Positions 1 through 64,000 of a stretch of 64,000 nt of DNA are shown here, in pieces. The first letter of the stretch is position 1. The number at the start of each line of letters is the position of its first letter. The notes beneath the pieces were generated by a model. It saw nothing but the letters and a program-made list of their open reading frames with translations. It was not told the DNA's origin and did no database searches. Source of the stretch: Rhodamnia argentea (lineage: Eukaryota; Streptophyta; Magnoliopsida; Myrtales; Myrtaceae); contig NC_063154.1 in assembly GCF_020921035.1 (NCBI RefSeq), positions 2,790,001 through 2,854,000 of the forward strand, in the 5' to 3' direction. The position numbers and the translations under genes were made by a program.

Positions 1-3000
1 TCGATGCAAGGTCCGGCTGCATTTATAGGGAAGGCTGAAAATGTCTTTCCTTCAAACTCATCTCAATCTCCACAAACCGGTACGAACTGTTTCTATAGAT
101 CTAATTCTCATCAATTCTCTAGGCCTATGAGAATAACACACGTGGTCTTGGGCCACAAAATGCAAGCGGATTCTCAAACATTCGCAATCCTAGGCGTGGC
201 AATGGTGATAATAGATGTCAAATTTGCAATAAATTTGGCCACAGAGCTAATGTTTGTAGGGAAAGATATATGCAACAGCAACTTGAGCAATCCCATACAT
301 CACCACAGCTCAATTTGGCGGAAATTCTTCCTCCGCCGTCTGTTTTCTCCTCGTAGTCATGGCACCCAGATTCGGGTGCTACCCATCACATGACAAACAA
401 TATCTCTCAGCTGTCTAATGTTCAGCCCTATCCCGGTAATACTCATGTGACCATAGGTAATGGATCTAGCTTGCCCATCACTCATACAGGTAGCTATATT
501 ACCCCAATTTTTCGTATGTCCGATGTCTTAGTTGTTCCTTCTATCAAAAAGAATTTCCGGTCAGTTCGTCAATTCTTTGAAGAAAAAAATTGTGATTTCA
601 TATTCTCACCTACTTCTTTTATTGTGAAGTGTCGCCATTCGGGGAGAATCATACTTCGAGGAGATCTTGATCATGGCCTTTACTCCACTTTCACGTATTC
701 AGCCTGGACTTCTTCGCCAGCACTTGCTTTTCCAGCGTATAAGATAGATTCCATTCATAAATGGCATTTCCGTCTGGGTCATGCGTCCTACAACACAGTT
801 AGTCGAGTATTAAATAAATCTAGAGTATCTGTTTCTCCTTGTCCTGCATGTCTCTCTAGCAAGAGTCACAGTCATGTTCATCCACTTTCCACAAATAAAT
901 CTTCAGCCCCCTTACAACTAGTCCATTTTGATGTATGGGGATCGGCTCCTGTAACGTCTTTTTTGAACAATCGTTATTATATATGCTTTACCGATGATTT
1001 TTCTCGGTTTTCTTGGATATATCTCTTTGAATCCCGTGATCAATTTCTTTCTATCGTCATCACATTTTTAAATTTGGTGGAAAATCAACTTAACACTACG
1101 GTGAAAGCTATTCAAAGTGATAATGCAGGGGAGTTTTAGTCTGCTCCTTTCCGCAAACTCTTGCAAGATCGAGGAATCCACCACCGTACCTCTTGTCCGA
1201 GACTTCATCACCAAAATGGCACTGCTGAAAGAAAGCATCGACACGTTGTAGAGATGGGATTGTCGATGCTCCATCATGCCTAAGTTCCAACTCACTTTTG
1301 GGATCTTGCATTCGAGAGTGCTGTTCATATCATTAACAAGCTACCTTCAGTAGTTCTCAACCATAAGTCACCTTGGGAGGTTCTCTACCACATTAAACCC
1401 TCAATTCATCACTTGCGAGTCTTTGGGTGTGCGCTTTATCCAAACCTTCGACCTTATGCAAAGAACAAGCTAGAACATCGATCTCATTGCTGCATTTTTT
1501 TGGGTTATCCTCCTAGCTTCCGTGGTTATCGATGCTACTCTCTCAAAGATAATCGGTTCTATATTACTATTGATGCTATTTTTGATGAAGACTTATTTCC
1601 TTTTATTTATGCTGCATCATCAGTTCATGTTGGCCCCTCTCGTGTTTCATCAACAGATTCAAAATTTTATGCTCAACCAGGTGGCATTTCTGCTCCCGCC
1701 AGTCCACTTATGGCCTCTGCAAATCAAAATCATTCTACCTCCATTTTGCAGGACTCCTCTACTGAATCAATAGCAGCACATGTTGTGTCACCATCAACAG
1801 AGAATGTTTCACCTAATTCCACAAGTTCTACTGCATGCTTTACTAATCAATATAATTCCTCTACTGATCAAACAATCAGCCTCTCAACTCAGTCAGAACC
1901 ATCTCCTGGTTTGCCCGCGGCTCCTACACACCTCATGGTCATGCGGCTTCGAGACGGTACTTTGACCCGACATCATCTCACTAAGGACCACACATACGCT
2001 CTTCATTCTATGGTCCAGCCGATACTCACTCCAACTTGTTTTAGTCAAGCAGCTAAGGATCCTGCATGGAGAATTGCCATGGCCGAAGAATAAACAGCCC
2101 TTACGAAGAATCAAACCTGGGTTCTTGTCCCTCGTCCGTCACAATTTAAAGCAATTGGATGCAAATGGGTATTTCACATCAAATATCGTTCAGATGGTTC
2201 ACTTGAAAGGTACAAAAGGAGATTGGTGGCCAAGGGATATAATCAGCAAGAAGGCATTGATTTCCATGAGACTTTCAGTCCCGTTGTGAAGCATGTGACT
2301 GTCCGTACAGTGATTTCATTTGCCTACAGTCAAGGTTGGACACTTCGGCAACTTGATGTTGAGAACGCATTCCTTCACGGCCACCTTACTGAGGAGATTT
2401 ATATGCAACAACTACTAGGTTTTGTTGATACTAATCACCCCGATTATGTTTGCAAACTTCAACGGTCGCTTTATGGATTAAAGCAAGCACCGCGAGCTTA
2501 GCATCAAAGGCTAAGTTCTTTCCTCTTATCTATTGGTTTTCATGTCTCTTGTGCTGATTCTTCGCTATTCGTCCTACATACATCAGCATGTAGTGTATAT
2601 CTCCTTGTATATGTGGATGACATCATCCTTACAGGATCTCCCCAAGCACCACTATCCACTTTAATTGCATCTCTACAACGGGAGTTTGCTCTCAAAGATC
2701 TTGGTGACCTCCACTATTTTTTGGGGATAGAATTACGGCACACTGACCCTGGCCTACTTTTGCATCAAGGGAAATATGCTGCTGAAATTCTTAAGAAGGC
2801 TAACATGGACAAAGCACGGGCTATTGCTACACCATGCCTGATTAGCTCGGATCCTCCTTCTTTTCATCAGGGTGCTCTCTTTCATTATTCTACACTGTAT
2901 CGTAGCATAGTGGGTGCACTACAATATCTCACCATTACTCGATCAGATCTTGCTTATGCTGTGAATACTGCTTGTCAGTTCATGCATGCCCCTACAGAAA

Positions 3001-3928
3001 CCCATTGGCAATATGTCAAACCCATTTTACACTTTGTCTCTGGCACTCTAAGTCACAGCATCCTCTTCACTAAAGGATCTCAAGAGTTCCTTCATGCTTT
3101 TTCCGATGCAGGATGGGCTGGTGACCATGATACTAGACGCTACGTGGGTGGTTATGCTATTTTTCTTGGTTCTAATATTATCTCATGGAGTTCTCGCAAG
3201 CAAAGAACAGTTGCTCGTTCAAGTACCGAGGCAGAATTCAAATGTCTTGCTAACACCACTGCTGAGATCATATGGATTCAAGCTTTGCTTTCTGATTTAA
3301 GGATCACACTCCAAAAGTCACCGGTACTGTGGTGTGATAATATTTCAACTATCTACCTCAGTGGTAATCTTGTTTTTCATGCTCGGACGAAACACATAGA
3401 GATTGACTATCATTTTGTTCGTGAGCGAATTCACCAGCGTCAATTACATGTTCAATATATCTCTTCGACGGACCAACCGGCGGACATGTTCCCTAAAGCC
3501 CTTTCAGGGTCTCGGTTCCTCCTTCTTCAAGACATGCTTACTATAACTGCCGCCCCATCAGCTTGCGGGGGGGTGTCAAAGGAAATAATTCCCAACGACA
3601 TTGATTTCAAAACTGCTACAATTCCTCCACGATTTGGTCATCCAGTCAAATCATTTCATTCCAAAAATCCTCCTCTGATTTCTCCAGATTGATATATCGC
3701 TCTTCTTAATTATTCACCTTCTATGTGAATGTCTTTATTTTAAGAATTAGAATATTGTGTATTAGGAAATCACTCCTTTCTAATTTCATGTATTTTTTCT
3801 TTAATCTGCTAGACTTCTGTATTATAAATAGGAGTGTATCCATACAGTTTGAAATGTGTGAAGAGAAATAATATACTACCTCCTATTTCTCACTTGTTCT
3901 TTCCTTTCTCTTCTCTAATATTTTAACA
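1..3928 (+). mobile_element. Ty1/copia retrotransposon, 3' portion, decayed
   Basis: One reading frame carries gag and pol of a copia element, broken only by stops at 354 (TAG), 1137 (TAG), 1281 (TAA), 2091 (TAA) and 2499 (TAG). Domains in order: gag zinc knuckle CX2CX4HX4C (216-257); aspartic protease motif DSGATHH (369-389); GAG pre-integrase with HFRLGH (about 760-785) and a CPAC pair; integrase (HFDVWG, DDFSRFSW, SDNAGEF, about 925-1500); reverse transcriptase ([10 protein letters not shown] near 2355, YVDD near 2610); RNase H (SDAGWAG near 3105, ARSSTEAEF near 3215). The order PR-INT-RT-RH defines Ty1/copia. The 5' LTR and start of gag lie left of the window. The element is non-autonomous now. 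The TAG at 2499 replaces the Trp expected after the conserved QAPRA motif. Confidence 0.95.
3574..3928 (+). repeat. 3' LTR of the copia element
   Basis: The LTR begins TGTCAAA directly after a G-rich polypurine tract (3565-3573) and ends TTTAACA at 3928, giving near-perfect terminal inverted repeats and the TG...CA ends usual for LTRs. It is 355 bp long. A TATA-like ATTATAAATA lies at 3821-3830. The partner LTR is outside the window, so age and target duplication cannot be assessed. The 3' end is assigned from the CA terminus and could be off by a few bases. Confidence 0.8.
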
Positions 3929-4250
3929 GTTTCGTCTCCATCGGTGGTGTTTAATTGGGAACTTCTTTTGTATGCCATCAAACACGACGCATCTTGATGT
4001 GATGATTGTCGAGAAACTGAGACCAGAACTGACGAGGGGTTAGAAGTTGAAACGCGAGAGGCAATGAGTATAAGGTAAATGACAAGTATCTTGTTATTCC
4101 AATTCGCGAGGTTCTGAAAATCGAGAGGAGAAATGAGTTGACTCGCCCCGTAACATTCACCGATTGGGTTCGAATCAATTGGTAACTCCCAATTATAGAG
4201 ATTCATGTTTTGCTGAAGTATGTAATAACTCGGTTGGTCTTTGGCTTGAA
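3929..4250. other. intergenic, no gene seen
   Basis: This is single-copy-looking AT-rich DNA between the copia LTR and the tandem repeats. Short open frames on the minus strand have no recognisable domain. The last ~50 bp, from about 4225, resemble the tail of the repeat unit that follows. Confidence 0.5.
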
Positions 4251-5150
4251 CGTTTTTGCTCGAATTCGCACTTTATATCCATGCTGAATTCGTAGATTAT
4301 CGCCTAACGGCAAAGAGTCCTACTCTACAAATCAAAGCTAAATTATAGCCCCGCGAGCGATTAAGATCTCACATAAACTTTGAATTGAGGCAGCTCGGAT
4401 TTTTCGCCCAATTCTATTCAAATATTAGAACAGACGAGACGAGGTCATTTTTTCATCCAATCTTTAAGTCAGTGGAATGTTTTTGTTTGAATTCGCATGT
4501 CATATCCATGTCTACAACTAAAACGAATTCGTAGATTATCGCCTAACAGCAAAGAGTCCTGATCTATAAATATCTACCACGCAATCAATTAAGATCCCAC
4601 GTATATTTTGAATTGAGGCGGTTTGAATTCTTCACCTGATTCTATTCAAATATTTGAACAGATGATGTGATTATTCCATGATTCAATCTTTTAAGTTAGT
4701 CTTTTACTCGGACGTTTTTGCTCGAATTCGCACACTATATCTATGCCTATAACCGAAATGAATTCGTAGATTATGGTCCAACAGCAAAGAGTCAATGATC
4801 TACATATCGAACGCAAATAGCAACCACACACAATCGATTAAGATCTCACATATACTTCGAACCGAGGCGGTTCGGATTCGTCACCCAATCCTATTCAAAA
4901 ATTAAAACAAACGAGAGGCGATTTGTACGATCCAATCCGTAAGTTAGTTGGTCTTCTAGACGTTTTTTTCGCTCGAATTCGGACGCCGCGTCCATGCATA
5001 CGATCGAAATGATCTTGTAAATTATCGCCTTAACAGCGAAGGAGCCTTCATCTGTCGAACTTAAATCACGGCCACGTAAAAGAATAATCGAATAATAGCC
5101 AACAAGAATATTTGGAATTGAGGCGGTTCGAGTTCTTCGCCCCCCCATAA
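4251..5150. repeat. four diverged tandem copies of a ~235 bp unit upstream of P5CS
   Basis: Units begin near 4251, 4479, 4713 and 4961. Each starts with a GTTTTTGCTCGAATTCGCA-like block, followed by ATATCCATGC, AATTCGTAGATTATCGCC, AACAGCAAAGAGTC, GATTAAGATCTCACAT and GAATTGAGGCGGTTCG, and ends with a CAATCTTTAAGTTAGT-like block. Spacing is about 229, 234 and 248 bp. The last copy is the most diverged and runs into a C-run at 5142-5148. No coding potential is seen. The array ends about 210 bp upstream of the P5CS TATA box. Confidence 0.85.
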
Positions 5151-5361
5151 CAGACGGGGAAGAACAAATGATGGGGTTCAATGATCGAAAGTCCGTTAAC
5201 GAGGGATATCCCGAATCCAGCTGGGCGCTGAATCAGCCCCGCAGATTGGATGGTGCCGGGTCGATCCGGTCAAGAAGCTGACCCCACCAAATTCGTTCGA
5301 CGGTTGATGTTTCCCCTCCAGTTTCTCGCCCGCGCGTCGCCGCGCAGCAGCTCCTGCCGGC

Positions 5362-5369
5362 TATATATA
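5362..5369 (+). promoter_or_regulatory. TATA box of P5CS
   Basis: TATATATA lies in a GC-rich context (5340-5380), about 410 bp upstream of the chosen P5CS start. The leader between contains a long T-run (5444-5451), a GA-repeat (5620-5637) and a pyrimidine-rich stretch ending TTTTGCAG at 5714 that looks like a 3' splice site. A 5' leader intron is therefore possible. Transcription would start near 5390-5400. Confidence 0.6.
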
Positions 5370-5774
5370 ACATTGCCGCTAAACTAACTTTTGCTCTCCG
5401 TTCGCTGTTAAAAATAGATCGCGGTTGCTGGGACAGATCGCGGGGTTTTTTTTGTTTGTTTTCCCTCTCTCCGAAAATCAGGAGAGAGTTCGCATTTTGC
5501 TGTAGATTTTTGTGCTCACGTGGCCTGCTGTCATTACACGTTCAGAGGAATCCAGATCAGCGAGGGGTACTGTGTTTTTTTTTTGGGGGGTGGGGTTTGG
5601 CATTTTTGTTTTATACCAAGAGAGAGAGAGAGAGAGAAGAGACGTGTCATGTGTTGTCGGCCGAGTCAGGCTCAGTAATAAAGAACCCTATTGTTTCCCC
5701 GCTCCCTTTTGCAGATGCCGACTCGCCCGCGTGGGACGAAGCGACTCCCCGAGTTGAAGGCGGCCAACGGGAAC

Positions 5775-8700
5775 ATGGACTCTACCCGAGCCTTCGTCAG
5801 GCACGTCAAGCGCCTCGTCATCAAGGTTCGTCCCCCACTGCTTATGGTCGGAATGCGTGCGGCTTTTCCTCTTTCGTAGGGGCGGGGAGCGCCTTCCGTG
5901 TCTCGTCTTTCTTCCCCGTGCCCTGGGGCGAATGTTCCATTGACGAGCCGAATGTGCTGGGTTTGGGTCTCGAGAGATCGGGTTGAATGCGCGTGGGGTC
6001 GGTGCTGGCTCTCGTTTTTGGTTCTCGTTTCGAGTGTGGTTGAAAGCTGAATTTGGCGGGAGATGATCGATCCCTGGTTGCAGCGTTTGGGTTTTTTGGC
6101 GTTGCCTGGCGGAGAATTTTTTTGTTTGGCTCGTTCTCAGCTTTTCGTGCTTCTTTAGGAGCTCGTCAATAGCAAATGCAGATGTCAAGACTAGTTATTT
6201 TCAGCTTATCTTTTGTAATTTTGACCTGGTTATCTCTTGTTTTACTCCAACAATTGTAGGTTGGCACTGCGGTTGTTACCCGAGCAGATGGGCGGTTGGC
6301 ACTCGGAAGACTAGGGGCTCTATGTGAGCAGGTACACCCCTTAACGTCATTCATGGTTTTGTGCGTTGTGTTTTCGGCCGGGTTGAGAAAGATTTAAGTG
6401 CCACAGAGTAACATGCCCTTCCTGAGCAGATAAAAGAATTGAACTTACAAGGATACGAGGTTATTATGGTCTCGTCCGGTGCTGTTGGCCTCGGTCGCCA
6501 GAGGCTTAGGTACCGTAAGCTAGTAAATAGCAGGTCTGTATCGGTTACCCATCCATGATGCATTTCATCGTTTGGCCATTTGGGCTATATCTTGTTTACA
6601 TGGAGAACTTTATTCTTTTTTCCAAATATGTTGCCACTAGGAACTCATGGATGGATTTTGCTTCCATCTGTTCCAAACTCTAACTCAAATTGCATGTTTG
6701 AACACAAGTTATATTGGGCTTATGTTCTTCTATAGCAATTAAAGGTTCTTAGAGCGGGCGTTCACTTTGTGTGACAGCTTCGCTGATCTCCAGAAGCCAC
6801 AGGTTGAACTTGATGGGAAGGCTTGTGCAGCTGTCGGACAGAGTAGTCTTATGGCCTTGTATGATACCTTATTCAGCCAGGTGATTGAATTATTCCCTAT
6901 GTTCAACTTGTACGGGTTTTCTTATGGTCTGTTTGGGCACACGTCTAGCTGGTTTTGCCACCATTCCCTTTGGGGCTTATGGATTAAGATGCTCTAGGTC
7001 CTTTCTTGTGCAGTTGGATGTTACATCAGCTCAGCTTCTTGTGACAGATCATGACTTTAAGAGTATAGACTTCAGGATGCAACTCAATGAGACTGTGCAA
7101 TCGTTGTTGTCTCTCACAGTTGTTCCCATCTTTAATGAGAATGATGCAGTCAGTACGAGGAAAGCTCCATATGAGGTATGGTCCTTCGTTTCGGTACTTT
7201 GTAAATGTTGATTGAGTTTGTAAATGAATGTCTTTTTTCTTTTGTTAACTTCCTAGCCTCAGTGAACAAATGAAGAGAATTCATCGAGCATCTCTGGTTG
7301 TTGGAATTAGATCTGGCAAATTCCTTGTAAATGTCTATTGACATGTTCTTTTTGCAGGATTCGTCTGGCATATTCTGGGATAATGACAGCTTGGCAGCAC
7401 TGCTTGCTTTGGAGCTCAAAGCTGATCTTCTTATATTACTCAGTGATGTTGAGGGTCTTTATAGTGGCCCGCCCAGTGATCCGAAGTCCCGATTAATTCG
7501 CACATACATCAAGGAACGACATCAAGGTGAAATCACCTTTGGAGATAAATCTCGTGTAGGGAGAGGTGGTATGACTGCGAAAGTTAATGCTGCTGTTAAT
7601 GCAGCACAGGCTGGAATCCCTGTGGTCATTACCAGGTATTGTCGACCTGGTTTTGTCTGCATGCTTGTCTTAGTTCTTTGCGATAAAATATCTCTTTATA
7701 GCATTGGACACTATTGGTAAGATGCACAATGATCTGCACGATGCTGTGTAGTGCTTTGAACACAAAGTGTTTCTTGATCGTCGCTGCAGTAGTAGAAATC
7801 AAGTTTTCAAGATTTTGAACAATCTCTCAGTGCAAACCCCTTCATACAATATCTCTTTTTTAAAAACCCTTTTATTGTGGTCAAGCTAGATGCAGTGCTC
7901 ACAATTTGATCAATTCACTAAAAGATAGTAGGCCTGTAATTGCTTTGTTAATTAGTACTTGCCAGATTGTGTAACGACGTACTTTTTGTTTTTTCCATAG
8001 TGGGTATGCTCCTGAAAATATCCTTAAGGTTCTTCAAGGAGAGGATATTGGTACTCTCTTTCATGAGGATGCACATTTGTGGGTACAAAGCCAAGACATC
8101 AGTGCAAGGGAAATGGCTGTTGCAGCCAGGGAAAGTTCACGGAACCTTCAGGTGGAATTCTTAGCTTTGTGGTTTAGATTGTGATTGTTTTGTTTAATAC
8201 CTTCTTTTAATGTGATAAAACTAGATTTGATAGTTCCTTGTTCTCTGCATAGCTGATAGAATTTAACAAATTGTAGAATTCCACGTCTAGCTGCTGGTGG
8301 TTTGTTGAAGATGTCATGTCGTAGACATGTCTCCTAGCCATTTGGAAGCTTGTAACTAATTTGCAGAACAGAACCATTGAAAGATCTGGTCTATACAGTT
8401 GTTTACCTAGTGCTTGTTTCTCTTGACTTTTTATTCAAATGAGGGGCACATTCTTCTAGTTGCAGCTTGCAGGGGAAGGTGTTGGGTCTTGAATATATAT
8501 ATATCCAAGGGGGCTGGTGTCCACACCAGCTAGACACTAGCTCCCCAAGGTCCAAAAATTTCTAATATCACATGTTTACTAATTTAGTATAATGATTTTT
8601 TAGTCTTTCAACAATCCCAAACCGACTCCCCCACCCCCTCACTCTGACCCCAATCCTCCCAAAAGATAAGCTTCGGTGCCTTTCACCATGGAGTTTAAAC

Positions 8701-11700
8701 TTTTAGACTGGGTTCCTTGCCAGGATGATATTGTTTTACAATTTGCTAATCCTCTATTTGTTCTTTAGGCCATATCATCTGAGGATAGGAGAAAAGTCCT
8801 GCTCGACATAGCTGATGCACTCGAAGCAAATCAGGAACAGATAATGAAGGAGAACGAAGCTGATGTTGCTGCTGCAGAAAAGGCTGGATATGAAAGATCT
8901 TTGATTGCTCGGTTGGCTCTGAAGCCTGGAAAGGTTGGAGATATTAGTATCTAATTAGTCTATTGCACCCAGTAAGAAATTGTCTCAACACATCACTATT
9001 TTATTTTATTTCTGAATGCAGATAACAAACCTTGCCAATTCTATACGCGTACTTGCAAAAATGGAAGATCCAATTGGGCGTGTTTTGAAGAGAACAGAGG
9101 TAAAAGAAGGGTTCTTAAGCATTTCTTGCTAGGACTTCTTTTAGTCTCTAACATGCTAGTGCAAGCATCAACCTCTTTTCAGAGTTTGTTTTACGTTAAA
9201 CAAGATCCCTACCACTGAGAAAATCATTGGCATATTGATTATGGAGTTAGAATGGGAGTAATTGTTGTTGACATATTAGAAAATAGGTCTTCTTCATGTG
9301 AAGTGCTGGTGATTTTCTATAGCTTTTCTCATTCTTTTGTTGATTTTGCATCCAGCTTGCTGATGGGCTTGTCCTAGAGAAAACATCATCTCCTTTGGGT
9401 GTCCTGCTTATAGTTTTTGAGTCTCGACCTGAAGCTCTAGTTCAGGTAATTACTTATTTTACTTTTTCATGGAGTGCTTTTCAGCAATTTATCAGGATCT
9501 TTATCTCTTGGGAGGGCTGAGGTATGGGTCTAATCTGGGCTGCAAGGATAGGCACATTGTCTTAAGGATCTATTTGTTTGGATATCTTATTTTGATTTTT
9601 TAAACATTCGAGCAATTTAAACTATCTCATGGAAAATGGTCCAACCTTACTAGGTAGTGCACAGTGATACTCTTGTGCAACATAAAAGCATGCTTGACGT
9701 CAAGTACTTATTGTGTACTTGTGACATATGGATCAGCGACTATCTATGCTTCTAAAATGAGTGGCAATTGCATGAAGGTTTGTTTTGAAATGGGTTGAGG
9801 ATCCGGAAAAGCTTGGATATGCATGTTGAAAGTTGACACAGATATAGAGCTTACGCACAGCACAAGTATTGCTTTTACTTCTTAGGTTGGTTATCCGTGT
9901 GTTTTTCTTTGCAATATTTAGGAGTCTGATGTTATTTCTTGGTATCACAAAGTAGGGATGCAGTCAAGTTCATACTTAATGTTTTTTATTACGCAACTGA
10001 GCTATAACTTAGCTAATAACTCGTATGAATGATTGTCATTTTTTTAATATTCTAATATTTTGACAGATAGCTTCATTAGCTGTTCGAAGTGGGAATGGGC
10101 TACTCTTGAAAGGGGGTAAAGAAGCCAAGCGATCAAATGCCATTCTGCACAAGGTTTAGTTCATATAGCTTATTAATTACAACAGTCTGGTTGGCAATGA
10201 AATTACTGCATCACGTTTCTCATATTCTCTCAAATCATAAGGTCATTACCGATGCTATTCCAGACAGCATTGGTGGGAGACTAATTGGACTTGTGACTTC
10301 GAGAGAGGAGATACCGGATTTGCTTAAGGTGAGTAAATATGTGTAAGGAACATCTATCTAATCTCTTGGCGTCTATTATCATGATCAGTTGGGGGAATCA
10401 AGTCTCCGTGGAATTATTGTGTATCAGCTTGATGATGTTATTGATCTCGTAATACCAAGGGGGAGTAACAAGCTGGTCTCCCAAATAAAGGAATCAACTA
10501 AAATACCTGTTCTTGGTCATTCCGGTGAGAAAGAACCCACATGCTAATTTTAAATTCATCTTATCTCTTACGAGAAGAATGTGTTCGTTGACTGATTACA
10601 TTTAATCACACTGTTTGTCTGCTAGATGGAATATGTCATGTTTATGTTGACAAGTCTGCGAACATGGAAATGGCAAACCGCATCATCGTTGATGCGAAGG
10701 TAGATTATCCAGCAGCCTGCAACGCAATGGTATGTAGCATATGCTTGTTTCTTTATCTTGATTTAAAATCCTGGAAGGGCTCGTGCTAACTTGCAACAAT
10801 TTTGTTACTCTATGATTCTGTGATCCTTATTATATCTGCTTGGAAAGATACAGCCCCGAGTTTTACTACACATATTGAGAAAATTACGACAATTGAGAAG
10901 GATAATGTTACAGGATACTGTTGGGTGCTTTTTCTTTTGCCGGGTGACTGTAGATGTACTGCATTTGTATCGGTTTTTTCTTGCTTTGGACAGTTGGACT
11001 TTGGCTTACGTCTTAGGGCTTTCTGCACTTCCAGGAAACACTTCTCCTCCATAAAGATTTGGTGCCAGCTGGTGGACTTAATGCAATCGTGTTTGGGCTT
11101 CGGACCAAAGGTTCTGTATTCTATCATCTGAAGAAAAAATAAATTGTGTGGGAGCCCTGACAAGGAATTAGGATGATGACTTTTAGTTGATAAATCCCAC
11201 TTATTACTCGAGCGGAGATGTTGTGTAATCAAAGCTTGAAAATTGAGAATCTTTACAAATGCTAGGCAGGGAATGTTGAATTTGTTTTCTCGTTCTCGTT
11301 TTATAGGTGAATTTGCCTTTTTCAGTGACTAGATTTTAGATTTGAAGACAGCTTACATCAGGCTTATTGTTTTGAATTTTGTCTTGCTCGTCTCCAAATG
11401 CAAAAGAATTTTGTGGTGATTATTTCTCTTATCATTTTACAGCTAGAAAACAAAAGTAGCCACCATTCTAGCAACTTCGATGTTCTGTCCAAGTACAGAC
11501 AGCTATTAGCCTGCACTGAAGCATATATAGTGTGCATTCCCTCATTACAGCATGCATATTCAAATCTCCGATGCAATTGCTTAATCCTTTGCAGGTGTTA
11601 CTTTATATGGGGGACCAAAAGTGAGCTCCATGCTGAATATCCCGCAGGCACTGTCCTTGCATCATGAGTACAATTCAATGGCATGCACCATCGAAACTGT

Positions 11701-12619
11701 AGATGATGTTCATCAAGCCATTGATCACATTCATCAATATGGAAGGTACTTAGCTATCTCCAAATTTAAAATTTTGGGTAAGAAGCCTGCAAGAAGCAAG
11801 AAAATATGGTGGAAGCTGGCCAGGAAACTGACTATTGCCCTCCTTTTGCCAGTGCACACACTGATTGCATTATAGCAGAAGACGGCGAAGCTGTGGAAAC
11901 CTTCCTACGTCAAGTTGACAGGTATTGAGTTATTCCGTAACTTTAAACTCTTGGGCAGGCACAACTTTTTGAAGACACCAATCATATATCTTATGTTGAT
12001 TCGGAAAAAATATTCTTCCATTGCTGATATGTGCTGCACATATGCTGCAGTGCTGCTGTTTTTCACAATGCCAGCACGAGATTCTGTGACGGAGCACGAT
12101 TTGGACTGGGTGCAGAGGTACTAGTCTTATTTTTCATCAATTTTGAATGGTAATCAATTGGATCATGGATATTTTCTTCTGAAGAGCACTTTCAAATGGC
12201 CTCAATAGGTTGGGATAAGTACAAGTAGAATCCATGCTCGGGGTCCAGTTGGAGTTGAAGGATTGCTAACCACAAGATGGTAGCATTCTGAACTAGTTTT
12301 TTCAGTTCTGGTTATCTGAAACAAGAAGAGGAACCAAATCATTCGACACATTTCCTAATAACTGTGCATCCATTGATATTGAATGTACACATGCTTAAAC
12401 TACCAAAGCACGTTCATAAATGAAATATAGCAAGTTAAACTATGCAGCAATGCCAATATAATGCCGGATGATGTTGCTTTTGTTTCGGGTATTCTGGTTT
12501 CACTTGAGTGGTTGAATTGCCTTCTCTTTAATTGCAGGATCCTCAGAGGGAATGGACAAGTGGTGGATGGTGATAAAGGGGTCACTTACACCCACAGAGA
12601 CCTCCCCATCCAGTCTTAA
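5775..12619 (+). CDS. P5CS: delta-1-pyrroline-5-carboxylate synthase, 20 exons, 714 aa
   Basis: This is the bifunctional enzyme that phosphorylates glutamate and reduces gamma-glutamyl phosphate, the committed step of proline synthesis. Exons: 5775-5825, 6260-6331, 6430-6533, 6778-6880, 7014-7175, 7358-7635, 8001-8151, 8769-8933, 9022-9099, 9356-9445, 10067-10153, 10242-10328, 10428-10524, 10626-10729, 11035-11110, 11595-11745, 11853-11921, 12051-12117, 12209-12279, 12538-12619. All junctions are GT-AG and phases agree, giving 2145 nt including the stop. The N-terminal glutamate kinase domain (about 10-285) has [11 protein letters not shown] and the [12 protein letters not shown] motif. Phe125 (TDHDF) matches the Phe implicated in proline feedback in Vigna P5CS. 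The reductase domain has YPAACNAM with the likely catalytic Cys540. The start at 5775 (strong context, MDSTRAFV) fits the family; an in-frame ATG at 5715 would add 20 residues. Usual family length is about 715. Confidence 0.97.
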
Positions 12620-12640
12620 GCTGTTTCCGGTGGGGTGCAA

Positions 12641-12672
12641 CTGCTGCTGCTACTGCTACTGCTACTGCTGCT
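12641..12672 (+). repeat. CTG/CTA trinucleotide microsatellite in P5CS 3' UTR
   Basis: A run of CTG and CTA triplets begins 22 bp after the P5CS stop codon. It is probably transcribed in the 3' UTR and is a candidate polymorphic marker. Confidence 0.85.
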
Positions 12673-13718
12673 TAAAATTTATTCACCCCCTTGTAAAGGG
12701 GCAGGCAAGTGCGGCTGACATATGGATGCTGCAATCGTTGTAAAGCGTAGTTCCGCGTTCACTTTGTTACCAAGCTATTGAAGCTATCGAGTAGAAAGAA
12801 TTGTTTGTTGTTGGCCTCTCTCGATTCTGGTCTTGGTAGTTCCAGCTTTTTTAGTTTCCATTTGTTACTGCAAGTATTCTGAAGTCTTCGTATGGATTAT
12901 TTTTAGTTTCCATAATGTTACTGCAAGTATTCTGGAGCCGTCGTACGGATTTTTCTTTCTTCCTCGAGATTTCTGGTCGCTCATTGCGGTTGTACTTCTT
13001 CCCATTCTTCTATAACTGCAGCAAAGATTGTACTTTGGTGCCTAGTTTTGCTTCTTCGTTTTGTTAATTCCATTTCCCCTTTTTTCTTTGTTCCTTCTTC
13101 CTCCTGTTTACACGCATAAGCAAAAGCAAAACAGGAATCACATCCCACTTTCCTGAATGTGTCCGACATCACCTGCTCCCCTGAGGCGTATGTATGGCTT
13201 GAAAAGCCAAAGTAAACAAGAATGGAAACTTCCCAAACAAAGCAGTCATTCGTCCCCAGCTTTGGATTTGCAATCTGAGGATTTCTACACCGGAAATTAG
13301 TAACTACAAAGCATAGTTAACAATTTCCTAAAATCTGTGTACCAATTTTCGTGATTATTCTCTAGGTCACAGGTAGGAGACAGTCAATGATAATTCGATG
13401 TGTGTAACCCCTTTACCCAGATGAAAATTTGCAAAAACAAATTTCTGTAATTGGCAGAATTGTACCTGGGCACTTCTACTACTGTAATTGGCAGATAGGC
13501 ATAATCATCAACAAAATGTCTACATGTAGACCAGCGGCATTTAAAGAAACAAGTGCATTGAAAAACTGGATTTGTCATTTTATCAATAATTTCAACTCTC
13601 TCGATTAAAGACATTCCCTTCAAGGGGTGGACAACGGACAAATAAGCAGTTGCAATGGAGGATCTCGAAGCAGAACTGAAGACTGAAACCCTACCAACCG
13701 ATGCCACCTCCTACAAAA
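12673..13718. other. convergent intergenic region between P5CS and p32 gene
   Basis: The 3' ends of P5CS (+) and the p32 gene (-) face each other across about 1.1 kb. T-rich and A-rich stretches suitable for 3' UTRs are present, and a TTTTTAGTTTCCAT-like stretch occurs twice (about 12848 and 12900). No open frame here has a recognisable domain. Confidence 0.6.
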
Positions 13719-15419
13719 TTATGCCTCCACAAACTTCTTGAGGTTCTTCAACCACATCAAGTACTCTCTGCTGTCTTTGTTGATCATGTATTCATGCAAG
13801 AAATTGGTCGTGCTGGGCTTGATTCCTCTAATCTCTAAATACTTGTGAAATGCTTTCTGCAGGTTCTCATCCAAATCCCTGGAGAAGAGGGAAAGCACGA
13901 GAGAAAATGAAATAGTTAGGTCGAGGGACTGTGTGTGACACTAATAAAGGCCAGATACAAACTGTGTATCTTACAGATAAGGGGGGACATGAAAACAAAA
14001 AGAGCTTACTGAAAATCAGGCCCTTCATAAGCAATTTGGTCCTCAGAGTCTTCTGGATTCTTAACGGCCAAGCTATCGATTACGATTTCATCGGGGTAAG
14101 CAGTGCAGCCAAATTCAATAAACTGTCCGTTCCCCTTGGCAATGCTTACGACTAGAGGAATGCTCGACTGATTAGCCTTCTCGTCGTGGTCGTCCTGGTT
14201 GTTGTCATCACCATCTTCTCCGGTCACAAGATCAGGCATGCTGACTTCAACTTTTATCTCTTCACCCTCATACTCCCTTGACAATGTAATGGTTTGAAAT
14301 CCAGGCTTGTCTTCAATTTGAAACGGGAATCCACCTGGTGCCTCCTCAACCTATAAACCAGGTAATAAGTTCAAACGAAAACGTGAATCTCCTAGGGGAA
14401 TAACGCTCCATTTCATATTTTCGTAATTCTTATTTGAATTGATTTTTTTTTTTTTTTTTGGCTTCGAACCCTGTCGGTTGGTCTCTCCGCACAGATGGAG
14501 AGTTTCTCAGAACGAGGAAATTCAAAATCGGTATAGTTAGTTTTTCTCCCCTAGCAGGCTAGCACATTGTACGCAGTTTCGCATAACAAAGCACGAGCGA
14601 AAGCATATTTAATGGCATGATCTTTAATAGAAAATTAAAAGCTAGTTGGGTTTAGAAACATGTCTCTTCCTTAAGTTATGTCTACTCTTCTACAAAAAAA
14701 CAAAGAAGGTTCAACCATTTGCCTAAAAGAATGTCATCTTTGTTTTCTCTGCCAGGAGAGTTTAACCAGATGACACAAATTTCTCCATGATCCTGTTTTT
14801 CTCATGATCCCAAATTAAGAGGTACGCATATCAGGAAGGAAAAACCTCAGCTACATTAGCACCTACAAAGATCATTTGATCATAAAAGCGCATTGCGACT
14901 GTAGTAAGACTCAGCAGCTTATGCCCGACAATCATTAGTCCTTCGGGTGTGTCTCGACCCGGAATTTGTGTGTTCATCAACATATATTAATTTATCTCGC
15001 CAAAACAGAGCAGCCTACCGTTACGAAATGATCTTCATTCCTATCAGAGTCAAATAAAACGCGCCAACAAATTCCTTCCCACCCCCCATTTCCTAGAGAG
15101 CAAACACCATTCAAAAGTCATAATCAAGCAACAACATCGGGTATCGTCAGCTCACCCGATCGTGGTCGTCGGTTTCCTCGGCGCACTGGATCTCCGACTC
15201 GAGGATACGGCGGAGAGTCTCGTCGGAGCTGGGCCTCTTCGTGGAGTAGCTACGAGGAGGCAGAAACGGACTGAGGCGAGGCTCGCTGGAAACGATCCTC
15301 GCCTGGTTAAGAGCGGTGAAGATGGCAGAGTGGCAATTCCGCTGGCTCCGGAGAGCACGGACCGCGACAGGCGCGAAAGAGGAGGCCGATCGGCGAAGAA
15401 TAGAAGAGAACGCCGCCAT
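13719..15419 (-). CDS. mitochondrial glycoprotein p32/MAM33 family protein, 3 exons, 254 aa
   Basis: Exons on the complement: 15419-15156 (88 codons), 14350-14010 and 13878-13719, all with GT-AG junctions and consistent phases. The N terminus is Arg/Ser/Ala-rich without acidic residues (MAAFSSILRRSASSFAP...), a typical mitochondrial presequence. Exon 2 encodes GGFPFQIEDKPGFQTITL and an acidic insert, GEDGDDNNQDDHDEK. The C terminus has the family signature FHKYLEIRGI and ends YLMWLKNLKKFVEA. Members form acidic doughnut-shaped trimers of the mitochondrial matrix, linked to oxidative phosphorylation and mitochondrial translation; the precise plant role is less clear. Length is normal for plant members. 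The gene converges with P5CS and has a promoter rich in telo boxes and site II motifs. Confidence 0.93.
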
Positions 15420-15454
15420 TCCTCAGCAGTTGCGAGAGAGAGAGAGATAGAGAG

Positions 15455-15701
15455 AAGGGGTAGGGTTTATAGGGTTTCTAGGGTTTAAGGGGAGAGGGAC
15501 GGACAGAAGCTAACGAGAATTTAGGGTTTTAGAACAAGTTAGGTGAAGAAGAGTCAAGACTTCGAACTCTTAGGCAGACGATAAGGCGCGTCGTATATCT
15601 CTAGGGGACTGGGCTGTCAAGTGAGCCCATAGAGCCCATTAAGAATAATTATGGGCCTCTGGGTAAGGGTCATGTAGGCCCATTAGAAAAGTGTTTGGGC
15701 T
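15455..15701 (-). promoter_or_regulatory. telo boxes and six site II (TGGGCY) elements upstream of p32 gene
   Basis: Read in the gene's direction, AAACCCTA-type telo boxes sit at about 15463-15487 and 15523-15530. Six TGGGCC/TGGGCT cores in either orientation lie at 15610-15615, 15624-15629, 15633-15638, 15652-15657, 15677-15682 and 15696-15701. Telo boxes paired with site II motifs are known from plant promoters of ribosomal and mitochondrial biogenesis genes, where TCP factors bind site II. A GA-repeat (15435-15456) lies in the leader. No TATA box is seen. Confidence 0.75.
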
Positions 15702-18096
15702 CTATCAGAATGAAACCGACTCTCATACTTTTTATTCTGAAAAATTTTCAAACAAACGCCATTTCACGTCGAGACCCATTTCTCAAAAGAGTCTCAAGAG
15801 TGGATATTATCTCAAATAAGGCCTTTAAAGCTTGTCTGGGTCGCACGTGCAAATTCGCTGCTGAAGAAAAAAGACAAATTTTGTTTGGTCTCTATTCAAT
15901 TATGGAGCGTGTAAGATAATAAAAATTTAAGGTTTAATGAGATAGCTTTTAAAATGAGTTTTGTGTGATTGAGGTCGATTAAAACCTTGTAGACAATGAA
16001 TCTCTCTCTCTCTTGTTCAATGGAAAATGCATGATTAATCACAATAAGTGAGCTCGAGAGGCATAGGCGGCACTTCTCTCGTATCGCAGAGGCGGCTTTG
16101 GAGTTTTGGTTTAGTTTCTCCGGTGGCAGTTGACGATGGAGATCGTTGTCCTAATCTTAGGTTTTGCTACTTCAGAAAAACACTTAATCAAAACTCGATG
16201 ACATAAAACCGATTTTTAAATACGACAGAATTGATCTTAGCATGTGCAAGATCTGACGGGCTTAATAAGCTGGAGCTGGACTGATAAGCACTGGGGAATG
16301 GCCGCTGACGGCTTCAATTATAGTAGGACCCAAAAGATTTTCAATGATTTTTCAGCGCTAATTGTCCTTTCCTGTTTTATTTTATTAAAATAATTAATCT
16401 GCTTCTTTTATTTTATTTTTTTATTTATTTTGTTTCTTTGCGATGATTATAGTTGCTATTTCACATCACAAAAAAAGGGTAGGCCAGTCTGGCATCTTCC
16501 TTTCTTTGTTCCGGAAGAACATGCATGAATCGCGTGGATCTTCGTCCCCTCATCTTGAAATCTTTACACGAGTGACGTTGCATCCCCACCCCCAACAAAA
16601 GTTTAATAGAATTAGTGGGATTTGATTTAATCAACGCAAATACTTAAATGCACAAGTCATAATGAACCATGCCAAAACCATCTACCAGGCATGGATCATG
16701 GCATTACAAATCTTCACCCAAAAAAAAAAAAGGGGGCGTAGTTGGGGACCAAAATGGTCGTCAGGCATCAATCATGCGCATACAGAGAATGCCCTGTATT
16801 CATATCCTTCGTACCTGACTATTGTGTCCGCTCTCGGGAAAAAATTCAACTTTCACACCGACGATAGAAGTCCTTTCGATCATCGCACGCATTGGAAATA
16901 TCGGCACCATATTGATCGATTTACAGACAATTGGATACGATCCCAGTGATTTCAAAGAGCACATTCGCAACAACATGAATCTGGATGGTCTTGAATTAGA
17001 GACCACCGACAGGATGCTTGTCAAGGCAAAACACAAGGCCTAAAGTTTCATGGGATTCGCTTCACACGCTTCCCTCTTACGAAACGAAACCCATTCGAGA
17101 CACGCAATGCTGAGGTGTGTGTGACTGGACAAGGGCTAAGCTTTACGAAATACTCTGGCGGCACAAAGGAAACGTCATCAAATCTTCAAACTGCTTTGGG
17201 GAACTAAATTCACAAGCTCCTGCACCGGTGCCGGTTCTGTCTCTCCAACAAAGAAAGGAAGGATGTTCACAGTAACCGATCCAACAGTGCATTAAAGGGC
17301 ACGTTAAGATGTGTTGCAAAGAAAACTACAACGAACTCATTCAAACCGGTACCCGAGCTGACAGATACTGTGAAACTGCCCTTTCTTCTGTACAAAGTGT
17401 GTGTATCTAGAGAATGCCTGAGATCTGTGGATTAGCTAGCAGTCTTGAGAAGCAAGCGAAGTAGCAGTCCTTCTGTTTCTGAACTGTCCGTCCAGACAGA
17501 ACATAAAAACAATCGAGAATCTCCACATGGGGCAACTCGTGACTCTCATTATGTGACTTCTGTCATTGGAACTTGGGCTCCACGCACGTGCCACAATTCA
17601 TGCAGCCAACACATGGTCTGTGGGGCCAATGGAGAGTTTGCTTTGCAGAGCACCCACACCAATGAATACAAGAAACAGACAGTTGTAGAAAATGGAGTAT
17701 CCAGCAAACATAATATGCCTAGTCTTTCCCTACACAGTTCTGCACAAAAAAGGCCAGAGAGACCAACACATGATTCAACTTTATTTCTATACATTTTCTA
17801 GAGATTGAAAAGCTCACACCAATCATAATTTATGCCCTTTCACTCCACAAGACGCCGACCCTCCAACACACATGAACTTCCAACCTCACTTCACTCCCAA
17901 ACTTGAAGCAAGCGACCGACTTGTACACTTGTGCAAGAGAAAGAGAAAGGGAAAGGGGGAAAAACATGAACAGACAAAGAAAAAAAAAACAAAGCACCTC
18001 TCTTCTTTTTTCCCTCTTCCTTTTTCCGTTTTTTGAACATGGATAGAATACAGACCCTACGCACATGCTCTACTTACTTGCCTAAACATCTTACTC
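15702..18096. other. intergenic; 3' side of the GDP-mannose pyrophosphorylase gene
   Basis: This is mixed-composition DNA between two minus-strand genes. The stretch nearest 18096 should include the 3' UTR of the pyrophosphorylase gene. An open frame at 16822-17043 (+, 73 aa, ending LELETTDRMLVKAKHKA) reads like natural protein but has no flanking support, and I do not recognise it. Another at 17445-17801 is low-complexity. A GC-balanced block (17000-17650) lacks the AT bias of typical intergenic DNA here. No mobile element is recognised. Confidence 0.4.
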
Positions 18097-19853
18097 TCAC
18101 ATGACAATCTCTGGTTTCCAAATACTAGACTTGATCTCCTTGTGCGGTAGGACGACACCTCCGTTGCTGTAGATTTCATCCCCGACATGGACATCTTCCC
18201 CCAGTATAGTCATGTTTTCTACTCTGGCCCACTGCCCAACCGTCGAGTGCCATCCTATGATGCTGCTGGAAATGCAAGCATGCTTCTTGATGCGGACTCC
18301 ACGCATGACTGTGCAGCGAGATAGTCTAACTCCCGATTCGACCACACAGCCTGGACCAATTGCCACGTCAGGACCAATCAGACATCCCTCACCAATCTTA
18401 GCGGTCTCGTGCACCAAGACGTTGCCGATAATGTGGGGTCCAGTTGCCAATTTCTCTGATGACTTCTTTCTGGTCGAGTCAAGGTAGAGTCTCAGCCCTG
18501 TGATGTAATCCCTCGGCTGTCCAATGTCCATCCAGAACCCAGGTAAGACCATTGCGTAGAGCTGATTCTCGGCTGCAATCTTGGGGAAAACCTCCTTCTC
18601 GATGGAAGTAGGCCTCAGTTGGATCCGATCAAGGACCGAAGGGTTCAGCAAGTATATTCCGGCATTAATTTTGTTGCCAACAAACAGTTTTGGCTTTTCC
18701 ACAAATTTCTCAACTCTACCAGTTGATTCTTCCATGATCACCACACCATACTTTGACGGCTCATCCACCTGCATGATGGACGACGGAGTTTTGGGTTCTT
18801 GTCAGTGTGCACATAGTCTTTAGCTTTAAATTCCTCCACTCAAAGGAAGGAGCATAAATGAACGAGGAATGAATGAGTAGGACATTCACCTTTGTTACCA
18901 TTATAGAGGCCTCTCCTCCATGGGCTTTGTGGAATTCGATCATTTCTTTGAGTGGGTACTCGCTTATAACATCACTGTTGAGAACAAAAAACGGCTCACC
19001 AGAATCATCCAGCAACTTGTCCCTTGCCAAAGCAAGAGGGCCAGCAGTTCCAAGTGGCTCAGTTTCTTGTGAGCATGTGATCTTAATTCCAAGCTTGCTC
19101 TCAAAGTCTTTCAAGAAATTCAGCATAATCTGAAAAATTAAAGAGTATATCAAATCATCAAACTAAAAATACCCCACTCACTGAACGCGTATCATAGACA
19201 GACATATTGTCGAAACATTCACCTCTGGTTGGTAATTGATAGCCAAAACCACTTCACTCACTCCAATGGCCTTGAGTGCCTCTATCTGTACAATCCAGAG
19301 AGGAATAAGCTTAAGTAAAAGCAGCCACCAAGGACGTAGATTCTTCATCAAGAATTAAGTATCATCATCCAAAAAATAAAGCGATTCAAATGCTAAAACA
19401 GTCTGACCAAAAAAAAAAAAAATTCTAAAACAGTGTTTGAACTATTCGAAATAACTATGATCTGCCGGCTCTCCTAAGATGCTATATCTTACTTGTTAGA
19501 GAAAAAGCATGTTGATAATCTAACGAATCATCAAAGAACAAAGAACATGGTAGATATAGCTAAAACCGGTCTGCAGCCAATAGTGAATTTACAGTAGGAT
19601 TATACTCTTACACTGCTCACGGACTGAATACATCTCACAAGTAAATTCACAACCAAGATGAAGTTATCTCCAAGGATAGGAGAGCAAACATGATCAAACA
19701 GCATCAGAATAAACTTTCAAACAAAAGGATCTGAAACAATACCTGATGCAGGATCATGGGTTTGTTAGCAAAGTCAACAAGTGGCTTGGGGACACTAAGT
19801 GTCAGAGGCCTCAACCGAGTCCCAAATCCACCAACAAGAATTAGAGCCTTCAT
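18097..19853 (-). CDS. VTC1/CYT1: mannose-1-phosphate guanylyltransferase (GDP-mannose pyrophosphorylase), 361 aa
   Basis: The enzyme makes GDP-mannose from mannose-1-phosphate and GTP in the cytosol, feeding ascorbate synthesis, protein N-glycosylation and cell-wall polymers. Exons on the complement: 19853-19743, 19285-19223, 19129-18890 and 18768-18097, all GT-AG and in phase. The 361-residue length equals Arabidopsis CYT1/VTC1. Residues 7-24 hold the nucleotidyltransferase signature [17 protein letters not shown]; Pro22, the residue altered in Arabidopsis vtc1-1, is intact. FVEKP and [14 protein letters not shown] follow. The C terminus is a left-handed beta-helix of hexapeptide repeats ([17 protein letters not shown]) ending IWKPEIVM. 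The upstream in-frame ATG at 19988 lies in the likely leader and is not used here. A fragment of exon 4 is duplicated at 28274-28427. Confidence 0.97.
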
Positions 19854-21231
19854 TATGAAACTGTCCCTAGGTTCCTGTAGGTTACAAAATCTGTATATCA
19901 AAGGCGAGTTGAGATAAATGCCGGTTTCTTCAATCTTGTATACACTTATAGGCAGATCAATTGCACGCCCTTCCTCATATACTGCCATGAAGGGAGAAAC
20001 GGCTCTAATAAACTCCTAGTCGACATCAAAAGTGTTTCTAAAGCTGTAAAAAGATGCCAGATGCAAACAAAAGCAACACCAATCTATCAAGTCACAGATA
20101 AAACACCACAGGATACGGATTAAAGAAACAACAAAAGACGGAAGGACCACAGCTTACATCACCACATTTAAAGCGCGGGAAAAAGCAAACTGGTAGCAGG
20201 AAACAAATTCCAGCTGCAATACAGCCTGGACTTATAAATGAGAGAAACAAATGAGTTTGTCCACAACCAAATGCTAGTGGGAACTCGCGGTTACAACCCG
20301 AGATTCAAAATGACGAATATACCTCATAATGGAAACATACCAATAACATGTTAAATAGTTATAACACAACGACATCTTGCCATCACTACCTTCGGACAAT
20401 ATGGACAAAGCTCATTTTAAGCAAAAACTCATAAAACCGCATGCATAATTCCAAGCCTAAGATAAAATCACTGAAATAACAGGAACTATAGGTACTCAAC
20501 AGGGTGAAAGAAAGGGAATATTTTCATTCAGTGTGAGCCAGAAACGGATGTGGCTACATATCGACAAAGAGGAACACTCACACACTCCAGTAGCGGGATC
20601 AGATTACGGTTCACAAGAACTAGCAGCAAATAATAGCAGATCTAACGCCCCCCGCCCCCCACAAAAAAAATTGTTTTTTTTAGCAGCTATTAAGGCTAAA
20701 ACGCGCTTAAAGAGGCACGTTTCGATGAACGAGGGAAGATACACGGAGGTGATCTATGAATTACCTACACCACCGACACTTCTTAAAAGCTGAAAACGAA
20801 GGCTAAAGAAAGAGAAAAGGAGAGAAAAGAAAAGGGGCAGGAAAATGTCAATCAGAAGCCAAGACAAACAACGGAGAAAGCCCTTTCAAGAAAAGCCATG
20901 AATGTATGTGGGGACAGAGCTCCGAATTGAAAACAGCTCCTCCCACAGAACAAACCCAGAATCAAACACCCATTACATTACCAAAAGCGTTCAATTCACG
21001 CAGAAGTGAAGGAACCACCTCGCAAATCAGTCACATTCCTTCAATACCTGACCGGATCCGGACGACAGAGAGACCGCAAACCCCGAGCTGGGAACGAATT
21101 TAGAGGAGCCGGAAGCGAGTTGCTCTCGCTTCGCTTGAGACAACCCCCCCACCGGAGGATCAGGGGGCGAGATGATTAGCTGTGGAGAGCGAAGAGCAAT
21201 GGCAAAGAGAGAGATTGGTGGGTATTTATAT
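19854..21231 (-). promoter_or_regulatory. leader and core promoter of the GDP-mannose pyrophosphorylase gene
   Basis: On the complement, TATAAATA (21230-21223) is followed by a CT-rich leader start (about 21200-21120). A splice-acceptor-like CTACAG occurs about 25 bp upstream of the start codon (near 19880). This fits a leader interrupted by a long intron, as I recall for the Arabidopsis orthologue. Short plus-strand open frames here (20533-20793, 20906-21103) have no recognisable domain. Exact leader exons cannot be set without transcripts. Confidence 0.55.
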
Positions 21232-21234
21232 GTG

Positions 21235-24200
21235 TGGCCTCCATTAACGGACACTCAAAGCTCTTCGCAATCCATGCGGTACCCGAAATTAAAAATGAAG
21301 ACGAAAATTCGGAAATCACGAAGGGTTTTTTTTTTGGCTTTTTGTGTGGTCCAAGGAAATTCGGGGGGTCCGGGGAGTGGTTTCGTGGTTGTTTCAGTTT
21401 TTGGCCGCTTCGAGAGGTTAGGGATAAAATCGTACTTTCCTAATTGTGGGTCAAAAACAAAAGGGGGAAGAAAGCGGTTTTGATTATTGAGAATGTTCTT
21501 TTACGGAAAAGATGATTGGTCGACATAATTTTTCGAATTTGTTTTAGCTAATTAATCTTATTTTATTTTATTTAAAAAATTACAACTTATATTGCCATGA
21601 TTCAATTCGGATCCACATTATTGATTTCTCATTATCAGACCCAGTTAAAACTACGGAACTTAAGTTTAACTATTCAAAAAACTATATGTGAGCATCCACT
21701 CATAGCACAGGTATGATACTAATATTACTAAAAAATCTTGCTTTACAAATCATAGACATTCGGCAAAAGAGACGTTTCAAATATTTTTTCGGTTGTTTGC
21801 GGATCCCGACTGTTACCTTCATCTTAGAATACGTAGATTTCCTTAGCCGATGCCATAGTTTTAGGCATGATATTCAATCATTCCTTATGGATGGCAACTT
21901 CCATTATCAGTTTGTTGTTCTACGCTAATCATATTGTCAATTTTAATTCACATGGATGTTCTTGGATCAAGTAAGCTACACTTACAATTATGAAACCGAA
22001 AAGACTGTAAATACGCTCCCTCTTAGATAAGTTGGGATTTCAAATTGATTTGTTTTAAGATTTCTTGTTCAACATAGAATGGATGTTTTAAGTTGGGGCT
22101 CCCACACCCTTCTTCCCCCCCCCCAAGGCCCTTTGGGTTATTTTGTTTCTGAATAATTACATTTTAACCAGTGAAATGAAGTTACTTCATAATCCCACCC
22201 GAAAAAAAAAAAAAGGGAAGTAAGAACTACCATGGGAAAAGTGTCCAAACAAGGTCCAAAAAAAAATGTACAGAAAAGAAAAATAAGACAAAAAGAAAAA
22301 AACAAAAAATTCATTAGAATATTAAAAAAATATCCACGTCAATGACAACTTGCCATGTAGGACAATTAGTGTGCTCGCCAACGATTTCCGGCAAAAATTG
22401 ATCGCTTAGACTCAATTGGCACAAATACAAAATGTTTAGAATTAAATTGGCGGTAATAAAATGTTTATGATTGAATTGACATCAATGTCACCCAATGCTG
22501 ACGAGGGTCGCCAACCCTCTCTTGGGGGCTTGCGGGGGTAGGCCAGCGACCCTAGCAGGTCTTAAATTATTAAAAAAATCATAAAAGAAAGATAAAAAAA
22601 GGAACAAATAACAAATATATTAAAAAATATAAAAAAATATCCACATCAATTTCCGATGTACCAAGTGGGACAATCAACGTCCACGCCAGCTATTTTTGGT
22701 CAAATTGGCTGAATGGATTTAATTGGCACAAATACAAAAAAGTTTATGAATGAATTGGCACCAATAAAAAGTTGATTGAATTGGTATAAATATAATAGGT
22801 TTAATACTTTTTCGACACTTTTCCCGAACTACTGCTATACAGGACAATAAAATAGCAAACGACTCATATCCAAATGTATAGTCACAATATATTTCGAAAT
22901 ATAAGAACAAATCGAGTAAAGAGCGAGATGCAAAAAAAATTATTGAAGATTACACGCGATCTATTTGTTATTCAAATCCATATCGTGTGTGTATATATAT
23001 TCTGAATAATGGTGTTAGGTTAGGTGAAAAGAAGGAACAAACAAACAAAAAGGCAAATATGAAAGTGGGACAAGAAAATTAAAATCATGGAAAATCATCC
23101 AAGAAGCCATCCTTCATCCCCATTATAAATAAAAATCGGGGGGAAAGGACATTATAAAAGTTGCATTATACCTTACCAATAAATAAATAAATAAATAAAA
23201 GTTGCATTATATGATGGAGTAACATGCGACTTCGTACTAAGCTAGTACAAAATAGGAAACCGCACTTCACTCATACTCATCGACAGCTTGCCAAAATACC
23301 CACGCGACGGCAAGAGTGGAGCTACGTTCGTTGTGCCTATGAAGGTCCATCAGCGGGGAAAGCAACAAAAAAATGTCGTAAACTTATTACATTGATACTA
23401 ATTTAGTCTATTCGATCAATTTTGATAAAAACATCAGCGACATGAACTTTAGCCTTAGTTCAAGCGTTCTACGTGGCATGACCGACGTTGACATTGACAA
23501 ATTTACAATTTTTTATACTTTTTCTGATTTTTTTATTTTTTTATTGTAGCCAGCAATGGCTTGGGCGAGGGCCGCGACCCTCACCCGCCAGAATGAAAAA
23601 ATTGAAAGTAAAAACAAAAAACAAAATAAGAAAAAGGGCGGGGTTATTTCTACTCCATTTGGCTAAGCCACTACTTTTTTCAAACAACAGACCGAAACAC
23701 CTTTCTATCTCTTCAATTTATTATTTTTTTGATCAACCTAACTAACATAATTGTCTTTGTTTCTATTTCTCTTTAAGTTAGCAATTTCACATTATAAATA
23801 TCAAATTACACCGAATAAAATATCATCTTATCATGCATTATGTTATCACTTTGCTTAGATAAGGTCTTTATTTTTAATTACAAAAATTGTATAAAAGGTT
23901 AGATATTTCTAGTTATAATGGTTTATGAACACACAATTGACTGCTTATTTTTTATGAAATAATTTGAGAGAAACTTTATTTCAAAGTTGAAAATTAAAAT
24001 TCAATCTAATGATTTAGTAATTTTTGACCTTGTGGATGATTTTCTGTAATAAATTTATAGGTTTCTAAAGCTAAACATCGTTGATTTATGCATCCTTTTG
24101 AGCTTGGATGTGGTTGAAAATTTATTTACATATTTTGTACTTTCAATCTCGCACTAGATTTTTTTAGGGGAAAATTTTAAGCATATTTTGAAGTTTTGAT

Positions 24201-27078
24201 CCACTTGCTATAAGATTGAATTAATAATTGATATTAAGTACCTTCTTCATAGTGGGAGTTGAACAGCAAGAAGTTTTATGTTATTTCCTTTATGTGCCTA
24301 TCCTTTGTTAATATTTAGATATGATCTAAATAAAATAGTTTGACATTTGATCATGCTTTTAACATATTAACCTTTTCCAAATTTTGATCATTTTTTTTTA
24401 CAATTTTTTCATCATGATTGGCTAAATAATTAAATTGAATTTTAATTTTCGACTTTGAAATATAGTTTCACCCACATTATTAGAAAGAAAGGCAATTAAT
24501 TGTGCGTTCATAAGCTATCATAAATAGAAACTTCTTTGCAAATGAAAAAATGAGACCATGACTTAAAATTGACAACATTCTCTAGGTGGAATGATAATGA
24601 GATATGGTAAATTAATATATTGATGGGTGTAATGGAATAGTTATATTATGAAATTAATGAGAGAGATGATAGAAATAAAGACACTTTTGTAGATTAGCCT
24701 AATAAAAGAATAAACAATAAATTGGAGAGAGTGAGGAAGGTATTTCGGCAAGTTAACAAAAAAAAAAAAAAGAGTTGTATAATTTGTCCACACCAACGTC
24801 AATCGTGCAACGTAGGATGATCGGCGTCTATGTTAGCAATTTTTGGCCAAAATTGGCCATATGAACCCAATTGACACTTCGACAACAAAAAAAAAAAAAC
24901 TGAATTGGCACAAACATAGAATGTTTAGAACTAAATTGATCAAATTGAAAGATTTATAATTGAATTTGTGTCAATTTGATAGGTTTATGACTTTTTTAGT
25001 ATTTACCTCATCCATTGAATCATCTCGTACAACACGCAAGCAAGCTAAATCGAGAAATTGAAAAATGAAGGAGGATATTTCTTCTTTTGTCAAGCAACCT
25101 AACACAAAATTCTTTTATTTTTCAACCAAAATAAATAAAAAAACCCTAATAAAGTTATAAATTGTTTGACTTCGGATCTAAGTCGACTTTGATAATTCAT
25201 TAGGTTAAAACTTGACCATAGAAATTATAGATCAAGACCATCTTCTCATTATGAAGCATGCAAACCGAGACTCTAGAAGAAACAGGATGCTAACATATCT
25301 ACCTAGGGCCAACAATGCCATTGATGCTTATGTCGATAACTATTCTCCATGTACTTAATGTGCAATACATGCGAACTAGATGACCCGCGAATTGTTTGCG
25401 TCTAGGACACCATATGAGTCGGGTCACGACTCGCACGCAGAGTTTTGGCATGAGATGTTGCGGATCCCCAACCTATAATGCGGATTAAACCTACTGATTT
25501 CGCGACTTCGTTTGCTTTTCGAAGTAAAGTTTGGATTGACCCGAAATGACCGAGTTGAATGTTGCTCCTTTCTTTCGAAAGAAAAGAGCACGCAAGCACC
25601 TTGGATTCTAGAGAGGGAAACGCCCGCCACATAAAAGGCTCTTGATCTACGTCCGATTCTAGCGGCGGATCATTGACCACAAACAAAGAGAGGATCAGAT
25701 CTGGGGTCTGCAACGTGCCCACCTTCAGATTAATACCAAATTTGACTCTGATTTCTCCTTTCTTTCCTTGTTTTTCTGGTCATCTGCATGCGAACACGTG
25801 CCTTTTATTGGGGCTTCTCCCCTTTATCGGTAGAAAATAATATGTGGACAATGAAAATAATTTTAGGTATTATAGGTCGAAACCCAGCACAGGACCATGT
25901 TGAGATGGTCTTTGCTTAGAAGTTAGATGCTAGACAAGTATAAACATAGATCTGGACCTTCATGCGATTAACCTAACGCAAGAATGGCGTTGACTTTCTT
26001 TTGGTTGTCCCCCTTTGACCACGTAGCAAGTTATGGCTATGTTTGGTTAAGATCCTCCTTTCAAGGTTTTGGCCTGCTTAAGGTCAGAAATATTCTTGTA
26101 GTGCCAACGTATATTACCCAAATTCGTGGCCGGCCTGGTTTTTCTTTGTCGCCCCTTTCCCCTTTTTTGTTGCAAGGACTGCCATTTGCCACTCCTAAAT
26201 TTGTAAAGGTCGATGATAGTTCAATTTGGTTTGGGCCGAAGAAGCAACGTCACTCGATCATTATCAAACTAATTGAGTTTTCCGAGAAAAAAACCTACTA
26301 GTGGAGGAAGACCACGAAAGACATATATGTGGACGATCTCAAACCCTCTCAGCCCGCCGACTCGAATTCTTTTACGGTTAGGGTTTCCATTGAAATGGTT
26401 GATGTCGATTGTGCAAGTTTTGTGACTGTATTGCAATGGACCAAATCAGCAAAAGGGAGAAGGATGATGTATCTGCCGAGAGAAGCTTGGGAGGTCTCTC
26501 TTTCGTTGGCGTATCTTGAGGTGCAAAAAACCACACATGCTTTTCTGATGATGTGAGCCACACAATGACAACCTGGTGGGACGAGGACCGACATGGACCC
26601 TTAAAACCTCGATTAGGGGTAGTAATAATGGCATAGTTAAGGTGATCCCGGTCAGACAACTCTTGTTTCTTGGGCTGTCGGTGGGTTTAAAGACTAGTAT
26701 TCTAAATTACTCAAAAGGGCAAAATTTGCTACCTATAGTAATCACCCACTTCCCAAGTTACGTGTGTTTGGTTTCTTAGCTATTCAACACATATTGCTCG
26801 TAGACTTTTTCCGCGCCGCATGAGATCTTCGGCATTAGAATATCTTGAACCTTCATCTTGTAGAGTAATCAAAAGAGATGTCGGTATGGCAATAATTTAT
26901 ACTGTGATGCGATGACTGGTCAGTGAGAAAACTGATTAACAACACGTATGAATTGAGTGAAAAACCAAATTTATGTGGGATTGGTCTATGACCATGTAAT
27001 TGCCAATACAACCAGTATCAGAACGTGTGTAGGAGTAGAACCATTTCTTCCCTATTTTTCTCCTTCTCTCTGTATGTC
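21235..27078. other. AT-rich intergenic region with dispersed repeats
   Basis: No gene is recognised in about 5.8 kb. Copies of a degenerate dispersed repeat occur at about 22331-22500, 22631-22830 and 24781-24995. Each has a 'tatccacatcaat..catgtaggacaatcggcgt' start, a 'ttttggtcaaaattggc' middle, repeated 'aattggcacaaatac' phrases and a 'cgacacttttccc' end. GC-rich blocks near 22500-22560 and 23545-23600 resemble each other in opposite orientation. An AAAT microsatellite lies at 23178-23200. Open frames at 25402-25722 (-) and 26329-26556 (+) lack recognisable domains. Confidence 0.6.
22631..22830 (+). repeat. dispersed intergenic repeat family, representative copy
   Basis: The copy starts ATATCCACATCAATTTCC, contains GTGGGACAATCAACGTCCACG and several AATTGGCACAAATAC-like phrases, and ends TTTTCGACACTTTTCCC. 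Related copies sit at about 22331-22500, 24781-24995, 28005-28120, 29917-30110 and 30630-30745, with a weaker relative at 49270-49530. There is no coding capacity and no obvious terminal repeats or target duplications. Confidence 0.65.
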
Positions 27079-28277
27079 TATTCTTTACCAACTTCATATC
27101 TTGATGAATCTCCTTATGAACCATCCTTCGGTTCCAATCTGGTTTTCATTCAAATCAGAAAGAGAACGGTCAAGTTCCTATGTCTGATAGCGATGTTGGG
27201 ATTGCATTGACCAATGCGTTCAAGACTCGTTCCTCAATTAACCCTTGATCTGCCGAACAGGGACGAGCCACCTTTGGACCACCAAAAAAAAAGAGAGGAT
27301 GAACCACCTTTTTAGCTTTGACTCGGACACATATATAACGCACATGGGTTGTTTGTACGACTATTACTTTTAAAGGATATAACAAAAAGGGATTTTATTA
27401 TACACATAGTTATCGAGAACCAGTTACTCGAGATTCTCGATTATTCCATTTTGTGATGTTAGCAATGTATAATGATCAAATATGATTATTTTCTTCTCGA
27501 GACCTTTTACTTTTTTTCATCATGTGAGAGTTAGGTTAATCCCCGTTTATCTACTTCTATCGAAGTTTGGGGGGGAGAGAAACGTTTGCATTCCGCTACA
27601 AAATTTATTTAGTACACTACGGAAGGTTTCATTTTTCTATTAATAGGGGTTCTGGGTATTGGTTTATATGGTTCCAATGAACTAACATTAAATTTAGAAC
27701 CATTAGCTAATCAATCGTATCTTGTGGCATTGGAAATAATATTATCTATTGGATTTCTTATTGCCTTTGCTGTTAAATTACCGATTCCCATATACTATGT
27801 GTATACTTGTTCCAATTGTCGTATATTGTTCCGAGTCGAGATCACCCACACAAGCCAAAGTGTCGAGCCAATTGATTCAATCGATTTGCACAGTGTTTCG
27901 ATTGACTTTTTGGTAGACGGATGTTCGACCTCATGCCATTAAATTGTAATAAAAAAAAAGGTGAAGCTTCAATACTGTATAAATACACTCGCACCATCCT
28001 AGAATGACTTTGAAATTGGCAAATCGTAAAAAAAAGACTTAGGATTAGATTGACACATTTGAAAGATATAAAATTGAATTGGCCATCGTGCAACGGGTTT
28101 ATGGCTTTTTAGATAATTATTCGTTCTCTTTGGTGTCACGTCGTTCAATCTTCACAGATTTTTTTTATTCGGCCCTAAGTTACAAGCCGGTCTGAGTCCA
28201 TAAAGGGAGCCGATTGCCCGGCCCGGCCATCAGGCCCATCACAAAGCATTCTTCTACAATAAGCCCGGATCCACCTT
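27079..28277 (+). repeat. distal copy of the eIF3g-upstream segment, with plastid insert
   Basis: This segment aligns with 30112-30888 in the same orientation. Shared stretches include GATGAATC..CCTTATG, TCCAATCTGGTTTTCATTC, GACCAATGCGTTCAAGACTC, the CTCGCACCATC block and AAGCATTCTTCTACAAT. Both copies end at the same GAGCCCGGATCCACC-like boundary. This copy is longer because about 370 bp of plastid ndhD lies in it at 27415-27787. It ends where a fragment of the pyrophosphorylase exon begins. Confidence 0.8.
27415..27787 (+). pseudogene. ndhD: nuclear plastid-DNA fragment: ndhD, frameshifted
   Basis: Translation in shifting frames gives VTRDSRLFHFVMLAMY, FSSRDLLLFFIM, then [18 protein letters not shown] and [20 protein letters not shown]. 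These match plastid NADH dehydrogenase-like subunit 4 (NdhD) in order, roughly residues 100-230 of ~500. TGA replaces the Trp after FFIM, and at least one indel near 27545-27580 shifts the frame. The fragment has no promoter or start and cannot be functional. It is absent from the related segment at 30112-30888. Confidence 0.9.
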
Positions 28278-28427
28278 GTGCGGTAGGACGATGCCTCCGT
28301 TTTTGTAGATTTCATCCCCCCACAAGGACGTCTTCCCCCAGGATAGTCACGTTTTTCCACCCGGGCCCGCTGCTCGACCGTCGAGCGCCATCCTATGATG
28401 CTGCTGGAAATGCAAGCATGCTTCTTT
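28274..28427 (-). pseudogene. captured fragment of GDP-mannose pyrophosphorylase exon 4
   Basis: About 150 bp matches 18138-18288 (exon 4 of the pyrophosphorylase gene) on the same strand, with roughly 10-15 percent divergence by eye. It encodes a broken version of the beta-helix region around [13 protein letters not shown] and [15 protein letters not shown]. The left boundary coincides with the end of the duplicated eIF3g-upstream segment. The right boundary (CTTCTT/TGAG) leads into unrelated GC-rich sequence. Confidence 0.9.
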
Positions 28428-30111
28428 GAGAAATATATGATAGCCTTGAAATGCTGCAAAGTTGCTTGGCTGAGAAGCATCGTGGAGAGCAAAAGGTGTT
28501 TGTTCGAAATGGACGATGTGGGGGAAGCGCGGCGCGGCAGGATTGGGCGGGATTGAGAGATTTGTTAGGAGGCGTTTCCGACGCGGAATAAATCGATCGC
28601 CTCGATCATGGGTACTGTTCCCCAGCTTAGTTTGGCCAAGCTTTCGCGGAAGGATTCTTCGACTTTGTTCGTGAAGGGTGCGTTCGATCAAGGGCGAGAG
28701 AAGAAGCACCCGGACCTTATGGCAATCGGCAAGGAAGGATAGTTTGACTTGTTCTTTGGCTCCCCTTTGCTATTTCCTACTTTTATTTTTCAATGATTGC
28801 ATACATGAATTGTGTATAAAGTTAGTTTTGAACTCTGCCATTAAACAGGGACATCCAGAAAGCTTAGAAATAAAAGTCTCCAAACCTCCCGTCTCTCGCG
28901 ACGGCTATGTCCAACAGTAGTGCGAGTTAAATTCTTAGAACCTACATTGCACATTGGGGTGGGGCAATCGAATTGTCAATATTTTGTTAATTAGCATAAT
29001 TACTCTAAGTATAGGTTAATTTGACCACCCTAATTTCGAAGTTTTGGCCCGAATAAGTTTTTTTTTAACAATAAAATTGGCCTCTCTATTGTCCCCCCAC
29101 TCAAATCTCAAAAGTCTTTTTTCTTACCATAAATGTTCTAGGCATGGACTAATTTGAAACTCCACTAAATTCTATGCTTTGAACCCAAATACATTCTTTT
29201 AAACGACAACGATGGTCTTACTAAATGAAAAACTCAAGCTTAAAAGTCAACTCTGTATATTCTCTTTGACCAAAGTCAAAATATTTAAAGGTGAAGTTTT
29301 AGTTCTCAAATTTTGATTCTTGCATGAATGTGATTTTTGCTCTTATGAGCATTGAATTCATGTTGTGATACATTCAATTGAGCTAAATTTGAAGGATATT
29401 TTTAAGTACATTTTATTATTGAGTGTCTTTAGTCACTAATTAAGCAACCACAGATAAAAAAAAAATTACAGTATTACATAACTTAAGATATGTGTAGTCT
29501 TTTTTTTTTTTTTGTGTAAAGTAAGAATTAAGATATGTGTAGTCAATGTACGAAAAATCCAAACATTTGTTATAATGTACATTTAACCTGAAGTAGTCGC
29601 TAGCAAATGAGAAGACCCTTTTTTTAATGAGCTTTTGGGAGAATTATGTCAATAATGTTAATGTTTGTTGTTCGGTCTTAGTTCAATCGCGTGCAAGAGT
29701 TATGACCTAAATTGTTTTGCAAGTTTTGCTTAGTGACACTTATCTCGCGTGAAATTTATGGTCACAATGCTCACGTGTATGCCAAATTCATAAACGTCTC
29801 ATGAATAATCAGGTTCATTTAAACAAAGCAAACAAAGAAGTTCATGTAAGCATCCTAAGAGATCCTCCAACATAAAAAAATTGAAAAAACATTAAAATAA
29901 TATTAAAATAATATCCACATCAATACCAATCATGCCACATAAGACGACCGGCGTTCACGTTAACGATTTCCGTCAAAAAATTGGTAGGATAGACTCAATT
30001 GGCATAAATCCAAAAAGCTTATGATTAGATTGACACAATTAAAAAGTTTGGCATCGAACCGACACTGATGCAAAAATTTTATGACTTTTTGGACACTTTT
30101 CCCGCTGACTT
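28428..30111. other. intergenic; GC-rich block then AT-rich DNA
   Basis: 28428-28740 is GC-rich and looks exon-like. A plus frame starting ATG at 28609 reads MGTVPQLSLAKLSRKDSST and stops at 28740; a minus frame through the same block is also open. I do not recognise either. It may be another captured gene piece. From 28740 the DNA is AT-rich without genes, and includes poly-T/poly-A tracts (29504-29513) and a copy of the dispersed repeat family at 29917-30110. Confidence 0.45.
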
Positions 30112-30888
30112 TATATCCTGATGAATCGCCTTATGCACCATCCTTTGGTTCCAATCTGGTTTTCATTCAAATCAGAAAGAGAATGGTCAAGGTCGTATGT
30201 CTCATAGCAATGGTGGGATTGCATTGACCAATGCGTTCAAGACTCGTTCATCAATTAACCCCTGATCTGCCGAACAAGGACGACCCACCTCCTTAGCTTG
30301 ACTCGGACATATATATTACCCACATGGCTTGTCTACACGACTACTACTTTTAAAGGATATAACAAAGTGGGGGTTTTTATTAGACACACGGCTATCGAAA
30401 GCGTCGGTGAATTTTTAATTTACAAGTCGGAGGTCGCCCGTTCAAATCCCAGCTATTGCGTGTATACTGTTCCAAGTCAGGATCGCCCACACAAGCCCAA
30501 GTGCCGAATTCAATTGTTTCATAGGACTTGCGTAGTGTTCTATTGACCTTCGGGTGGCGGGATTTCTAAACTCATACCCTTGAATTCTCATAAAAAGGTA
30601 GAGCTTACGCTCGCACCATCTTAGAATAAATTTGAAATTGGAAAATTATCAAAAAAATTTAAGACTAAATTGACACAATTAAAAAGTTTAGAACCGAAAT
30701 GACCGATGTACAATAGATTTATGACTTTTTGAATAATTGTCCTGTCTTTTCGGCGTCACGTGGTTCCATCTTCACAAAAGTTTTTTTTATTGGGCCCTTA
30801 TAAGCCGGTCTGAGCCCACAAAGGGCGCCGATTGCCCGGCCCGCCCATCACAAAGCATTCTTCTACAATGAGCCCGGATCCACCAGCA
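30112..30888 (+). repeat. proximal copy of the duplicated segment upstream of eIF3g
   Basis: This is the counterpart of 27079-28277, without the plastid insert. Where the other copy carries ndhD, this one has about 50 bp (30400-30455) including a tRNA T-arm-like phrase. The segment ends about 180 bp upstream of the eIF3g start, so its right end probably forms part of the eIF3g promoter. This suggests the distal copy derives from here. Confidence 0.75.
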
Positions 30889-31017
30889 TCTACGGGCCCA
30901 AACACTCGACTAAGCCCGCCCAAACGATGATGTATATATGTCTTCCTCCGGGTCACGTTCCACTTTTTATCCTCTTCATCTCCAATTTTCGTTTGTCCTC
31001 GCCACACAAAACCCTAG
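30791..31017 (+). promoter_or_regulatory. eIF3g promoter: site II motifs, TATA-like element, telo box
   Basis: TGGGCC at 30791-30796, AGCCCA at 30813-30818 and GGGCCCA at 30894-30900 are site II-type cores. A TATA-like TGTATATATG lies at 30931-30940, and a telo box AAAACCCTAG at 31008-31017 sits in the leader 50 bp before the start codon. The combination is typical of plant translation-machinery genes. Confidence 0.65.
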
Positions 31018-31066
31018 AACTTCACCGTCATCCCCCGACCTTACTTGATTCTCTTCAGCTCGAGAG

Positions 31067-32515
31067 ATGGCTTTCGACAGGAACGGATTGGCGGCGCCGC
31101 CGAAGCCGAGCAAGCTCCGGTGGGGGGAGCTCGACGAGGACGACGGGGAGGATCTGGACTTCCTGCTGCCGCCTCGCCAGGTGATCGGCCCGGACGAGAA
31201 CGGCATCAAGAAGGTGATCGAGTACAAGTTCAACGAGGACGGAAACAAGGTGAAGATCACCACCACCACCCGGGTCAGGAAGCTTGCCAAGGCTCGGCTC
31301 AGCAAGAGCGCGGTGGAGCGTCGGAATTGGGCAAAATTCGGAGACGCCGTCCACGAGGACGTCGGTGCCCGACTGACGATGGTGTCCACAGAGGAGATAC
31401 TGCTCGAGAGGCCTAGGGCTCCTGGTATTGTCTTAGTCTTTTCTTTTTTAATTTTTCCCTCTTCTGGGTATTTCCTCTCTTATGACTGTGATTTTGCGTG
31501 CGCGTATAGATATGTATTAGTATGATGCAAAACTGCGGGATCGTTCTGTGGAGTTGGTAAACCAGTTTGCATCTACAGCTGGTGCTCAGCATATGAACTC
31601 CCTAATTATCTTCCATAGACATCTCTTTAACAGTCATTCAATTGTTTTTGGAGAAGGAATCTAATACTTCGTCTTCCTGACTCTGTCCAATTATATCTTG
31701 ATTAGTTGATCTTCCATCTGGGTTGAAATGGATCTCCCTGACCTGCTGATCTCTCAATCAGTTGCTGGAGGAAGCAATGTGGAAAATTTGAATAGATTGC
31801 ATTTGTATTTAATTGTAAAGACATATATTCACTTGACATTTTGCCTTGCTGATGAAATCTCTCAATTTGATAAAGCTTTAAGTGTGAGGGAATTGGCAAT
31901 CTCAAGTGAAATTGTTTGTTGAAGGAATCTTTGTAGGTCCAATGTTGCTCTTTTTTTTTTTTTTTTTGGGTCTAATAGGAGATCTTTATGACAGGTACTA
32001 AAGCTGAAGAAACGAAGGCAAGTGGGGATAGCTTGGCTCAGCTTACTAAAGGAGGTGCTGTTCTCATGGTTTGCAGGACCTGTGGTAAGAAGGGAGATCA
32101 CTGGACATCGAGATGCCCGTACAAGGACCTTGCTCAACCAGTTGAGACTTTTGTTGAGAAGCCTGCGACAGCAGAGGCAACGACCACTAAGGGAGCTTAT
32201 GTGCCTCCTAGCATGAGAGCTGGAGCAGAGAGAACTGGGACGGAGATGAGGCGTAGGAATGAAGAGAACTCTGTCCGTGTGACTAATTTGTCAGAGGACA
32301 CTCGAGAGCCCGATCTGCTTGAACTGTTCCGCACATTTGGCCCAGTTAGTCGTGTGTATGTTGCGATTGATCAGAAGACAGGTTTGAGCAGAGGTTTTGG
32401 TTTTGTCAACTTTGTAAACAAAGAGGATGCTGAGAGGGCCATCAATAAGCTCAATGGATATGGCTATGATAACCTCATCCTTCGTGTTGAATGGGCGACA
32501 CCCAGAGCAAACTGA
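31067..32515 (+). CDS. TIF3G1: eukaryotic translation initiation factor 3 subunit G, 2 exons, 292 aa
   Basis: Subunit g of eIF3 helps scanning and reinitiation on the 40S ribosome. Exons 31067-31424 and 31995-32515 join across a GT-AG intron inside a Gly codon. The N-terminal half carries the eIF3g domain (KLRWGELDEDDGEDLDFLLP at 15-34, then GIKKVIEYKFNEDG). Next is a zinc-knuckle-like cluster with Cys146, Cys149, His155 and Cys160 (GDHWTSRCPYK). The C terminus is an RRM at about 212-288 with RNP2 VRVTNL and RNP1 RGFGFVNF. Length is close to the Arabidopsis protein (about 290). The ATG context and the 292-aa length support this start. The gene is complete. Confidence 0.97.
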
Positions 32516-33329
32516 AACAAAACATGCGAGGTGTTGTCAACCCCAGCGCAGCCCTAGAGCGCTGCCGTTGGGCCTGGACTTTTTCTTCTTTGGGTTTATT
32601 GAAGAATATATGGTTTTTTAAAGTTAGTGTTTCAATTCTCTTCTCTCTTGAGTAACTTGTTGCAAATATTGTTAGGGGAGTGAGAACTGAATTTTGTGTT
32701 GCAATATTGAATCAACCCTGCTGCTTCGGTAATGATCAATTTCAATCTCATTCAAAGTTGGGACATTTCCATTTTTCAGAGGAGCTTCTTTACCATTGCC
32801 TGGACAAAAAGAAGTTAATGTCTTGTCTCACGAGGCATATTTCTTTGGACAAGGTGTAATAATTTTGTCCAAGCTCCAGCTTTGCTAGTTGAGCGGTAGA
32901 GGTTACAGCATGGTATGCCTGGCTTGCCTAATGTTGCTTCTTTCGTTCAGTTTGCGTATTGTGGAGTTAGATCCTCAGCTTAGCTACCGACTGTGTATAG
33001 TCGGAATGGATGGAATTCAGCTCGCTAGTCAATGTAATGTATCATCCGTGCCGCATAAATGTGATTTTCGCACTCCTATGATTATTTCCTCCAATGGCTC
33101 TGAATTTTGTTCAGCCATTAAGTATGTCGCCATGTTTTAGTGCTTTTTCCTCATCAAGATGGTGTGGCACGTACTATTAGTAGTTCCATCGAATCCTGAA
33201 CGATCTCTAGCTGTTAGGTCTTGTATGTAAGCATCTTTGGAATCCCGTGAAGGGGATTGGGTTTTTTGCTGTTGGATGCTTGCACTACCATGGAAGAAGT
33301 TCTACGGGATGATGAAGTTGATCTACAGT

Positions 33330-33395
<66 letters not shown>

Positions 33396-33600
33396 CTCTA
33401 GGGAACGTCAATCGATAGGAATATTTGATGCTGAATTTGTAATTTACTTGGAATTCTGTCTCATATTGCCAATTTGGATCACGACCCAAAATTACGTACT
33501 CCAGTTTCTCTCCCACAAGGACCTCGTAGCTGCATGGTTCTATAAAGCCAAGATATGTCTTGCTGAAAATGGACTGGGGGAGCCCAGGACAGAGCATTCT
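32516..33600. other. eIF3g 3' flank and intergenic DNA
   Basis: The first few hundred bases are T-rich 3' UTR-like sequence. No gene is recognised. The stretch contains the long AG microsatellite described separately. From about 33600 minus-strand LecRLK pseudogene homology begins. Confidence 0.55.
33331..33392 (+). repeat. (AG)31 microsatellite
   Basis: An uninterrupted AG dinucleotide run of 62 bp. Open frames through it are artefacts of the repeat. Confidence 0.97.
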
Positions 33601-34519
33601 GCTGCAGAGCCAGATGGTGATTCGAACTAGGTTCTTTGCATGCATTACATGGAAGCTCCGGTGCTGGGACTGGTGGCCGGAGAAAACTCGTCGCTTCTCC
33701 TAGTTTAGGTCTCCCCTAAGGATCCGGACGCGCACACCACAAACCCGCCATCATCAAGCATCGCATTGGCTTCTAATCAAAACAAGAACCCACCATCATG
33801 AAGCCATCCCGTTTGCTTCTAATAAAAAACAAGACCCCAATGGCTCATCAGCTGCGTCAAGGATGCTATTTGACAGGTAAAGCAGCCGAACCCACTTAAA
33901 CTCGCGGAAACGGTATTCCACATCCTGATAAGTCCTTCCTTAACTTGTGGAAGATGGTTCTCCACATCCTGATAAGTCCTCCCGCAAGCAATCTCCATCA
34001 TCACAAGTTTGCAACCACGAAGCCAAACATGCTAGATTCTTTCGCAGCCTTCCCATCTTTCACGTATTCTACTGCCTGATAAACCATGTGTCATTTGAAC
34101 CCTCTGTCGGCAGTAGCCATTCCGAAATCACCGAGCTTTGGTCGTGAAATTTGTGTCCGATAGTACATGAGCTGATATTATGTCCCTGTGAAGTACACGT
34201 TGCTGTAAGTTTCATAAAAGTAATTAAGGGCCGACGCCACGCCTAGAGCTATCTTGTCCCGCACATCCCCAAAGGGATGATTTTCAAGTCTACCGTTGGG
34301 CATGCGAAAACTCGTGTTTCTCTTGACACCATCCAATAAATTGCACCAGGTTTCGATGCCTCATGAGGCTGATAATCCTTACTTCTTCGATGAACACCTT
34401 CTCGGAATGTCTGGATCTTGCGAAGATTCTCTTGACGGCCACTCTCACGATCTATGCGGCACAGCGTTCCTTTGTAACTTGGCCATATGCTACTCGGCTA
34501 AGACTCCGATCATTTTTGC

Positions 34520-34691
34520 TATAATATTTACTTCTTTGACTAGGTCAACCGGTGGTGGGACCCACCCTTGAAAAAAAGAATTGAAGGTTGAAAAGTCAAC
34601 AAAAGAAAATAAAAAAAAAGAAAAGAAAAAGAAAAAGGACCCACCCTAAAATAGGGGACCTTTATTTTTTAAACCGAGAGCACGCACGAAG

Positions 34692-34723
<32 letters not shown>

Positions 34724-35907
34724 AGAAAGGAAAGGGCTTTCTTGTGCGTCCACGTCACGTCACCTCGCCAAGTCGTCCTGACCCCGATTAGCAACACCTG
34801 GTAAGCAATCATAACGTTGTTGGCTGATGAGCTTTGTTGTGAAAATGTCATTTGTTTTAGCTTGCGAAATCAGTTTGTGATATACATATTCTGGATTAGT
34901 TTTGTGAATTATTGGGGATGATGGATTTATTTTCCTGATCACTTGAAATCCAGTGGAGAGTTATGAGTATGCATATTGTGCATGGACTAAGTGGTGCACA
35001 GTGATGCGAGCCACCTCTAGAGCCTTGTACTATTGATATGTGCTGTTCAAGGGCTAAGTGCTACACGATGACGTGAGTCTTGTGTGAACAACCTCTAGAG
35101 TCTTATACAATTGATATGTGTCGATCAAAGTCTAAGTGCAACATGATTATGTGAGTCTTGTGAAAGCCACCTTTAGAGCCTTGAGATGTGATGTGATGCG
35201 AGATTGGTCAATGGGATGGATCATTGGCATGTGATTTAAAGTCGTTGGAATGGACCATTGGTGTACGATTTTATGACATTAATCAATGCAATAAATCATT
35301 GACGTTTTGTTTTGACATTACTGATAGAACTGAATTTGTTGAAAAGATGGGATTTGTTTTTGACCTTGTACATATGCTGTGTTGAGAATTGCTAATATAC
35401 GTATACTTTTTTGGAAAGACACAGCCCGCTTTGGTATTGTATGTGCACAAACCGTGGTATTCGACAACGTGTATTGTAGTATTTTACTATTCATGTGACA
35501 ACGTAATTCATTGTTCATTATGATCGTATGCATACAAATATTTGCTGAAAGTAAATAACTTATATTTGAAGTTATACATTTATTATGAATCGAAATATTG
35601 ATTTTCGTTACGGTTTTGTAAATATACATAGTAGGTGCTCGATCCGCTTAAAAGAGATGTACTACTCGCTGAGCTGTGGTTGCTCACTCTATTCCTTCCA
35701 ATCTTTTTCAGGTTCTTCATTTAGTGACTAATAGAACGAGAGGGATATAGACGTGAACATTGGTAGTTGTTGTTTTAGTTGCTGTTTGGATATGAGTACA
35801 GTTGAGATAGTTGGATATATATACTTTAATATCAGGTTTGTATTTAAGACTGTATCCTTTGGGTGAAAGGACGGCCGTGTCATATTTGATGGTTTCAGGG
35901 TGTGACA
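34520..35907 (-). mobile_element. solo LTR or LTR-like element inside the LecRLK pseudogene
   Basis: The element is flanked by TTTGC at 34515-34519 and 35908-35912. On the complement it starts TGTCACACCC, a beginning common among plant LTR retrotransposons, and ends ...TATTATA, so the terminal CA is not canonical. Length is 1388 bp and no gag or pol is seen. Removing it brings together the two halves of the kinase coding homology (a GFAN-type segment and the downstream glycine-loop region). It contains an A/G-rich tract (34570-34740) and short tandem repeats (34987-35190). Confidence 0.75.
34987..35190 (+). repeat. three ~70 bp tandem units within the LTR-like element
   Basis: Units start at CTAAGTG near 34987, 35054 and 35132. 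Each carries a GATG/TTATGTGAGTC-like phrase, CCACCTCTAGAGCCTT and ATTGATATGTG. A second, shorter duplication follows (GGGATGGATCATTGG / GGAATGGACCATTGG, about 35213-35270). Confidence 0.8.
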
Positions 35908-36830
35908 TTTGCAAAGCCATCAGTAAGCTGCAACCCACTCTTGACAAGACAACTTCATTTGAAAACGCTGCTTTTGCTCGAGAATCATATATTTTCCTCT
36001 TCTCCACGAGCAACCCCGGTCGCAACTGGTGATAGCAAGAGACATGCTGTGAGATCTGTCACAAAGTATGGTCAACCAGCGAATCATGCAGTTTGATTGA
36101 GAGAGGGTTGTGTTAGCTGATTGCCGACATGCAACATCCAAGTTTGAAGTGAATTCCCACGAATTGATACCGTATGTTTGCTCATGGATGTCATAAGAAG
36201 CTGAAGACCCAATTACGATCGATTCGCGGAAGTGCTTCATGAGATCAGTGAGGCAGGAAAGGGAAAAGTTGGTTTTACAGTCGAGCAAAGCTGTGTTGTC
36301 ATTGAATGACCAAAAGGTGCTGAGGCTCTTGGTAGTGGAATTGTAGGTCACCAAGCTATATAATTCAAGATCCCAACTGCCATCTACCAGCGAGGAAAGT
36401 GAGTTGCTGATGCCAATGTGCCAACGTTCGGGTACAAATGCTTGACTTCCCCATCTCCAAGCACGTCAAACTCCACAACTGCAATTTGGTTCTTTGTGCC
36501 ATCATCCATCATGGCCTCGTTGACCAATTCTAACTAGGCACGACCAAAGTCGGGTGGGATTGCAAAGCCAACCGGAGCGAGGAAAGATGCCAAGCCTTCG
36601 CCAATTTCCATGGGACTAAATCTTTCCGCAAAAGAGAATCGGGTCAAGAAATCCACTTCCCTTTCTATAGAAGAATCCCTTATATTCAATCCTGGCGTGC
36701 CCGCCAAAGAGTTCGTCTTGGACATTGCCATCGAAGCTAGGTATATTGAACGGAAGAGGTCTAACAATAAGAAACCAAGGGAGATCAGAACCCGAAGATC
36801 CCGTTCTATACATCGTTTTACTTAGCTTGT

Positions 36831-38319
36831 AATTGCTGTATGGACAAAGTTTGCAGCTTGAACTGTTTCATTGGCAGAATTACACCTTGCTTCAGATTTT
36901 GAAAAGATCATTGCCATTGTCATAGTTGGTAGGTGCATATAAATGATGCAGAGCATCATTTGAGATTCATCTTCTTGAAATATAGCACATTAAATGCTTG
37001 GACTCGTATAAAGAAATTCGACTAGACCAAGTACGTATAAGAGCTGAATCTCAAATAATGCTCTGCATCATTTACATGCACCTACCAACTATGACAATGG
37101 CAATGATCTTTTCAAAAGATCATTGCCATTGTCATAGTTGGTAGGTCTGAAAAGATCATTACCATTGTCATAGTTGGTAGGTGCATGTAAATGATGCAGA
37201 GCATCATTTGAGATTCAGCTCCCATACGTACTTGGTCTAGTCGAATTTCTTTATACGAGTCCAAGCATTTAATGTGCTATATTTCAAGAAGATGTTTTAT
37301 TATGAAGACATAAGGACGATCAACATGATCTGTAACTTAAGAAGCTATATGGCCTATGTAACATTTTGGCTGGTCTCCTTCCCAACCTTTCGTCTTGATG
37401 TCCAACGCCCTCATTGTCTCTAGGCTTTATGAAGGAGGGGCAGTAGTCAAGCAACCTTCGCTGGTGACTGAGTTGGTTGACGGTGACGGGGCACCGACTG
37501 GCAAGCTATCAATGAGATGTAACAGGGACCGACGATGGCGACGCTTATTTAGCTCTATGATTCCAACCGATAGCATTTATATCGCTACATCTTAAGTCGT
37601 GTAGCCATCATCAATTGATTTCCAATCTCAGAGTACTGATGAATAGAAAAGAAAGACACTTATATCCCCCCAGTTCGTCCACGAAAATGTTTGGACATAA
37701 ATTATCGTTAATAATGAAAAATTCTTTATTAATTAATTATTTGAAGCGATATACGCGATTATTTTTTTTAAAATATTATTCAAATCATTCTTTCCCGTGA
37801 AGCAAACGGAGTCTCAAAGATCATTAGACCGAGTCACTTTATTTAGGAAACCGATTTTTAGAAAGTTATTACACCAAAGAATTGGCATTTTGACCGTACA
37901 GCTTATACGTGCCTTTTGGGTTGTGCCTTTTGAGGTCTTTCCAATAAATTCTTATTGCAAGGACCAAAGAAACGGCATTCTAACCATTCAAGTGACGTGG
38001 TCCGCTCTGTATTGCTGAAATTTCCTACGTGTCCTTATTTTTTTGAATAAACAATCCGAAGTGTCTCGTTAGAGATGTCAATACTCGAGATAGAAATCCA
38101 TAGAGCTGTTGGGAATGTGTGCACGCAGTCCACTCCAACATTTCCAGGAGAGGAGTACCACCACGCGGAGGAGAAAAGCCCAGAAGCAGAAGCCGTTGAA
38201 CGAGTCAAAAGTTGGTTCCAGGAATTTGTGGTTCATTAAAAGGCACGCTCATCTCAAGCCAGTTGCATGGCACGATCCTCATCTTTAACAGTTGCAGAAT
38301 ACGCTTATTCACCACAACC
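36831..38319. promoter_or_regulatory. divergent spacer and upstream region of LecRLK1
   Basis: This region between the minus-strand pseudogene and LecRLK1 recurs, with changes, at 45200-46261, 50790-51270, 53890-54535 and 61693-62329. Conserved landmarks include GCATTTAATGTGCTATATTTC, CTATCAATGAGA, GCCATCATCAATTGAT, GGACATAAATT and, nearest the gene, CCAGTTGAATGGTGCAAA-like and CACAACCATG blocks. The last block contains the start codon. No clear TATA box was identified. Confidence 0.7.
36898..37293. repeat. ~145 bp inverted repeat with 33 bp loop in the LecRLK spacer
   Basis: 36970-37114 is the reverse complement of 37148-37293 with only a few mismatches. The spacer 37115-37147 and the stretch 36898-36969 are further direct copies of the start of the right arm. 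Transcription would give a long hairpin. The matching spacers at about 45275-45425 and 50857-51005 have a single, non-inverted copy. Confidence 0.9.
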
Positions 38320-40284
38320 ATGTCTTGTTCTCTTCCTCTGTTCACTCTCTTCATCCTCTTCTCCCTCGTTTGCTGTCCTGTTATCCCCTTTGTCAGTTCT
38401 GTTTCCTTCAATGTAAGCAGCTTCGGCACGAATCTAAGCGACATACATTACCAAGGAGTTGCAAAGATTGTGTCTGGATCCGTTGTTCTCACGGAAGGCT
38501 TCTATCCCATCTGTCAAGGAGGCCTGGTGCAGTATTCCAAGCCCGTTGATATATGGGATCCTGTTACGAGGAAACAGGCAGATTTCTCTACTCGTTTCTC
38601 TTTCACCTGTGATGTTTTCAACTCCACTCAATATAGTGATGGCGTGGCCTTCTTTCTTGCTCCTGTTGGCTTCGTAATCCCCCCTAAATCGGCTGGTAGA
38701 TACATAGGACTCTTCAATGGGAGCACGTATGATTCTGGGCCCCAGAACCAAATTGTGGCCGTCGAGTTCGATAGTTATGTGAACCCAGAATTTGATCCTG
38801 CGACGCAACACGTAGGAATCGACAGAAACTCGCTCTCATCACTCGTTACTGCCCGTTGGGATGCCGTCTCACACAACGCTAGTGTTACTCATGTTTTGGT
38901 GACCTATAATTCCACTAGCCAGAATCTTACTGTGTCCTGGTCGTTTGATGGTGAGCCAGTTTCTCTGCATAAGCAAGAGTCATCGCTTTCTTGCGCGATT
39001 AATCTTGCCCAAGTTCTTCCTTCATCAGTAGCAATTGGAATCTCAGCTGCAACAGGCCTATATCCAACGAGACACAGCATCAACTCATGGGAATTTACTT
39101 CAAACTTGGACGTCGTGCATCCCCCATCGTTGCATACATCAAGAAAGGAGGTAAACTCTAAGATGTATAAGATGATAACATTCATCACTGTTCCCATAGC
39201 ATGTCTCTTGCTGGTTATTTCAGCAGGGTCTTGCTTATTCGTGATCAAGAAGAGGAAAAAATACGAGTTTCGACCTCTGACTGGCATGGACAAAGAGATA
39301 GTACCATTGCCGGTGAAATTCTCTTATCAAGAGTTGCTTGTTGCTACAAATGGCTTCGCAAGTGATCGACGACTAGGCCAAGGAGGGTCCAGCCAAGTTT
39401 ATAAAGGATTTTTGAACCGTTTAGACCGCCTAGTCGCCGTCAAAAGAATCTTTGCAAAATCCAAACATTCAGAGGAGGTCTTCACCAACGAAGTCAAGAT
39501 ACTAAGCCGCATGATACACCGAAATCTGGTGCAATTCATTGGATGGTGCCGAGAGGAAGGCGAGTTTTTGCTTGTTTATGAATATATGCCTAATGGTAGC
39601 CTCGACAATCATCTCTTTGGAACTCGAAAAAGTCTTCCATGGGATGTGAGGTACAAGATCGCTTCAGGGCTTGCGCTAGCCCTCAACTATCTTCATGAAG
39701 ATCTAGAGCAGTGTGTTCTCCATAGAGATATAAAAGCAGCAAACATATTACTCGACACGAACTTCAACACTAAGCTCGGAGACTTTGGAGTGGCTAAGCT
39801 TGTTGACCCCCGGTTCAGGACACAAACGACGGACGTGGTAGGGACGTATGGTTACCTGGCGCCAGAATACTTGAGTGATGGTAAGGTTACTAAAGAATCC
39901 GACATGTTCAGCTTCGGGGTCGTGGCTCTAGAAATCGCATGCGGAAGGAGGACCTTTCGGGAAGGAGAATTTTACGTTTCGCTACGCAAGTGGGTTTGGC
40001 AGCTTTACCTTGCTGGAAACATGCTTGAAGCAGCGGACGAGACATTGGGTTCGAGTTTCGACAGAAAGGAAATGGAATGCTTGATGATGCTGGGACTGTG
40101 GTGCGTCCATCCAGACCCGAAGAGAAGACCGAAAGCAGGAAAAGTTATCAGATATCTTCAGCAAGAAGCCTCAGTGCCCGATCTTCCACCTGGCACATTC
40201 GAGCCTCCCACTTCATATCAGCCATCAGCAAAAGGAGCAGTATCGTCTTCTACTGAAGAATTCAGTTCCTTTTCAGCAAGATAG
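38320..40284 (+). CDS. L-type lectin receptor-like kinase 1, single exon, 654 aa
   Basis: A plasma-membrane receptor kinase: extracellular legume-lectin domain and cytoplasmic Ser/Thr kinase, a family acting in pathogen sensing, extracellular ATP sensing and development. The signal peptide is residues 1-27. The lectin domain (about 28-266) keeps DGVAFFLAP, the metal-site pattern VEFDSYVNPEFDP..HVGI, and NSWEFTSNLDV. The transmembrane segment is about 284-309. The kinase (about 345-620) has LGQGGSSQV at 352-360, Lys375, Glu391, HRD 468-470, DFG 488-490 and APE 515-517, so it is an RD kinase with all catalytic residues. The third glycine of the loop is Ser. The ATG at 38320 opens the signal peptide and matches the sister genes; an in-frame ATG at 38212 would put 36 residues before it and is unlikely. 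Confidence 0.95.
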   Translation: MSCSLPLFTLFILFSLVCCPVIPFVSSVSFNVSSFGTNLSDIHYQGVAKIVSGSVVLTEGFYPICQGGLVQYSKPVDIWDPVTRKQADFSTRFSFTCDVFNSTQYSDGVAFFLAPVGFVIPPKSAGRYIGLFNGSTYDSGPQNQIVAVEFDSYVNPEFDPATQHVGIDRNSLSSLVTARWDAVSHNASVTHVLVTYNSTSQNLTVSWSFDGEPVSLHKQESSLSCAINLAQVLPSSVAIGISAATGLYPTRHSINSWEFTSNLDVVHPPSLHTSRKEVNSKMYKMITFITVPIACLLLVISAGSCLFVIKKRKKYEFRPLTGMDKEIVPLPVKFSYQELLVATNGFASDRRLGQGGSSQVYKGFLNRLDRLVAVKRIFAKSKHSEEVFTNEVKILSRMIHRNLVQFIGWCREEGEFLLVYEYMPNGSLDNHLFGTRKSLPWDVRYKIASGLALALNYLHEDLEQCVLHRDIKAANILLDTNFNTKLGDFGVAKLVDPRFRTQTTDVVGTYGYLAPEYLSDGKVTKESDMFSFGVVALEIACGRRTFREGEFYVSLRKWVWQLYLAGNMLEAADETLGSSFDRKEMECLMMLGLWCVHPDPKRRPKAGKVIRYLQQEASVPDLPPGTFEPPTSYQPSAKGAVSSSTEEFSSFSAR

Positions 40285-40889
40285 ATCATCGCGCCTAAAG
40301 CCATTTTGACTTTTCGAGAAATAAAATCGACCTTGTGACAGACAATTTGTGATCAATCGACCTACTCTCGCTGAGAATGCAATTCTAGCCATAATCGTGT
40401 CTTGTTCTATTTCATTTTGCGCTGGCATAATCTCTTTCTCCCTCGTCTGCTGTCTTGATATTCTCTTTTTCAATTCTCTTTTCTTTGTTGAAATATATCT
40501 CGAGTGTAAGCCCATCGAACGAAATCCAGGCCAATAAAATATGTGAACTCGATTACGTGCGATCACAATTGTGAGCAGAATAGCTGTCCTCTTGTCCTTT
40601 TCATTTAATGAGGGGGTTGGCGTGTATGAAGGAGGAAGAAGACTTACGAGCGGGCACTTGCTTCTCTCCTTCATTATTGCATGCACATTGCATGCCGTGA
40701 AAAATGGAGGGCGTCCAGAGATGTGTCTTGTGGGCGCAGTTGTTGCCATTTATTGAGTCCTTTTTTTTTTTTTTTGTCTTGTTCTTTCTCTTATAAAAGA
40801 GAGTGGGAGACGTCCAACAAAGAGTGCGCCCAGTTCATTCTTGAGGGCTTACTTATTGTAATTATTTCCGTTAGTGATTTAGCCGGTTA

Positions 40890-41100
40890 AATTCTTGCGA
40901 GCAAAACTTGTATAATTCTTCGAGTGAGATTTCATTAGAAATTGTGTGGGGCTAAATATTGAGTGAGTTATTGAGTATAATTAGAGGCTAGAAAATATCG
41001 AGAGTGTGTTTGAGTGTTCGAGTGATTGTAACCTCATTGTATCGCTTGTTCCTACAGTGGGATTCATTCATACTCTCTCTGTGGACGTAGGTTCCCAAAT
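40890..41100 (+). repeat. inverted fragment of the copia LTR family
   Basis: This stretch is similar to the reverse complement of part of the LTR at 41112-41896. Phrases such as GTGTTTGAGTGTTCGAGTGA, TGTATCGCTTGTTCC and GTGGACGTAGGTTCCC appear here in the opposite orientation. The two lie head to head, separated by about 11 bp. Confidence 0.75.
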
Positions 41101-41111
41101 TTGGATCGAAT

Positions 41112-41896
41112 TGTTGCGCGAAAGCTAGCGATCGAACATAAATAGACAGCACGAGAAAATAAATCGGACATTAAATGTACGTGGTTCGGTAGTAAAGACC
41201 TACGTCCACGGGGAGAGCAGGAACGAATTTCACTATACATCAAGCGATACACGGAGGTTACAAACCACACTCGAGTCACTCAAACACTCTCAGCATTTCT
41301 CAAATCTCAATCACATCCAATAATGCACACAGAGTTTTAGCTCATAATTTCTCGCGAAATAATCTCTCAATCTTACAAAGAAATTACACAAATCTAATCT
41401 CAAGATTTAATTAGCTGGAATACTGAAGTTATTGACGCAATTCCACGAGGACGTCCACTGCCAAGCACTCGTAGAAACGGCGCTTCAGAACTAATATCTA
41501 CGTATTCATCAACAACGGCATCCTCCAAGCACTCACGTGAAGTGGTGCTGCAATTTCTTCGTTAAAAGCATCCCTTGACACATGAGCAAATATATATATC
41601 CTGGACTTCTTGGATGACGTCGACCTGAAGCCTACTAAAATTCGGTCATCAATCCATGTAGAGAAAACTCCGAATCTTTTATGCCCTTTCGTTATTTCTC
41701 TGACCCATTGTTTTTGACCAAGTCCAAGTCCAACTCACCAAAAGGAGTAACCGAACCGAATTCTGCCCTTGCTCAATTTCGGACGTGCGCAGGATATCTG
41801 AATATCTATCTTTCTTTTAATTTTACGAACGAGATATACTTATTTTTTAAATTTAGATTTTTGCTTCGAGCTCAAACTCGAGACACATTTTCAACA
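41112..41896 (-). mobile_element. solo copia LTR
   Basis: This 785 bp stretch begins TGTTGCGCG and ends TTTTCAACA. It is related along its length to the 5' LTR of the minus-strand copia element (60971-61692); shared phrases include GTACGTGGTTCGG, TCGAGTCACTCAAACACT and AATAATCTCTCAATCTTA. No internal region accompanies it and no target duplication is evident, so it may have rearranged since insertion. Confidence 0.75.
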
Positions 41897-42600
41897 CCAA
41901 CCATGTAACTCCGGTGTCCGATTTGGTTTCCTTTTTTCCGACTATTTTACCGATTCGCTTGCCCCTTTATTCACAACACCTTCAATACAAGTAGATTTGA
42001 TGTGAATCTGACCAACTCACTATATGAAGGAGTCGTAACAACTGTGTCTGGATCCGTCATTCTTACCGAACGCCTCACTCCGTCAAACTTTCGAGTAGGC
42101 CACATCCAGCATACCAAATCCATTGCTTTTTTTTTTCTTGCTCCCGTTGGCTTCTCAATCCTACCCAACTCGGCTGGTGGATAACTAGGATTCTTTAAAG
42201 TGAGCACGGTTGACGATGGATCACGGAACCAAATCGTGCTTGTCGAGCTCAACTTAACTCAGAATTTGACCCTTTAAATAGTAACTCGGTCGAGCCACTT
42301 GTTTCCGCTCGTTGGGAAGTTGGATCTCCCAACGGAGGTGTTGCTAATGTTATGGTGACCTATAATTCTTCTGGCATGAGTCTTCGTGTGTTCTGGCTGT
42401 TTGGTAGTGAGCCGGTTTCTCCGGAAAAGCAAAAATCCTCGCTTTCTTGCCAGATTGATCTTGCTAAAGTTTCTCCCGAATCTGTAGCAACTGGAGCCTC
42501 AGCTTGTTATGGCCAATTGGGGAGAGACACAGCATCAATTCATGGGAGTTTGCTTCAAACTTGGACGTTGTGCCTCTCAGATATATAGGTTGGTAGCACT

Positions 42601-44190
42601 TGAGGGAGTTATTTACAGAAATTGTCCAATCGATCCTAGATTTATTTTACGGATGGCAGTTCAGTCCTAAATCTTCGAAGTGTGTTTTGCATTTCTCGGT
42701 CATGCCAGAAGAAGCTACTCTAGTTCTCACATCTGTCGCTCCACTCCTGCCTCTTCAGCAGGCAGCAAAAATCAGCGTATATATAATCTCCAGGACCGAT
42801 TATTTATTGATCACAGAAATGTTGCTATAAACATTGCCAGAAACAAATATTCAATACACCATTCAAGCAGATTACAAAGTGATTGTTTACAGTTCGTGCT
42901 TACAAAGCATGCGCTAACATGGCTAGTGACTTGCAACTCCTTTCAGTCGCAAAAGCTTTCGGTCTTATAGGTTCTCTCGTCGAAAGAATCGGACAAGTTT
43001 CTCGATTTGTCCTTCACATGCTTCCTTCCCTTTGACGCAGTCAATTAGTTGAAACAACTCGTGACGACTTGTGAACTGGATGGAAAGCTTGCTAGGATAA
43101 ACATAAATTCAACCCAAATTTAAGCAAGAATGAGAGCAGGTCGTAAAGTCATGTTAAGAATCAGAATGGGTCAAGTTTAGGAAATAACGCCACTTCCAGA
43201 AAGACAAGAATGTAGCCCAAGAGGCCGAGGCTGACTATGGCACGCACGCAAGGGTCATTCTCTGTAATATTAAATTCGTAAATGCCTGTTTGCGCGACAA
43301 AAGAGTCCTTTTTCGACGAAGTATAATAAGTTCGTGGAGCTATTGGCGAGAAGACGAGCTAATTCAGAATGGCCGCGAAGACTAAGAAAGTCTTCCATGC
43401 AACGCCCGTTCATTGCAACAAAGTCTGCGTATATGATAAAAGTCCCTCTCAGAAGAGGCGCAAAGGTTTTCAGAGCGAACTATTTATGTGCTCAAGTTTC
43501 CCAAACGACGAATAGAGTCATGTTCTTTCCCTTCAAGCGAGGCTTTTGCTGCTCAATCAGTGATAAGACATCGGTTGCCCTTCACTATTGAGGCAGACTC
43601 AGCAACTTTGTCACATTTGGGGTAATCCATCTGCCTAATTCCATGTGCTGCCATTGGTACATTCAAACTCAGTCAAGCGGAAGGGCACTTCAATGACGAT
43701 CGAAAGAGAACAATTAAAACTCGGGCCTTAATCGAAGTCCTTAATCATGTTTACCATGCACTTGGTGACTTGGACTGGGTCATTACGCTACTTTGACCGA
43801 TTCGATTCGTCGTGCGCCGTCTCAACTTTTGACTTCCAGGTCTTGCGTACATGCAGTCGCGGGCCTGCAATATAACCTCAGATTTCTGCTTCATGTATGC
43901 TTCCCGTCCTTTGCGCGGTTGCTGCTTGTAAGGATCGAAGCACAATGTAGCAGACAGAAACAAGCGGCCAACAAAACTCGGGGGGAAAAAAATGGTTTGT
44001 CATAGTCGACCTTGACACGGCCGAAGACTTTTGAGACCTATTGGTCACATATATTTTCTCATTTTAAGACCTTTTTATCATGGAAAGATAGTGACAGAGT
44101 CCCTCCTTCAGGCGACCAGGGCACAGTAACATTGAGCTTCCCTGTTATGGCATTAGCATCCATGCGTAACTTATCTTGCAAATAAGTTAA
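42601..44190. other. intergenic between LecRLK units 1 and 2
   Basis: No gene is recognised. 42605-42700 shares a repeat (TCCAATCGAT..TTTTACGGATG.CAGTTCAGTCC) with 49295-49345, at the same position downstream of the matching lectin pseudogene. Open frames at 43334-43591 and 43793-44005 have no recognisable domain. Confidence 0.55.
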
Positions 44191-44786
44191 TGCGAAATTA
44201 TTAGAGAAATCAACGAGAAACGATAAAGGACACGACATTTACGTGGTTCGATCCGAATGTCAGTATCTTTATTCACGGGGAATGCCAGCAAGAATAATCT
44301 ATTATAATTGGAGAATCTAAGTTACAATCGCTCGTACTTTCGAGTGTTTTCTATACCTAAATTAAGACAAAAGCAAACCGCAAGTTCCAATTCAAATCGC
44401 GGCCAGAAGATCTCAACAAAACAACCCAAATCAACCCAAGAAGTCGTCGTTCTTCTGTGTGCGGCTTCTGTCCATCGAAAAAAAAATTAAACAAAACCCT
44501 TTGTTTACCTTTCCTCTTTTAACCCTCTTGACCCCGCGTGTATTACATATATTGTAGAAAACATGCCTTTCTTTTGTACGGTCAAGAGAACCCCCTGCAC
44601 TGTGGACTTTGTATTATTGGTCTTCTATATTTCCGAAGGGACCATCCTGATTAATAAATCTTGGATAAATATCTTAAATAATCATGAGGAGTCTATCTAC
44701 TTAAGAATCCGATCAATAGTTCCAATTCACGTTATCTGATTCGGGTCAATTTCCGTAAACAATTCAAGTCGAGACATGATTTAACA
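44191..44786 (-). mobile_element. probable copia LTR remnant
   Basis: The stretch begins TGCGAAATTATTAG and ends GAGACATGATTTAACA. It shares the ATTTACGTGGTTCGATCC and TTCACGGGG phrases and a CTCGAGACAT-type end seen in the other copia LTRs here. No coding region adjoins it and no target duplication is visible. Boundaries are approximate. Confidence 0.5.
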
Positions 44787-44989
44787 TTCTCGAATATTAA
44801 ATTTCCACACAATGGAATCATGTTAGACTTATGAGATTTTGTGAGACCACCGCCAACTTTTCTTAATTTCCATAAACGATTCATGTTAAACTTATGAGAT
44901 TCCGTGGGACCACTACTCTATCATTTTCTCTCGTGCTTAGTCCGGTCTTTTGTCTAGCACTAGGCGTGGACATACTTAATTGGGGAGGC

Positions 44990-45200
44990 AAATGGAGCCT
45001 GCAAAAGAGAATCAGGTTGAGAAATCCGCTTCCCTTCCTATAGAAGAATCCCAAATATTGGATCCTAGCATGCCCTCCAAAGAGTTCATCCTGGACATTG
45101 CCATCGAAGCTAGGTATATTGAACGGAAGAGGTCTAACAATAAGAAACCAATGGAGACCAGAGCCCGAAGATCCCGTTCTGCACATCATTTTACTTCGCT
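44990..45200 (-). pseudogene. LecRLK N-terminal fragment (unit 2)
   Basis: On the complement this matches 36830-36620 nearly base for base, with PFNIPSFDGNVQDELFGGHA and then a frameshift. Only the first part of the lectin domain remains. Homology stops near 44990, next to non-homologous DNA. It is the unit 2 counterpart of the minus-strand pseudogene at 33600-36830. Confidence 0.85.
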
Positions 45201-46261
45201 TGTAATTGCCGTCTGAACAAAATTTGCAGCTTGAACTGTTCCATTGGCAGAATTACACCTTGCTTCAGATTTTGAAAAGATCATTACCATTGTCATAGCC
45301 GCTAGGTGTACATAAATGATTAAGAGCATCATTTGAGATTCAGCTCCTATACGTGCTCGGTCTAGTCGAATTTCTTTATACGAGTCCAAGCATTTAATGT
45401 GCTATATTTCAAGAAGATGTTTTATTACGAAGACATAAGGACGAACGACATGATCCGTAACTTAAAGAAGCTATATGGCCTACATAAAATTTCGGCTGGT
45501 CTCCTTCACAACTCTGCGTCTTGATGTCCACCATTGTCATAGTCTCTAGGCTTTATGAAGGAGAGGCAGTAGTCAAGGAACCTTCGCGGGTGACTAGGGA
45601 TCGGTCAATTGTGACAGAGTTGATTGACGGTGATGGGGCACCGACCGGCAATCTATCAATGAGACGTAACGGGGCCCGATGATGACGGCGCTTATTTAGC
45701 TCTATGATTTTGACTGATAGCATTCCTATCTCTAAGTCTCAAGTTGTATAGCCATCATCAATTGATTTCCAATCTCAGAGTACTCATGAATAGAATAGAA
45801 GACACTTATATCCCCCAGTTCATCCACGAAAATGTTTGAGGCAATATAAGCGATTATTTTTTTTTTAAATATTCCTCAAATTATTCTTTCTTGCGAAACA
45901 AATGGAGTCTCAAAGACTATTAGACCGAGTCACTTTCTTTAATAAAGCAATTCGTGGAAAGTTATGACACCGAAGAAACGGCATTTTGACCATATATAGC
46001 TTATACGTGCCTTTTGGGTTGTGCCTTTTGAGGTCTTTCCAAGAAATTTGTTAATGCCAGGACCAACACTTAGATCTATTTAAATAAAGGGAGGAACAAT
46101 GTCGGTAGCAGTACCATAAATTTGTTGGGACGCTCAATTTAGCATCATAGCTCTACTTTTAGGAATGTTTGGTTCATCCAAAAGCACACAATCTCGAACC
46201 AGTTTGAATGGTGCAAAACTCGTCTTTTAACAGGTAGCAGAAAGCAGTTCTCACCACGAAC
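45201..46261. promoter_or_regulatory. divergent spacer and upstream region of LecRLK2
   Basis: This is homologous to 36831-38319 but lacks the inverted repeat, keeping a single copy of that sequence at about 45275-45425. It ends in the conserved ACCAGTTTGAATGGTGCAAA block and the CACGAACATG start region. Confidence 0.7.
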
Positions 46262-48229
46262 ATGCCTTGCTCTCTTTCTCTGTTCAGTCTCTTCATCCTC
46301 TTCTCCCTCATCTGCGGTCCTGTTATCCCCTTCGTCGCTTCTCTTTCCTTTAATGTAAGTAGCTTCGACACTAGCCAAAGCGACATACTGTACGAAGGAG
46401 TCGCGAAAACAGTATCTGGATCAGTTGTTCTCACGGAAGGCTCCGTTCAGCCCACCTGTCAAGTAGGGCACGTGCGGTATGCCGAGCCCGTAGATATATG
46501 GGATTCTGTTACGGGGAAAGAAGCAGACTTCTCCACTCGTTTCTCTTTCACCATTGATATTCCCAACTGCACTCAATATGGTGATGGCCTGGCCTTCTTT
46601 CTTGCTCCTGTTGGCTTCGTGGTCCCCCCTAAATCGGCGGGTAGATTCCTAGGACTCTTCAGTGAGGACACGTATGATTCTCAGCCCCATAACCAAACTG
46701 TGGTCGTCGAGTTCGATAGTTGTGTGAACCAAGAATTTGATCCTCCGACGCAGCACATAGGAATCAACAGAAACTCGCTCTCATCACTCTGTTCTGCCCC
46801 TTGGGATGCTGGCTCACACAACGGTACTGTTACTAATGTTTTGGTGACCTATAATTCCACTAGCCACAATCTTACTGTGTCCTGGTCGTTTGATGGTGAG
46901 CCGGTTTCGCCACATAAGCCAGAGTCCTCGCTTTCTTGCGCGATTAATCTCGCCCAAGTTCTTCCTGAATCAGTAGCAATTGGATTCTCAGCTTCGACAG
47001 GCCCACATCCAGAGAGACACAGCATCAACTCATGGGAATTTACTTCAAACTTGGATGTCGTGCGTCCCCAATCGGCAGATACATCAAGAAAGGGGGTAAA
47101 CTCTAAGATGTATAGGGTGATAACATTCATCACTGTTCCCGTAGCATGTCTCTTGCTGGTTATTTCAGCCGGTTCTTGCTTAATTATGATCAAGATGAGG
47201 AAAATACGCGAGTTTCGGGCTCTCACTCACTTTGACAAAGAAATAGCAGCATTGCCCCTGGAATTCTCTTATCAAGAATTGCTTGTTGCTACAAATGGCT
47301 TTGCGAATGATCAAAGACTAGGCCAAGGAGGGTCCAGCCAAGTTTATAAAGGATTTTTGAGCCGTTTGGATCGCCTAGTTGCCATCAAAAGAGTCTTTGC
47401 AGAATCCAAACATTCAGAGAAGGTCTTCACCAACGAAGTCAAGATACTAAGCCGCATGTTACACCGAAATCTGGTGCAATTCATTGGATGGTGTCAAGAG
47501 GAAGGTGAGTTTTTGCTTGTTTATGAATATATGCCTAATGGTAGCCTTGATAATCATCTCTTTGGAACTCGAAAATGTCTGCCATGGGATGTGAGGTACA
47601 AGATCGCTTCAGGGCTTGCGCAAGCCCTCAACTATCTTCATGAAGACCTAGAGCAGTGTGTTCTCCACAGAGATATAAAAGCCGCCAACATATTACTCGA
47701 CACGAACTTCAACACTAAGCTTGGAGACTTTGGAGTGGCTAAGCTCGTTGACCCCCAGTTCAGGACACAAACGACGGACGTGGTAGGGACGTATGGTTAC
47801 CTGGCGCCAGAATACTTGAGTGAAGGTAAGGTTACTAAAGAATCGGATATGTTCAGCTTTGGGGTCGTTGTTCTAGAAATCGTATGCGGCAGGAGGACCT
47901 ATCAGGAAGGTGAATTTTACGTTCCGCTACGCAAGTGGGTTTTACAACTTTACCTTGCTGGAAACATGCTTGAAGCAGCGGATGAGACATTGGGTTCGAG
48001 TTTCGATAGGAAGGAATTGGAATGCTTGATTATGCTGGGACTGTGGTGCGTCCATCCAGATCCGAAGAGAAGACCAAAAGCAGGACAAGTCATCAGATTT
48101 CTTCGGCAAGAAGTCCCGGTGCCCGAGCTTCCAGTTGGCACATACGAGGCTCCCACTTCATATCAGCCATCAGCACAAAGAACAGAATCGTCTTCTATTG
48201 AAGAATTCAGTTCCAGTACAGCAAGATAG
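46262..48229 (+). CDS. L-type lectin receptor-like kinase 2, single exon, 655 aa
   Basis: A tandem duplicate of LecRLK1 with the same architecture: signal peptide 1-27, lectin domain about 28-267 (VVEFDSCVNQEFDP metal-site pattern, NSWEFTSNLDV), transmembrane segment about 285-310 (ITFIT..LLLVISAGSC) and kinase. Kinase motifs are LGQGGSSQV 353-361, Lys376 in VAIK, HRD 469-471, DFG 489-491 and APE 516-518. The frame is intact and one residue longer than LecRLK1. As in LecRLK1, the third glycine-loop position is Ser. Amino-acid differences from LecRLK1 look denser in the lectin domain than in the kinase. Followed directly by a lectin pseudogene. Confidence 0.95.
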   Translation: MPCSLSLFSLFILFSLICGPVIPFVASLSFNVSSFDTSQSDILYEGVAKTVSGSVVLTEGSVQPTCQVGHVRYAEPVDIWDSVTGKEADFSTRFSFTIDIPNCTQYGDGLAFFLAPVGFVVPPKSAGRFLGLFSEDTYDSQPHNQTVVVEFDSCVNQEFDPPTQHIGINRNSLSSLCSAPWDAGSHNGTVTNVLVTYNSTSHNLTVSWSFDGEPVSPHKPESSLSCAINLAQVLPESVAIGFSASTGPHPERHSINSWEFTSNLDVVRPQSADTSRKGVNSKMYRVITFITVPVACLLLVISAGSCLIMIKMRKIREFRALTHFDKEIAALPLEFSYQELLVATNGFANDQRLGQGGSSQVYKGFLSRLDRLVAIKRVFAESKHSEKVFTNEVKILSRMLHRNLVQFIGWCQEEGEFLLVYEYMPNGSLDNHLFGTRKCLPWDVRYKIASGLAQALNYLHEDLEQCVLHRDIKAANILLDTNFNTKLGDFGVAKLVDPQFRTQTTDVVGTYGYLAPEYLSEGKVTKESDMFSFGVVVLEIVCGRRTYQEGEFYVPLRKWVLQLYLAGNMLEAADETLGSSFDRKELECLIMLGLWCVHPDPKRRPKAGQVIRFLRQEVPVPELPVGTYEAPTSYQPSAQRTESSSIEEFSSSTAR

Positions 48230-48304
48230 ATCATGGCTGCTATAGCCAGTTTGAATTTTTTTGGAAATAAAATAGATGCTGTGACGGATTATTTATGGTC
48301 AATC

Positions 48305-49110
48305 GACCTACTCTTGTTTAGAAAGAATGTCTCTTGTCCAATGACTTTAGCAGAAACTGCAAAGGAGCGGTTGATCATACGTTTCGCCGTGTCTAAATCT
48401 TCCGCAAAAGCATACCTCATCTGTACAGTTGTAGAATATAATTATGACCATAACTGTGTCTTGTTATCTTTCATTTTGTGCTCGCACCATCTTTTACTGC
48501 GTCATCTCGTCTGCTGTCCTGCTATTCCGCTTATCAGTTCTCTTTCCTTCAATACAAGTAGCTTTCCCTTTTTTTCTTTTCTTGCTCCCGTTGGCTTCTC
48601 AATCCTGCCCAACTCGGCTGGTGGATAACTAGGATTCCTCAACGTGAGCACGGTTGATGACGGGCCACAGAACCAAATCAGGGTTGTCGAGCTCGACTTA
48701 ACTAAGAATTGACCCTCAAATGCAGCACGTAGGAATCAACAGTAACTCCCTCGAGCCACTTGTTTACGCTCGTTGGGATGTTGGATCACCCAACGGCGGT
48801 GCTACTAATGTCATGGTGACCTATAATTCTACGAGCAAGAAATATTCGTGTGTTCAGGTCGTTTTGTTCATGGGAGAGTTTGCTTCAAACTTGGACGTTG
48901 TCCCTCTCAGATATTTAGGTTGATAGCACTTATTACTGTTCCACTTCCTGTAGCACATCTCTTTGCTGGTGGCTTCAGCAGGGTCTTATTCATGATCAAG
49001 ATGAATGGAAAAAAAAAAAAAAAATTATGAGTTTCGTGCTCAGACTGACATTAACAAAGAGATAGGAGCATTGCCGCTGAAACCCTCTTTGCCAAAAGTT
49101 GCCTGCTGCT
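48305..49110 (+). pseudogene. L-type lectin pseudogene (unit 2)
   Basis: 48310-48460 matches the LecRLK upstream block (CCTTGTCCA-like, ACTTTAGCAGAAACTGCAAA). The signal-peptide region follows, then LSFNTSSF jumps by deletion to SFLAPVGFSILPNSAGG and TAA. Beyond lie MQHVGINSNSLEPLVYARWD, VMVTYNSTSKK, EFASNLDVV in a shifted frame and a decayed juxtamembrane stretch (about 48920-49100). No kinase domain remains. Shared stop and shared surrounding changes tie it to the pseudogene at 40360-42600. Confidence 0.88.
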
Positions 49111-50180
49111 ACAAAATGGGAAATATTGCTATTATTTTCTCCGTGTTACATCGTGTGGATTTCAGACTTTAAACTGGTTATCAACCTCCAATGTCAATTT
49201 CAAATCAAGTCCGAGAAGGTTTAGGTCTCCTTATCCCGATAGCAGAAGCACGTCACACTTTTCCACTTCATTGGTAGGGGGAGTTAATTTGGGGAATTGG
49301 TCCAATCGATTCTAGAGTTGTTTTACGGATGACAGTTCAGTCCCAGACTTTTCATTTTTTTGCCAATTTAGCCCTAAAACTTTATTCGAAATACCATTGT
49401 AGTTGTTTCGATCAATTTTTGTTGGAAATCATTGGTGCGACGTTGTGCAACGTAAGGCGGTCGGCGATAAATAGACCGTCACCTTAGTGGTTTCTAGCGA
49501 AAATCGACTGGAAGAACTACATTGGAGTAACGCACTCATTAGTAGCATTATTTTTCCATCTTCAAAATAGGGTGTTTTCCAAATATTGGCTATGAATCTA
49601 CACTAAATTCTGGAATGCTCACATGGGCATCCAAAATGCAAAACTGAGCCACGCAGATGCAGTCTATCACCTTAGCCAAGTGCGTCGCAACCGCAACCGT
49701 TACCGCCACTGGTCAAACGGAATGATTTTGAAGAGTATTAGAGGACATAAGAAAAACACAGACAGAACTTACATCGGCATAAAAAGAATCATTTCACACG
49801 AGAAATGCAAAGTAATGTAGAGATCAGTTAAGATTTGGCGCACAATTAAAACGAAATAAAACGTAAAAATAAGAAAGAGAAATCGAGATACCAGGTTTTA
49901 TCCTAATTCACCCTTAAACTAAGTCTACGTCCGAGTAGAGGATTTTACTATAATTAGCATCTCGTACCTCTCGTCATATTTCTCATTTATAAGCAAAAAA
50001 GAATATATATAACAGAACGCATGCATCTTTCTGTCGATAGGGAGTATGAATCACAGCCTAACAAGATCTAACTCAAATATTGCAAAACCGAGTTGTAGAT
50101 ATATTTTTTAAAGCGCTACCGCAACTTCAAGATATTACAAAGTATGGTAGGAGTATCACCGAGGGAGGAGAGTTAAAAGT
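49111..50180. other. intergenic with LTR-like and dispersed-repeat fragments
   Basis: 49270-49530 holds the repeat shared with 42605-42700, followed by a relative of the dispersed family (TGCGACGTTGTGCAACGTAAG..GGTCGGCG). 49830-50080 resembles copia LTR sequence in composition (CTACGTCCGAGTAGAGGATT..). No gene is recognised. Confidence 0.5.
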
Positions 50181-50800
50181 CTTCTTTTGCTCCTAGAATT
50201 ATACATTTTCCTCTTCTCTGTGAGCAAACCCGGTCGCAACCATTGATAGCGAGAAACGTGCTGCCAGATCTGTCACAAAGTGTGGGCAATCAGTGAATCT
50301 TGCAGTTTGATCGAGAGAGGGTTGCATTAGCCGATTGCCGACGTGCAACATCCAAGTTTGAAGCGAATTCCCACGGGTTGATGCTGTGTATTTGCTGATG
50401 GATGTCAACCGGAGTGACGAAAAATGCCAATCCATCGCCAATCTTCGTGGGACTTTATCTTTTGATGGCGAAAGAGAATCAGGTCGAGAAATCCACTTCC
50501 CTTCCTATAGAAGAATCCCCACATACACACAGGTTTGGAACACTGGAGGCGTTCTCCGCTGCTAGTCATGTGACCGTCAGTTACAGAGAGATCGACTGAT
50601 GCTCTCTATTGGATCCTGGCATGGCCTCCAAAGAGTTTGTCCTTGACATTGCCATTGAAGCGAGGTATACTGACGTGAAGAGGTCTAACGATAAGGCAGT
50701 GGCAAAGAATGGGAAAAAAAAAGAATGGCGACCAGAACCTGAAGATCCCTTACTGTACATCGCTTTACTTGGCTTGCACCTGTGCTGTTAGGACAAAGTT
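50180..50800 (-). pseudogene. LecRLK lectin-domain pseudogene (unit 3)
   Basis: On the complement, 50790-50600 corresponds to the lectin N terminus (GNVKDKLFGGHA-like), 50500-50400 to the TRFSF and LAFF..PV regions, and 50390-50200 to the end of the lectin domain and juxtamembrane region, with frameshifts. The middle of the lectin domain and the whole kinase are missing. An insert around 50515-50610 is not shared with the other copies. Confidence 0.82.
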
Positions 50801-51200
50801 TGCAGCTTGAAGTGAACTGTTTCATTGGAAAATTGCACCTTGCTTCAGATTTTGAAAAGCCCATTACCATTGTCATAGCCGGTAAATACATACAAATGAT
50901 GAAGAGCGTCATTTGAGATTCAGCTCCTATACGTACTCGGTCTAGTAGAATTTCTTCATACGAGTCCAAGGATATAATGTAATATTTTTCAAGATGATGT
51001 TTTATTATGAAGACATAAGGACGAAGAACATGATCTATAACTTAAGAAGAAGTATGTCCTATATCTCATTTTGGCCGGTCTCCTTCCCAACTTTACGTTC
51101 TTGAAGTCCATACTCATTGTCTACAGGGTTTATGAAAGAGGAGCAGTAGTCAAGGAACCTTCGTGGTGTCTTGGGATCGGTCAACTGTGACTGAGATTGA

Positions 51201-52091
51201 TTGATGGTGATGGGGCACCGAGCGGCAGAGGCAGCCGGCAAACTATCAACGAGACGTAAACAGGGATCGATGATGGCGGTGATCCACCGAAATCTGGCGC
51301 AATTCATTGGATGGTGCCAAGAGGAAGATGAATATTTGCTTGTTTATGAATACCTGCCTAATGGTAGCCTTGATAATCATCTCTTTGGATCTAGGAAAAG
51401 TCTGCCGTGGGATGTGATGTACAAGATAGCTCTAGGCCTGGCGTTAGCCCTTAATTATCTTCGTGAAGAAGCAGAGCAATGCGTTCTTCACAGAGAGATA
51501 AAAGCTGCCAACATATTACTCGATACAAGCTTCAGCACCAAGCTCGACGACTTTGGAGTGGCCAAGCTCGCTGACCCCCAGTTCAGGACTCAAATGACGG
51601 ATGTGGTAGGGACATGCGGCTATCTGGCACCGGAATATGTGACTGAAGGGAAGGCTACTAAAGAGCCTGACATGTTCAGCTTCGGGGTTGTGGCTCTAGA
51701 AATCGCATGTGGTAGGAGGACCTACCAGGAAGGTGAATATCAAGTCCCACTATACAAGTGGCTTTGGCAGCTTTACCAAACTGGAAACATGCTTGAAGCA
51801 GCCGAGGAGACTTTGAATTCAAGTTTTGATAGGAAGGAAATGGAATGCTTGATGATGCTGGGACTTTGGTGTGAGCATCCAGATCCTAAGAGAAGGCCGA
51901 AAGCAGGACAAGTTATCAGATTTCTTCAGCTAGAAGCCTTGGTACCCGAGTTTCCATTTGACACCTACAAGGTTCCCTTTTTATATCAGCGATCAGCACC
52001 TAGAATAGAGTCTTCCTCTTCTATTCAAGAATCGCCTCCCGTTAAGCAAGACATATCATTGCTCCAAAAGCCATGCAGCAACACATGTTGA
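51201..52091 (+). CDS. truncated LecRLK3: kinase-only open frame, likely pseudogene
   Basis: This 296-codon frame starts in spacer-derived sequence and enters the kinase at HRNLAQFIGWC. The signal peptide, lectin domain, transmembrane segment, glycine loop, ATP-binding Lys and helix-C Glu are all missing. The rest is continuous to a normal C terminus. The catalytic loop reads HREIKAAN, so the catalytic Asp is Glu; DFG and APE remain. The junction near 51272-51282 joins spacer DNA homologous to about 45650-45700 with kinase DNA homologous to about 47460, implying a ~1.75 kb internal deletion. Activity as a kinase is very unlikely. It might be expressed from the spacer promoter as a soluble fragment, but nothing shows this. 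Confidence 0.8.
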   Translation: MMVMGHRAAEAAGKLSTRRKQGSMMAVIHRNLAQFIGWCQEEDEYLLVYEYLPNGSLDNHLFGSRKSLPWDVMYKIALGLALALNYLREEAEQCVLHREIKAANILLDTSFSTKLDDFGVAKLADPQFRTQMTDVVGTCGYLAPEYVTEGKATKEPDMFSFGVVALEIACGRRTYQEGEYQVPLYKWLWQLYQTGNMLEAAEETLNSSFDRKEMECLMMLGLWCEHPDPKRRPKAGQVIRFLQLEALVPEFPFDTYKVPFLYQRSAPRIESSSSIQESPPVKQDISLLQKPCSNTC

Positions 52092-52344
52092 CTGCTGATC
52101 AATGGGTTGACATAGATTTCACCTAAAGTAGTTTCTTTGACTCTGTGCCACACTCTGGAGACGCCTTTTAGCCTCTACAGTTGCATAATTTACTCGAAAG
52201 ATTAGGTCGCTATATAATAGGTAGAAATTTTACAATCAGAAAGTGGTTGAATTTATGCACCGAGGATAGTAGCGAAACAAGAGCTTAAGAAGAGTGCAAT
52301 TTAGAGCTAAATCAAGGGAAGAAAAAACTATGCTGGGGACAGTT

Positions 52345-52425
52345 TAGGTTGCCTGGCCGCTGTTCAAAGAATACCTTTTCAGAATCCAAAAATCCTGGAA
52401 AGGTCTTCACCGACGAAAAGCAATA
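52345..52425 (+). pseudogene. LecRLK kinase relict (subdomains II-III)
   Basis: The stretch reads FSESKNPGKVFTDE, matching FAESKHSEKVFTNE of LecRLK2, preceded by a broken AVQRI-like piece. It lies downstream of the truncated LecRLK3 with no other kinase sequence attached. Confidence 0.75.
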
Positions 52426-53889
52426 AGAAAAGTGATCTTTTGGTTAGTTAATGGTTTTATGGCCTAGGACCACCCTTGCTTATAGTACACTGAGCACATG
52501 ATGTCTGCGTAAAAACATCGGGCAACTTGTTCAATGTATGGATGTAAAATCAGCCAAAATATCAAAGGACTCAACTTTCAGCACTGCCCTCAGGTCAGTT
52601 AACAATAGGTCATTGACGGGTTCTTGATGAGTCACTTTTTATAGCTATCTAGTTCTAAACACTAGGAAAAATCTAGCTAATGTTACCTGTTATAGTGCTT
52701 TCCTGTTTTCAACTAAAGCGGCCCATTCCGCCATTTACCGCTCATTCATACACAACCTGGTTAGTGTAACCTAGGAATTTCTTGTTTCTGTTACCTCCCA
52801 AAGCTTCTGTATCAGTGAGTTGTCACTTGTTATGATGTTTCCTCTTTCAAAGAGCATGAAAATGCCATGCTCGGACAAGTCTTTCCAGTTCCAACATAGC
52901 TTTAGCATTTTTGGGGAAATAATGGTCGCGGAGACGTTTCAGCAGGTATTTAAGGGGAGTCAGTTCTAGCAAGAATCTATGACCTGCACTGATATTGCAA
53001 GAACAAGGAGGCTTCTGAGTTTTTTTATGGAGGCAACATGTTCGAACGAAAATTCCAAAGGTTGTTCCCTTTTCAAAACTCTTACCCTTTAAAATTAGCG
53101 TAATGGAGGAGAGCTGTCTTTGGACAGGAAGTCATAAGCTAATTTCCTGTCAACTTTTTTGCCTGAGGTTGAATAACTGAACCAAGAAAAAGGGCACTCG
53201 GATGCTTGCATTAATCCAAAGAGCCAAGAAATTTTTTGTCCCCACTTCATTGACTTTTTTGTACATATTAGATGAATGAAATTGTAAGTGGGCTGAATTG
53301 TGGCTCTTGGAAAATGGGCTCTTGAAGGAATACGCCGATCTACCAACAAGGGTACCATTTTCTAAAGCTTGTTCACCATAATTCACGTTTATAAAAATAA
53401 GGATAAATTCTCATTAAGGGTCTGAAATGCCTTTATTTTCTCAAAAGAATGTCCAAAGTGTGATCTTGTTTCAAATAAGAGGTCCTCGTCAGCCACCAGT
53501 CCTAATCAACTAGCACGGATTTTTATCATCAAGCCCCCGTAAATCATTTTTAGGAACGCTTCTGTTCATCGATCCCGCGGTTTGCGATTTGATGCAGTGG
53601 ATGATTCCGATTTTGTAACCGTGTCTACTTACAATCGCCTGCCACGCATAGGCAAAGCAGTATAAATAACAAACTAATACAGCAAAAAGGAACATACCAT
53701 ATGCCTTAAGGCCATATCCAAGGATCCAAGAAATCCTTGGATAGTGCTTGCCTAAAGCCCAAGCTATTTGGGGAAGAAGCTGACTTTACAAACATGTTAC
53801 TGTTACGGTGAGGAGAACTTTTATTGTCAGAAAATATTTTCCAAATGCTTGTATCTCTTACAATAATGAATAAATGAAAAAAAAAATTC
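52426..53889. other. intergenic, no gene recognised
   Basis: AT-rich DNA between the truncated LecRLK3 and the next LecRLK upstream region. Minus-strand frames at 53095-53386 and 53706-53945 have no recognisable domain. From about 53890 the sequence becomes homologous to the LecRLK spacer (GGACATAAATT, GAAACAAACAAACGGAGTCTC). Confidence 0.55.
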
Positions 53890-54660
53890 ATCATCCAAGA
53901 AATATTTGGACATAAATTGTTATTAATAATGAAAGTATTTTTCATAAACTAATTATTTGAAGCTATACGAGTGATCATATTCTAGAAAATGTTTTCCAGA
54001 TCATCTATTTCTTGCGAAACAAACAAACGGAGTCTCAATGATCACCGGTAAACACTAGCAGTAAAAGAGGATTATCTCAATGTTTACGGAGATCAATTTT
54101 TATTGTCAAAATATTTTTTAAATCATTTATTTCTCGCAAAACAAACGGAAGCTCAAAGGCTATTACACCGAATCACGTTATTCAGTAAATTGATTTGACA
54201 AACACTAGCAGTGAAAGAGGAATAACTCAATCTTCTGGAAGTCCAAACAAGATGGCGTGTGAAAATATGGACTTTCTGTAACAGCACTTTGACCATATTG
54301 CTTATCCTTGCTTTTTGGGTTGAGCCCAACTGACCAAGTTGAATTTGTTTAGTAAATGTCCCTTGTCCAGCAACTTTAGAAGAAGCTGCAAAGAAGCTGT
54401 CGACCTGGCGTGTTCGACGGTGTCGAAATCTGCATTTAGCAATGTCTGGTTCATCCTAAAGCACACTGTCTCAAACCATTTGAATGGTGCAAACCTCATA
54501 TTTAACAGTTGCAGAATACACTTCTCATCACAACCATGTCTTGTTCTCTTTCTTTGTGCACTCTCTTAATCCTTATCTCCCTCGTCTGCAGTCCTGCTGT
54601 CCCATTTGTCAGTTCTCTTTCCTTCAATATAAGTAGCTTCGACTTGCATGGAGGCGACAT

Positions 54661-54998
54661 TGTTGATGCATCAAGGCTGCACGATCTATTTTCTGTGAGT
54701 CAGTTTGTTAGAGTCCTATTTTGTAGGGGTGTTTAGTTGCATGTTATCTATTCTGTTAGTTTGTTACGGATTTATTCTGTTAGTTTGTTACTGACTTTTG
54801 TGGATCAAGCAATCTGTTACTTTGTAGGTAACGTGTGTTTAGTGGGCGACAAAAAAAAAAAAATTAGTCTGTATTTAATTATTTTTTTTTCAGTTTTTTG
54901 AATAAGAAGAGAAGCAGTTTTCCTTTCCATACGTTTTGCTTGCTGCAAACACACAACTTTTGCTGTCAATTCTTCTTTTGTTCTTTGAGAAAACAACA
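54661..54998 (+). repeat. 5' LTR of copia element
   Basis: TGTTGATGCATCAAGG...AAACAACA, 338 bp, abutting the GACAT target copy on the left and the primer-binding site on the right. Confidence 0.93.
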
Positions 54999-57900
54999 AG
55001 TGGTATCGAGCCTTCTTGATCTTAAGGGGCTGTGAGTGACTTGTGAGATTGATTGAGAGGAGTGTCTGCATCCATAGAAGACGAAGGCAAGATGGAGGCA
55101 GGATCGAGTGTTTTTTCAATGGCTTCACCGGTGTTTGATGGAGAAAATTATCAAGCCTGGGCAGTGAGAATGCGAGCCTATCTAGAGGGTTGTGATTTTT
55201 GGGAAGTTGTGGAACAAGATTATGAAGTTACTCCCCTTCCTAACAATCCAACCATTAATCGGATCAAGTTTCACAAGGAGAGGATGACAAGGAAGGCAAA
55301 GGCAAAGTCTTGTTTATATCTTTCTGTCTCACCTGCTATTTTCAGCAGAATTATTGCTTGTGAATCAGCCAAAGCTATCTAGGACTTCCTCAAAGCCGAG
55401 TATCAAGGAGATGAGAGGATCAGAAGCATGAAGGGGCTAAATCTGATCACGGAATTCGAGAGACTGCAGATGAAGGAGTCTGAGACAATTAAGGAGTATT
55501 CTGATAAGTTGATAAGCATTGCAAATCAGGCAAGAGTTCTAGGCACCGACCTCTCTGATAATAGGCTAGTGCAGAAAATTCTTGTCTCTTTGCCCGAAAG
55601 GTTTGAGGCAACCATTGCCTCTTTGGAGAACACCAAGGATTTGTCTCGGATCAAGTTGGCGGGATTGCTTAGTGCTCTGCAAGCACAAGAGCAGAGGAGG
55701 TTAATGAGGTTGGAAGGAAGTACGGAAGGAGCTTTGCAGGCCAAAGAACAACAGAATGTAGGAGGGAAAGGCAAGAAGTGGAAAGGGAAGAAATGGAATG
55801 ACAGTAGCGGTTCAGAAGCTGCCGCAAGAGAGAACGGTGCGAGCAACTCCAAGAACAATTGGGGAAGGTATTCCTCATGTCGGCATTGTCGAAAACAGAA
55901 TCATCCGCACTTTAGATGTTGGAAGAGGCCGGATGTAAAGTGCAGAAATGTCACAAGCTTGGACACATTGAGAAGTTCCGCAAAGAGAAGGGAGATCAAC
56001 AGCAAGGTGAGGCACATGCTGCAGCCCAGCAAGAGGTAGATCAACTGTTCGTTGCCTCTTGTTTCTCTTCTAGTACTCCATGTGAAAGTTGGCTTGTTGA
56101 TAGTGGTTGCACAAATCACAAGACAAGTGATGAAAAATTATTTATAGACCTTGACAAGTCGTTGAAGTCAAGAGTGAGGGTTGGGAATGGGGAGTATTTA
56201 GAAGTGAAAGGTAAAGGGACCGTAGCTATAGAGAGTTGTGCTGGAACTAAACCGGTTTCTAATGTGATGTATGTGCCCGAGATTGATCGAATTTCTTTGA
56301 GTGTGGGACAGTTGGTAGAAAAGGGATTTAAGGTGGTATTTGAAGAGGGGAAGTGTTTAATCTTTGACTCCAGTGGTCGGGAGTTGTTCAAGATAAAGAT
56401 GCAATAGAATAGTTTTTCTCCGAATCCTCTCGAGAAAGAACAGGTAACATTCAAGTGCCGGGCCGGTGCTTCGTAGATATGGCACAAGAGGTCGGGGCAC
56501 TTTCATCACAAAGGCGTATTGTTCATGTAGAGGAGTGAAATGGCAACCGGGTTACCAAGCTTGGAGGAGCAAATCACAAAGTGCAAGGCTTGTTTGCTGG
56601 GCAAACAGACAAGACTTTCCTTCAAGGAATCCACTTGGAGAGCTACGGAGAAGCTGCAGGTGATTCATACAGATCTATGTGGTCCACAAGTGACTCCTTC
56701 ACTAAATGGAATAGGTATTTCATTATTTTTATTGATGATTATACCAGAATGTGCTGGATTTACTTCATGAAGCAAAAGTCGGAAGTTACTGAGATATTTT
56801 TGAAGTTTAAAAGATGGGTTGAGAACCAAAGTGGCTGCAAGATTCGGGTCATCAGATTTGATAATGGAACAGAATACACCCCGTAGAGATTTAACTCTTT
56901 ACGTGAAGAGGCTAGAATTGAGCATCGGCTTACCACTCCTTACTCTCCACAACAAAATAGAGTAAGTGAGAGGAAGAATAGAACCATTCTGGAGATGACT
57001 AGGTGCCTATCGCATAAGAAGAATCTGGCAAAAGAATTTTGGGCATAAGCGACAAACACAACTGTTTTTCTGCTGAATAGGCTTCCTACAAGGGTGTTGG
57101 AGAAGAAAACTCCCTTTGAAGGTTGGTTTGGTGTCAAGCCAATTCTAAGAAATTTGAAGGTGTTTGGTTGTCTGTGTTTTTCTCATATTCCACGAGTCAA
57201 GAGAAACAAGCTAGGGGAGAAAGTTGAACCCGAAATCTTTGTTGGCTACAGTTTAGTGTCAAAAGCCTACAGGATCTATCAACCACAAACATGGAAGGTG
57301 ATCACTAGCGGGGATGTTCGGTTCTTGGAAGATGAGCAATGGGACCGGACAGATGAGTCACAAGGCAAGCACAATGAGGTCTTACTTGAAACCGACGAGC
57401 TGGTAGATGATGTTCAAGTTAGAGGTACCAGATCTCCGATCGATATATATCAGAGGTGTAGTGTGGCTGTTTTGGAACCTACTGGTTATGAGGAAGCTAA
57501 AAGTGATCAGAAGTGGATGAATGCAATGAAGGAAGAGTTGGCCATGATAGAAAAGAACCGGACATGGGAGCTAGTGGAGAGGCCTGAAGACGGGAAGGTG
57601 ATTGGAGTAAAATGAGTTTTCGGGACCAAACTCAATCCCGATGGCTCGGTGAATAAGCATAAGGCCAGGTTGGTGGTGAAGGGATATGCACAGGTTTAGG
57701 GAGTTGATTTCTCGGAAACCTTTGCTCCCGTTGCAAGATTGGATACAATTAGAATGACTCTTGCTTTGGTAGCTCAACAAGGATGGAAGGTGTATTAGTT
57801 AGATGTGAAATCTGCTTTTTTGAATGGAGTGTTGCGGGAGGAGATTTATGTTGAGCAGCCAAAAGGTTTTGTCACACCAGGCCAGGAGGAGAAAGTTTAT

Positions 57901-59015
57901 TTGTTGAAAAAGGCTCTTTATGGCTTGAGGCAAGCTCCCAGAGCATGGTATAGTAAGATGGATGAGTACTTGCTGGGTCTAGGTTTCAAGAAAAGTCTCG
58001 GTGAATCCACTCTATATGTCAAGAAGTTAGTATCCGACTTAGTGGTGGTGTCTCTTTATGTGGATGATATGCTGGTGATAGGAAATAATAGTGCTCACAT
58101 TACCGCATTTAAGCAAGAGATGATGAAGATGTTTGAAATGACCGATCTTGGTGAGATGTCGTATTTTCCGGGGATCGAGGTTAGGCAAACTCGGAATGAA
58201 GTTTTTATTTGTCAGAAGAAGTACTTGAAGGAGATCCTAAAGAGATTCAATATGGAGGAGTGCAAGAGTGTGAGTACTCCAATGGGTCAGAAGGAAAAGC
58301 TTCAAAAAAATGATGGATCGAACCTCGTAGATGAAAGAGTTTATAGAAGTTTGATTGGCTATCTTATGTATCTCATTGCAACTAGGCCAAACATCATGTT
58401 TCTTGTAAGTGTCTCGTCTAGATTTCTTAATTGTGCAAGTCAATTGCATATGGTAGCTGCAAAGAGGGTGTTGAGGTATTTGAAAGGTACTCTTTCATAT
58501 GGAATTAAGTTATGCAAAATTCGGGAGTTTAAGTTGCGGGGGTATTCTGATAGTGACTAGGCGGGATTAGTGGATGATATGAGGAGCACTTTAGGTTATT
58601 GCTTTACATTTGGGTCGGCATGTTTTTCCTGGTGTTCAAAGAAGCAGGAAATAGTAGCACAATCAACTGCGGAAGCCGAGTTCATTGCGGCCTCTTTGCA
58701 CTGTGAATCAAGCATTATGGTTGAAGAAGGCGACGGATGATCTACATTTGGAGCAAGAAGAAGGCATAGAAGTATTTGTAGATAATCAAGCTACTCTGGC
58801 CATTTCACAAAATCCGGTATTTCATGGAAAAACAAAGCATTTTAAGGTCGGGTATTTCTTCTTGAGAGAAGTGAAAAAGTTTGGAGAGGTGAACCTGGTG
58901 TACTGCAGTTCAGAAAATTAAATTGCGGATATATTTACTAAGTCATTTCATGTTGGTCGATTCGAACTTCTCGGGGCAAAGTTAGGAGTGTGCAGCACTT
59001 GATCCAGGAGGAGAG

Positions 59016-59366
59016 TGTTGATACATCAAGGCTGCACGATCTATTTTTCGTTGAGTCAATTTGTTAGAGTCCTATTTTGTAGGGTTGTTTAGTTGCATGT
59101 TATCTATTACGTTAGTTTGTTGCAGATTTATTCTGTTAGTTTGTTGTTGACTTTTGTGGATCAAGCAATCTGTTACTTAATAGGTAACGTGTGTTTAGTG
59201 GGCAACCAAAAAAAAAAAAAAAAAACAGCTTTAGTCTGCATTTAAGTATTTTTTTTTTCAGTTTTCTGAATCAGAAGAGAAGCGGTTTTCCTTTCCATAT
59301 GTTCCGCTTGCTACAAACACACAACTTTTGCTGTCAATTCTTCTTTTGTTCTTTGAGAAAACAACG
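59016..59366 (+). repeat. 3' LTR of copia element
   Basis: TGTTGATACATCAAGG...AAACAACG, 351 bp. The terminal A of the 5' copy is G here. The second GACAT target copy follows at 59367-59371. The A-run is longer than in the 5' LTR. Confidence 0.93.
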
Positions 59367-59530
59367 GACATACCGCATGAAGGATATGCGCGAACTGCGT
59401 CTGGATCCGTCGATCTAACCGATAGCCCACCTCAACTATATCGAGTGGGCCACATTTGGTATTCCAAACCCGTCAATATATGGGATTACATTACGGGGAG
59501 ACAAGCAGACTTCTCTACTCTTCCTCGAAG

Positions 59531-61692
59531 GAAACCGTGACGGCTTGCGAACATTCAAGTGAATTAATTCTGCAATTTTTGTGGTTTTCTTGATGATCGC
59601 ATAAATCTGCACTTTCCGCCGTTGATCTAAATCACAGCGCCTGCATACATTCAGGTTGTCAACAATATAACAACATAACAAATTTCTTTCACTTAGAAGC
59701 TTTTCTCGCTAATGTGCCCTAAATGCATATGCCACAATTCAAACTCTCGAACCGATGCATCCGACATCTCCGTAGCGAATTCCATCATTGTCTTACCTAG
59801 AAGCTCATACAGGCCATTGTGCTTGATCCCTTTCATTATCATCAAGGCACCTCGAACAATTGTCAAAATTCCACATTCTGAAAAATACCGACACCCAGCT
59901 CAATCCAATGAACTCAAAAAAATTAGATTTTTCTTCAACTCTGGAACATGCCTTACTCTAGTCAACGTCTTCACAATTCTATCATGCATTCTAATTCTAA
60001 TATCACCCACACCTACAACATCACATTTAGTGTCGTTTCTCAACTGCACTTTGCTACTATCCATGCATTGATAAGTAATAAACCAGTTCATGTTGAGTGT
60101 AGCATGAAAAGAACAACCAGAATCCATAATCCATCGGTTAAACGACGAATCCTCGGTGACAAACAAGACAAAATCAGCATTATCCAAATTACCGCCTGCA
60201 ATAGCTACAACATCATCCTTAGACTCAACTCTAATTTTCCTATCGTTATCATTTTTTAGCTTAAAGCAATACCTTCTAATATGCCCCTCTTGCCATAGTT
60301 CCAACAGATAGCACCACTAGTCCTAGACCGACTTCGTATGTTCAAGTTTATACTACTTCTGCTAACATGAGTATCGGTTCTTTCTCTATTTTCACCTATT
60401 AAAGCAGTAGATAATAATTTGTCAGATTCTTTTCTATGGATGTCCTCACTTAGAATTAAATCTTGAATCCCATAAATCATCAAACTTGTTGACCTAGAGG
60501 AATTACTAACAGCAGTAATAGTAGTATTCCAACTAATAGGTAATAAGGATAATATAATCAAAGCACATACCTTATCTTCAAAGTCAATAACAACCGAACT
60601 CAATTGACTAACAATCACACCGAATCCATTGATATAATTAGCAATTGACGGACCTTCGCCCATCTTTAAATTAAACAGACACCGCATCAAACCCGTAGCA
60701 ATCTTCTCTTTGACGATATTAAACGTGACGTTACTAGCCAACGTCGGTTGAATAACATCCATCGCTCGTCTATCCAGCAATTGCCGGTCGGCTTGCTTCA
60801 TTGTCTTTGACTTCTCCCCAATAAGGGCAAGTGTAGTTTCATCCGATATAGATAATCTTCAATTTGCATCTTCTAGCAACCAACCCCTCAAATCTGTCAA
60901 TTTTCACTTTACCTTCTTTTATTGCCATCAATTCGCTGCAACTTTAGCCAAACCTAACTCTGATATCAATTGTTGTGCGGAAGCAAGCGATCGAATAATG
61001 AAATAGATAGAATAAGAAAATCAATTAGACACCGGATATACGTGATTCAGTCATAGAAACATATGTAAATGGGGAAAGCAGCAGTGAATTTCACTACGGA
61101 ACAAGCGATATACGGAGATTACAAATCACGCTCGAGTCACTCAAACACTTTCAGTATTTCCCAGCCTCAATTACATTCAATAACACATAAGTGTTTTGCC
61201 CCATAATTTCTCACCGAAATAATCTCTCAATCTTATCAAAGAATTATACAAATCTAATCTCAAATTTTAATTGGCTACAACACTTGAATTTGTCTTCAAT
61301 TTCACGCACGAAGAAGAAGAAGAGCGTTTCGGATGTGACCACGCACGGAATTCCCTCTGCCCACGTTATTCAACAAACAGTGCATCCAGACTTCCACTAT
61401 GTGAATGTACATATAAGCAAGCCCCACCTTCCTCCTTTGCCGACTTCCTTGGAGAAGGGAATCTGTGACTTGGCTAACGGAGTCCAAACTTGGACTTCTC
61501 CTTTTGTTGACCGTGATAGCAACGTAAATCAAAAAGTGAATATTTGAGTCCTTATCTCACGGCAGAACCGTATATACTCTTTTACGGGATTTACTTGATT
61601 TTGAAAAAAATTTCAACTTTCGAACTTTATTTATTTATTTCAAAAAAATTTAGATTTTCACTTTGGACTTAAACTCGAGACATATTTTAACA
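59531..61692 (-). mobile_element. truncated minus-strand Ty1/copia element
   Basis: On the complement the order is LTR (61692-60971), primer-binding site (TGATATCAGAGTTAGG, about 60967-60952) and gag from 60801 (MKQADRQLLDRRAMDVIQPT, a UBN2-type gag). A CWNYGKRG zinc-knuckle remnant lies near 60300, the protease is NRWIMDSGCSFHAT (about 60125-60085), and the GAG pre-integrase is ELWHMHLGHISEK (about 59745-59710). Homology ends near 59531, before integrase, so integrase, RT, RNase H and the 3' LTR are missing. The left break abuts the truncated LecRLK pseudogene. Confidence 0.9.
60971..61692 (-). repeat. LTR of the minus-strand copia element
   Basis: Plus-strand boundaries TGTTGTGCGG...ATTTTAACA give 722 bp with TGTT/AACA ends. 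It is related to the solo LTR at 41112-41896. It directly abuts LecRLK spacer sequence at 61693. Confidence 0.85.
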
Positions 61693-62329
61693 CTATCAAC
61701 GAGACATAAATGGGGATTGACGACGGCGGTACTAATTTAACTCTATGATTTGAACCAATAGCTTTTTATCTCGAAATCTTAAGGTGTATAGCCATCATCA
61801 ATTGATCTCCAATCTCACAGTACTCATGAATAGAAAAGAAAACACTCATATCCCTCTGGACCTTTGTAGTCAAGAACAAAGGAGTAATGCTAGAGCATAA
61901 GTCAAGGTTGTTTATGATAACTGGGGCAGCAGATTTATTCTTAACCTGGATTCTTGAATCCTTTTAACTTATTCAGGTTTCGTCTGTTTCACGAAAAATG
62001 ACTGAATTAAAAAAAATTTCTAAAATTAATCACTTGTATTTCTAACAAAAATGAATAAACGAATTTTTTTTGTCATCTGCAAAAATATTCGGATATATAT
62101 TGTTGTTGAGAATGAAAATATTTTTTATTGACTAATTATTTAAAGAGGTACAAACGCTCATGTTTTAGTAAGAATTTCCCTTGTCCAACGACTTTAGCAG
62201 AAACTGCAAAGAAGCTGTCGATCTAGCGTGTTCAACGGGTCAAAATCTGCTTTTAGGGATGTCTGGTTCATCATAAAGCACGCAATCTCAAACCAGTTGA
62301 ATGGTGCAAACCTCATCCTCACCACAACC
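61693..62329. promoter_or_regulatory. upstream region of LecRLK4
   Basis: Homologous to the distal and proximal parts of the other LecRLK spacers (CTATCAACGAGA at 61693, CCATCATCAATTGATCTCC near 61792, CCAGTTGAATGGTGCAAACC near 62294, CACAACCATG at the start codon). The distal part is cut at 61692 by the copia LTR. Confidence 0.7.
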
Positions 62330-64000
62330 ATGTCTTGCTCTCTTTCTTTGTCCACTCTCTTAATCCTCTTCTGCCTCGTCTGCTGTCCTGTTATCACCTT
62401 TGTAAATCCTCTTTCCTTCAATATAAGTAGCTTTGACACAGATCTAAGCGACATACAATATGAAGGAATGGCGACAGCTGCGGATGGATCTGTTGTTCTA
62501 ACCGAAGGCTATACCCCACCATACTTTCAAGTAGGCCACATTACGTATTCCAAACCCATCGATCTATGGGATTCTGTTACAGGGAGACAAGCAGACTTCT
62601 TTACTCGCTTCTCATTCACCATCGATACTTTCAACCCCACGGAATATAGTGATGGCATTGCCTTTTTTCTTGCTCCTGTTGGCTTCACACTCCCCCCTAA
62701 CTCAGGTGGTGCATACTTCGGATTGTTCAATGTAAGCACAGTTGATGCTGGGCCTCGAAACCAAATCGTCACCGTCGAGTTCGATACTTGGGTGAACGAG
62801 GAATTTGATCCTCCAAAGCAGCACATAGGAATCAACCAAAACTCACTCTCCTCGCTTGTTTATGCCGGTTGGAATGCTGCATCACACAGCGGGAATGCAA
62901 CTGATGTCGTGGTGACCTATGATTCGACTAGCAAGAATCTTAGCGTATTCTGGTCATTTGATGACAAGCCAGTTAATCTGGATAACAAAAGTTCCTCGCT
63001 TTCTTGCCAAATTGATCTTGCTAAAGTTCTTCCTAAATCAGTAGCAATTGGATTCTCAGCTTCTTTTGGCGTTCTTCCCGAGAGACACAGCATCAATTCA
63101 TGGGAATTTATTTCAAACTTGGACGTTGTGCGTCCCCCATCGGCGGATACATCAAAAAAGGGGGTAAACTATAAGATGTATATGATTATAACATTTATCA
63201 CTGCTCCCGTAGCATGTCTCTTGCTGGTTATTTCAGCAGGTTCTTGCTTATTCATGATCAAGATGAGGAGAAAATACGAGTTTCAGGCTCTGACTCACAT
63301 TGACAAAGAGATAGTAGCATTGCCACTGAAATTCTCTTATCAAGAGTTGCTTGTTGCTACAAGTGGCTTCGCAAGTGATCGACGACTAGGCCAAGGAGGG
63401 TCCGGCCAAGTTTACAAAGGATTCTTGAACCGTTTAGATCGCCTGGTCGCCATCAAAAGAATCCTTGCAGAATCCAAACATTCAGAGAAGGTCTTCACCA
63501 ACGAAGTGAAGATACTAAGCCGTATGGTACACCGAAATCTGGTGCAATTCATCGGATGGTGCCAAGAAGAAGGTGAGTTTTTGCTTGTTTATGAATATAT
63601 GCCTAATGGTAGCCTTCATCTTCATCTCTTTGGAACTCGAAAAAGTCTGCCGTGGGATGTGAGGTACAAGATAGCTTTAGGGCTGGCCTCAGCCCTCAAC
63701 TATCTTCATGAAGATCTAGAGCAGTGTGTTCTCCACAGAGATATAAAAGCCGCCAACATATTACTCGACACAAACTTCAACACTAAGCTCGGAGACTTTG
63801 GAGTGGCTAAGCTCGTTGACCCCCGGTTCAGGACACAAACGACGGACGTGGTAGGGACATATGGCTACCTGGCGCCAGAATATTTGAGCGAAGGTAAGGT
63901 TACTACAGAATCAGACATGTTCAGCTTTGGGGTTGTGGCTCTAGAAATCGCATGCGGAAGGAGGACCTATCAGGAAGGAAAATTTCACGTTCCACTACGC
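62330..64000 (+). CDS. L-type lectin receptor-like kinase 4, partial at window edge
   Basis: The frame is open from ATG 62330 to the last base, 557 codons, and should need roughly 100 more. Signal peptide MSCSLSLSTLLILFCLVCC; lectin domain with DGIAFFLAP, VEFDTWVNEEFDP..HIGI and NSWEFISNLDV; transmembrane segment IITFITAPVACLLLVISAGS; kinase with LGQGGSGQV, VAIK, HRDIKAAN, DFG, APE and SFGVVALEIACGRR. Unlike copies 1 and 2, the glycine loop is canonical (third Gly present), and YMPNGSLHLHLFG replaces NGSLDNHLFG. All catalytic residues visible are intact, so this copy is probably functional if its tail is normal. Confidence 0.93.
   Translation, partial: MSCSLSLSTLLILFCLVCCPVITFVNPLSFNISSFDTDLSDIQYEGMATAADGSVVLTEGYTPPYFQVGHITYSKPIDLWDSVTGRQADFFTRFSFTIDTFNPTEYSDGIAFFLAPVGFTLPPNSGGAYFGLFNVSTVDAGPRNQIVTVEFDTWVNEEFDPPKQHIGINQNSLSSLVYAGWNAASHSGNATDVVVTYDSTSKNLSVFWSFDDKPVNLDNKSSSLSCQIDLAKVLPKSVAIGFSASFGVLPERHSINSWEFISNLDVVRPPSADTSKKGVNYKMYMIITFITAPVACLLLVISAGSCLFMIKMRRKYEFQALTHIDKEIVALPLKFSYQELLVATSGFASDRRLGQGGSGQVYKGFLNRLDRLVAIKRILAESKHSEKVFTNEVKILSRMVHRNLVQFIGWCQEEGEFLLVYEYMPNGSLHLHLFGTRKSLPWDVRYKIALGLASALNYLHEDLEQCVLHRDIKAANILLDTNFNTKLGDFGVAKLVDPRFRTQTTDVVGTYGYLAPEYLSEGKVTTESDMFSFGVVALEIACGRRTYQEGKFHVPLR

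Follow-up and report, generated by a model that had tools for sequence, protein, structure and literature searches.

Template switching that produces the stem of a hairpin in a single step has been described, and the cases presented are from mammalian miRNA loci and rRNA genes (PMC8794818). In those cases, a neighbouring sequence is copied as its reverse complement in one event, and a related sequence lacking the hairpin can be set beside it. The hairpin that we report here shares both of these properties, but it lies in a plant spacer, has a 147-bp arm, and includes extra direct pieces as well as a snap-back. Stem-loop synthesis by Pol theta starts from two terminal base pairs, and the inverted insertions reported for it in mammalian cells are 3-30 bp long (PMC11292364). 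Our structure resembles these insertions in its snap-back with few terminal base pairs, followed by a short loop and a rejoining, whereas its inverted copy, at ~147-150 bp, is well outside the size range given there.

The possible consequences of such a structure are illustrated by inverted repeats of Arabidopsis. According to a MITE review (PMC12595863), 634 of 885 inverted repeats have a gene no further than 3 kb away and approximately 486 of these 634 make 24-nt siRNAs, while ~68% of the inverted repeats are likely transposon-derived. The hairpin described here likewise lies within 3 kb of a gene, but is derived from spacer DNA. Silencing in trans has been documented for natural inverted repeats such as VIM4-VIM2 of Arabidopsis Cvi (PMC13213937), and our locus similarly places an inverted repeat among the members of a gene family, whose homologous paralogues could serve as targets. 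The VIM repeat, however, is made of two genes with coding exons, its read-through transcripts have been demonstrated, and its siRNAs have been measured. Young MIRNA genes, in turn, are thought to go through a long-foldback stage (PMC1790633; PMC3237417). Our literature search found no publication joining a plant lectin receptor, an inverted duplication and siRNA.

Genomic context of the hairpin

The window analyzed is a 64,000-nucleotide stretch of Rhodamnia argentea DNA, whose gene content is plant-like: legume-lectin receptor kinases (LecRLKs), pieces of Copia-type retroelements, a GDP-mannose pyrophosphorylase-like frame and eIF3g. The hairpin lies between two lectin-kinase sequences:

38320-40284, plus strand: LecRLK1, an open reading frame of 654 aa for a legume-lectin receptor kinase (Pfam Lectin_legB and Pkinase), downstream of the hairpin
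33623-36689, minus strand: a broken, antisense lectin-kinase remnant, located by tblastn of LecRLK1 and LecRLK2 in three minus-strand frames

The end of the hairpin is 1,026 bp upstream of the LecRLK1 ATG (38320). On the other side, the lectin-like start of the remnant can be followed by eye to ~36750 in one minus-strand frame, and the structure starts ~0.2 kb from the remnant, within its 5' flank. Because this broken antisense copy adjoins on the left, the spacer holding the hairpin is the common 5' flank of a divergent pair, one member of which is broken. Pieces of the same antisense remnant were also found by tblastn at 44979-45059 and 50194-50517.

LecRLK1 and its spacer (unit 1) have sister units in the window. 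The LecRLK2 frame of unit 2 is open, and its coding sequence differs from that of LecRLK1 at 205 of 1962 sites (10.4%); the gene of unit 3 is a kinase fragment only. A further LecRLK at 62369-64000 encodes a protein 77-78% identical to both LecRLK1 and LecRLK2 and runs past the window end. Between the longer copies lie LecRLK gene fragments, lectin or kinase, at 41918-42572, 48491-49082, 51279-52004, 54536-54664 and 59286-59519, a scatter pointing to probable repeated duplication and decay in the cluster. Copia-type retrotransposon pieces are present at 390-1139 (gag-pre-integrase, together with an integrase match below the cutoff) and at 55428-58560 (copia gag and reverse transcriptase).

Anatomy of the hairpin

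A native spacer unit of ~150 bp occurs four times in the structure, complete or in part (+, -, +, +), and we refer to these occurrences as copies A to D. These copies, the resulting net insertion, and the corresponding sequences of the sister units are as follows:

36897-36969, plus strand: copy A, the left-hand portion of the native unit, which continues the left flank colinearly and matches copy D with 2 mismatches up to 36969
36968-37117, minus strand: copy B, the whole unit reversed, forming the left arm (arm proper 36968-37114), with 143/147 positions complementary to copy D
37114-37146, plus strand: copy C, a 33-base forward piece from the unit start, forming the hairpin loop and a tandem of 36-bp period with copy D
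37148-37294, plus strand: copy D, the whole unit, forming the right arm and colinear with the right flank
36970-37217, no strand: the net insertion (248 bp), as judged against the unit 2 spacer, in which 45342 and 45343 are adjacent and correspond to 36969 and 37218
45270-45419, plus strand: sister copy of unit 2, single and uninverted, within the window the sole site of perfect 21-24-mer matches to the structure
50850-50999, plus strand: sister copy of unit 3, single and uninverted, more diverged (14-16% from the arms)

These assignments are based on BLAST alignments of unit 1 with unit 2. The left flank together with copy A (36628-36969) matches 45001-45342 at 90%, copy B matches 45419-45270 on the minus strand at 91%, and copy D together with the right flank (37148-37693) matches 45273-45838 at 86%. 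The position of the 248-bp insertion can slide across a 70-bp duplication (2 mismatches), and no sequence has been lost at the insertion site relative to the unit 2 spacer. For the fourth unit (near 62.3 kb), a BLAST search with 36800-37399 detected no copy of the hairpin unit in the spacer.

The first-pass annotation had proposed two near-perfect arms of ~145 bp around a 33-bp loop, and these are real, with arms 1-2 bases longer than first given; the single, uninverted copies that it placed in the sister spacers are likewise present. It had further described extra direct copies flanking the arms. The one on the left (36897-36969) stands, whereas the other, the 33-nt partial copy at 37114-37146, forms the loop rather than a flank.

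The anatomy also bears on whether a MITE or a foldback transposon was inserted into the unit 1 spacer. At about 330 bp, with long inverted arms and close to genes, the structure does look like such an element, but the arms here are native spacer sequence that occurs once in each sister spacer, and neighbouring sequence plus one base accounts for the inserted 248 bp. The junctions show no short target-site duplication, the 70-bp partial copy being the only repeat. A MITE origin, which we consider extremely improbable, was rejected on this anatomy as seen within the window.

Hairpin geometry and significance

The arms, at 36968-37114 and 37148-37294, are 147 nt each, 97% complementary and separated by 33 nt. 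When paired base by base, 143 of the 147 positions match, and the four that differ (37039, 37040, 37057 and 37101, versus their partners) are all transitions. The hairpin is far beyond chance. Its self-comparison on the minus strand scores 404 bits. Dinucleotide-shuffled versions of the 64-kb window (two sets of 20, 40 in all) gave no inverted match with ends less than 2 kb apart above 37.9 bits in the first set or 36.3 bits in the second, and the longest one in the second set, whatever its score, measured 53 nt. Folding of the RNA of 36890-37300 gave z = -29 relative to 100 shuffles. An ungapped search of the window for inverted pairs of at least 40 nt within 1 kb returned four pairs, two of which belong to the hairpin structure, while the others are 84% and 80% complementary.

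Two weaker inverted repeats were noted elsewhere. An older-looking, AT-rich one at 23675-24765 has 69-nt core arms (23949-24017 and 24422-24490) at 84%, which widen to ~343-nt arms at 69% with gaps, and is possibly a decayed transposon. Another, at 40960-41331 downstream of LecRLK1, has ~133-nt arms at 74%.

Inverted duplications can come from chimeric reads, and an assembly or sequencing artefact was considered. Folding of a read, however, would be expected to give identical arms and one junction, whereas the arms here carry four transitions and the structure has three different junctions with partial copies. In addition, the whole structure is shorter than 400 bp and fits inside one long read. 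We consider an artefact very unlikely.

Junctions and proposed origin

The three junctions between the copies were placed at base resolution:

36968-36969, no strand: junction 1, CA, a 2-bp microhomology at the first strand switch
37109-37117, no strand: junction 2, the snap-back point TTTTCAAAA, with a 4-bp overlap AAAA at 37114-37117, turning on the native TTTTGAAAA
37147, no strand: junction 3, a single additional C separating copies C and D, without microhomology

The identity of copies A and D reaches 36969 and stops there, and the complementarity of copies B and D reaches 36968 and stops there, so that the first switch used a 2-bp CA overlap. Since copy B runs to 37117 and copy C begins at 37114, the second switch was made with an overlap of 4 bp. 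At this second junction, 33-nt arms are perfectly complementary around the single base 37113, which constitutes a 1-nt turn. The quasi-palindrome TTTTGAAAA is found in both sister spacers and is therefore older than the event, and we infer that it would have been the seed of the snap-back. At the third junction, base 37147 fits neither the continuation of copy C nor the native base preceding copy D.

The structure very probably arose by fold-back template switching, which duplicated a short stretch of native spacer DNA in inverted orientation. An inverted copy of adjacent native sequence is present, the unduplicated state is preserved in both sister spacers, and the switch points carry the CA overlap, the AAAA overlap with its 1-nt turn, and the 1-nt insertion. 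The proposed course of events is as follows. A growing strand arriving from the left would get to 36969, where CA would let it switch onto the complementary strand at the unit's right end, after which the whole unit would be copied backwards to give copy B. The strand would then snap back on itself at the native quasi-palindrome and copy 33 bases forwards, giving copy C, before resuming on its original template, at the unit's left end and with a single added base, to give copy D. This last join may belong to the same event or, alternatively, to a later 36-bp tandem duplication.

The footprint itself can be read directly from the bases, while we infer the direction of synthesis, the polymerase and the setting, which may be a replication fork or a break repair of the Pol theta type. 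Between these settings we lean towards replication-based switching, which fits the length better because the cited inverted insertions of Pol theta are far shorter than the 147-bp arm.

Age of the event

To place the event relative to the duplication of the units, the divergence of the arms was compared with that of the flanks. Between arms B and D, 4 of 147 sites (2.7%) are different, whereas the unit 1 and unit 2 flanks have differences at 26 of 269 (9.7%) and 46 of 397 (11.6%) ungapped sites. The first-pass annotation had taken the hairpin for a local rearrangement that followed the duplication of the units; this is supported, as the single-copy state is common to both sister spacers and the arms are younger than the split of units 1 and 2.

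By parsimony with the sister sequences, five changes have occurred since the event over the 400 copied bases. Set against the per-lineage divergence of units 1 and 2, these changes make the event appear, very roughly, about a quarter as old as the split of those units, with a range of roughly 8-55% given only five changes. Two of the five, at 37161 in copy D and at 36939 in copy A, revert to the sister base. They run counter to a simple origin, in that the sister base is carried in one unit 1 copy only, and to explain this pattern one needs reversion at both sites, gene conversion, or a partial template from a second haplotype, any of which is possible.

Potential silencing targets

The 21-mers of the structure were compared with the rest of the window, using 36897-37294 for perfect matches and 36968-37294 for mismatched ones. 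Perfect matches outside the structure occur at 52 positions, all of them in the unit 2 spacer and 41 in a single stretch, 45359-45419. In the unit 3 spacer there are no perfect 21-mers; allowing up to one mismatch gives 17 positions, and allowing up to two gives 69. No 21-mer matches any LecRLK coding region of the window, or the 62-kb unit, with up to three mismatches; at that threshold, the only further site in the window outside both sister units is the single position 45530.

The first-pass annotation had suggested that small RNAs from the hairpin would match the spacers of all LecRLK units. These results contradict that suggestion, since perfect matches are confined to the unit 2 spacer, with none in unit 3 and, even at three mismatches, none in the 62-kb unit. 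Judged by these matches, the LecRLK2 spacer would be the only strong (perfect-match) target in trans within the window. LecRLK mRNA itself is not predicted to be cleaved, except where it includes spacer sequence, because no coding region has a 21-mer match at three mismatches.

If a transcript over 36968-37294 were diced, its siRNAs might silence or tune the LecRLK paralogues, as the first-pass annotation inferred; silencing in trans is documented for VIM4-VIM2. The hairpin is long and stable, and its 52 perfect positions lie in a spacer copy ending 843 bp upstream of the ATG of the open LecRLK2 frame. The distribution of matches described above argues against such a role, as does the contrast with the VIM repeat in its coding exons and demonstrated read-through. 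We regard a locus of this kind, and with it any measurable silencing of the LecRLK paralogues, as improbable.

A role in cis appears likelier. If a transcript crosses the structure, it would form a dsRNA of ~147 bp that could be diced into siRNAs, and these would direct methylation of the spacer in cis. As a long near-perfect foldback within 3 kb of a gene (1,026 bp from the LecRLK1 ATG), the hairpin resembles the Arabidopsis repeats that produce siRNAs, although transposon-derived repeats may be more prone to silencing than a spacer scar, which weakens the Arabidopsis base rate here. By this analogy, an siRNA or methylation focus in cis is a substantial possibility that falls slightly short of an even chance. 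Beyond this focus and the silencing of paralogues, a neutral scar takes, in our judgement, most of the remaining probability.

Comparison with miRNA genes and signs of function

The hairpin could also be read as an incipient MIRNA gene of the inverted-duplication type, at the stage of a long perfect stem. The early stage described in PMC1790633 is similar, as large near-perfect foldbacks may first yield mixed siRNAs, and most of the miRNA genes of rice and Arabidopsis related to TEs or pseudogenes are attributed to inverted duplication (PMC3237417). A search of Rfam at E-values up to 1 returned 19 matches to 14 families (11 miRNA, 3 bacterial sRNA), with miRNA-family E-values down to 8e-11 for MIR2606, the best match. 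None of the 19, however, reaches its curated gathering score, MIR2606 scoring 70.6 bits where 139.7 are required, although a young gene need not match. Five of the 14 families (MIR2606, mir-4504, mir-5727, mir-3660 and mir-998), the best three included, match the two strands with similar strength, and the alignments to MIR2606 and mir-4504 depend largely on base pairing, which any long hairpin would supply. Assignment to a known miRNA or other RNA family was thus rejected. The arms, moreover, copy spacer rather than known transcript sequence, and the LecRLK coding regions of the window offer no target at up to three mismatches per 21-mer.

Selection for pairing was considered for the minus-strand RNA, in which each of the four arm mismatches turns into a G-U pair, leaving the stem unbroken and giving -263.8 kcal/mol, compared to -253.7 kcal/mol on the plus strand. 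In the hairpin-free flanks, polarised by unit 3 and with both branches pooled, there are 15 G>A/T>C changes versus 4 C>T/A>G. By branch, this control is small and not clean (12 versus 2 in unit 2; 3 versus 2 in unit 1). The G-U pattern is indistinguishable from this background, and selected pairing is neither supported nor fully excluded by it. Weighing these points together, we consider a MIRNA gene in formation highly improbable. The strand-asymmetric transitions of the unit 2 branch, seen when 36777-36896 and 37295-37466 are compared with their sister stretches, are an observation in their own right, based on small numbers.

A trace of methylation was likewise sought in the later changes. 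Four of the five are of the C-to-T type in CHH context and all five are transitions, but this signature of methylation decay is not significant, because the flanks are also rich in transitions (49, versus 23 transversions) and there are only five changes. Both arms carry the same three CpGs. Two further CpGs common to both sisters (unit offsets 27 and 85) are absent from both arms, and since they are missing from both, their loss probably predates the event.

Discussion

The hairpin upstream of LecRLK1 belongs to a known class, that of template-switch inverted duplications, while the silencing role that its matches would allow is narrower than first proposed. Its most likely present role is none, or a local siRNA/methylation focus in cis. 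Taken jointly, an origin by fold-back template switching and the lack of any role beyond at most such a focus appear likely to us.

Since the single-copy sister spacers display the state before the event, the history of the hairpin is legible base by base, including the short quasi-palindrome where the strand turned. The locus cleanly illustrates that gene clusters can acquire long hairpins, from which siRNA and miRNA loci are built, with no transposon involved. A bolder reading, in which siRNAs of the hairpin methylate both its own spacer and that of LecRLK2 following an essentially one-step accident of replication or repair, is unlikely; if true, it would represent the dated, base-resolved birth of a regulatory small-RNA locus from the promoter-side DNA of a duplicated gene family, rather than from a transposon or coding sequence. 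Should siRNAs be found, one mutation would be tied to the birth of a silencing locus beside receptor genes; otherwise, the structure would be an instructive scar.
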